This document shows, piece after piece, positions 1-36,190 of a DNA stretch of 36,190 nt. The stretch lies in IMG/VR virus record IMGVR_UViG_3300025769_016511, positions 1 to 36,190 of that record; one strand, 5' to 3'. A program made the position numbers and the translations under genes. Under the pieces are notes generated by a model. That model was not told the DNA's origin. It searched no databases and saw only the letters and a program-made list of their open reading frames with translations. Position 1 is the stretch's first letter, and every line of letters starts with the position of its first letter. This stretch comes from a virus.

Positions 1-1
1 T

Positions 2-3000
2 ATTAAAAATTATCAAGAAATATATTCTGGAAATTATGGTGGATTTTTTGGAAAAGTATCTAATTTTACTTGGTCTTATAATAAAGATGGAACATATGAT
101 ATTACTTTAGATTTAATGTCTATGGGAGATGTAATAGAATCTCTTGTTACTAATATAGGTTTTGAAGGATTAGGAGCAAATGCCGTAGGAGCTTTACAAT
201 CTAATTATGAAAATTTCAAAACAGAGTTTCAATACGGACTTGATAAAACTGAATTCAATAAAAATCCTGATACCGAACTTACAGCTGCGGCAGAATCAGA
301 CTTATTAATAGAAATAGCATCAACAGACGCTTTAACAAATTTTCTTTTTGTAAACCAAATTTCTTTACAAAAAGGAGCAGAAAAAGGTGATTTTTTTAAT
401 ATAAGAGATGCAGCTTATAACCAATATGGAGGAACTATAGTAAGATCAGTTCCCCCTATGAAAAATTATTATGTAAGATTTGGAAAATTATTATCATTTA
501 TAAGATCAAACATATTACCTACAGTAAAAATAGGATCTTCTAAAGAAAATTTAATAGATATAGAAATAAATGAAAACTCATGTATAGTAAGTGCATTTCA
601 AAATCAAGTTTCTTTAGATCCTACAAAAGTATTAATTAACCCAAGATTTAGTCCTGGAATAAATGATCAATTTACTAAAACAGATGACAAACCTGTAGGT
701 CCATTATTTTTAAATAAACTTAAACCTTATACTATTGAAAAAAATGGTGTAATATATGGACAATTAATGAATCTTTATTTAAATACTGATTATATAATAA
801 AGTTAGTTAAAAATAAAAAAAATGATAAAAATCAAGTACCTTTATTTGACTTTTTAAAAGAAATATGTAATACTATTAATAAATCTTTAGGATCTGTAAA
901 TAATATTGAACCAATAATTAAAGATGAAAAAATTATAACTATTATAGATCAAAATCCAATTCCCGGAATTAGTAAAATAGCAGGTGATTTAGGAATTGAA
1001 GGGTATAATAATCCATCTACTGCTATAAATGTTTATGGGTATGGAGAAAAAACAGCTTCTTTTTTAAAAAATATTTCTTTTTCTACAAAAATAGGCCCTG
1101 AATTAGCTACTATGATTACGGTAGGAGCTGCTGCTAGTGGTACTAAAAATTATGATTCTTCTTTATTTAGTAAATGGAATGAAGGACTTAAAGATAGATT
1201 TAATGAAGAAATTGAAGAAGCTGAATATACACCATCTATAGCAGTTAATTCTTCAACGGTTGATATAATAGGTGAAATAAAAGAAGATACTAAATCTATT
1301 GAACGTTTAATTCAATCAAAAAATTCATACCAAAGAGCAAAATATCTTGAAGCAAGTGGTAAAGTAGATATAACTGGAGGAAGTATTTCCTCAGACAGAA
1401 CAGGAAGAAATGTTCTAAGGAAAAAAACTGGAACTACATTAGGTATAATTAATAATTATGAGGATACATTTATAGGATACACCCTCCCAATAAATGAAAA
1501 TGGTAAAACAGCCTATAAGTTTTTCCCAGCTGAAAACTACCCAGATAATTCTGCAGGTTATCAAAGTTTTATACAAGATGCTAGTACTTATTTAAAAGAA
1601 GAACAAGCAAAAGTAACCCAAACCCAAGCAGATATAAAGGCTTCTTTAGAAGCAGTTAAAAATAGTTATGAAGGGTGGTTAGTACAAGCATTTGGTGGTA
1701 CAGCTAAAAAACCAAATAACACATCAGTTAATATTGCATTAACAGGTTCAACTGGAGATGACGATATTGATCAATTAAATCAATCTACTTCAATGATTTC
1801 AGGAGCAGGTGGTGGAGCTGGTTCAGTAAAAATAGATAAAGCAACATGCGAAGGAGAAGGTCAAAGCTCTTATTTTGTTCAATATGAAAATACTAAATAT
1901 TTTAATTTTGAAGAAAATGATTTTTACAGTAGGGGTCAAAAATTATTTAAAGAAGCCCAAAACATAAAAAATATAGAAATTGCTAGTGAAACAAATGCGG
2001 CTTCTAATACTATAGGATTTATTCCTTTAGAATTTAAATTAGATATAGATGGGATGACTGGGTTTAAATTGTATAATTCTTTATTTATAAACCAACAATT
2101 CCTCCCTCAACAGTATCCTAAAGCAATGAAATTTTTAATTACGGCTCATGACCATAAAGTTTCATCAAATGGGTGGACTACTACTTTAAAAACTATTTCT
2201 GTACCTATAACTGAAGCTAACCCTAATATTAGATTAGCAGATCAACTAACACTAGACCAATTACAAGCATTAGAAGCATCATTACCTTCACATCCACTTC
2301 CACCAAACCAAAACCTAGGAACTGGAGGAACATTTGTACCACCAGATGGAACTACATTTGATATATCTAACCCAACAAGTATAGATGTAACATCCCCTTC
2401 AGGTTTTCCAACTATTACTATAAATAAAAAAACTAAACAACCAAAAATAATTGCTGGAAGTAAAAATCAATATCTGAATTATATAGGTGATATTGATAAA
2501 AGACCAGGATTAAAACGTTATTTCTTTGACACAGTTACAAAGAAAACTGCTGTAGTAATCCACCATACAGCTGGTTGGTCTAAAGGAGATAAAGGAAAAG
2601 GTACAAGTGGTGGATGGCAAACCAAAGCAGAAAAAGTAAATTATCCTATTGCTACTCAATATATTATTACTCAAGATGGCCATGTAGAATTATGTTTTAA
2701 TGAAGCATTTTGGTCGTACCATGCTAGTATTGGTACTCAAGATAAATATACTATCGGTATTGAGCTACAAGCTTTAGGGTATATGAAAAGAAAAAAGGAC
2801 AAAAATGGGAATATATATTACGAAAGATCTTCATATGATAAAAAAACAGGTACAACAAAATATACAACAATAAATAAGAAAAATGCTAAAGGCAGAGTTG
2901 TAAGTTCTTTAACAAATGTAGAAGATGTTAATTTAGATACTTTATTTTCCCAACCTGTAGATGAAAATGGAAACATAATTAGTTGGAGGGGTTATGATTA

Positions 3001-3820
3001 TTTCCAAAAATATTCCCCTGAACAACTACAAGCATTAGAAAGAGTACTTAGAGGAATAAAATCTAGACACCCTCAAATAGATTTTACCTACAATTATAAT
3101 CTTCTCTTTCCTAAAAAACCAATATATAATGGAGATCCTAAGAGTAAAAAGTTTATAGGTTTAAAAAATAAAAGTATGGTAATAACCCATAATACTACCA
3201 CAGGAAAGACAGACGTATTCCCACAAAAAGAACTATTATCTTTATTAAAAAGAATGGGTACCGAATTAGGTCCTTCAAAACCATTACCTAATGGAAAATT
3301 TTATGGTCAAGATGGAAATTTTGACTATCAGGTAGCTAATATTACAACAACTGGGGGTAGTGGAACAGCAGCCCAAACAGAAGCTGCTGCTGTAAGTGAA
3401 GCTCAATCTTACAGAAATTTAATGTTAGATATAATAGATAGTGTATATACAGAAGCTAGAGGCCTTTCAGCAGAATTTGGTGGTGTTTTCCAACCAAAAT
3501 CCCTAGGAGATAAAAACGTAGCAGGATCCGAAGTAAATAGATTTTGGTATTCAGCTAATGAATTAAAAAAATTAATTAAAATGGTACCTGATGACCAAGC
3601 TTTAAAATTATTTAAAGATCAATTAAATAATAGTTGGAAAAGAAAAAAATATGCACTTATTAATATAGGAACCAACCCCACACTTAGAGTTTCAGGCAAA
3701 GGAGTAGCAAAATCTCCACCGGGGTATACTAGCCCAAATAATTTTGATAGTGATTTAGAAGAGGCTTGGGAGGGAATGTTTAATAGAGACTCTTTTAGAG
3801 GTGCAACAGTCGATTTTTAA
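2..3820 (+). CDS. Tail/baseplate hub-like protein with embedded N-acetylmuramoyl-L-alanine amidase domain (5' end missing)
   Basis: The frame is open to the left edge, so the true start lies upstream; the first in-frame ATG is at 116 and residues are numbered from it. Residues just before and after it (GFFGKV..FTWSYN.DGTY.I, GDVIESL) and a segment near 650-720 (DIDGMTGFKLYN, LITAHDHKVSSNGWTTTL) resemble baseplate hub proteins of marine T4-like phages (from memory). A PGRP/Amidase_2 domain spans about 810-1040: VVIHHTAG with His816, WSYHAS with His869, GIELQ, and THNTTTGKTD with His1025, Lys1031 and Asp1033. These match the zinc and catalytic positions of AmpD/T7 lysozyme-type amidases. About 60 lysine-rich residues interrupt the domain. 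Gly-rich linkers occur near 565. The likely role is a virion protein that cuts peptidoglycan at DNA entry. The amidase call is strong; the hub call is moderate. Confidence 0.8.
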   Translation: MKNYQEIYSGNYGGFFGKVSNFTWSYNKDGTYDITLDLMSMGDVIESLVTNIGFEGLGANAVGALQSNYENFKTEFQYGLDKTEFNKNPDTELTAAAESDLLIEIASTDALTNFLFVNQISLQKGAEKGDFFNIRDAAYNQYGGTIVRSVPPMKNYYVRFGKLLSFIRSNILPTVKIGSSKENLIDIEINENSCIVSAFQNQVSLDPTKVLINPRFSPGINDQFTKTDDKPVGPLFLNKLKPYTIEKNGVIYGQLMNLYLNTDYIIKLVKNKKNDKNQVPLFDFLKEICNTINKSLGSVNNIEPIIKDEKIITIIDQNPIPGISKIAGDLGIEGYNNPSTAINVYGYGEKTASFLKNISFSTKIGPELATMITVGAAASGTKNYDSSLFSKWNEGLKDRFNEEIEEAEYTPSIAVNSSTVDIIGEIKEDTKSIERLIQSKNSYQRAKYLEASGKVDITGGSISSDRTGRNVLRKKTGTTLGIINNYEDTFIGYTLPINENGKTAYKFFPAENYPDNSAGYQSFIQDASTYLKEEQAKVTQTQADIKASLEAVKNSYEGWLVQAFGGTAKKPNNTSVNIALTGSTGDDDIDQLNQSTSMISGAGGGAGSVKIDKATCEGEGQSSYFVQYENTKYFNFEENDFYSRGQKLFKEAQNIKNIEIASETNAASNTIGFIPLEFKLDIDGMTGFKLYNSLFINQQFLPQQYPKAMKFLITAHDHKVSSNGWTTTLKTISVPITEANPNIRLADQLTLDQLQALEASLPSHPLPPNQNLGTGGTFVPPDGTTFDISNPTSIDVTSPSGFPTITINKKTKQPKIIAGSKNQYLNYIGDIDKRPGLKRYFFDTVTKKTAVVIHHTAGWSKGDKGKGTSGGWQTKAEKVNYPIATQYIITQDGHVELCFNEAFWSYHASIGTQDKYTIGIELQALGYMKRKKDKNGNIYYERSSYDKKTGTTKYTTINKKNAKGRVVSSLTNVEDVNLDTLFSQPVDENGNIISWRGYDYFQKYSPEQLQALERVLRGIKSRHPQIDFTYNYNLLFPKKPIYNGDPKSKKFIGLKNKSMVITHNTTTGKTDVFPQKELLSLLKRMGTELGPSKPLPNGKFYGQDGNFDYQVANITTTGGSGTAAQTEAAAVSEAQSYRNLMLDIIDSVYTEARGLSAEFGGVFQPKSLGDKNVAGSEVNRFWYSANELKKLIKMVPDDQALKLFKDQLNNSWKRKKYALINIGTNPTLRVSGKGVAKSPPGYTSPNNFDSDLEEAWEGMFNRDSFRGATVDF

Positions 3821-3831
3821 AAAAATAATAT

Positions 3832-4548
3832 ATGTATTTTCCTAAATCCCAAATAAAGACAAACCAAATTACCAACGGTGATGAATTTCAATATCTTAAT
3901 TCAGGTATAGAATATGTAGGATATTATTTTACAACATCAACAGGAAAAACATACACAGGAAAAACACCAGATGACACACCTACTAGGGAATTAGTTTTAA
4001 TTAATAATGGGTATGGTGATGAAAAACTAGATGCTGATGATGAAGGTGGAGCTTGGGATAGAGAAGCAAATCATTATTCATTGGATGCTGCATATTTAAA
4101 TTCAACTAAATTAGAATTTTTAGAAAATGCCCCTGTACCTCCTAAACAATGCTATCCAACCCCTACAGAAAAAGACTATCAAAATGGAGAAATTTTAAGG
4201 TTTTTTGCAAGTAAGGTTAATGATCATACAATAATCGAAATTGATGTTGATCAATACAAACTCTTTCAAAACCAAGCTCCATCTACTCAATTTAGATTGT
4301 ATCAAACATTTAATTTATTTTGGCAAATCACAGGAAAGAAAAATGAAGTGTATAATACCAATAGAAATATTGTATTAGCAATTCAAAATAATTTAAAAAT
4401 TCATTCATTTTCCCAATATTTTAAAGGTAAATTTGACCAATTTTGTAATCCTAAAGATAAACTAGAAGCAAAAGCTAAAGAAAATAAAAATCAAGAAACA
4501 GAAAATAAAAATAAAGAATCCCTTGGATATAGCACAAAGGGTTATTAA
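3832..4548 (+). CDS. Hypothetical protein, probably tail-associated
   Basis: This 238-residue protein was not recognised. It starts 11 bases after the hub/amidase gene with an A-rich leader and no Shine-Dalgarno, so it is probably co-transcribed with it. The body is mixed alpha/beta in character with many Tyr, Asn and Gln residues and no obvious membrane segment or signal peptide. The last 35 residues are almost entirely Lys, Glu, Asn and Gln, a low-complexity charged tail. Its position directly after a virion protein suggests a structural or baseplate-assembly role, but nothing in the sequence proves that. Confidence 0.6.
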   Translation: MYFPKSQIKTNQITNGDEFQYLNSGIEYVGYYFTTSTGKTYTGKTPDDTPTRELVLINNGYGDEKLDADDEGGAWDREANHYSLDAAYLNSTKLEFLENAPVPPKQCYPTPTEKDYQNGEILRFFASKVNDHTIIEIDVDQYKLFQNQAPSTQFRLYQTFNLFWQITGKKNEVYNTNRNIVLAIQNNLKIHSFSQYFKGKFDQFCNPKDKLEAKAKENKNQETENKNKESLGYSTKGY

Positions 4549-4571
4549 CGTTACGGAAATAAATAGGTTAT

Positions 4572-5849
4572 ATGTACTGGCTTGTAGAAAACGAGGAACA
4601 GTTAAATGTTTTAATAAATAGTGGTTATAAAAAGGCTTTCATTGAGGTAATACCTTATAATGATACTATACACCCCGCACAAAATAATGTAAGTTTAGTG
4701 TATATTAGACCGATTAAAGCAAGCAAAGGCTTTATGGTATGTATTACACATAGTGAAGCTTTAAATGCGTTAAATGCGCGTATAAACGATATTTTAAACA
4801 AATTTGAAATATTATATTGTCGTGATAAGAAAGAAATATTACATTATTTTCCATTAAAAGCTCTTTATGACATAAATACACCACCTACTACGTATATACG
4901 ACCTACAACACCTACACATGATTTATATTATAGACAACATAAGGATAATCCGGAATTAAATTTAATTATACCGATTGTTAAACATTATGAAATATGTGAA
5001 ACGATTTTTAGAGATCTAAAAGCGAATATTAACAGACAAAAAACAAAATATGATGACTTCTTTAACAATAAAACCTCAGTGGTATTCAACGCAATCGAGA
5101 GAAGTGGAATACAAATACATAATGAAACCTTCGAAGAATATTTCCATCCCGTTGATGGTAAATCCGTCTACACTCAGTTCAACTTAAAAACAACAACAAC
5201 AAGACCTTCAAATAAATTTAACAATGTAAATTATGCAGCACTTAATAAAGAAAACGGATGTAGGAAATCTTTTATACCTTCTAATGATTGGTTTATTGAA
5301 ATTGATATTAGTGCTTTCCATCCTAGTTTGTCTTGTCGTCTCATCGATTATAGTTTTGCCACTAGTGATATTCACAAGCATCTACAATCACTCTACGGAG
5401 TAAGTTATAAAGAATCAAAGGAATTAACGTTTAAACAGTTATACGGAGGAGTATTTAAACAATATAAACATCTGGAATTTTTTAATAAAATTGATTTATA
5501 TGTAAAAAAAATCTGGAATGAATTTAATAAAAATGGGTTTATAGAATGTCCAATTTCGGGTTTTGTATATACGAAGGAAGGATTGGGTGAAATGAAACCT
5601 CAAAAGTTGTTTAATTATATGTTGCAAAATATGGAAACTTCACAAAATGTTTTGATATTGTGGGATATGTTTTGTATATTGAGGAAATATAAAACGAAGC
5701 TGGTATTATATACTTATGATTCGTTTTTATTTGATTTTAAAGAAGGAGAAGATAAATTATTAAATGAAATTAGAGATATTTTCAAAAAATATAAACTAAA
5801 TATAAAAGAAATAAAAGGTTATGATTACAACTTTGGAGAAACTGCCTAA
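4572..5849 (+). CDS. Short divergent family A (Pol I-like) DNA polymerase
   Basis: This 425-residue protein keeps the order of Pol I polymerase motifs. A thumb-to-palm stretch (FNAIERSGIQIHNETF, 172-187) is followed by a TTTTRPS..FNNVNYAALN segment (207-225) matching the T.TGR.SS..PN.QN region. Motif A is FIEIDISAFHPS with Asp245. The O helix is K283-x3-F287-x3-Y291-G292. Motif C is LYTYDSFLFDF with Asp383, where YDS replaces the usual HDE. The N-terminal 150 residues could be a worn 3'-5' exonuclease fold; its acidic residues were not found. It is much shorter than Pol I (about 930) or T7 polymerase (about 700). It lies just before the gp32-uvsX-gp41 set and overlaps the next gene by 29 bases. 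It could be a repair, lesion-bypass or priming polymerase; activity is inferred. Confidence 0.75.
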   Translation: MYWLVENEEQLNVLINSGYKKAFIEVIPYNDTIHPAQNNVSLVYIRPIKASKGFMVCITHSEALNALNARINDILNKFEILYCRDKKEILHYFPLKALYDINTPPTTYIRPTTPTHDLYYRQHKDNPELNLIIPIVKHYEICETIFRDLKANINRQKTKYDDFFNNKTSVVFNAIERSGIQIHNETFEEYFHPVDGKSVYTQFNLKTTTTRPSNKFNNVNYAALNKENGCRKSFIPSNDWFIEIDISAFHPSLSCRLIDYSFATSDIHKHLQSLYGVSYKESKELTFKQLYGGVFKQYKHLEFFNKIDLYVKKIWNEFNKNGFIECPISGFVYTKEGLGEMKPQKLFNYMLQNMETSQNVLILWDMFCILRKYKTKLVLYTYDSFLFDFKEGEDKLLNEIRDIFKKYKLNIKEIKGYDYNFGETA

Positions 5850-6288
5850 TACGTATAACGCGAAATACGACGTTATAACAGACATTAAAAAAATAGGCGA
5901 CTTGAATAATAAATTATTTTGTACCTTTACGGATTTAGAAGGGCTAGATACATTAATAGAAGATATTAAATCAAAATATAGTATCATCTATAACAAATTA
6001 TTTGTTTTAGAAATTATAGGAAAAGATGAATATGTTGTCACCTATAATGTTGACCAAGCAAATATAGGATCTATCCCAGAAAACACAATCCTAGTACACA
6101 GGAAAAAAGAATCAAATACTTTATATACTATTAATGCTTTAAATGAGTTAATAAAAAAACTTAATGGAGGAGTAGTTGATACCAAGTATAAAGTAGATTG
6201 GCAACATTATAGAAATTGTGTTTTACTTACACAACACAATGAACTTAATCAATTGAATACAAAAATATACAAAATAATAGAAGTATAG
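5821..6288 (+). CDS. Hypothetical protein downstream of the PolA-like gene
   Basis: This 155-residue protein was not recognised. Its ATG lies 29 bases inside the end of the PolA-like gene, which suggests translational coupling and perhaps a shared function. It is soluble and has no signal peptide or membrane segment. The middle reads like alternating beta strands (SIIYNKLFVLEI, DEYVVTYNV, NTILVHRKK), followed by a helical part and KVDWQHYRNCVLL. Its stop codon abuts the TTTGG...CCAAA palindrome of the next promoter, so it appears to be the last gene of its transcript. A polymerase accessory role is possible but only by position. Confidence 0.6.
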   Translation: MITTLEKLPNTYNAKYDVITDIKKIGDLNNKLFCTFTDLEGLDTLIEDIKSKYSIIYNKLFVLEIIGKDEYVVTYNVDQANIGSIPENTILVHRKKESNTLYTINALNELIKKLNGGVVDTKYKVDWQHYRNCVLLTQHNELNQLNTKIYKIIEV

Positions 6289-6320
6289 TTTGGCTCCCCA
6301 AATTATAGTTCGTATATTCA
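6289..6320 (+). promoter_or_regulatory. Bacteroidota-type promoter with palindrome, upstream of gp32
   Basis: A TTTG (-33-like) at 6289-6292 lies exactly 24 bases before TATATTCA (-7-like, 6313-6320), which is preceded by TTCG. The TTTG is the left arm of a palindrome, TTTGG-CTCC-CCAAA. The same module, with the same 24-base phase, is repeated at 18167-18198. The Bacteroidota consensus is TTTG/TAnnTTTG, and TATATTCA matches TAnnTT. It falls between genes and is 40 bases before the gp32-like start. Confidence 0.6.
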
Positions 6321-6359
6321 GTTACATATAAACAGTTATAATTAAAATTAGTTACATTT

Positions 6360-7190
6360 ATGGATTTATCAAAACTTAAACAGAAATTGGATACCCTCCA
6401 ATCAAAACCACAGGGTGGCCAAAAGACCGATTACTCATTAATTTATTGGAAACCTACAATAGGTAAACAACAGATTAGAATTGTACCATCAGCGTATGAT
6501 GCTTCAAACCCATTTTCAGAACTTAAGTTCTATTATGGTATTACAAATAAGGTTATGATTTCACCAACAAATTTTGGAGAAAAAGACCCGATTGCTTTAT
6601 TTGCAGGAAAATTACGTGAAGGAGAATACAATAAAGAAAATTATGTTCTAGCTAAGAAATTAGACCCTAAAAACAGGATTTTTGTTCCCGTTGTAGTACG
6701 TGGAGAAGAAGATAAAGGTGTTAGATTATGGCAATTTGGAAAACTAGTATATGAAGAATTATTAGCTCTTGCAGTTGATGATGAAATTGGAGATTATACT
6801 GATATTGTAAATGGTAGAGACCTTACAGTAGAAACAGTAGGACCAGAAGCAACTGGTACTCCTTATAATAAATCATCAGTTAGAGTAAGATTAAAAACAT
6901 CCCCACTTAGTGAAGATGCTTCATTAGTAGAAAAATGGACAAACGAGCAACCAAATCCTAAAGGGGATTTATTTAAACGTTATTCATTTGACGAAATGAA
7001 AGTAGCACTAGAAAAATGGTTATCCCCAGAAGAAGATGATTTAGAAGAAATAGCTCCAGCTCCGGTTGCATCAAAATCTCAAACAAACTTTAGTTTAGAT
7101 ACTTCAAAAGCTAAACAAAGTAAAGGAGATAAATTTGATTCATTATTTGATGATAAATCTAGTAATAATGGTGATGATCTTCCTTTCTAA
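6360..7190 (+). CDS. 32: Single-stranded DNA-binding protein, gp32-like
   Basis: This 276-residue protein would coat single-stranded DNA during replication and recombination. The N-terminus (LKQKLDTLQ) resembles the gp32 self-interaction region. The core (YWKPTIGKQQIRIVPS, residues about 29-45, then LKFYYG, RIFVPVVVRGEEDKG, LWQFGK) is typical of gp32 proteins of marine T4-like phages. The C-terminus is acidic and ends DDLPF. There is no cysteine anywhere, so the zinc finger of T4 gp32 is absent. The DDLPF tip looks like the tail of bacterial SSB (DDDIPF), which docks partner proteins. It is the first gene after a promoter-like site and lies 2 bases before uvsX. Confidence 0.88.
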   Translation: MDLSKLKQKLDTLQSKPQGGQKTDYSLIYWKPTIGKQQIRIVPSAYDASNPFSELKFYYGITNKVMISPTNFGEKDPIALFAGKLREGEYNKENYVLAKKLDPKNRIFVPVVVRGEEDKGVRLWQFGKLVYEELLALAVDDEIGDYTDIVNGRDLTVETVGPEATGTPYNKSSVRVRLKTSPLSEDASLVEKWTNEQPNPKGDLFKRYSFDEMKVALEKWLSPEEDDLEEIAPAPVASKSQTNFSLDTSKAKQSKGDKFDSLFDDKSSNNGDDLPF

Positions 7191-7192
7191 AT

Positions 7193-8266
7193 ATGGCAAA
7201 AAAGATAGCAAAGTCTCTCTCGGCAGCAGTGTCTGCCGAGATTAAGAGCAAATTTGATTTAAATAAATTTAAATCGTCTAAAGGTTTAAATAAAAATGTC
7301 AAATTTAAGGACCAACAGTGGATACCACTATCCCCTGCTTTTCAAAAGGTTGCTGGGGTACCTGGCATACCAATGGGGCATATTTCTTTACTTAGAGGAC
7401 ACTCTGACACCGGTAAAACTACTGCGTTATTAGAAGCAGCAGTATCAGCTCAAAATATGGGAATACTTCCTGTATTTATTATTACTGAAATGAAATGGAA
7501 TTGGGAACATGCAGCCCAAATGGGTTTAGAAGTTAATTTAATTAAAGATGATGAAGGTGATGTTGTAGATTACGAAGGTAATTTTATTTATGTAGATAGA
7601 GAAACTTTACATACTATTGAAGATGTAGCAGCATTTATTATGGATTTACAGAATGAACAGAAAAAAGGTAATTTACCTTATGACTTAGCATTTTTCTGGG
7701 ATTCAATTGGATCTATCCCTTGTGCAATGTCAGTTGAAAAACTGAAAAACAACAATGAATGGAATGCAGGAGCAATGTCAACTCAATTTGGTAATACAGT
7801 TAATCAGAGTATTGTAATGTCTCGTAAAGAATCATCACCATATACTAATACATTAATTGCAGTTAATAAAGTTTGGACAGCAAAAGCTGAATCCCCTATG
7901 GGTCAGCCAAAAATGATGAATAAAGGTGGAATGGCAATGTGGTATGATGCTACATTTGTAGTTACATTTGGTAATATTTCAAATGCTGGTACATCTAAAA
8001 TTAAAGCAATCAAAGGTGGTATGCAGGTAGAATGGGGTAAAAGAACAAATTTACAAATTGATAAAAACCATGTTAATGGTATGCAATCAAGAGGTAAAAT
8101 TGTTATGACAAACCATGGTTTTATCCAAGATACAGACAAAGATAAAAATGAGTATAAAAAATCTCATGCTGATGAATGGTCAAAAATCTTAGGGGGAGGA
8201 CAATTTAAGATTGTAGAAGACCAAGAAGATACAACACCTGTACTTTACGACGTACAAGACTTATAA
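7193..8266 (+). CDS. uvsX: UvsX RecA-like recombinase
   Basis: This 357-residue protein is the ATP-dependent strand-exchange recombinase used in T4-type recombination-dependent replication. The Walker A motif is GHSDTGKTT (69-77) and Walker B is LAFFWDSIG with Asp170. The surrounding pattern (VFIITEMKWNWEHAAQMG, then NTLIAVNKVW) is that of UvsX. The length is close to T4 UvsX (about 390). The start 2 bases after the gp32 stop gives tight coupling with the SSB. A perfect GC-rich stem-loop lies in codons 9-17, unusual in this AT-rich genome, and may affect early translation. Confidence 0.93.
   Translation: MAKKIAKSLSAAVSAEIKSKFDLNKFKSSKGLNKNVKFKDQQWIPLSPAFQKVAGVPGIPMGHISLLRGHSDTGKTTALLEAAVSAQNMGILPVFIITEMKWNWEHAAQMGLEVNLIKDDEGDVVDYEGNFIYVDRETLHTIEDVAAFIMDLQNEQKKGNLPYDLAFFWDSIGSIPCAMSVEKLKNNNEWNAGAMSTQFGNTVNQSIVMSRKESSPYTNTLIAVNKVWTAKAESPMGQPKMMNKGGMAMWYDATFVVTFGNISNAGTSKIKAIKGGMQVEWGKRTNLQIDKNHVNGMQSRGKIVMTNHGFIQDTDKDKNEYKKSHADEWSKILGGGQFKIVEDQEDTTPVLYDVQDL
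7218..7241 (+). other. Perfect 9-bp stem-loop inside the start of uvsX
   Basis: TCTCGGCAG at 7218-7226 pairs perfectly with CTGCCGAGA at 7233-7241 around a 6-base loop (CAGTGT). It begins 25 bases after the uvsX start codon. The stem is GC-rich, whereas the surroundings are about two-thirds A+T or more. It could tune translation or mRNA stability; it could also be chance in a coding sequence. Confidence 0.5.
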
Positions 8267-8274
8267 ACAAGAAC

Positions 8275-9315
8275 ATGAAACGCAAAGAATTATTTAACTT
8301 GCTGGACGCTGTTCAGGAAGACCAGGAAGAATCTATCCCAAAAAAACACGATAGGGTATTAATTTTAGATGGCTTAAATTTATTTTTTAGAAATTTTGCT
8401 ATGATGAATATGGTTAATCCCGATGGTGTTCATATTGGGGGGTTAGGTGGATTTTTCCGCTCTTTGGGTGCAATGATTAGACAAACAAATCCTACATCTG
8501 TTTATGTAGTATTCGACGGAGCAGGTTCAACGGTAAACCGTAAGAACTTGCTCTCCGAATACAAAGGAACAAGAAATTTACAGCGAATTACTAATTGGGA
8601 AGCATTTGATAATATTGAGGAAGAACATGACTCAAAAATTGACCAAATAGTGCGTATAATCCAATATTTAAAGCTATTACCTGTTAAAACCACCATACTC
8701 GATAAAGTCGAAGCTGATGATATTATAGCCGTGTTAGCTGAAAAACTAGTAGAAAAACATAATTCAACTTGTTTTATAGTATCTAGTGATAAGGACTTTT
8801 TACAATTGGTAACTGACAAAATTATTGTTTATAGACCAATGGAAAAAGAATATTATACCCCCAAAGTTATAGAAGAAAAAATCGGTTTATTACCTTCAAA
8901 TTTTATTTTACATAAAACATTATTAGGAGATAATTCGGATAATATTCAAGGGATTAAGGGGTTAGGTGCTAAAGGTATATTTAAAAAATTCCCTGAGTTA
9001 AAGACAAAACATTTAACATTAGATGACATTTTTGATATATCTGCTAGGAAATTCAAAGAACACGTTGTATATTCACGCATAATTCAGGATAAAGCTCGAA
9101 TTGAAACTAATTATAAAGTTATGGATTTAAGTGTTCCAATGATAGATGATAAAGGAAAAAAACATATAGATAATTTAATAGTAGAAGATTTTCCTGAACA
9201 TAACCCTGAAATGTTTATCCAATTTTATAATGAAGATAAACTAGGTGGAATGATTAGAAATTTAGAAACATGGTTAAAAGATATATTTTCACAATTTAAA
9301 GGTTATAAAGATTGA
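8275..9315 (+). CDS. rnh: RNase H / 5'-3' flap exonuclease (T4 Rnh-like)
   Basis: This 346-residue member of the FEN/PIN 5'-nuclease family would remove RNA primers and 5' flaps. Acidic metal-binding motifs appear in order: LILDGLNLFFR (Asp32), VVFDGAGSTVNRK (Asp81), the helical-arch EYKGTRN (95-101), KVEADDII (Glu146, Asp148, Asp149), SSDKDFLQL (Asp172, Asp174) and GDNSDNIQGIKGLGAKG, the helix-hairpin-helix region. The length is close to T4 RNase H (305). It sits between uvsX and the gp41 helicase, and its TGA stop overlaps the TTG start of gp41. Confidence 0.9.
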   Translation: MKRKELFNLLDAVQEDQEESIPKKHDRVLILDGLNLFFRNFAMMNMVNPDGVHIGGLGGFFRSLGAMIRQTNPTSVYVVFDGAGSTVNRKNLLSEYKGTRNLQRITNWEAFDNIEEEHDSKIDQIVRIIQYLKLLPVKTTILDKVEADDIIAVLAEKLVEKHNSTCFIVSSDKDFLQLVTDKIIVYRPMEKEYYTPKVIEEKIGLLPSNFILHKTLLGDNSDNIQGIKGLGAKGIFKKFPELKTKHLTLDDIFDISARKFKEHVVYSRIIQDKARIETNYKVMDLSVPMIDDKGKKHIDNLIVEDFPEHNPEMFIQFYNEDKLGGMIRNLETWLKDIFSQFKGYKD

Positions 9316-10685
9316 CACTAAACAGTATAAACCAGTACGGACACGAATTTCAAATAAAGGTTTTATCATCTTTATTAACTCATAAGGAGTTTTTAGTTAA
9401 TATACATGATATTATTTCTGATGAATATTTTGAAAATCCCGCTCAAAAATGGGCTATTAAGGAAGTTTTAAGGTATTATGACAAATACCATACTACCCCC
9501 TCATTAGATATTTTAAAAGTAGAATTATTAAAAGTAGATAATGAAGTTTTACAATTATCTATTAAAGAACAACTTAAATTAGCATATGTAACTTCAGATG
9601 ATGATTTAGAATATGTACAAGAAGAATTTACAAATTTTTGTAAAAACCAACAACTAAAAAAAGCATTAATGTCCTCTGTAGATTTACTTAAAGGAGGAGA
9701 TTTTGATGGTATTCGTTATTTAATAGATAATGCTTTAAAAGCAGGTCAAGATAAAAATATAGGACATGAATATGTTAAAGATATTGAAGAACGTTATAGA
9801 GAAAATTCAAGAGAAACTGTTCCTACCCCTTGGCCTAAAATTAACCAATTATTACAAGGTGGACTTGGAAATGGAGATTTTGGCCTTATATTTGGTAATC
9901 CAGGAGGTGGTAAATCTTGGTCATTAGTAGCTATAGGAGGACATGCAGTTAGATTAGGGTATAATGTACTTCATTATACTTTAGAGTTAGGTGAAGAATA
10001 TGTTGGAAAAAGATATGATGCTTTCTTTACTAAAATACCAGTTAATAAAGTAGATTCACATAGAGATAAAATCGAAGATATAATACCTCAATTGCCAGGT
10101 CAGCTTATTATTAAAGAATACCCAACAGGGAGGGCATCTGTCTCAACAATTGAATCACATATTGCGAAAAGCACAAGCATGGGAGTTAAACCAGATCTGG
10201 TAATTATTGACTATGTAGATTTACTTTCATCAAGAAAAACAAATCGTGAGCGTAAGGATGAAATTGATGATATTTATACAAGTACTAAGGGATTAGCTAG
10301 ACAACTTAATATACCTATTTGGTCAGTTTCTCAAGTTAACCGTGCAGGTGCTCAGGATAAAGTTATCCAGGGAGATAAAGCAGCAGGATCATATGATAAA
10401 ATTATGATAACTGATTTTTGTATGTCTTTATCTCGTAAAAAAGAAGACAAAGTTAATAATACAGGAAGATTTCATTTAATGAAAAACCGATATGGTATGG
10501 ATGGAATTACTTTTGGATTAGAAGCTGATACTTCTACTGGGCATTTTATTGTTAAAGATGAATATGTTGAAGGTGAAGAATCTGAAAATTTTGAACCTTC
10601 TTTAAAGTCTAATAAGTTTGATACTGATGTAGACACTTTTGATAAACAATTGTTACGAAAGAAATTTTTTGAATTAAACTCTTAA
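9312..10685 (+). CDS. 41: Replicative DNA helicase, gp41/DnaB-like
   Basis: This 457-residue hexameric 5'-3' helicase has a DnaB-like N-terminal helical domain (1-130) and a RecA-like motor. Walker A is GNPGGGKS (195-202), Walker B is PDLVIIDYVDLLSS (near 294-307), and a sensor-like WSVSQVNRAG follows. T4 gp41 is 475 residues. The start is a TTG in a TTGA overlap with the rnh stop. It is favoured because N-terminal sequence typical of the family (INQYGHEFQIKVLSSLL) begins immediately, and no nearby ATG would keep it. Confidence 0.92.
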   Translation: MTLNSINQYGHEFQIKVLSSLLTHKEFLVNIHDIISDEYFENPAQKWAIKEVLRYYDKYHTTPSLDILKVELLKVDNEVLQLSIKEQLKLAYVTSDDDLEYVQEEFTNFCKNQQLKKALMSSVDLLKGGDFDGIRYLIDNALKAGQDKNIGHEYVKDIEERYRENSRETVPTPWPKINQLLQGGLGNGDFGLIFGNPGGGKSWSLVAIGGHAVRLGYNVLHYTLELGEEYVGKRYDAFFTKIPVNKVDSHRDKIEDIIPQLPGQLIIKEYPTGRASVSTIESHIAKSTSMGVKPDLVIIDYVDLLSSRKTNRERKDEIDDIYTSTKGLARQLNIPIWSVSQVNRAGAQDKVIQGDKAAGSYDKIMITDFCMSLSRKKEDKVNNTGRFHLMKNRYGMDGITFGLEADTSTGHFIVKDEYVEGEESENFEPSLKSNKFDTDVDTFDKQLLRKKFFELNS

Positions 10686-10695
10686 ATAAATAAAA

Positions 10696-11682
10696 ATGGC
10701 AAAAACATCATTACTACAAGAAAGGATAGTTTATAAACCTTTTGAATACCCACAAGCATCTGAATATTGGTTAAAACAACAACAAGCACATTGGTTACAT
10801 ACAGAAGTCCCAATGATGAGTGATGTTAATGATTGGAAACAAAATCTAACAGAAAACGAAAAAAATATAATTGGTACCATTTTAAAGGGGTTTGCTCAAA
10901 CAGAAACTGTAGTAAATGATTATTGGTCAACTTTAGTTACAAAATGGTTTAGAAAACCTGAAGTAATTAAAATGGCTGTTACATTTGCAGCGTTTGAAAC
11001 AATTCACGCTGAAGCCTATTCTTTGTTAAACGAGGAATTAGGATTAGATAACTTTAGTGAATTTTTAGAAGATGAAGCAACAATGGCTAAAATTGAAGCA
11101 TTAACTACTGTAAGAGATTCTCACGATGGTACTCCTAATTGGCATGAAAGAGCTAAATCATTAGCAATTTTTTCTGCGTTTACAGAAGGAGTTAATTTAT
11201 TTTCTTCATTTGCTGTTTTATTATCATTTAAATTAGATAATAAACTAAAAGGTGTAGGACAAATAGTAGAATGGAGCATTAGAGATGAATCACTACATTC
11301 AGAAGCAGGATGTTGGTTATTTAGAACATTATTAAAAGAACATCCAGAATTTGATACCCCAGAATTAAAAGCTGATATTGAAGAAGCAGCTAAATTATCC
11401 CTAAAACTAGAATTAGATTTTATAGATAAAGTATATGAAATGGGTGATTTAAAAGGATGTCCTAAATATGATTTAGTATCTTTTATTAAACATAGAGTAA
11501 ATACTAAAATGAGTGATTTAGGTTATGAATCTATAGTAAATGGTATAGACCAAGATGCAGTGCAAAGAATGAAATGGTTTGATAGCTTATCAGCTGGAAA
11601 ACAACATACAGATTTCTTTGCAAATAGAGTAACAAATTATAGTAAAGGTGTTCAAAATTGGGACGCAGGAGCATTATTTTAA
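10696..11682 (+). CDS. nrdB: Class I ribonucleotide reductase, beta (radical) subunit
   Basis: This 328-residue protein carries the di-metal/tyrosyl-radical site that starts ribonucleotide reduction. Candidate ligands are Glu70 (FAQTE), Glu101 and His104 (ETIHAEAY), Glu164 (FTEGVNLF), Glu198 and His201 (EWSIRDESLHSE). Tyr108 stands four residues after His104, the radical-tyrosine position. The first ligand is Glu where E. coli has Asp84. The C-terminus (GVQNWDAGALF) is the tail that docks on the alpha subunit, encoded 3 bases downstream. It would supply dNTPs for phage DNA synthesis. Confidence 0.94.
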   Translation: MAKTSLLQERIVYKPFEYPQASEYWLKQQQAHWLHTEVPMMSDVNDWKQNLTENEKNIIGTILKGFAQTETVVNDYWSTLVTKWFRKPEVIKMAVTFAAFETIHAEAYSLLNEELGLDNFSEFLEDEATMAKIEALTTVRDSHDGTPNWHERAKSLAIFSAFTEGVNLFSSFAVLLSFKLDNKLKGVGQIVEWSIRDESLHSEAGCWLFRTLLKEHPEFDTPELKADIEEAAKLSLKLELDFIDKVYEMGDLKGCPKYDLVSFIKHRVNTKMSDLGYESIVNGIDQDAVQRMKWFDSLSAGKQHTDFFANRVTNYSKGVQNWDAGALF

Positions 11683-11685
11683 AAT

Positions 11686-13401
11686 ATGGAAAACAACGCA
11701 CTACAAGTAGATTATAGTAATTGGGAAGCTGGAAAGCAATACCCCGAATGGATGGATGAAATTTCTTTAGCAACAGTATCAAAAGGATATTTACTCCCTG
11801 GGGAGACAGTTAAAACAGCATATAGAAGAGTAGCAAACGCTTCAGCTAATAGACTTAAAAAACCAGAATTAGCAAATAAATTTTTTAAATTATTTTGGAA
11901 TGGTTGGGTAGGATTAGCTTCACCTGTATTATCAAATATGGGTACTGATAGAGGTTTACCTATTTCTTGTTTTGGTATTGATACACCTGATTCTATACGT
12001 GGAATTGGTTTAACTAATGCTGAACTAATGAAATTAACAGCATCTGGTGGGGGAGTAGGTATTTCGTTATCTCGTATTAGAAAACGTGGTACTAGTATCT
12101 CTGGAAATGGTAAAAGTGAAGGTGTAGTACCTTGGGCTAAAATTTACGATTCAGCAATTATTGCTACAAATCAAGGAAATGTACGTAGAGGAGCAGCTTC
12201 TGTTAATTTAGATATTAACCATGGAGATATAGACGAGTTTTTACAAATTCGTAGACCGAAGGGTGATCCTAATAGACAATGTTTAAACTTACATCAGTGT
12301 GTAGTTGTTGATGATTTTTTTATGCGTAAGTTAGAAGCAAGAGACTCCGAAGCATTAAATACTTGGGCTACCATACTAAAATCAAGAATGGAAACTGGTG
12401 AACCTTATATAATGTATAAGGATAATGTTAATAAAGATAATCCAATAGCTTATAGGTTAAACAATTTGGATGTAACAATGACAAATATATGCTCTGAAAT
12501 TACCTTATTTACAGATGAGGAACATAGTTTTATTTGTTGTTTATCTTCTATGAATTTAGCAAAATATGAAGAATGGAAAGATACTGATGCAGTTGAATTA
12601 GCAACTTGGTTTTTAGATGGAGTAATGGAAGAATTTATAAATAAATCTTCTGGGAGAGAATCATTAAAAAGAACCCATAAACATGCTTTTAAGGGTAGAG
12701 CATTAGGTTTAGGTGTAATGGGGTGGCATACATTTTTACAACAAAAAGGATTACCATTTAATTCTATAGCCTCTACAGCTCATACTCATAATATATTTTC
12801 AGGTATTAGATCAAAAGCAGAAAAAGCATCAATGGCTTTAGCAGCAGAATATGGAGAACCTTTATGGTGTAGAGGAACAGGTATGAGAAATACCCATTTA
12901 CTAGCTATTGCCCCAACAGTATCAAATTCAGTAATTACTGGTGGTATTTCTGCTGGAATTGAACCTTTACCTGCTAATGTTTATACTTTTAATGGAGCTA
13001 AAGGTACTTTTATTAGAAAAAATAAAGTATTACAGTCTTTATTAATTGAAAAAGGTGAAGATAAAAATAAATGGTGGGATCAAATGTTAGCAGATGGAGG
13101 ATCCGCCCAAAATTTACCAGATAGTATATTAACTCCTGATGAAAAAGAATTATTTTTAACATTTTCTGAAATAAATCAATTAGAACTTATACGTCAAGCT
13201 GCAATAAGACAAAGATATGTTGATCAAACACAATCTTTAAATTTATCATTTGATCCCAATGATTCACCAAAATGGATAAATCAAGTGCATATGGAAGCAT
13301 GGAAGCTTGGGATAAAAACATTATATTATTTAAGAACTGATAGTGTTATAAAGGGTGATCTTGGTTCAAGAATGGCAGATTGTGTGTCTTGTGATGGATA
13401 A
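11686..13401 (+). CDS. nrdA: Class I ribonucleotide reductase, alpha (catalytic) subunit, short form
   Basis: This 571-residue catalytic subunit has the active-site cysteine of PISCFG (Cys95), the thiyl-radical motif N267-I-C269-S-E271 (NxCxE) and its partner in CCLSSMNL (Cys285). The radical-transfer pair is in TLYYLRT near the end, and a C-terminal redox pair is C566-VS-C569 in DCVSCDG. It is clearly shorter than E. coli or T4 NrdA (about 755) because the N-terminal ATP-cone is absent, so overall activity control by dATP is probably lost. Re-reduction of the C-terminal cysteines could use the phage thioredoxin at 21060. It is co-transcribed with nrdB and is the last large gene before the terminator at 13722. 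Confidence 0.94.
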   Translation: MENNALQVDYSNWEAGKQYPEWMDEISLATVSKGYLLPGETVKTAYRRVANASANRLKKPELANKFFKLFWNGWVGLASPVLSNMGTDRGLPISCFGIDTPDSIRGIGLTNAELMKLTASGGGVGISLSRIRKRGTSISGNGKSEGVVPWAKIYDSAIIATNQGNVRRGAASVNLDINHGDIDEFLQIRRPKGDPNRQCLNLHQCVVVDDFFMRKLEARDSEALNTWATILKSRMETGEPYIMYKDNVNKDNPIAYRLNNLDVTMTNICSEITLFTDEEHSFICCLSSMNLAKYEEWKDTDAVELATWFLDGVMEEFINKSSGRESLKRTHKHAFKGRALGLGVMGWHTFLQQKGLPFNSIASTAHTHNIFSGIRSKAEKASMALAAEYGEPLWCRGTGMRNTHLLAIAPTVSNSVITGGISAGIEPLPANVYTFNGAKGTFIRKNKVLQSLLIEKGEDKNKWWDQMLADGGSAQNLPDSILTPDEKELFLTFSEINQLELIRQAAIRQRYVDQTQSLNLSFDPNDSPKWINQVHMEAWKLGIKTLYYLRTDSVIKGDLGSRMADCVSCDG

Positions 13402-13468
13402 CCATATGTATGAATGTTATTCTTTATAGTTGTTAGTTACATTTTGTTTAACTAAAATCAAATATTTT

Positions 13469-13699
13469 ATGGAAATTTTAACTAAGATTGGCTCTTGGGC
13501 CAATAAACTAACTGAAATAGGTATTTCAGTAATTGCACTCGGAATAGTACTTGAAGTATTATTTGGCGGAGTAGGTATTCCTTTTTGGAACAATGTATCT
13601 GTAGTAGATAACATTATGGGAATATTAGGTAATCTTAATGCAGAAGGCTTACTAGGACTAGTAGGTGTATTTGTATTAATTCATATTCTTAAAAAGTAA
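13469..13699 (+). CDS. Small membrane protein
   Basis: This 76-residue protein was not recognised. The ATG at 13469 (MEILTKIGSW) is preferred to an upstream in-frame TTG at 13430 because it has the usual A/T-rich leader. Two hydrophobic stretches (about residues 17-36 and 59-74) suggest two membrane passes, joined by a polar loop that starts IPFWNN. It ends in KK. It lies alone between nrdA and a strong terminator. Size and topology fit a holin or a small inner-membrane protein, but a separate holin-like gene is at 15780. Confidence 0.65.
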   Translation: MEILTKIGSWANKLTEIGISVIALGIVLEVLFGGVGIPFWNNVSVVDNIMGILGNLNAEGLLGLVGVFVLIHILKK

Positions 13700-13721
13700 T
13701 ATAAAGATTACAAAGAAAATT

Positions 13722-13752
13722 AAAAAGGGGTGCGATAGCATCCCTTTTTTTA
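13722..13752 (+). terminator. Rho-independent terminator after the replication/NRD block
   Basis: AAAAAGGGGTGC pairs with GCATCCCTTTTT around a GATA loop, giving a 12-bp stem with one G-T pair. It is followed by a run of T. It sits 22 bases after the small membrane protein and separates the replication block from the envelope/lysis block. The symmetric A and T tracts mean it could also stop transcription from the other strand. Confidence 0.88.
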
Positions 13753-13764
13753 ATATTTATAAGC

Positions 13765-13794
13765 AAATATAGTTATACAAATAAATATAGTTAT
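13765..13794 (+). repeat. Direct repeat in the leader of the envelope block
   Basis: AAATATAGTTAT occurs at 13765-13776 and again at 13783-13794, an 18-base period. Each copy is followed by a TACA(T)AAATAAATA-like stretch, the second extending to 13811. The repeats fill the short region between the terminator and the beta-barrel-like gene. They could be binding sites for a phage transcription factor or late-promoter-like elements; the AT-richness of the region makes chance repeats possible. Confidence 0.5.
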
Positions 13795-13825
13795 CTACAT
13801 AAATAAATATTTTAAAACAAACTAT

Positions 13826-15031
13826 ATGAAAAAGCTATTATTATTATTATTAGCACTTTTATTAACCAATACAACTTTAGCCCAAGAAAAAAAATCTGGT
13901 CTATTCAAGTCTATATATAAAGATTTCTTAAAATATGGTACTGTATATGGTGCTGGAGATATATCAAATTCAATAGAGGCCGCAGAGCCTACTTATTTTT
14001 TAAGAACTAACCCAGATGGTAGTATTTACTCTATTCCAGATGTAGTAGATAATACTCCGAGTTTTCCTTATGACTATAGATATGGATTTGGGATTAGAAA
14101 ATTAGCCAGATTCGATTACGAAAGAAAACCAAAAAACTTTTATGATGGTACAGAAGAACAATTAGTGTTTGGAGCTCCAACATCTGCAGTACAAGGTTTA
14201 GAATACCAATTCCATTATGAAAAAGAAAGATGGAGAGGTGAAGATTTTACTAACTTTAATTATTTCTTAAAACATACAGGTAAATATCATATTGTAAAAA
14301 TACAATCAAGAGAAGTAGGTAAAATTAATTTAAATTACAAATCAGCAGAAGTTAGAGGAAGATTACCAATAGGTAAAAAGTTTAGTGTTTCAGCAGGGGT
14401 TATAGCTAGAGGTCATGAAAGAGCTTATGGATACAATCCTTTTGAAATTTGGTTAAATGAAACAGTGATGGATGAATTTGGAAATGAATTCCCAGCTAAC
14501 CAATGGTATGCCTTAGGATTTGAATATGGGTATGATGATATATTTTATACATCAACAGATGAAAATGGTAATGTAACCCAAGATTGGTGTTGGGTTGATG
14601 AAAATGGAGTTCAAGTAGCACACTCTGATTTAAGTTTTAGAGAAGATGTAATGCCTGGATTAATTAACCGTTTTAATGGTGAAGCTTGGGATATGTTAGA
14701 TCCATGGATTGAAGTAGCACCTATAGTAGGAATGGATTTTTATCATTATGATAAAGATTTTTGGTTACATGCTTATGCCAACTACATTCTTCCAGCTCAC
14801 AAATATATTGCTGGTGAAGAAGAATTTAGTTATTTAAATAGAAATAATTGGGGTAAAGGTGGATTAATATTAGACAATGAATTAGAACAATGGGATGACT
14901 ATTCTGCAGGAATTAGCTTAGGAACAAAAATAGGAAAAAATTTAGGTATTTTTATAGAAGGAGAATACTCAAAAATGTGGGATAGCAAGTTATATCAAAC
15001 AACTTTTGGATTAAACTATACATTTAAATAA
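13826..15031 (+). CDS. Secreted, probable outer-membrane beta-barrel protein
   Basis: This 401-residue protein begins with a Sec signal peptide (MKKLLLLLLALLLTNTTLAQ, probable cut after Gln20), a form common in Bacteroidota. The mature part is rich in aromatic and glycine residues, with alternating strand-like segments: FSVSAGVIARGHERAYGY, HAYANYILPAHKYI, YSAGISLGTKIGKNLGIFIEGEYSK. The final strand is TTFGLNYTFK, with Phe next to last, like many outer-membrane barrels. No known family was recognised. A phage protein exported to the outer membrane could block superinfection, as proposed for Lom-type proteins, or alter the envelope before lysis. It heads the block after the terminator and is followed 2 bases later by a small anchored protein. 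Confidence 0.75.
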   Translation: MKKLLLLLLALLLTNTTLAQEKKSGLFKSIYKDFLKYGTVYGAGDISNSIEAAEPTYFLRTNPDGSIYSIPDVVDNTPSFPYDYRYGFGIRKLARFDYERKPKNFYDGTEEQLVFGAPTSAVQGLEYQFHYEKERWRGEDFTNFNYFLKHTGKYHIVKIQSREVGKINLNYKSAEVRGRLPIGKKFSVSAGVIARGHERAYGYNPFEIWLNETVMDEFGNEFPANQWYALGFEYGYDDIFYTSTDENGNVTQDWCWVDENGVQVAHSDLSFREDVMPGLINRFNGEAWDMLDPWIEVAPIVGMDFYHYDKDFWLHAYANYILPAHKYIAGEEEFSYLNRNNWGKGGLILDNELEQWDDYSAGISLGTKIGKNLGIFIEGEYSKMWDSKLYQTTFGLNYTFK

Positions 15032-15033
15032 AA

Positions 15034-15315
15034 ATGGCAAAAGAAATAGGAGAAGGTACTAAAGTAACTTTAGACTTAAAAACAATAGGAATGATAGTAG
15101 GATTTGCAGTTTCATTAAGCAGCATGTACTTCGTTCTAAAAGCAGACATTGCACGAGCAATGGAACTACCAGAACCAGTTATTGAAAGGGTTGAATATGA
15201 CTTAAAGGATGAGTTAATTCGACAAACAATAATGGACACTCAAGAAGACGTTGAGATGCTTTTAGAAAAATTCGATAAGCTAGAAGAACGTATGTACGAG
15301 ATGTCTAAAAAATAA
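15034..15315 (+). CDS. Small membrane-anchored coiled-coil protein
   Basis: This 93-residue protein was not recognised. One hydrophobic segment (about residues 18-36, IGMIVGFAVSLSSMYFVL) is followed by a strongly charged helix (about 55-93, with DTQEDVEMLLEKFDKLEERM) that has coiled-coil spacing. The layout, one membrane anchor and one coiled coil, is like an inner-membrane spanin or a holin accessory protein. It lies 2 bases after the secreted barrel gene and 5 bases before the secreted thioredoxin-like gene. The spanin idea rests on topology and position only. Confidence 0.65.
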   Translation: MAKEIGEGTKVTLDLKTIGMIVGFAVSLSSMYFVLKADIARAMELPEPVIERVEYDLKDELIRQTIMDTQEDVEMLLEKFDKLEERMYEMSKK

Positions 15316-15320
15316 CTAAA

Positions 15321-15743
15321 ATGAAAAAACTATTATTAGTACTAGTAGCAATACCTACTCTCCTTTTTGGACAGCAGGAAGTTCCAGAAAAGTATTGGTT
15401 AGATGATTCAAATTATGAAGAAGTTATAAATGGTAACTCAGCTTTTGGAGATGATGATAATAAAGTAATAGTAGTTGAATATTGGGCTAAATTTAATGAA
15501 GTAAATTGTTATGCCAATTGGAAAGAATTAGCAGATAATAATAATGTTGATTACTATAGAGTAGATATTGCAAAAGCACCCAATGCTAAGAAAAAATATA
15601 GAGTTAGAATGGCCCCAACCATGTTTATAATAACTCGAGATAATTTAATTAAATTTAAAGCAGGATTAGACTTAGAATTTCCTGTAAGCGTAGAAGAAGT
15701 AAATGAAGCTATCGAAGAAGCGCAAAATTCCAACAGATTTTAA
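15321..15743 (+). CDS. Secreted thioredoxin-fold protein lacking the CxxC motif
   Basis: This 140-residue protein has a signal peptide (MKKLLLVLVAIPTLLFGQ) and then a thioredoxin-like pattern. KVIVVEYWAKFNEVNCYANWKEL occupies the strand-active-site-helix position, YYRVDIAKAP is the next strand, and VRMAPTMFII carries the cis-proline. Where thioredoxins have WCxxC there is KFNEVNC, so only one cysteine remains. It is therefore unlikely to act as a normal dithiol oxidoreductase. It may be a binding or chaperone-like periplasmic protein, or work through one cysteine. Its place between a coiled-coil membrane protein and a holin-like gene suggests an envelope role. Confidence 0.75.
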   Translation: MKKLLLVLVAIPTLLFGQQEVPEKYWLDDSNYEEVINGNSAFGDDDNKVIVVEYWAKFNEVNCYANWKELADNNNVDYYRVDIAKAPNAKKKYRVRMAPTMFIITRDNLIKFKAGLDLEFPVSVEEVNEAIEEAQNSNRF

Positions 15744-15779
15744 TATTTATCATCAAACGTTCCACAAAAAGTTATTTTT

Positions 15780-16034
15780 ATGTTTAAAAAATTAAATCAA
15801 AAATGGATGGCTTTCAAAGACATTTTTAATGACAAAAATGATATAAATGAAAAAACCGTAGTTGGTTTTGCTTCATTTGCTATTATGACTATATTTGCAA
15901 TAGCAGATCTAGTAACTGGATACTTTGGTAAAGATTTAGTAATTAATGAATTTATTTATGATTCTTTTTTGTTTATTACCTTAGGTAGTTTTGGTATAGC
16001 AGAATTAGGGAGTATATTTGGTAATAGAAAATAA
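15780..16034 (+). CDS. Holin-like small membrane protein
   Basis: This 84-residue protein has a charged N-terminus (MFKKLNQKWMAFKDIFNDKND) followed by two hydrophobic segments: about 28-48 (VVGFASFAIMTIFAIADLVTG) and 60-78 (YDSFLFITLGSFGIAELGS). It ends NRK. Size and two-pass topology fit a class II-type holin, and the candidate endolysin begins 7 bases downstream. It is preceded by 36 bases containing TATTTATC. No family match can be claimed from sequence alone; the holin call rests on topology and neighbourhood. Confidence 0.65.
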   Translation: MFKKLNQKWMAFKDIFNDKNDINEKTVVGFASFAIMTIFAIADLVTGYFGKDLVINEFIYDSFLFITLGSFGIAELGSIFGNRK

Positions 16035-16041
16035 ATAAATT

Positions 16042-16650
16042 ATGAGTTGTTACACTAGAGAACAAATTGAAGAAACAATGGCTAGTAAAGGTTATAAATA
16101 CTTTACTGGAGGCGATTATGATGTTAACATTATAGGCGTTAGAAACTCAGAAACTAAAAATAGAGTAACAAATGCATTTGATGATTGCATGACTTTATCT
16201 TATAAAGTAGAAGGTGAATGGAAATTTCATTGTTATAAATGTACTACAGATCCTGGTACTCATTGGGTAGAAAACATAATAAGAAAAGATGGTGTTGCAA
16301 TATTAAAACCAGGCCAATATAGAAGATCACATAAATTAAGGTTACATCAAGGTAAGTATCTAGCTTTAGGACAAAAAGAACCAGTTAAAGTATACCGTGA
16401 CAACAACAGAGATGGTAAATATGATTTGTTAGAAGAAAATGTACAAGAAGGTATATTTGGAATTAATATCCACAGAGCAACTAGCAGATCAGGAGGAAAA
16501 TCAACTCGAGTAGATAAATGGTCAGCTGGGTGTCAAGTTATAGCTCATAATGATGATTGGCATGAATTTTTAGATATTTGTCAAATAGCTAGAGAACATT
16601 GGGGTAATTCTTTTACATATACTTTGCTTGAATCTAAAGACATAGTATAA
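16042..16650 (+). CDS. Candidate endolysin with YkuD-like HxxT...SxGC motif
   Basis: This 202-residue protein has a C-terminal motif GINIHRAT (His144) followed by KWSAGCQVI (Cys164), like the His and Cys of L,D-transpeptidase (YkuD) active sites (HG...S.GC). The N-terminal part contains several cysteines (Cys3, 49, 64, 67) and THWVENII. Such proteins recur next to holins in Bacteroidota phages, from memory. No signal peptide is seen, consistent with release through the holin encoded just upstream. It could cut, rather than form, peptide crosslinks. The lysis role is inferred; the motif is visible. Confidence 0.6.
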   Translation: MSCYTREQIEETMASKGYKYFTGGDYDVNIIGVRNSETKNRVTNAFDDCMTLSYKVEGEWKFHCYKCTTDPGTHWVENIIRKDGVAILKPGQYRRSHKLRLHQGKYLALGQKEPVKVYRDNNRDGKYDLLEENVQEGIFGINIHRATSRSGGKSTRVDKWSAGCQVIAHNDDWHEFLDICQIAREHWGNSFTYTLLESKDIV

Positions 16651-16655
16651 TTCCT

Positions 16656-16668
16656 TGGCTTTTAGCCA
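16656..16668 (+). terminator. Weak stem-loop after the candidate endolysin
   Basis: TGGCT-TTT-AGCCA is a perfect but short 5-bp stem, 5 bases after the endolysin stop, followed by TCTTCTT rather than a clean T run. It could attenuate transcription between the lysis genes and the nuclease gene. Confidence 0.25.
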
Positions 16669-16690
16669 TCTTCTTACTATATTTATAATT

Positions 16691-17029
16691 ATGTATAAAT
16701 ACAACGCAAAATTAGATAGGGTTGTTGACGGTGATACCGTTGATGCTTTAGTAGATTTAGGATTTGACACTTGGAAAAAAGTAAGAATTAGAATGATGGG
16801 GATGAATGCCCCAGAATCAAGAACTAGAGATTTAGAAGAAAAAAAATTAGGTTTAGCTGCTAAAGCAAGACTAATTGAATTATTAGGAGATGGTAATTTT
16901 ATTCTTCAATCTCATGGTGTAGGAAAATATGGTAGATGTTTAGGTACTATATTAATAGATAATATTGATATTAATAAAACATTAATTAAAGAAGGACACG
17001 CAACAGAATATTATGGGGGTGCTAGGTAA
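16691..17029 (+). CDS. Thermonuclease (staphylococcal nuclease-like, TNase)
   Basis: This 112-residue protein carries the SNase active-site pattern: VVDGDTVDAL, then VRIRMMGMNAPE with the Arg35-equivalent Arg and the Glu43-equivalent Glu, and GKYGRCLGTIL with the Arg87-equivalent Arg. The Asp40 position is Asn (NAPE), a form seen in other phage members. It is a calcium-type nuclease that would degrade nucleic acid, perhaps host DNA. The ATG at 16691 is chosen over an in-frame TTG at 16655, which would add residues from within the preceding hairpin. No signal peptide. Its end overlaps the next gene by 17 bases. Confidence 0.85.
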   Translation: MYKYNAKLDRVVDGDTVDALVDLGFDTWKKVRIRMMGMNAPESRTRDLEEKKLGLAAKARLIELLGDGNFILQSHGVGKYGRCLGTILIDNIDINKTLIKEGHATEYYGGAR

Positions 17030-18164
17030 AATAAAAAAAGGAATGTTTCCATTCCTAATTGGGTTTTCTGCCCTGTCAGTTTCAGCTTCGGCTGCTTTCT
17101 ACTCAGTTAGTGGCCTTAGCAAACTTTTTGCAGGTGCATCTTTTGAAGTTATTATAATGGCGGGTTCACTAGAATTTGCTAAATTAGTAACTGCTTCACT
17201 TTTATACCAATATTGGGATTCAATTAATAAAGTATTAAGAACTTATTTATCTATAGCTACTATAATATTGGTATTAATTACTAGTATGGGTATTTATGGT
17301 TTTTTAAGTGCAGCTTACCAAGAAACATATTCTAAATTATCAACAATAGAAAACCAAAAAAGTTTTATTCAAAAGAAAGCTGACTTTTATCAAAACGATG
17401 TAAACAGATATGATACAGAAATTGAAAGAATATCTAGTAATATTAGTACTTTATCTAATGCAAAAGCTTCGTCCATCCAAGTACGAGACACCTCGGTGGT
17501 TGGGGGCGTTAGATCAACAATCTCTACTACTGAGCTTAGAATGGCGCAGAATAGAATTAATATTGAGGAGGAGAATCGTAAATTGGCGCAAGAAAAAAGA
17601 ACAGTAGCATCTGATTCATTACAAAAATTTCAATTTCAAATACTGGAACTTGATAATAATAACGAAGTAGCTGGAGAATTAGGACCACTGCAGTATCTAT
17701 CGGGTTTGACAGGTACTCCTATGGATAAAATTATAAATTGGTTATTACTTATTATTATATTTGTATTTGATCCTTTGGCTATTGCTTTAGTAGTAGCAGC
17801 AAATTTTGCTTTTGATAAGGCTTACCCAAAAAAGAAATATAGAAAAAATCTATATGGAGAAGAAATAGAAGATATTGAAGTTAAAGATGCCGAAGAATTT
17901 AATACTTCAGATGAATTTGTAGATTATATAGATAATGTACAAAAAATAAAAGAATGGGAAGCAGCTGAAGAAAGAATGAAGTTTGTAGGACAAAATGGTA
18001 ATAGTGGAGAACATTATGACCAATTAGGTGCAAAAGAAGAACTTAAAAAATTAAATCTCCAACTCCAAGGTGATATTTCAGGGTGGAGAAGAAATAAAAT
18101 TCAGGATAGAATAAAAAAATTAAATATTTTTCTTTCCGAAGACGATCAAACAAAAACATATTAA
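17013..18164 (+). CDS. Four-pass membrane protein with long coiled coil
   Basis: This 383-residue protein was not assigned to a named family. Three hydrophobic segments lie near the N-terminus (about 11-40, 44-68, 78-102), then a long charged coiled coil (about 103-230, with NRINIEEENRKLAQEKR), a fourth membrane segment (about 238-267, WLLLIIIFVFDPLAIALVVAA) and a cytosolic acidic/basic tail. The motif FAGASFEVIIMAGSLEFAKL is distinctive. The start overlaps the nuclease gene by 17 bases; an ATG at 17043 is an alternative. Codons in 17460-17600 are noticeably GC-richer than elsewhere in the gene. It could organise a membrane-associated complex; the function is unknown. Confidence 0.75.
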   Translation: MGVLGKIKKGMFPFLIGFSALSVSASAAFYSVSGLSKLFAGASFEVIIMAGSLEFAKLVTASLLYQYWDSINKVLRTYLSIATIILVLITSMGIYGFLSAAYQETYSKLSTIENQKSFIQKKADFYQNDVNRYDTEIERISSNISTLSNAKASSIQVRDTSVVGGVRSTISTTELRMAQNRINIEEENRKLAQEKRTVASDSLQKFQFQILELDNNNEVAGELGPLQYLSGLTGTPMDKIINWLLLIIIFVFDPLAIALVVAANFAFDKAYPKKKYRKNLYGEEIEDIEVKDAEEFNTSDEFVDYIDNVQKIKEWEAAEERMKFVGQNGNSGEHYDQLGAKEELKKLNLQLQGDISGWRRNKIQDRIKKLNIFLSEDDQTKTY

Positions 18165-18166
18165 TA

Positions 18167-18198
18167 TTTGGCTTCCCCAAATAAAGGTCGTATATTTA
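18167..18198 (+). promoter_or_regulatory. Bacteroidota-type promoter with palindrome, head of the 7-deazaguanine block
   Basis: TTTG at 18167-18170 lies exactly 24 bases before TATATTTA at 18191-18198, which is preceded by GTCG. The TTTG begins the palindrome TTTGG-CTTCC-CCAAA, a near copy of the module at 6289-6320. The upstream gene ends 2 bases before, and the next gene starts 16 bases after the -7-like box. The arrangement suggests a co-regulated pair of transcripts: the replication and 7-deazaguanine blocks. Confidence 0.6.
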
Positions 18199-18214
18199 GG
18201 CAAATAAAAGTTAT

Positions 18215-18727
18215 ATGTACGATGTACCCATTTCTAGAAAACAGGTAGAAAAACAATTATCCCAATATCAGAAAATAAACTATAACCAATTTAGGTGGTG
18301 GCGTATGTATCAACCAAAAAACAAACCACTTGATAATAGGAAACCACTCCGTGATCGTATATTCAATGGTGATTTTGATTATTCATGTTATAAAGCCCAA
18401 CAATATTTAGTTGAATACCAATTGAATGATGTTTTTGAAGAATGTGGTAGAGATTATGGAAAATTTTTAGAAAAATCATCTGTTCAATTAGCTCGAAGAA
18501 AACGTTTGATGGAGGACTTTGAAAAGGATGAAGCTGAAAGACTACGTTCATTAATAACTGAATTTACAAAATACTTTAGATGTGATAGAGAACAAGTTGA
18601 AGAAGAAATGTTAAAATGCAGTGGTTCTCTGATAGATCTTTATTATATTATTGAAGAAAAGTATAAAATAGTCCATATGCCATATCCATTAAAGCGTAAA
18701 GGGCGACCTAAAAAATTAAGTATATGA
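18215..18727 (+). CDS. Hypothetical basic protein with AT-hook-like tail
   Basis: This 170-residue protein was not recognised. It is highly charged, with Trp/Tyr/Arg-rich N-terminal sequence (FRWWRMYQP) and a helical middle. The C-terminus KRKGRPKKLSI contains the GRP core of an AT-hook flanked by basic residues. It may bind AT-rich DNA, including the phage genome itself. It is the first gene after the promoter at 18167, and its TGA stop overlaps the ATG of the DpdA-like gene (ATGA). That coupling hints at a link to DNA modification, but this is inference. Confidence 0.6.
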   Translation: MYDVPISRKQVEKQLSQYQKINYNQFRWWRMYQPKNKPLDNRKPLRDRIFNGDFDYSCYKAQQYLVEYQLNDVFEECGRDYGKFLEKSSVQLARRKRLMEDFEKDEAERLRSLITEFTKYFRCDREQVEEEMLKCSGSLIDLYYIIEEKYKIVHMPYPLKRKGRPKKLSI

Positions 18728-19527
18728 AAGTAAGCCATGAAGTACCTCGCTGTTTATTAACAGCATCAACTGAATTTAATGATTATGATTATTGTTTACC
18801 CCACTTGTTAGATCAAGATGAAGAATATAAACAATATTTTATAAATGCTAGAGATAAAGGGAGATATGTTATAATGGATAATTCACTTCATGAGTTGGGT
18901 GAAGCATATGATTTTAACAGATTAAGATATTGGGTAAATGAATTAAAACCTAATGAATTTATGGTACCTGATGTTTGGATGAATTGTCATCAAACAGCAG
19001 CCCAAGCCAAATATTGGAAACAATTTGAATTCCCAGAAGAAACAAAGAAAATTGCTGTAATTCAGGGTGAAGATAAAAATCAAGCTTATTTATGTGCTAA
19101 TTTATTAGTTGGGTTAGGTTATGATAAATTATGTGTATCATACGGTGCTACTTGGTATAATGATTTCTTTCCACATAGTAATCCAGACATGGGAAAAGCA
19201 TTAGGTAGAGTACGATTTGTACAAGGTTTATTAAATCTAAAACAATTAAAAGATATTAAATATCATTTATTAGGTTGTTCAATACCTCAAGAATTTAGTT
19301 GGTATGATAAACACCCTAGAATAGAATCAATAGATACTTCAAATCCAGTAATGGCTGGGTTAGAAGATATACTTTATGATGATTATGGTTTAAATAAAAA
19401 ACCCAAAGCAAATATGAATGATTATTTTGATATTGACTTTAAAAAAGTTGATTATTTAAATATTATTCACAACACAACTAAATTTAGAGAAATTAACGGA
19501 ATATCAAAAATAAAAAAATATTTTTAA
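18724..19527 (+). CDS. dpdA: DpdA-like DNA guanine transglycosylase (TGT superfamily)
   Basis: This 267-residue protein has the barrel signature of tRNA-guanine transglycosylases and their DNA-acting phage relatives. YVIMDNSLHELGE (Asp52) fits the general-acid site. VPDVWMN (Asp83), IAVIQGE (114-116), LCVSYGA and HLLGCSIPQEF follow, and ESIDTSNPV (Asp204) fits the nucleophile. It is much shorter than bacterial TGT (about 375) and lacks the cysteine-rich zinc site. Its neighbours are queC, queD, queE and folE, so the likely role is swapping guanine in phage DNA for a 7-deazaguanine such as preQ0, protecting against restriction. The family call is from remembered patterns; DNA as substrate is inferred from context. 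Confidence 0.72.
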   Translation: MKVSHEVPRCLLTASTEFNDYDYCLPHLLDQDEEYKQYFINARDKGRYVIMDNSLHELGEAYDFNRLRYWVNELKPNEFMVPDVWMNCHQTAAQAKYWKQFEFPEETKKIAVIQGEDKNQAYLCANLLVGLGYDKLCVSYGATWYNDFFPHSNPDMGKALGRVRFVQGLLNLKQLKDIKYHLLGCSIPQEFSWYDKHPRIESIDTSNPVMAGLEDILYDDYGLNKKPKANMNDYFDIDFKKVDYLNIIHNTTKFREINGISKIKKYF

Positions 19528-19530
19528 ATT

Positions 19531-19716
19531 ATGGCAGAAGTAATAAAACACGCATTGGGACTTTGTGGAGAGCACTTTCATCCAAATATTTGGACACTTC
19601 TTTTAGGGGGAGTTGGAATCTCAACTATTTTTTCGTATGTTCGATTATATATAAAATGTAAATTTAAACAAGCGTTAGCCTATACGCAAAATACCTGGCA
19701 AATATTAAATAAGTAA
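19531..19716 (+). CDS. Small membrane protein between dpdA-like and queC genes
   Basis: This 61-residue protein was not recognised. One hydrophobic stretch (about residues 20-41, WTLLLGGVGISTIFSYVRLYI) is followed by a basic part (KCKFKQ). It starts 3 bases after the DpdA-like stop and ends 3 bases before queC, so it is inside the same transcript. Spacing and the A-rich leaders support a real gene. No link to base modification can be read from the sequence. Confidence 0.6.
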   Translation: MAEVIKHALGLCGEHFHPNIWTLLLGGVGISTIFSYVRLYIKCKFKQALAYTQNTWQILNK

Positions 19717-19719
19717 ATT

Positions 19720-20508
19720 ATGGCACATTGTGTAGTAAGTTTAAGTGGTGGAATGGATAGCAGCACCCTATTGTTAAGAGCTATCAATGAATACGATACA
19801 GTAACAGGTATCTCTTTTGATTACGGTCAAAAACATAAAGTAGAGCTAGAAAGAGCTCAATCATTAATTGATTACCTTGCAAGTAAAGGTCACAAAGTAA
19901 ATTATCGTCAAATTAAACTAGATGGATTAGTAGATTTACTAGATTCTGCATTAGTAGAAGGTGGAGATGATGTACCTGAAGGACATTATGAACAAGATAA
20001 TATGAAAGAAACAGTTGTTCCTAATAGAAATAAAATGTTTGCTTCTATTACTCAAGCAGTAGCATTATCTGTAGCAAATAAAAAAGAAGATGTCTGTGAT
20101 ATTGCTTTAGGAATTCATGCTGGTGATCATGCAGTTTATCCTGATTGTAGACAAGAATTTAGAGATGCAGATGATGCAGCTTTTAGAATGGGAAATTGGG
20201 ATGCTGATAAAGTAGGTTATTTTACTCCTTATTTAAATACTGATAAATTTGGTATTTTACAAGATGGAGAAATATTATGTAACAAATTAAATATTGAATT
20301 CGATGAAGTCTATTCTAGAACTAATACTAGTTATAAGCCTTTTCCTAGTGGGAACAGTGATTATAAATCTGCTTCATCTGTTGAACGAATTGAAGCTTTT
20401 ATTGCGTTGGGTAGGAAAGACCCTGTACAATATGAAGACGAAACTGGTCCAGTAGATTATGAAGTAGCGAAAGCCCATGTAGTTCAAGTTCTTGCTGAAT
20501 ATGTATAG
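19720..20508 (+). CDS. queC: 7-cyano-7-deazaguanine (preQ0) synthase QueC, without zinc cysteines
   Basis: This 262-residue enzyme of the PP-loop ATP-pyrophosphatase family converts 7-carboxy-7-deazaguanine to preQ0. The PP-loop is SGGMDSS (9-15), followed by FDYGQKH (33-39), PNRN (101-104), GIHAGDHAVYPDCR (131-144) and VERIEAFIALGRKDP (221-235). The zinc site normally has one Cys in a WSCY-like motif and a CxxCxxC just before VER. Here these read NTSY (Ser204) and GNSDYKSASS (211-220), so all four cysteines are gone. The fold must be held without zinc, or the chemistry may have shifted. It is in the same block as queD, queE and folE. Confidence 0.9.
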   Translation: MAHCVVSLSGGMDSSTLLLRAINEYDTVTGISFDYGQKHKVELERAQSLIDYLASKGHKVNYRQIKLDGLVDLLDSALVEGGDDVPEGHYEQDNMKETVVPNRNKMFASITQAVALSVANKKEDVCDIALGIHAGDHAVYPDCRQEFRDADDAAFRMGNWDADKVGYFTPYLNTDKFGILQDGEILCNKLNIEFDEVYSRTNTSYKPFPSGNSDYKSASSVERIEAFIALGRKDPVQYEDETGPVDYEVAKAHVVQVLAEYV

Positions 20509-20536
20509 TAATATATAAATTAAATAATTATTAGCA

Positions 20537-20680
20537 ATGCAAAAATCAGAACAAACAAACGGTAATACTCAATTGAATACTGAAAGAGACCAACTTAATA
20601 AGAGAGTTAGCAAATTTAGTATGTTAAGTAAATCTAAGAAAGTACAGTGGGACGGAATGAGAAGACATCGTACCATTTAA
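20537..20680 (+). CDS. Tiny basic protein
   Basis: This 47-residue frame starts at an ATG with an A/T-rich leader 28 bases after queC. It is polar, Asn/Gln-rich at the N-terminus and basic at the C-terminus (KSKKVQWDGMRRHRTI). No family was recognised. It fills an otherwise empty gap in a tightly packed block, and its end overlaps the possible N-terminus of the next small gene. Confidence 0.45.
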   Translation: MQKSEQTNGNTQLNTERDQLNKRVSKFSMLSKSKKVQWDGMRRHRTI

Positions 20681-20694
20681 TTTTAGGAGAGGCA

Positions 20695-20883
20695 GTGAAA
20701 AAATTTATAGAATTTTCTTTAATATGGTATAGTCAACAAATGGCAATCCCCTTTTGGGTTGTAGGTCATGTTCACCTTAGTATAAATACTTATAAAGACA
20801 TTCATGAAATAATTGCTAGTTTAGGTTTAAACCTCTTAGTAGCAATTGGGTTTATAATAGATTATAAAAAAAATGGGAAATAA
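20695..20883 (+). CDS. Small membrane protein, uncertain start
   Basis: This 62-residue protein (from the GTG at 20695) has two hydrophobic parts, WYSQQMAIPFWVVGHVHLSI and SLGLNLLVAIGFIIDY, and ends KKNGK. A GTG at 20647 would extend it into the preceding gene. The 20695 start is preferred because it limits the overlap and is preceded by AGGAG, one of the few Shine-Dalgarno-like sequences here. It overlaps the next small gene by 11 bases. No function was recognised. Confidence 0.5.
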   Translation: MKKFIEFSLIWYSQQMAIPFWVVGHVHLSINTYKDIHEIIASLGLNLLVAIGFIIDYKKNGK

Positions 20884-21043
20884 AAAACAAGAATTACCAG
20901 ATGCAAGAAAGCATCAACAAATAAGTTTCATTAAATCAGGTATCCGTATTTTAGGTTATGGAGCTTTATGGTGGAGCTTGGATATTGCAGTTACTTTACT
21001 TATATTGAGTGAAATAGTTGGAATAGGAGAAGAATTAGTATAA
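20873..21043 (+). CDS. Small conserved-looking membrane protein
   Basis: This 56-residue protein (MGNKKQELPDARKHQQISF...) has a basic N-terminus and one hydrophobic segment (about 27-50, LGYGALWWSLDIAVTLLILSEIVG), ending GEELV. Similar short proteins with a GYxALWW-like segment occur in marine phages, from memory. It overlaps the preceding small membrane protein by 11 bases and lies 16 bases before the thioredoxin gene. Together the two could form a small membrane complex; no function is known. Confidence 0.6.
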   Translation: MGNKKQELPDARKHQQISFIKSGIRILGYGALWWSLDIAVTLLILSEIVGIGEELV

Positions 21044-21059
21044 CAATTAAAAATTAAAT

Positions 21060-21302
21060 ATGAATAAAATTTATTATTTTAGTGCACCCTGGTGTGGTCC
21101 ATGTAAAATGTTAGGACCTGTAATGGATAAAAGTGGGTTACCTTTCCAAAAAATTAATGTAGATAATGATTCAACATTATCAGCTAAATATGGAATTAGA
21201 AATGTTCCTACTTTAGTAAAAGTAGATGCTAATGGAAATGAAATTAGTAGATTAGTAGGTAATAATCCTTTAGATAAAATTAAAATTTGGTATAATGGGT
21301 AA
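21060..21302 (+). CDS. Thioredoxin/glutaredoxin-like protein
   Basis: This 80-residue protein is a compact thioredoxin with the classical active site APWCGPCKM (Cys12, Cys15) and the cis-proline in VRNVPTLV-like sequence (RNVPTLVKVD). No signal peptide, so it is cytosolic. It is shorter than E. coli thioredoxin (108) and close to T4 NrdC (87). It could reduce the C-terminal cysteines of NrdA at 11686 or support redox steps elsewhere. Its end overlaps queD by 8 bases. Confidence 0.9.
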   Translation: MNKIYYFSAPWCGPCKMLGPVMDKSGLPFQKINVDNDSTLSAKYGIRNVPTLVKVDANGNEISRLVGNNPLDKIKIWYNG

Positions 21303-21759
21303 ATTTCAATCAAGCAAAGTATTTGACGGTTTTTCTACAGTATTCCGTCAATGGAAAGCAGAAACAACTCACTGTAGATTTGTACATGGTTATGGAATTT
21401 CATTTAAAGTATATTTTGAAGGAGAATTAGATGAAAGAAATTGGGTATGGGATTTTGGTGGAATGAAAAGAGCTAAAACTTTAATTGATGGTAAACAACC
21501 AAAAGCATGGATGGATTATATGTTTGATCATACTATGATTATAGCTGAAGATGATCCTGAAGTAAAAGCATTTCAACAAATGGAAGTTGCTGGTGTAGCC
21601 CAAGTGAGAATAATCCCAGCTACTGGTGCAGAAAAATTTGCTGAATATATTTATACTAAATTAAATAGTTTTGTTAAAGCTGAAACCGATAATCGAGTAA
21701 GAGTAACGAGAGTGAAATTTATGGAACACGGGAAAAATGCAGCAAGTTATAGTGAATAA
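21295..21759 (+). CDS. queD: 6-carboxytetrahydropterin synthase QueD-like
   Basis: This 154-residue member of the PTPS/QueD family makes 6-carboxytetrahydropterin from dihydroneopterin triphosphate, step two of 7-deazaguanine synthesis. Visible are FRQWKAETTHCRFVHGYG (His26, Cys27, His31), VWDFGGMKRAK (Asp53) and YMFDHTMII (Asp78, His79). In textbook QueD the zinc triad ends HGH; here it is HGY (Tyr33), a form remembered from other marine phages. His26 may replace the lost ligand. It is sandwiched between thioredoxin and queE with overlaps on both sides. Confidence 0.85.
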   Translation: MGKFQSSKVFDGFSTVFRQWKAETTHCRFVHGYGISFKVYFEGELDERNWVWDFGGMKRAKTLIDGKQPKAWMDYMFDHTMIIAEDDPEVKAFQQMEVAGVAQVRIIPATGAEKFAEYIYTKLNSFVKAETDNRVRVTRVKFMEHGKNAASYSE

Positions 21760-22588
21760 AAGTACAACAGTGAATGAAAAACCACTTAAAAAAATTAACA
21801 ATATGCACAAGCAATTAAAAAGGGTTACAGACTACGAAAAAAACTTACCCATTGTAGAAATTTACACAGCAGTACAATCAGAAGGATCAAGAGCAGGATA
21901 CCCTACAGTAGTCATTAGAACTACAGGGTGTACACACAGATGTTATTTTGGAGAAGGAGGATGGTGTGATAGTTGGTATACGAGCATCCACCCAGAAAAA
22001 GGACATTTTAATTTTAAAGATATTATTAAAGCATATGAGGATAACCCTCATATAAAGGAAATGATGTTAACAGGAGGATCTCCTACAATGCATCCCGCTT
22101 TAGTAAACGAATTAACCCATTTTGCTCATGAAAACAATATATTCATTACTATTGAAACTGAAGGAAGCCATTTCTTACCAACTGATTATCCTATTAATTT
22201 GCTTTCTATTAGTCCTAAGTTCTCCAATAGTGTACCTGTACTTGGGGTATCAACGCCTCAAGGAGCTGTTACAGATCAAAGAATGATCGATAGACATAAT
22301 AAACTTAGACTTAATTATGAATCGATAAAACAATCAATTGCTTACCATTCAGATTATCATATTAAACCTGTATGGGATGGAAAAGATGAAGGAGCATTAG
22401 CTGAAATTATGGAATGTATTTCTATATTAGACGTTAAGCCTGAAAAAGTATGGTTTATGCCTGCTGGAGATAGTAGAGAAGCATTATTTAAATCTTATCC
22501 TGTATTATTTGATTGGGTTAGAGATAATGGCTATAGAATGACATGGAGACCCCACATTATTGCTTTTGAAGACCAACGTGAAGTATAG
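21737..22588 (+). CDS. queE: 7-carboxy-7-deazaguanine synthase QueE (radical SAM)
   Basis: This 283-residue radical SAM enzyme rearranges 6-carboxytetrahydropterin to 7-carboxy-7-deazaguanine. The conserved entry is LPIVEIYTAVQSEGSRAGYPT (37-57), followed by the cluster cysteines GCTHRCYFGEGGWCDSW: Cys65, Cys69, Cys77, a CX3CX7C spacing instead of the canonical CX3CX2C. The GG motif is LTGGSPTMHP (111-120). The start overlaps queD by 23 bases; an ATG at 21803 (residue 23) would remove a non-conserved lead. The final base of its stop begins the GTG of a tiny downstream gene. Confidence 0.9.
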   Translation: MQQVIVNKSTTVNEKPLKKINNMHKQLKRVTDYEKNLPIVEIYTAVQSEGSRAGYPTVVIRTTGCTHRCYFGEGGWCDSWYTSIHPEKGHFNFKDIIKAYEDNPHIKEMMLTGGSPTMHPALVNELTHFAHENNIFITIETEGSHFLPTDYPINLLSISPKFSNSVPVLGVSTPQGAVTDQRMIDRHNKLRLNYESIKQSIAYHSDYHIKPVWDGKDEGALAEIMECISILDVKPEKVWFMPAGDSREALFKSYPVLFDWVRDNGYRMTWRPHIIAFEDQREV

Positions 22589-22731
22589 TGGACAAAGAAG
22601 AGGCATTAGAAATATTAGAAGAAATAGCAGATAATGTACATACATGCTGTGCCATAACAATGGAACCAGATGAAGTATTAGTATTAATAGATAAATTAAA
22701 AAGTTATATAGAAAATGGAGAACAAACGTAG
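22588..22731 (+). CDS. Tiny acidic protein between queE and folE
   Basis: A 47-residue frame starts at GTG in a TAGTG overlap with the queE stop and overlaps folE by 17 bases. It is acidic and helical (EEALEILEEIADNV, DEVLVLIDKLKSYIENGE) with a Cys-Cys pair (20-21). It fills the only gap between queE and folE, and the coupled start is typical of this genome. No family was recognised. Confidence 0.5.
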   Translation: MDKEEALEILEEIADNVHTCCAITMEPDEVLVLIDKLKSYIENGEQT

Positions 22732-23410
22732 AAAAGTTCACGAAGAACTAGAAGTTGTAAAAGTAGGTTATGCAAATGGTGTTGCAGAAGGATTTCCCTT
22801 TACAGATAAACAAAAATTAAAAATGATTAGTAATGCAGAAAAGGCTTATGGTAAGTTTTTAGATGCATTAAAATGTGATTGGAGAAATGACCCCAATTCA
22901 ATGGAAACACCTCGTAGAGTAGCTAAAGCTTATGTAAACGATTTATGGGCTGGTAGATATACTGCAATGTCTCCTATTACTTCATTCCCCTCAGATGGTT
23001 ATGACGGTATTGTTATAGAACGTAATATACCATTAACTTCAATGTGTTCACATCACCACCAAACAATTGGAGGTGTGGTTCATATAGGTTATATACCAGG
23101 AGAAAATGGTCAAGTAATTGGTTTATCAAAACTAAATAGAATTGTAGAATTATTTGGTAGAAGAGGTGCAATACAAGAACAATTAACATCAGCAATTCAT
23201 AATGCTGTAGATAAAATTACAGACGAAAATAAAGGAGTTATTGTTACTATAGTTGGAACACATAATTGTGTTAGTTGTAGAGGTGTTAAACACCAAGGTG
23301 CTGCAATGGTAACCACTAAAGCATCAGGTGTGTTTAGAGAAAATGATAACCTAGCTAGAAAAGAATTTTTTGATAGTTTAAAAATTAATAACGGAGGTCA
23401 CAATATATAG
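22715..23410 (+). CDS. folE: GTP cyclohydrolase I
   Basis: This 231-residue enzyme opens the pathway by turning GTP into dihydroneopterin triphosphate. Zinc and catalytic residues are in TSMCSHHHQTIGG (Cys111, His113, His114) and THNCVSCRGVKHQG (Cys185). VHIGYIPG and GLSKLNRIVELFGRR (136-150) are family hallmarks, and METPRRVAKAY (63-73) is the substrate-side helix. The length is close to E. coli FolE (222). It follows queD and queE, so the whole GTP-to-preQ0 route is encoded by the phage. Confidence 0.95.
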   Translation: MENKRRKVHEELEVVKVGYANGVAEGFPFTDKQKLKMISNAEKAYGKFLDALKCDWRNDPNSMETPRRVAKAYVNDLWAGRYTAMSPITSFPSDGYDGIVIERNIPLTSMCSHHHQTIGGVVHIGYIPGENGQVIGLSKLNRIVELFGRRGAIQEQLTSAIHNAVDKITDENKGVIVTIVGTHNCVSCRGVKHQGAAMVTTKASGVFRENDNLARKEFFDSLKINNGGHNI

Positions 23411-23412
23411 TT

Positions 23413-23949
23413 ATGTTAAAAATAGGTGAAAATAAATTAAAATTAAGTTGGGATGATGTTAGTAGATCAGTAGATGATTTATGTAGAAAAATCCCAATGG
23501 AATTACCTTTAATAGATTCAGTACATGGTATAGCAAGAGGAGGTTTAATACCTGCTGTTATGATATCCCATAAACTAGATTTACCTTATGTAAAGGCTGT
23601 TGGACCTAATACTTTAGTAATAGATGACATAGCAGATAGTGGAGTTACTTTAGAAAAAGCACCTGGTGTTTATACAGCTGTTTTACATTATAAACCCCAT
23701 ACTTCTTGTTTTAAACCTAATTTATGGGCAGACTTACATGAAAGTGATGAGTGGTTAATTTATCCTTGGGAAAAATATGATTCAAAACCAATGCAAGATT
23801 ATCTACAAAGCAAAGAATTTTCAGAGTTTGCGGAAAATGAAGATAATAGTTTGGTTTGGCCCGAAGAAGATTGTAAATTACATACCGTAGGAGGATTAAC
23901 AAATGATAAAGAAGGATCATTTATGAAATTTCAAAATAAAATAAAATAA
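23413..23949 (+). CDS. Phosphoribosyltransferase, xanthine/guanine type
   Basis: This 178-residue type I PRTase has the PRPP loop LVIDDIADSGVTL (68-80), the N-terminal GIARGGLIPAVMISHKL (39-55) and the hood-like WLIYPWE (114-120), as in bacterial Gpt. It would join a purine base to PRPP. It starts 2 bases after the folE stop and 1 base before the MazG-like gene, so it may salvage guanine released by DpdA base exchange or act on a deazaguanine base. Both ideas come from position only. Confidence 0.8.
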   Translation: MLKIGENKLKLSWDDVSRSVDDLCRKIPMELPLIDSVHGIARGGLIPAVMISHKLDLPYVKAVGPNTLVIDDIADSGVTLEKAPGVYTAVLHYKPHTSCFKPNLWADLHESDEWLIYPWEKYDSKPMQDYLQSKEFSEFAENEDNSLVWPEEDCKLHTVGGLTNDKEGSFMKFQNKIK

Positions 23950-23950
23950 A

Positions 23951-24466
23951 ATGAACAAACAATTAAAATTATTTTCAGAAGAAGAATTACCTGTATGGGT
24001 TAATGAAGTTCCGTTTGTATCGGAAGTAGAAACTTTTAATCGTACGTTCGGAAAACCAAATAATTATGAGCCAACAATACCAGAAAAAAAGGAATGGCAA
24101 TTCGTATACGACTTTATACTTGAAGAATTGGAAGAATATAGACAAGCTTGCGAAAACGGAGACATCGTGGAAGTTTTGGATGCTTTGTGTGATATTACTT
24201 ACGTTTCCCTTGGGAACGGTACTATGTTACACGGTCTTAAAGATAAGATATGGCCAGCGTATCAAGAAGTACAAGCAAGTAATATGTCGAAGTCTTGTAG
24301 CACTGAAGAAGAAGCCATGGAAACTGTCACCCTCCGCTCTAAAGAACAAGCTGAGCCATGTCATTATGAGCAAGTGGAGAAAAGATTCGTAGTATATAGA
24401 ACAAGAGATAGAAAAGTTATGAAATCAATTAATTACTTTAGACCAGATTTAAAACAATTCTTTTAA
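23951..24466 (+). CDS. MazG-like nucleotide pyrophosphohydrolase
   Basis: This 171-residue all-alpha NTP-PPase has ExxE (Glu58-Glu61/62 in FILEELEEYRQ) and ExxD (Glu74-Asp77, then Asp81, in DIVEVLDALCDITYVSLG). The C-terminus (VEKRFVVYRTRDRKVMKSINYFRPDL) is the usual phage MazG tail. It would hydrolyse NTPs or alarmones to tune the nucleotide pool. Codons from about 24000 to 24370 are clearly GC-richer than in neighbours, with CTC, CGC and ACC choices, a possible sign of recent acquisition or gene conversion. The last base of its stop is the first base of the polymerase ATG. Confidence 0.82.
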   Translation: MNKQLKLFSEEELPVWVNEVPFVSEVETFNRTFGKPNNYEPTIPEKKEWQFVYDFILEELEEYRQACENGDIVEVLDALCDITYVSLGNGTMLHGLKDKIWPAYQEVQASNMSKSCSTEEEAMETVTLRSKEQAEPCHYEQVEKRFVVYRTRDRKVMKSINYFRPDLKQFF

Positions 24467-26208
24467 TGTATAAAAAGTGTTATCAAGGTAAAAAATTAGG
24501 ACATAATGTTTGGGAAATGCATCTTTGGGAAGAAGATAAAGGTCATCAAGTTATTCCTTATGAAAATATAGCATATCAAGAATGTAAGGAAGGTGAACAC
24601 ACAAATATTGGATTAAATGGTGAATATTTAAAACATACAAATAATTGGTATTTCTCAAAAAACCCTAATTATAGTGATAAAAATACTCCTGGTCTTCATT
24701 TTCATGATATGAAACTTCATCAAAAATTCCTAGTTGAAAGATATGGAATTAATGATGTACCTTCTACAGGACATAGAGAAGTATTTTTTGATATTGAGTG
24801 TGAAATTGGAGGGGCATTAACTGAAGAATATATTGAAAGTGCCCCAATGCCTATTACATCAATTGCTTGGTGGGATAAAACACCAGATACTTGGCATATT
24901 TTAATTCTTGATAAAAAGAATCAACTTAAACATACTAAAGCTAGAAATAAAGAAATTATACCTTGCAGTACTGAAAGTCAATTACTAGCTAAATTCATTG
25001 AAATAATTAGAGATATAGATCCCGATATTTTAATTGGTTATAATTCAGATTATTTTGACATACCTTATTTATATTATAGAATGTGTAATACAATAGGTAA
25101 GGAATTTGCTGATCATTTATCACCTTTAGGTAAAGTAGAATCTAAAAAATTCTCTAAATTTTTCTATAAACGAAATCAGTTTGTTGATATTATAGGAGTT
25201 GAATCACTTGATTATATTCGTTTACATAAAAAATATAGTTGGAAAGATGAACCAAGTTGGAAACTAGATGCTATTGGAGAGAAATATGTTGGTATGAATA
25301 AAGTTGAGTATGAAGGAAATTTAGATCAACTATTTGAAACCGATATACAAAAGTTTATTCAATATAATTTTGTTGATGTTGAAATACTTCAAAAATTAGA
25401 TGAAAAGCTACAATATATTGCTTTAACTAAAAACTTATCACATAAAGGTAAACATAACTACAGTGAAGTTTATTCTAATAGTGTAACCCAAGACGGAGCA
25501 ATTTCAGCTTATTTATTATCTCAAAATATAATCCCACCACCTAAAGAACCTAACCCTCAAAAGAAAGATGGTTATGCTGGAGGATACCTTTTTTGCCCCA
25601 AAGCGGGATTATACAAGTATATGTTTGATGAAGATTTAACATCACTGTATCCATCTATAATTATGTCGATTAACATTGGTAAAGAAACATTCGTGGGTCG
25701 TATTATAGATGCAGATGATCGTAATAATAGATTGGGCCTTAACGATTTAAAAGAACGTAATCCTAAAGATTTATTATTAGTTGAAAATGGAAAACGACGT
25801 CATACTAATGTTGAAGCTGGAGAATTAGTGAAAATAATTGAATCACAAAATTTAGCTGTAGCAGCTAATGGTTCAATGTTCAGAACAGATAAAGAAGCAG
25901 TATTATCAACTATACTTAAAAAATGGTTTGAAGAACGTGTTTTATATAAAGGGCGTATGAAAAAAGCATATAAGTCTGGGGATAAAGAAGCAGGTGAGTA
26001 TAATCATTTAATGCAATACACAATGAAAATTTTGCTTAATAGTTTATATGGAGCCACAGCTTTACCTTCATTTAGGTACGGAATGAACCAATCAATATTA
26101 AGTGAAGCAATTACATTATCTGGCCACAGAATTATACAAGAATCAGCTCTTTGCGCTAATAGACATATGAATAAAGTTATGCGTGGGGAATTAAAATTAG
26201 AAATATAA
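24466..26208 (+). CDS. 43A: Family B DNA polymerase, N-terminal part (exonuclease, palm, fingers)
   Basis: This 580-residue protein holds the front part of a T4 gp43-like replicative polymerase. Exonuclease motifs are VFFDIEC (Asp109, Glu111), ILIGYNSDYFDIPYL and FVDVEILQKLD. Polymerase motif A is DEDLTSLYPSI (Asp390) and motif B is MKILLNSLYGAT (520-531). It ends about 50 residues after motif B, before motif C, which is in the gene at 26840. The reading frame closes cleanly (TAATG with the next gene), so this is an organised gene split rather than decay. Split gp43A/gp43B genes are known in Aeromonas phages 44RR2.8t and 25. Trans-assembly of the two proteins is inferred. Confidence 0.93.
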   Translation: MYKKCYQGKKLGHNVWEMHLWEEDKGHQVIPYENIAYQECKEGEHTNIGLNGEYLKHTNNWYFSKNPNYSDKNTPGLHFHDMKLHQKFLVERYGINDVPSTGHREVFFDIECEIGGALTEEYIESAPMPITSIAWWDKTPDTWHILILDKKNQLKHTKARNKEIIPCSTESQLLAKFIEIIRDIDPDILIGYNSDYFDIPYLYYRMCNTIGKEFADHLSPLGKVESKKFSKFFYKRNQFVDIIGVESLDYIRLHKKYSWKDEPSWKLDAIGEKYVGMNKVEYEGNLDQLFETDIQKFIQYNFVDVEILQKLDEKLQYIALTKNLSHKGKHNYSEVYSNSVTQDGAISAYLLSQNIIPPPKEPNPQKKDGYAGGYLFCPKAGLYKYMFDEDLTSLYPSIIMSINIGKETFVGRIIDADDRNNRLGLNDLKERNPKDLLLVENGKRRHTNVEAGELVKIIESQNLAVAANGSMFRTDKEAVLSTILKKWFEERVLYKGRMKKAYKSGDKEAGEYNHLMQYTMKILLNSLYGATALPSFRYGMNQSILSEAITLSGHRIIQESALCANRHMNKVMRGELKLEI

Positions 26209-26573
26209 TGGAAAGTCAATTTGATTGGGTAATAACAAAAAAACAAAAACCTTGGGGTTGGTATGAAGTATTATTAGATTCACCTGAATGTAAAGTAAAA
26301 CGAATAACAATAAACCCAGGTCAAAGATTATCATACCAATACCATAGCAAAAGAAAAGAAACATGGACTGTAGTTAAAGGTAATTTAACAATTATTTTAG
26401 ATGATGATAAATTATTCAGAGGGCCGGGACAATCAATAAAAATAAGTTTAGGAGATAAACATAGAGCTTGGAATGAAACTGAAGAAATAGTTCAATTTAT
26501 AGAAGTTCAAACCGGAACTTATTTCGGAGAAGATGATATTGTTAGAGTAGAAGACGATTATAACAGAAAATAA
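26208..26573 (+). CDS. Cupin, phosphomannose isomerase type II-like, inside the polymerase split
   Basis: This 121-residue protein matches the C-terminal cupin of mannose-6-phosphate isomerase/GDP-mannose pyrophosphorylase. Its parts are PWGWYEVLLDSPECKVKRITINPGQRLSYQYHSKRKETW, VVKGNLTII, GDKHRAWNE, and IEVQTGTYFGEDDIVRVEDDY. Metal-binding His/Glu are in YQYHSKRKE and KHRAW. It may make or modify a sugar phosphate for capsule, lipopolysaccharide or DNA glycosylation. It overlaps the polymerase front half by one base (TAATG) and has no link to replication in known families, so it looks like an insertion into the polymerase locus. Confidence 0.85.
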   Translation: MESQFDWVITKKQKPWGWYEVLLDSPECKVKRITINPGQRLSYQYHSKRKETWTVVKGNLTIILDDDKLFRGPGQSIKISLGDKHRAWNETEEIVQFIEVQTGTYFGEDDIVRVEDDYNRK

Positions 26574-26574
26574 T

Positions 26575-26838
26575 ATGGCATTAAAAAAACAATCAATTAG
26601 AAATAACATGCACATAACAGTGGATGGAAAAGAAATAATTAAAGATGATTTAATACTTTTAAGTGAAGAATGGAATGAAACCCAAGAAAACTTTTTTAGA
26701 AAAATGTTAAGGCAAGGCGGACATTTTAGATTAAAAGGCCGTAAATTTATAGTTGAATTAAAAGAAAGAGCAGATTTAGATTCAAATGGTGACAAACCAG
26801 TTAACTTACCCCCAATCCCAGGAGAAAGATCATTTTAA
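26575..26838 (+). CDS. Hypothetical protein inside the polymerase split
   Basis: This 87-residue protein was not recognised. It is basic in the middle (FFRKMLRQGGHFRLKGRKFIVEL) and Pro-rich at the end (PVNLPPIPGERSF). It begins 1 base after the cupin gene and ends 1 base before the polymerase back half. No HNH, GIY-YIG or LAGLIDADG motif is visible, so it is not an obvious homing endonuclease. It might bridge the two polymerase parts or simply be a passenger. Confidence 0.65.
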   Translation: MALKKQSIRNNMHITVDGKEIIKDDLILLSEEWNETQENFFRKMLRQGGHFRLKGRKFIVELKERADLDSNGDKPVNLPPIPGERSF

Positions 26839-26839
26839 A

Positions 26840-27775
26840 ATGAAACATTTAGAAGAAACACCTTGGTGGATATGTGATGCAGATGATGAAAATTATTGTG
26901 CATATGTGGATACTGACTCTAATTATTTTAATGCTGAACCTATATTACTTCACTTATATCCTAATTTTGAAGAATTTAGTGATAAAGAAAAGGATGATAT
27001 TTTAGAAAAAGTAGCACTTAAATATCAAGATGTTATTACAGATCATTATGATATTTTAGCTAAGGAATGTTTCAATGTCTCAGAACATAGACTTGAAATG
27101 AAAACTGAGTGTGTAATTAGATCTGCTTATTTTAGAGCAACAAGGCGTTACGCACAATGGATTACTAAACAAGAAGGTATTGAAAAAGAAACTTTAGATA
27201 TTAAAGGTTTAGAGTTTATGAAAGCAAATTTCCCACCTATTTTAGGGGAATTTTTTAATGACATACTCCAACAAGTACTTAAAGGTGAAGAAAAATCAAG
27301 TATAATTGATCAAATTAAAGTATTTAAAAAACAAATATTAGGTGGTAAAATATCATTAGCAAAATTAGGCAACCCTACAGCTGTTAAAAAATTAGAAAAA
27401 TACTCAGGTACGAGTGCTAGAGCAGGTGAGATGTTTACTGAAATCCTTAAAGGAGCTCCTGCACCTGTAAGAGCAGCTATTAGATATAATGATTTATTAA
27501 AATTATGGAAATTAGATAGAAAACATAATTTAATAACAATGGCTGATAAAGTAAAATGGATTTATTGTAAAGATAATCCCTATAAAATAGAAGCATTAGC
27601 ATTTTTTGATTATGATATACCAGAAAAGGTTCAAGACTTTTTAAATAGATATGCTGACAGACAAAAAGTATTTGATTCAATACTATTAAATAAATTAGAA
27701 GGTTTTTTTAGTGATTTGCAATGGTCATTAGATTTAAATCCTTACACAAATGCACTAAGTTCCTTTGAAATTTAA
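26840..27775 (+). CDS. 43B: Family B DNA polymerase, C-terminal part (palm motif C and thumb)
   Basis: This 311-residue protein starts at ATG 26840 and reaches motif C, YVDTDSNYF, within about 22 residues; its DTD aspartates complete the catalytic site begun by Asp390 of the front half. A KxxY-like region (TECVIRSAYFRATRRYAQWI) and a thumb domain follow, and the end (LNPYTNALSSFEI) may be the clamp-binding tail, by analogy with gp43. An upstream in-frame ATG at 26786 is rejected because it runs inside the 87-residue gene. It is immediately followed by the promoter and gene of the sliding clamp. Confidence 0.92.
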   Translation: MKHLEETPWWICDADDENYCAYVDTDSNYFNAEPILLHLYPNFEEFSDKEKDDILEKVALKYQDVITDHYDILAKECFNVSEHRLEMKTECVIRSAYFRATRRYAQWITKQEGIEKETLDIKGLEFMKANFPPILGEFFNDILQQVLKGEEKSSIIDQIKVFKKQILGGKISLAKLGNPTAVKKLEKYSGTSARAGEMFTEILKGAPAPVRAAIRYNDLLKLWKLDRKHNLITMADKVKWIYCKDNPYKIEALAFFDYDIPEKVQDFLNRYADRQKVFDSILLNKLEGFFSDLQWSLDLNPYTNALSSFEI

Positions 27776-27794
27776 AATAAAATTCGTATATTCC
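27764..27794 (+). promoter_or_regulatory. Bacteroidota-type promoter upstream of the sliding clamp
   Basis: TTTG at 27764-27767 lies 23 bases before TATATTCC at 27787-27794, which is preceded by TTCG as in the other sites of this set. The -33-like box is inside the last codons of the polymerase gene. Only 4 bases separate the -7-like box from the clamp ATG, so a transcript starting at the usual distance would be nearly leaderless. Confidence 0.5.
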
Positions 27795-27798
27795 AGTT

Positions 27799-28521
27799 AT
27801 GATAAATAAATCAACACTAACCTCAGTTATTTCCAAATATTACCTAAATGGTTTAAATAACCAGGTAAAATGGAGAATTAAAGATAATAAACTAACTATT
27901 TACGCAGGTGAATCAGGTAGAGTATGTAAAATAGAGCATAATAATTTCCCACTAGAAGATTCAGAATTAGGTGTTTTTGATACACATAAATTAAGTAAGT
28001 TAATATCTATCACTAATGGTGAATTAATGGTATCATTAGAAAAAATAAAATCTGTGTATATTAAAATGCATATTGCTGATTTAAATTTCGATTTAACCTA
28101 CTCATTAGCTGATATTCTTATTTTAGGAAAAAATACATACTATGAAGACCCAGATTCATTTGAAATGGAGCTTGATTTAGAAAGAGAAGATATTGACCAT
28201 TTAATTAAAGCTAAAAGTGCATTAGCAGATGTAAATAATATGTTACTTACAAGTACTACAGATATGGATGGGAATAACATTTGTGAGTTTATATTTGGTG
28301 ATAATACTGGATTTTCAAATAAAATTACATATCAAATTCAAGGTAATATAACTAAAAGTGATATAGAAATACCTTTTGATTCTGATATATTTAAAGATAT
28401 TCTAAATTCTAATAAAGATATGGATAAAGGTACTTTAAAACTATCAGACCAAGGAATGTTAAAATTAAACTTCTATTCAGAAGAAGTAAATAGTGAATAT
28501 TTTATAGCAAGAAATGAGTAA
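27799..28521 (+). CDS. 45: Sliding clamp, gp45-like
   Basis: This 240-residue protein is close in length to T4 gp45 (228). It shows the clamp pattern: INKSTLTSVISKYYLNGLNNQVKW at the start, FDTHKLSKLISI (interdomain) and repeated strand-rich segments ending in FYSEEVNSEYFIARNE. It would form a ring that holds the split polymerase on DNA and may assist late transcription. It follows the polymerase back half and overlaps the oxygenase-like gene by 8 bases. Confidence 0.85.
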   Translation: MINKSTLTSVISKYYLNGLNNQVKWRIKDNKLTIYAGESGRVCKIEHNNFPLEDSELGVFDTHKLSKLISITNGELMVSLEKIKSVYIKMHIADLNFDLTYSLADILILGKNTYYEDPDSFEMELDLEREDIDHLIKAKSALADVNNMLLTSTTDMDGNNICEFIFGDNTGFSNKITYQIQGNITKSDIEIPFDSDIFKDILNSNKDMDKGTLKLSDQGMLKLNFYSEEVNSEYFIARNE

Positions 28522-29188
28522 AAAAATAATAGATAGAGATAACAATAAAGAATCTGAATATGGACCTATCCATTCTAACAGATTTAGTGTAAATCCAAAT
28601 GCTAATAAAAGGATTTGGGTAGTAGATAATTTTTATAAAGATCCTTTAGCTGTTAGAGAACATGCATTATCTCAAACTTACCATGATGATCCTGGGTATT
28701 TAGGCAAACGTACTAGAAAACAGTGGTTCTTTGATGGGATGAAAGAAAAATTTGAAGAAACTTTAGGAAAAAAAATTACTAAATGGGAACATTATGGGAT
28801 GAATGGGAGATTTCAATCAAATATAGCAGGTACAAAATTAGTTTACCATTGTGATGAACAATCATATGCTGCTGCTATTTATTTAACTCCTTATGCTCCT
28901 TATTGGACTGGTACTTCTTTTTGGGCATATAAACATTACAACCCAGGTCAATTAGGGAGTGCTCATTCTATTAGACATGATAGCCACCCTGATTTAAATC
29001 AAGCATTTCCTGTAGGTAAAGAAACTTTTGTAGACAGATCTCCTTATGATTTAGTTGATGTAGTAGGAAATGTATTTAATAGATTAGTTCTATGGGATGC
29101 TGGTTTAATCCACTCAGCATCTGAATATTGTGGTTGGGATCTTGAATCAAGTAGATTATTTCAAATATTTTTCTTTGATGCAGAATAA
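28514..29188 (+). CDS. 2OG-Fe(II) oxygenase-like protein (DUF6445-like)
   Basis: This 224-residue protein shows the facial-triad pattern of 2-oxoglutarate/Fe(II) dioxygenases: YHCDEQSYAAAIYLTP (His112, Asp114), LWDAGLIHSASEYCGW (His200) and SSRLFQIFFF (Arg214, the 2OG-binding position). GTSFWAYKH (133-141) is typical of the remembered DUF6445 group. Substrates could be nucleic acid bases, as in phage thymine hypermodification, or a protein. It overlaps the sliding clamp gene by 8 bases and is the last gene before the chaperone block. The enzyme class is fairly clear; the substrate is unknown. Confidence 0.75.
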   Translation: MSKKIIDRDNNKESEYGPIHSNRFSVNPNANKRIWVVDNFYKDPLAVREHALSQTYHDDPGYLGKRTRKQWFFDGMKEKFEETLGKKITKWEHYGMNGRFQSNIAGTKLVYHCDEQSYAAAIYLTPYAPYWTGTSFWAYKHYNPGQLGSAHSIRHDSHPDLNQAFPVGKETFVDRSPYDLVDVVGNVFNRLVLWDAGLIHSASEYCGWDLESSRLFQIFFFDAE

Positions 29189-29253
29189 AAAATTAACATA
29201 CGTATAATAAAATAACATTGTAGCTAGGGCACAAGTTATATTTTTAATTAATC

Positions 29254-29268
29254 GGGAGCTTCGGCCCC
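29254..29268 (+). promoter_or_regulatory. GC-rich stem-loop in the leader of the Hsp20 gene
   Basis: GGGAGC-TTCG-GCCCC forms a small hairpin with a C(TTCG)G tetraloop and one A-C mismatch, 15 bases before the hsp20 ATG at 29284. The whole 95-base leader (29189-29283) is AT-rich apart from this and GCTAGGGCACA at 29223-29233. It may act as a 5' control element, for example a thermosensitive stem, or be chance. Confidence 0.3.
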
Positions 29269-29283
29269 ATAAAACTAAATGAT

Positions 29284-29709
29284 ATGAGTACATTACAATT
29301 ACTAGAGAGGCATCTAAGTCCTTTCGACATTCTTTTTAAGAATCACTTCAATGCTGAAGAGAAATTTGCACCAGCATTAAATTCAAAACAACCACATCCA
29401 CTTAATATTTTCTATGATGATAAAGGACTTCATTTTGAAGTTGCCTGTACTGGGTTAACTAAAAAAGATGTTATTCTTGACATCGAAGGAGATATTTTAA
29501 AAATTACCTATAAAAAACCTGAAGATAAAGGGGATAATTTTGAAGGGTATATTTATCATGGTTTATCTAAAAAGTCATTTGACTTAAGATATAAAATAGC
29601 ACCTAAATTTGATTTATCAATAACTGAAGCAGAAATGCTTGATGGTTTATTGAAAATTTTTATACCTTTAGCTGATGAAGCTAAACCAAAGTCTATTAAA
29701 ATAAAATAA
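29284..29709 (+). CDS. Small heat-shock protein, Hsp20/alpha-crystallin family
   Basis: This 141-residue protein has an alpha-crystallin domain (about 38-135): PLNIFYDDKGLHFEVACTGLTKKDVILDIEGDILKITY, then the GLLKIFIPL motif corresponding to the family GVLxIxIP, and a C-terminal IKI (IxI) tail for oligomer contacts. The N-terminus resembles Hsp20 of marine T4-like phages. It would hold unfolding proteins for the GroEL/GroES pair downstream. It follows the oxygenase-like gene after a 95-base leader. Confidence 0.9.
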   Translation: MSTLQLLERHLSPFDILFKNHFNAEEKFAPALNSKQPHPLNIFYDDKGLHFEVACTGLTKKDVILDIEGDILKITYKKPEDKGDNFEGYIYHGLSKKSFDLRYKIAPKFDLSITEAEMLDGLLKIFIPLADEAKPKSIKIK

Positions 29710-29748
29710 AAGTTTTACCAAAAAAGCGTGTCCTAGCGCAATATTATT

Positions 29749-29758
29749 CGTATATTCA
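29749..29758 (+). promoter_or_regulatory. Promoter-like CGTATATTCA element before the GroES/GroEL block
   Basis: CGTATATTCA at 29749-29758 is the same core as at 6311 and close to those at 18189 and 27785, and lies 22 bases before the ATG at 29781. A matching TTTG 23-24 bases upstream is missing (GCGTG there), so the -33 part is weak. It sits in the short gap between hsp20 and the gene preceding groES. Confidence 0.4.
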
Positions 29759-29780
29759 CGTCTAAATAAATAAGTTATAT

Positions 29781-30101
29781 ATGGCAAGAAAACCAAAATC
29801 ATTGACAACCATTTCAGATCCTTTAATGGAACCCTATTACATAACCAAAGATGAGTTATGTTTTACAGTAAACGAAAGGATTACCCCTGATAAAAATCAT
29901 TTTAGATCAAAAGGGAATGGAACTGAATATGCAAAACCCCAAGGATATTATCCTGAATTTCAACAAGCACTTATAAAAGTAGCTAAAGAAAAATTACACA
30001 CTCGAAAAGATTATAAATCTCTTTCTGAGTTTTTAAATGAATTTAAATTAATAGAAACTAACATTAAAAATTACACAGATGGCCTTAGAAGCACTATTTG
30101 A
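29781..30101 (+). CDS. Hypothetical protein upstream of groES
   Basis: This 106-residue protein was not recognised. It is basic and soluble, with Tyr-rich motifs (EPYYITKDELCFTVNERITPDKNHF, KPQGYYPEFQQALIKVAKEKL) and a helical end. It overlaps groES by 23 bases, so the two are translationally coupled. It could be a phage-specific chaperone partner or a conserved marine-phage orphan; only position supports the former. Confidence 0.6.
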   Translation: MARKPKSLTTISDPLMEPYYITKDELCFTVNERITPDKNHFRSKGNGTEYAKPQGYYPEFQQALIKVAKEKLHTRKDYKSLSEFLNEFKLIETNIKNYTDGLRSTI

Positions 30102-30441
30102 TGCGGTTATAGTTAAACCGATCGAAATCGAAGAAACCACTTATGGGAATATAATAGTCCCAGATTTAGGTAAAGAAAAAAACGAAACAGGAACTGTTAT
30201 TGCAGTTGGTCCTGGAAAATCTACAATAACAGGAGATTTTATTCCAACCCAAATAAAAATAGGAGATAAAGTAGTATTACCTACTATGGGATTCACTAAA
30301 TTACCCTATAATGGAGATGAATATTATGTAGGTCCAGAAAACCAAATCTTAGCAAAAATTACAGAAACAGTAACTGTTGGAGAAGTATTAGCTGAAACAG
30401 AAGTAAATTCAATTGATAAAGAAAATTTAGAAAATATATAA
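30079..30441 (+). CDS. groES: Co-chaperonin GroES-like
   Basis: This 120-residue protein has the GroES beta-barrel pattern. ALFDAVIVKPIEIEETTYGNIIVPDLGKEKNETGTVIAVGPG contains the mobile-loop region, and IKIGDKVVLPTMGFTKLPYNGDEYYVGPENQILAKI completes the barrel. It is longer than E. coli GroES (97) owing to a C-terminal acidic tail. It overlaps the upstream gene by 23 bases and groEL follows 3 bases after, the standard groES-groEL order. Confidence 0.9.
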   Translation: MALEALFDAVIVKPIEIEETTYGNIIVPDLGKEKNETGTVIAVGPGKSTITGDFIPTQIKIGDKVVLPTMGFTKLPYNGDEYYVGPENQILAKITETVTVGEVLAETEVNSIDKENLENI

Positions 30442-30444
30442 TAA

Positions 30445-32088
30445 ATGGAAACAGAAATTAAATACGGAAAAGTAGCAAGAGAAGGGTTAATGCAAGGCAT
30501 TAATAAACTAGCAGATGCAGTAGTATCAACATTAGGACCTGCAGGTAGAAATGTAGTAATTTATAAGGGAGTAATGGAAGCACCACTTTCAACTAAAGAT
30601 GGTGTAACTGTAGCTAAATCATTTGTCCAAACTAATCCAAGTGAACAATTAGGTCAATTATTAGTTAGACAGGCAGCCATGAAAACAGGAGAAAAAGCTG
30701 GTGATGGGACAACAACATCTACTTTACTAGCTAGAGAAATGATTAAACATGGATTACAGGCACTTGATAGTGGGGAAAATGCTGTTAAAATAAAAAGAGA
30801 TATTGATGAAGCAACATCAAATGTTATAAAAAAATTAAGAGGAATATCAGAAGATATTTCAGGTGAAGAACAATTAGAACAAATTGCAACTATTTCATCA
30901 AATAATGATAGTGAAACAGGAAAGTTAATTGCTACTGCTATTGAAAAAGTAGGATTAGAAGGAGTTGTCCATATAGAAGAATCAAAAACCGGAGAGACTT
31001 ATTTAGAAACTGTTGAAGGGTTACAGTTTGATAGAGGTTACAAATCACCTTATTTTGTTACAAATAACAATGATATGACTTCTGTACTGGACAATCCCCT
31101 TATCCTAATAGCAGATCAAAAATTAACACAAGTTAAAGAATTATTACCCATTTTAGAGAGTGTATCTTCACAAGCAAGATCACTTTTAATTATTGCCGAA
31201 GACATTGATAATGAAGCTTTAGCTACTCTTATTGTTAATAAAATGAGAGGGACTATGAGTGTATGTGCTGTAAAAGCACCTGATTTCGGTGATAGAAGAA
31301 AATTAGTTTTAGAAGATATTGCAATAACAACTGGAGGTACAGTATTTGATACTCAAAAGGGTATGAAATTAGATAAATTTAGTTGGGATTGGTTTGGAGA
31401 AGCTAGAACTGTAACTGTAGAAAAAGAATCTACAACAATAGTAGATGGTAAAGGTGATGTTAAAGTAATTGAATCACGTATTGAAGAATTACAAAAACAA
31501 ATAGACAAAGCAACAACCCCATTTGAAATTGAAAAATTACAATCAAGGTTAGCAAAATTTGTTGGAGGGGTTGCTATTGTCCATGTAGGTGGAAATACTG
31601 AAACAGAAATGCTAGAAAAAAAAGATAGAGTTGATGATGCCCTACATGCAACAAAAGCAGCAATTGAAGAAGGAATATTACCTGGAGGAGGAGTTGCTTT
31701 ATTATATGCTTCTCAAATTTTAGAAGGAAAAACAACAGGTAATCAAATTGTATCTTTATCTTGTAAAAAACCATTTGAACAAATTCTAATTAATGCTGGT
31801 TATGATAGTACTGAAGCACAAATGTTAGGTAAATATAAACTAATAGAATCAGGAAATAATGAATGGGCAGGTATTGATGTTGATAGTGGAGAAGTTGTAG
31901 ATTTTAAATCAAGAGGCGTGATTGACCCAATGAAAGTTACTAGATTAGCGCTAGAAAATGCAGCATCAATTGCTGGTACTGTATTATTAACAGAATGTAC
32001 TTTATCCCAAGATAAAAATTCAGTTGAAGAAAAATTAAGACACGTACATTCAGCTACTCAGGGATCAATGCAAGGAGAATTATATTAA
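30445..32088 (+). CDS. groEL: Chaperonin GroEL
   Basis: This 547-residue protein matches the size of E. coli GroEL (548). Nucleotide-binding signatures include STLGPAGRNVVIY, TKDGVTVAKS, GDGTTTSTLLARE and VDDALHATKAAIEEGILPGGGVAL with the catalytic Asp. AGIDVDSGEVVD is in the equatorial domain. The usual Gly-Gly-Met C-terminal tail is absent; it ends STQGSMQGELY. With its own GroES it could form a full folding machine for large phage proteins. A paired phage GroEL/GroES is uncommon. Confidence 0.97.
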   Translation: METEIKYGKVAREGLMQGINKLADAVVSTLGPAGRNVVIYKGVMEAPLSTKDGVTVAKSFVQTNPSEQLGQLLVRQAAMKTGEKAGDGTTTSTLLAREMIKHGLQALDSGENAVKIKRDIDEATSNVIKKLRGISEDISGEEQLEQIATISSNNDSETGKLIATAIEKVGLEGVVHIEESKTGETYLETVEGLQFDRGYKSPYFVTNNNDMTSVLDNPLILIADQKLTQVKELLPILESVSSQARSLLIIAEDIDNEALATLIVNKMRGTMSVCAVKAPDFGDRRKLVLEDIAITTGGTVFDTQKGMKLDKFSWDWFGEARTVTVEKESTTIVDGKGDVKVIESRIEELQKQIDKATTPFEIEKLQSRLAKFVGGVAIVHVGGNTETEMLEKKDRVDDALHATKAAIEEGILPGGGVALLYASQILEGKTTGNQIVSLSCKKPFEQILINAGYDSTEAQMLGKYKLIESGNNEWAGIDVDSGEVVDFKSRGVIDPMKVTRLALENAASIAGTVLLTECTLSQDKNSVEEKLRHVHSATQGSMQGELY

Positions 32089-32089
32089 T

Positions 32090-32362
32090 ATGAGCAAACC
32101 AGAAACAAAAATAATTGAAGATTATATCCTAATTGCCAGGCGAGTTCCGCCTGGCGATAAATGGAGATTAGTCGCAAATGAACCTGATGGTCCTGTCCAT
32201 AAAACTCTAACTGATACTTTAGAAGCTTATATGACAAAAACAGGATTTAGAGGTGAGTATAGATTAGCCCCATTAAAAAGCCAATTATACGCTATCAATA
32301 CAGATGAAGTAGAAGTTAAAATTGAACCCGAAAAGAAATATTCTATTTATGGAGAATACTAA
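32090..32362 (+). CDS. Hypothetical protein between groEL and gp44
   Basis: This 90-residue protein was not recognised. It looks alpha/beta (YILIARRVPPGDKWRLVAN, GEYRLAPLKSQLYAIN). It starts 1 base after groEL and overlaps gp44 by 14 bases. Codons 15-23 form a GC-rich perfect stem-loop (32133-32157), which could tune translation across the groEL-gp44 junction. Confidence 0.6.
   Translation: MSKPETKIIEDYILIARRVPPGDKWRLVANEPDGPVHKTLTDTLEAYMTKTGFRGEYRLAPLKSQLYAINTDEVEVKIEPEKKYSIYGEY
32133..32157 (+). other. Perfect GC-rich stem-loop inside a small gene
   Basis: GCCAGGCG (32135-32142) pairs perfectly with CGCCTGGC (32148-32155) around AGTTC; two flanking bases extend it with T-G and T-A pairs. 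It is far GC-richer than its surroundings and begins 43 bases after the start codon of the host gene. It has no T run, so it is not a terminator. It may act as an mRNA processing or translation-control element. Confidence 0.5.
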
Positions 32363-33260
32363 CCATAGTTTATTAGTAGAAAAATATCGACCATTTAAAT
32401 TAAAAAATTATGTGGGGAATAAAAATATTAAAAAATCCATTTCCCAATATTTAGAACAAAATGATATTCAAAACCTAATATTTTACGGACCTGCGGGTAC
32501 AGGTAAAACTACATTAGCTAAAATAATAATTAAAAATTTAGATTGTGATCACATTTATATTAACGCTTCTGACGAGCGTGGGATCGAAACTATTAGGGAT
32601 AAAGTCTCTAGTTTCGCATCGGTTGCTTCATTTAAGCCCCTCAAGGTTGTTATCTTGGACGAGGCGGATTTTCTCACGATTCAAGCGCAAGCATCACTCC
32701 GAAACATAATAGAAACATTTTCTAGAACTACAAGATTTATTATGACTTGTAACTTTGTAGAGCGTATTATTGATCCTCTACAATCAAGATGTCAAGTACT
32801 TAAAATTGTACCTCCATCTAAAAAAGAGGTTGCTAAACATTTAAATTGGATCCTAGAACAAGAATCTATTGAACATGATATAAATGATTTAGTGCCATTA
32901 GTTAATCAATATTATCCTGATTTACGTAAATGTATTAATACTATACAATTATCTACACAAAATAATATATTAAAGTTAGACCAATCAATATTAGTATCAT
33001 CTAATTATATAGATAAAGTTATTACTGCTTTATCAAATAAATCTAAATTTAATGATATTCGTCAAATTATAGCTGATGCTAACGTAGATGATTTTGATGA
33101 GTTATTTAAAGCATTATTTGAGAGATCAACTGAATACTTACCAGGTAAAGAAGGTACAGTAGCTATCTTAATAAATGAACACCAATATAAAGCTAATTTC
33201 CGCATCGACAAGGAAATAAATACAATGTCGTTAATTCAAAACTTAATAAATAATAAATAA
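32349..33260 (+). CDS. 44: Clamp loader ATPase subunit, gp44-like
   Basis: This 303-residue AAA+ ATPase opens the gp45 clamp. It shows EKYRPFKLKNYVGN at the start, Walker A YGPAGTGKTTLA, Walker B VILDEADFL, sensor 1 (RFIMTCNF) and the SRC arginine-finger motif (DPLQSRCQ). The ATG at 32349 is chosen; an in-frame TTG at 32322 would lengthen it inside the preceding gene. The size matches T4 gp44 (319). The Walker B part (32560-32700) uses clearly GC-richer codons than its surroundings. Confidence 0.92.
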   Translation: MENTNHSLLVEKYRPFKLKNYVGNKNIKKSISQYLEQNDIQNLIFYGPAGTGKTTLAKIIIKNLDCDHIYINASDERGIETIRDKVSSFASVASFKPLKVVILDEADFLTIQAQASLRNIIETFSRTTRFIMTCNFVERIIDPLQSRCQVLKIVPPSKKEVAKHLNWILEQESIEHDINDLVPLVNQYYPDLRKCINTIQLSTQNNILKLDQSILVSSNYIDKVITALSNKSKFNDIRQIIADANVDDFDELFKALFERSTEYLPGKEGTVAILINEHQYKANFRIDKEINTMSLIQNLINNK

Positions 33261-33262
33261 TT

Positions 33263-33505
33263 ATGCAACAAGCACCACAACAACCTCAAATTGATTTAAA
33301 AAACACTACTGAAGTTAAAAATTTTAATGGTGGATCAATTTTCCAACAAGGAGTAATTTTACGTAAAGTATCTCGTTTTGTAACAGGAACAGACGATGAT
33401 GCCGTATTACCTATCCCAGTATTTTATGATCCTGAAACTAAAAAAATATTAACTGATTCTGTACCTAAGGATTTAAGAGAAGAGTTAGCTGATGAATTGT
33501 GCTAA
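33263..33505 (+). CDS. Hypothetical protein between gp44 and gp62
   Basis: This 80-residue protein was not recognised. It is Gln-rich at the N-terminus (MQQAPQQPQ), followed by strand-like IFQQGVILRKVSRFVTG and LPIPVFYDPETKKIL, and a short helix. It sits exactly between the two clamp-loader genes and overlaps gp62 by 14 bases, so it is likely part of the replication transcript. No function can be given. Confidence 0.6.
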   Translation: MQQAPQQPQIDLKNTTEVKNFNGGSIFQQGVILRKVSRFVTGTDDDAVLPIPVFYDPETKKILTDSVPKDLREELADELC

Positions 33506-33911
33506 TATATTTGATTGGCTCAAACATATAAACCAATATAAAACCCCAGTCGATAAATTTTCAGATAAAGACTGGGATGTTTTTAATAGTTATATGGTTC
33601 ATAGGTTTTTGTCTATGAATAAGGATTATCTTGAAATAGTAAATTATGTTCAAGAATACCCACCTCAAGAAAAAAGAGCTATATATCAAGTATATAAAGA
33701 ATTTATACCTCAAAATAGTAAATGGAATAAATATATTAAATCAAAATCAAACCAACCTAATAAAGATTTAATTATTTATATCAAAGATTATTTTGAATGT
33801 TCCAGTAAAGAAGCAAAAGAATATATAAATATATTGGATACCCCAGAAATTAGTCGTATATTAAATAATATAGGATTAAATAAAAAAGAAATTAAACCCT
33901 TAATAAAATGA
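33492..33911 (+). CDS. 62: Clamp loader small subunit, gp62-like
   Basis: This 139-residue protein has a pattern typical of gp62: FDWLKHINQYKTP at the start, then DVFNSYMVHRFLSMNKDYLEIVNYVQ, which is very similar to other T4-like gp62 proteins from memory. T4 gp62 is 187 residues, so this is somewhat short. It lacks ATPase motifs, as expected for the structural partner of gp44. It overlaps the genes on both sides. Confidence 0.8.
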   Translation: MNCANIFDWLKHINQYKTPVDKFSDKDWDVFNSYMVHRFLSMNKDYLEIVNYVQEYPPQEKRAIYQVYKEFIPQNSKWNKYIKSKSNQPNKDLIIYIKDYFECSSKEAKEYINILDTPEISRILNNIGLNKKEIKPLIK

Positions 33912-34132
33912 ACAAATTAATAGATATGTTACGTACGTCTGCATTGGCAGACAAAGCAAAAGCACTGTTATCACTTGAATTATTAGGTGATAGAGCAGTT
34001 GGTATTGGTGATCACACAACAGGAGATTTTTATAAAAATGCTGAAGAAGCATTAGCTATGTTAGTTGATGCTGATGACAGATTAGCAACAATAGATAAAT
34101 ATTTTTCCTTAGAACAGCAAATTAATGGGTGA
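33908..34132 (+). CDS. Hypothetical small acidic protein
   Basis: This 74-residue protein was not recognised. It is helical and acidic (KAKALLSLELLGDRAVGIGDHT, NAEEALAMLVDADDRLATIDKYF). It overlaps gp62 by 4 bases (ATGA) and the Nmad1-like gene by 8 bases. Codons 10-15 form a perfect 6-bp stem-loop with an ATTG tetraloop (33937-33952). Confidence 0.6.
   Translation: MNKLIDMLRTSALADKAKALLSLELLGDRAVGIGDHTTGDFYKNAEEALAMLVDADDRLATIDKYFSLEQQING
33937..33952 (+). other. Stem-loop inside the start of a small gene
   Basis: GTCTGC pairs with GCAGAC around ATTG. It begins 29 bases after the start codon at 33908, a position similar to the stem-loop in uvsX (25 bases after its start). With only 6 base pairs it may be chance. 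Confidence 0.35.
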
Positions 34133-34535
34133 TTCAGTTAAAAAATATTTTACAGATATGAGTGATAGAGAAATTATGAATGCAAAATCAGGATTAAAAT
34201 CAGATGTAAAGGTATTTGAAAAAGAATACCCAGAATTATCTAAAGAATTTAAGCAAATCCAAAAAGAAATGTATGAAATGTTTGCTCGTAAACATATGGA
34301 TTATGGTTTAAACAATATTGCTTTAGGTGGGGATATTATTAATAATAATAATGATAAACAGTTTTCATTAACAGGACTGTGTATTAGATTAACTGATAAA
34401 ATATCACGTTTAAAAAATTTGTTAATTAATGGTAGGTCCTTTGTTGAAGGTGAAGGTATACAAGATACATTTATTGACATTGCCAATTATGGAATAATCG
34501 GTCTTTTAGTTGGTCGCGATAAATGGAAAAAATAG
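34125..34535 (+). CDS. Nmad1 (DUF1599)-like nucleotide-modification-associated protein
   Basis: This 136-residue protein has the helical pattern of the Nmad1 family: EMFARKHMDYGLNN, LTGLCIRLTDKISRLKNLL, and EGIQDTFIDIANYGIIGLL. Conserved acidic and His/Asn residues in DYGxxN, RLxDKxxR and DTxxDxANY are present. The family is associated with phage DNA modification pathways and is MazG-like in some classifications. It lies in the clamp-loader transcript, overlapping its upstream neighbour by 8 bases. Together with the dpdA-que block it hints at a modified phage genome; its substrate is unknown. Confidence 0.72.
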   Translation: MGDSVKKYFTDMSDREIMNAKSGLKSDVKVFEKEYPELSKEFKQIQKEMYEMFARKHMDYGLNNIALGGDIINNNNDKQFSLTGLCIRLTDKISRLKNLLINGRSFVEGEGIQDTFIDIANYGIIGLLVGRDKWKK

Positions 34536-34536
34536 T

Positions 34537-35508
34537 TTGGCTAAAAAAATCCCAAAAATAGTAAAGGAGATTAGAAATAATCCCCCATCACCTATAAATT
34601 TTGCATTTCAAAAGAATATTTCTTATTCTCAAATGTCAATATTTAGAGGATGCCCTCATAGGTGGAAATTACAGTATAAAGACAAAATTAAACGATTTAC
34701 GTCTTCTATACACACTGTATTTGGGACAGCTGTACATGAATCAATGCAACATTATTTAGATGTAGCATACGAAAAATCATTTGCAGCAGCAGATAGGGAA
34801 ATAAATATAGAAGATCATTTCCAAAATGCTTATATATCTGAATACCAAGCTCAATACAAGAAAAATAATAATGAACATTTTTCTGATGCTTCAGAAATGA
34901 GAGAATTTTTTGAAGATGGTGTAGCAATATTAGAGTGGTTTAAAAAAAAACGTAGTAGATATTTTAGTAAAAAAGGTACATATTTAGTTGGTTGTGAGTT
35001 ACCAATTATAATTGCACCAAATAAAATGTATAGCAACGTATTATACATGGGGTATCTAGATGTTGTCACATACCATGAAGAAACAGAGACATTCAAAATA
35101 ATCGACATAAAAACCAGTACTAAAGGTTGGAATGATTATGCTAAAAAGGATGAAGATAAACAATATCAATTATTATTATATAAACAATATTTTTCTGAAC
35201 AATATGGAATACCATTAGATAAGATTGAAATTGAGTTTATGATATTAAAAAGAAAAGTGTTAGATATTGATGACGAAAATATTATGTCACCATATCAAGC
35301 ATATAGAGTACAACAATTTACACCTCCAAGTGGTAAAATAAAATTAGGTAGAGCAAAAAGTGCCATTAGTGATTTTATTAATGAGTGTTTTACCTCAAAT
35401 GGAGGTATTAAAGAAAAAACATATCCTAAAACACCATCAAAATGGACTTGTAATTTTTGTCCTTATAAAGAAGAAAAAGAATTATGTGGGGAAGGTATAA
35501 TCTACTGA
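34537..35508 (+). CDS. RecB/Cas4-family PD-(D/E)XK nuclease with probable Fe-S cluster
   Basis: This 323-residue protein has ISYSQMSIFRGCPHRWKLQYK and FGTAVHESMQ at the front, then GYLDVVTY, KIIDIKTST (the D...DxK core) and YQLLLYKQYF, the order of Cas4/RecB exonucleases. One Cys near the N-terminus (RGCPHRW) and a C-terminal CNFC...C (C-x2-C-x8-C) match the four-cysteine 4Fe-4S arrangement of AddB/Cas4 enzymes. The TTG at 34537, one base after the upstream stop, is chosen; a TTG at 34510 would overlap. It may process DNA ends in recombination-dependent replication. Confidence 0.85.
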   Translation: MAKKIPKIVKEIRNNPPSPINFAFQKNISYSQMSIFRGCPHRWKLQYKDKIKRFTSSIHTVFGTAVHESMQHYLDVAYEKSFAAADREINIEDHFQNAYISEYQAQYKKNNNEHFSDASEMREFFEDGVAILEWFKKKRSRYFSKKGTYLVGCELPIIIAPNKMYSNVLYMGYLDVVTYHEETETFKIIDIKTSTKGWNDYAKKDEDKQYQLLLYKQYFSEQYGIPLDKIEIEFMILKRKVLDIDDENIMSPYQAYRVQQFTPPSGKIKLGRAKSAISDFINECFTSNGGIKEKTYPKTPSKWTCNFCPYKEEKELCGEGIIY

Positions 35509-35554
35509 TATCCCAATATATGTATACTAAAATAATGTTATTAAAATCAAGATT

Positions 35555-35743
35555 ATGAATATTAAAAAACCAATGACACTTACAAGTGTAAAAGTCAAAA
35601 GCGATTTATTCGAGAATTTCAAGATTGAATGTGTGAAACGAAAGTTTTCATTTCAAAAACTTGCTGATCGATCTATTTATCTGTTTCTTACAGATGAAAA
35701 TTTCCGTAAAGCTATCACAAATCAAACAGATCTCGAACTATAA
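35555..35743 (+). CDS. Small ribbon-helix-helix-like DNA-binding protein
   Basis: This 62-residue protein has a short strand and two helices: LTSVKVKSDLFENFKIECVKRKF, then SFQKLADRSIYLFLTDENFRKAI, fitting a ribbon-helix-helix fold. Similar proteins with KxDLFxxFKxECVKxKFSxQKL occur in marine T4-like phages, from memory. It could repress phage genes. It starts after a 46-base gap containing ATATATGTATAC. Function is inferred. Confidence 0.65.
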   Translation: MNIKKPMTLTSVKVKSDLFENFKIECVKRKFSFQKLADRSIYLFLTDENFRKAITNQTDLEL

Positions 35744-35755
35744 ATTGTATTAAAA

Positions 35756-36190
35756 ATGAATAAAAGTTTTAAGCATCTTCCTAAAGAAAAAAGGAAGAAA
35801 ATATTGTTAATATGTGACGATATTAGAGTACACTCAGGTGTAGCAACTGTAGCAAAAGAAATAGTATTACATACTGCCCATCACTTTAACTGGGTACAAA
35901 TGGCAGGTGCTATAAAACACCCAGAAAAGGGCAAAAGATTAGATCTTTCTGTAGATACTAATAAAAATATAGGAATAAAAGATGCATCAGTATTTTTATA
36001 TCCAGTTGATGGGTATGGGAATGAAAGTCTAGTAAGGGAAATTATTAATATTGAAAATCCTGATGCTATAATGTTAGTTACTGATCCAAGATATTTTACA
36101 TGGCTATTTAATATGGAAAATGAAATCCGTAAAAAAATTCCAATTACATATTTAAATATTTGGGATGATTATCCTGCTCCAATGTATAAT
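35756..36190 (+). CDS. Glycosyltransferase, 3' end missing
   Basis: The frame from ATG 35756 is open for 145 codons to the right edge. The N-terminal pattern KKILLICDDIRVHSGVATVAKEI is like the first Rossmann domain of family 4 glycosyltransferases (GVATVA loop). VFLYPVDGYGNESLVREII, NPDAIMLVTDPRYFTWLF and ITYLNIWDDYPAPMYN follow, as in remembered marine-phage glycosyltransferases. Targets could be phage DNA, a virion protein or host surface sugars. The gene begins 12 bases after the small RHH-like gene. Confidence 0.75.
   Translation, partial: MNKSFKHLPKEKRKKILLICDDIRVHSGVATVAKEIVLHTAHHFNWVQMAGAIKHPEKGKRLDLSVDTNKNIGIKDASVFLYPVDGYGNESLVREIINIENPDAIMLVTDPRYFTWLFNMENEIRKKIPITYLNIWDDYPAPMYN

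Follow-up and report, generated by a model that had tools for sequence, protein, structure and literature searches.

A predicted thumbless family A DNA polymerase of the divPolA1 type and its strictly linked partner gene in the replication cassette of a marine T4-like phage

The closest described counterparts of the polymerase analysed here are the divPolA1 proteins, which were described bioinformatically in 2024 in 14 genomes of 155 to 190 kb, including that of the Flavobacterium phage vB_FspM_immuto (hereafter immuto). According to the main text of that report (PMC11348598), divPolA1 proteins retain the palm residues of family A polymerases, their thumb is truncated and their exonuclease is inactivated, a regular polymerase is encoded elsewhere in the genome, and replication genes lie downstream; the same text suggests a role for them in replication. 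It also describes divPolA2 of barbaviruses, an extra enzyme beside a family B polymerase which lacks an exonuclease and a standard thumb and which has an N-terminal domain of its own and a variable gene neighbourhood. Among the other deviating family A enzymes, the polymerase of Thermus phage Tt72 is full-length, with a thumb, a strong 3'-5' exonuclease and a Glu at the steric gate, and it carries a native Ser in place of E883 of Escherichia coli Pol I (PMC9324360), while TV-Pol is a small family A relative without an exonuclease, with a two-helix thumb and an RxxxK finger motif (PMC2579912). The minimal split Pol III alpha of group 2.2 jumbo phages is a reduced polymerase of a second family, family C, which accompanies a T4-like family B replicase (PMC7824862).

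We analysed a stretch of 36,190 nucleotides, hereafter the window (positions 1 to 36,190 of the IMG/VR record IMGVR_UViG_3300025769_016511), which is a 36-kb fragment of a marine T4-like phage (Table 1). A preliminary description made from the letters of the window had noted a short family A polymerase in a phage that also has a family B polymerase and had read its divergent motif C and small size as signs of a specialised enzyme for repair, gap filling, bypass of modified bases or priming. The observation is confirmed by our analysis, well above anything chance would give, and the interpretation is supported in part. D245, K283, F287, Y291, G292 and D383 (in YDS) each lie where that description placed them, and the catalytic residues it named are invariant or near-invariant among 116 diverse homologues.

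Table 1 Coordinates of the polymerase gene, its predicted internal features and the neighbouring and co-occurring replication genes in the window
Feature	Coordinates	Strand	Details
divPolA1-type family A polymerase ORF	4572..5849	+	425 aa, ATG start
Predicted Pol I 3'-5' exonuclease remnant, residues 1-134	4572..4973	+	VIA alignment; no DxE motif I
Link in the thumb's place, residues 180-210	5109..5201	+	G179 to R211 = 32 residues
TTTTRPSN (207-214), counterpart of TATGRLSS	5190..5213	+	R211 = R668; R211 in 116/116
Motif A DISAFHPSL (245-253)	5304..5330	+	D245 = D705; H250 at steric-gate position E710
Fingers O-helix YKESKELTFKQLYG (279-292)	5406..5447	+	K283 = K758, F287 = F762, Y291 = Y766, Y279 at R754
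Motif C YTYDSFLFD (380-388)	5709..5735	+	Y382 at H881, D383 = D882, S384 at E883
Partner ORF, 155 aa	5821..6288	+	overlaps polymerase gene by 29 nt; invariant HRK...NTLY.IN.LN core
gp32-type single-strand DNA-binding protein	6360..7190	+	PF08804, phrog_1192
UvsX/RecA-type recombinase	7193..8266	+	phrog_97
5'-3' exonuclease (Pol I N-domain / FEN type)	8275..9315	+	PF02739 7.6e-35
gp41/DnaB-type replicative helicase	9312..10685	+	PF03796, phrog_19
Family B polymerase, N-terminal part (exonuclease, motifs A and B)	24466..26208	+	580 aa; SLYPS, KILLNSLYG
Family B polymerase, C-terminal part (motif C DTDS)	26786..27775	+	329 aa

The polymerase open reading frame is a genuine gene under purifying selection, since IMG/VR contains many homologues that share its start and its length, the close ones numbering at least 67, and the pairwise dN/dS values against 18 close homologues lie between 0.23 and 0.34. 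Nineteen of the close homologues were aligned and are 73 to 82% identical. Scans of the window polymerase alone against Pfam and PHROG gave nothing useful, with the PF00476 model unmatched, and a phmmer search against the PDB returned a chance match only, so that family profiles were needed. Homologues were gathered by peptide patterns containing motif A or motif C, either of which alone was sufficient; relatives were encoded in 583 of the 600 pattern matches, and members caught through one motif alone still have the catalytic residue of the other. The profile set consisted of the window protein and 113 diverse homologues (114 members, 26 to 80% identity), and residue counts were made over 116 members. 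Relatives carrying divPolA1 occur in records of up to 157-158 kb and in one of 484 kb. A bacterial chromosomal origin was also considered: the genome_contigs search found the polymerase in no isolate genome, and the seven contigs that carry it all belong to metagenome-assembled genomes. Promoter and terminator scans remained at chance level.

The assignment to family A, with a core of two aspartates, is borne out by several lines of comparison. The 114-member profile matched E. coli Klenow in the PDB (E=5.5e-8), pairing D245 with D705, K283 with K758, Y291 with Y766 and D383 with D882, and the other PDB matches listed were Pol I and Pol theta chains only. In agreement with the profile search, hhalign of the family against E. 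coli Pol I gave E=6.1e-8, and VIA-align placed residues 1-422 of the AlphaFold2 model (pLDDT 94.5, pTM 0.92) on residues 300-875 of the Bst large fragment of Pol I, with a Z score of 26.6 and 3.4 A over 390 of the 425 residues. Foldseek searches with the model likewise retrieved family A polymerases, with a TMq of 0.78 to E. coli Pol I, and among the profile and fold matches listed there were DNA polymerases only and no RNA polymerase relatives. From this superposition and from their place on the palm strand and hairpin of the model, we infer that D245 and D383 meet in space. PF00476 is matched individually by 60 of the 114 family members, the immuto homologue passes its cut-off (42.7 against 34.3 bits), and the window protein has the Pol I fold together with the motif A Asp, the K, F and YG of the O-helix and the motif C Asp that belong to this family.

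The N terminus, which had been called degenerate, is the remnant of a dead 3'-5' exonuclease domain, an identity that had been overlooked. None of the 116 members has a D/E pair at columns 25-27, inactivation having been scored at the motif I columns. The thumb, whose loss had likewise escaped notice, is gone altogether, as judged from both the short spacing between G179 and R211 and the late start of the PF00476 match. This spacing ranges from 20 to 40 residues in the family and from 124 to 231 in ordinary family A polymerases (124 in E. coli Pol I, between G544 and R668, 214 in the full family A enzyme of immuto and 231 in HTVC033P), and the match begins at or after about model position 98 in the short members and at 25 or 55 in full enzymes. 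In the predicted structure, the long antiparallel helix pair is absent from the thumb region. The length of 425 residues, which had been combined with motif C into a sign of specialisation, is instead explained by the loss of the thumb and the shrinkage of the dead exonuclease domain.

Compared with E. coli Klenow (PF00476), the family shares the palm and fingers fold and has counterparts of D705, K758, F762, Y766, D882, R668 and Q849, whereas it is without the thumb and the exonuclease site, and the positions of E710, R754, H881 and E883 are taken by His, mostly Tyr, Tyr, and Ser or Ala, respectively. D245, D383, K283, R211, Q352, H250, Y382 and Y380 are each present in 116 of 116 members, while position 384 (E883) is Ser in 88 and Ala in 28, and position 279 (R754) is Tyr in 103 and Arg in 4. 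The preliminary description had remarked on motif C and missed the further replacements of Pol I active-site residues that the alignments indicate, namely E710 by His, H881 by Tyr and, mostly, R754 by Tyr. Its reading of the DS of motif C as a mark of specialisation is not supported, as the Tt72 polymerase is active with a Ser at the same place: there, the S616A variant kept 76% and the E389A variant 35% of the activity, while both Asp variants fell to 4% (PMC9324360). The native Ser of Tt72 and these two variants make a Ser at E883 and the loss of E710 compatible with activity.

All the testable features of divPolA1 are found in the window, and we regard its polymerase as a further member of this already published family. 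The thumb is truncated (a spacing of 32 against 124 in E. coli), the 3'-5' exonuclease domain is present, as the Bst alignment shows, but inactivated, without the DxE of motif I, the palm residues D245, D383 and K283 are conserved in 116 of 116 members, an additional regular polymerase is present as the split family B enzyme, and the replication genes for gp32, UvsX, the exonuclease and gp41 follow downstream. The window polymerase shares 37.2% identity over 93% with the immuto protein annotated "DNA polymerase family A" (E=6e-80), which a profile search recovers at 6.8e-134. The ordinary Pol I features E710, R754, the HDE of motif C and the thumb are lacking, and it is because of the His, the mostly Tyr, the YD(S/A) and the missing thumb that we file the protein under the divergent subfamily divPolA1 and not under ordinary Pol I. 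Compared with the immuto protein, the window member is more divergent, having no Pfam match on its own, and it is accompanied by a split family B polymerase.

The other described enzymes are more distant. Like divPolA2, the window polymerase is an extra enzyme beside a family B polymerase, but the N-terminal domain of divPolA2 is unrelated to the exonuclease-like one found here, and its variable surroundings, as the main text of PMC11348598 has them, differ from the fixed neighbourhood of the window polymerase. The family differs from TV-Pol in being thumbless and in having mostly YxxxK in the fingers, and from the Tt72 polymerase in its reduced architecture and its His at the steric gate; the minimal split Pol III alpha is alike as a reduced second polymerase of a phage with a T4-like replicase and unlike in its unrelated fold.

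In the window, the polymerase gene is followed by the 155-aa open reading frame and the genes for gp32, UvsX, the 5'-3' exonuclease, gp41 and ribonucleotide reductase. This order is widely kept: among 117 loci with 6 kb of downstream sequence, gp32 was found in 113, UvsX in 110 and a RecA-type protein in 2, the 5'-3' exonuclease in 110 and gp41 in 101. The linkage of the 155-aa partner, which the preliminary description had overlooked, is strict. A partner homologue is present in 192 of the 193 polymerase loci with 3 kb of downstream sequence, directly adjacent in 107 of them, and, conversely, the polymerase is present in each of the 67 partner loci for which upstream DNA exists, a set made up of the partners closest to that of the window. 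As an independent check, among 50,697 phage records the 6 with the polymerase are also the 6 with the partner. Of the 20 large records, 19 have one copy of the partner and the other is a contig truncated next to the gene, and in 140 of 228 loci the next open reading frame of any kind begins ahead of the polymerase stop. The model of the partner has a pLDDT of 75.6, its fold search gave no Foldseek match below E 0.08, and its best VIA match, the origin-binding domain of SV40 T-antigen at Z 6.3, falls in the range of common arrangements. The main text of PMC11348598 discusses neither this linkage nor the His and Tyr substitutions of the active site; the partner linkage and the invariant substitutions, neither of which was found in the literature searched, are thus what is new here.

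The family B polymerase announced in the preliminary description is present in the same phage, but it is split over two open reading frames, which had gone unmentioned. Between the two parts lie an open reading frame for a PF01050 cupin/mannose-6-phosphate isomerase C-terminal domain (26208-26573) and one of 87 aa; a like split (about 575-584 aa and about 320 aa) is found in the related contigs G005, G016 and G017, and G001 has an N-terminal part of 556 aa. A family B polymerase was detected in 14 of 20 large records, all of which carry the short polymerase and most of which are incomplete contigs. The immuto genome, in which no family B match was found, encodes instead a full-length family A polymerase with an exonuclease (L068, 37898-40231), near GroES/GroEL. 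The main replicase, of family B in most records and a full-length family A polymerase in immuto, has been exchanged while the short enzyme stays. Since the carrier phages also encode a full replicative polymerase, the short enzyme is accessory, as had been proposed.

The explanation that we favour, with a probability of roughly 0.55, is that the gene encodes an active, non-proofreading, thumbless accessory polymerase of the divPolA1 type which works beside the main replicase, most likely in gap filling. We infer polymerase activity from the intact metal ligands, and the invariance of D245, D383, K283, R211 and Q352 argues for catalysis. Pol I holds duplex DNA by gripping its minor groove; lacking this grip, such an enzyme would extend 3' ends over short distances, and the joint absence of thumb and exonuclease would result in short, error-tolerant synthesis of low processivity. 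Together with the neighbouring 5'-3' flap exonuclease it may in effect do the work of a Pol I divided over two proteins and close the gaps that remain after primer removal or that occur in the recombination intermediates of UvsX and gp32. It would act with gp32, UvsX, the flap endonuclease and gp41, and its recruitment or its retention on DNA may be the task of the partner. We favour gap filling in cooperation with the flap exonuclease because the permanent neighbours are genes of recombination-dependent replication and primer removal. Against this explanation, R754, E710, H881 and E883 are replaced all together. Moreover, the gene order as such would indicate shared regulation or function and does not single out gap filling; taken alone, the conserved replication neighbourhood could equally well reflect a central replication role, as the main text of PMC11348598 suggests. 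For such a role, for example in lagging-strand synthesis or in starting up the leading strand before handing over to the main replicase, speaks the place of the gene in a stable replication cassette while the main polymerase lies elsewhere and is swapped, as that text also describes, but long synthesis is unlikely without thumb and proofreading, and the window has a clamp loader and the split family B polymerase, so that we find this role doubtful. At the other extreme, a protein without catalytic activity, retained as a scaffold for contacts with other proteins, would agree with the several replaced active-site residues and the decay of the other domains; a pseudo-enzyme would, however, be expected to lose the catalytic aspartates and the counterparts of K758, R668 and Q849, which are invariant in 116 members down to 26% identity, and we deem a scaffold very improbable.

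Two of the more specialised functions put forward in the preliminary description fare less well than gap filling and repair. Bypass of lesions or modified bases, in which an open, exonuclease-dead and thumbless site would copy past damage or 7-deazaguanine, would fit the lost proofreading and grip, which are typical of bypass polymerases, and queuosine-type 7-deazaguanine genes are present in the window, in immuto and in several relatives. In the window, these are the QueC, QueD, QueE and GTP cyclohydrolase genes at 19720-23410, which suggest a 7-deazaguanine modification of the DNA, and in immuto genes are annotated as DpdA and QueF. However, the carriers Mel-JY01 and LR756508 have the polymerase and no QueC or QueE match, which argues against modified G as the general reason for keeping it, and bypass seems to us unlikely. 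We judge similarly improbable a priming or mixed-sugar enzyme, whose His gate and missing thumb would admit NTPs and allow short RNA/DNA primers to be started or extended on single strands, for example in UvsX D-loops. It could draw on H250, present in 116 of 116 members: a His at the sugar-selecting position raises the use of NTPs in human PrimPol Y100H and contacts the 2'-OH in MtPolDom (PMC6362072), both enzymes of a different fold, so that the comparison with PrimPol reaches from one fold to another, and the invariant His gate is a lead towards a possibly relaxed sugar choice. Members of 362-455 aa leave little room for an additional primase or zinc domain, and a DnaG-type (gp61) primase is encoded in 9 of 20 large records, including all three genome-length ones (immuto, Mel-JY01 and LR756508), which disfavours the replacement of a primase. 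A bolder possibility, which we put forward tentatively and regard as rather doubtful, is that polymerase and partner are obligate subunits of one enzyme: the partner would replace the thumb in grip or processivity and the His gate would relax sugar selection, so that recombination intermediates would receive patches or primers of mixed RNA and DNA.

A family known from 14 genomes in one paper becomes a widespread phage module, which has a named partner gene and whose metagenomic members number in the hundreds. As a natural thumbless Pol I, it would reveal the contribution of the thumb and tell whether this can be taken over by another protein, and it indicates that a T4-like replisome can retain an extra polymerase in its recombination and replication cassette despite the exchange of the main replicase.

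Upstream of the polymerase, the window has a 1234-aa open reading frame (116-3820), which includes a short endolysin-like stretch at residues 805-886 and has relatives ahead of the polymerase in many loci, and a 238-aa open reading frame without a family match (3832-4548), whose relatives precede the short polymerase in 155 of 199 loci. A phage GroEL (phrog_5725) is encoded at 30445-32088; according to the main text of PMC11348598, a GroEL-type neighbourhood surrounds the regular polymerases.
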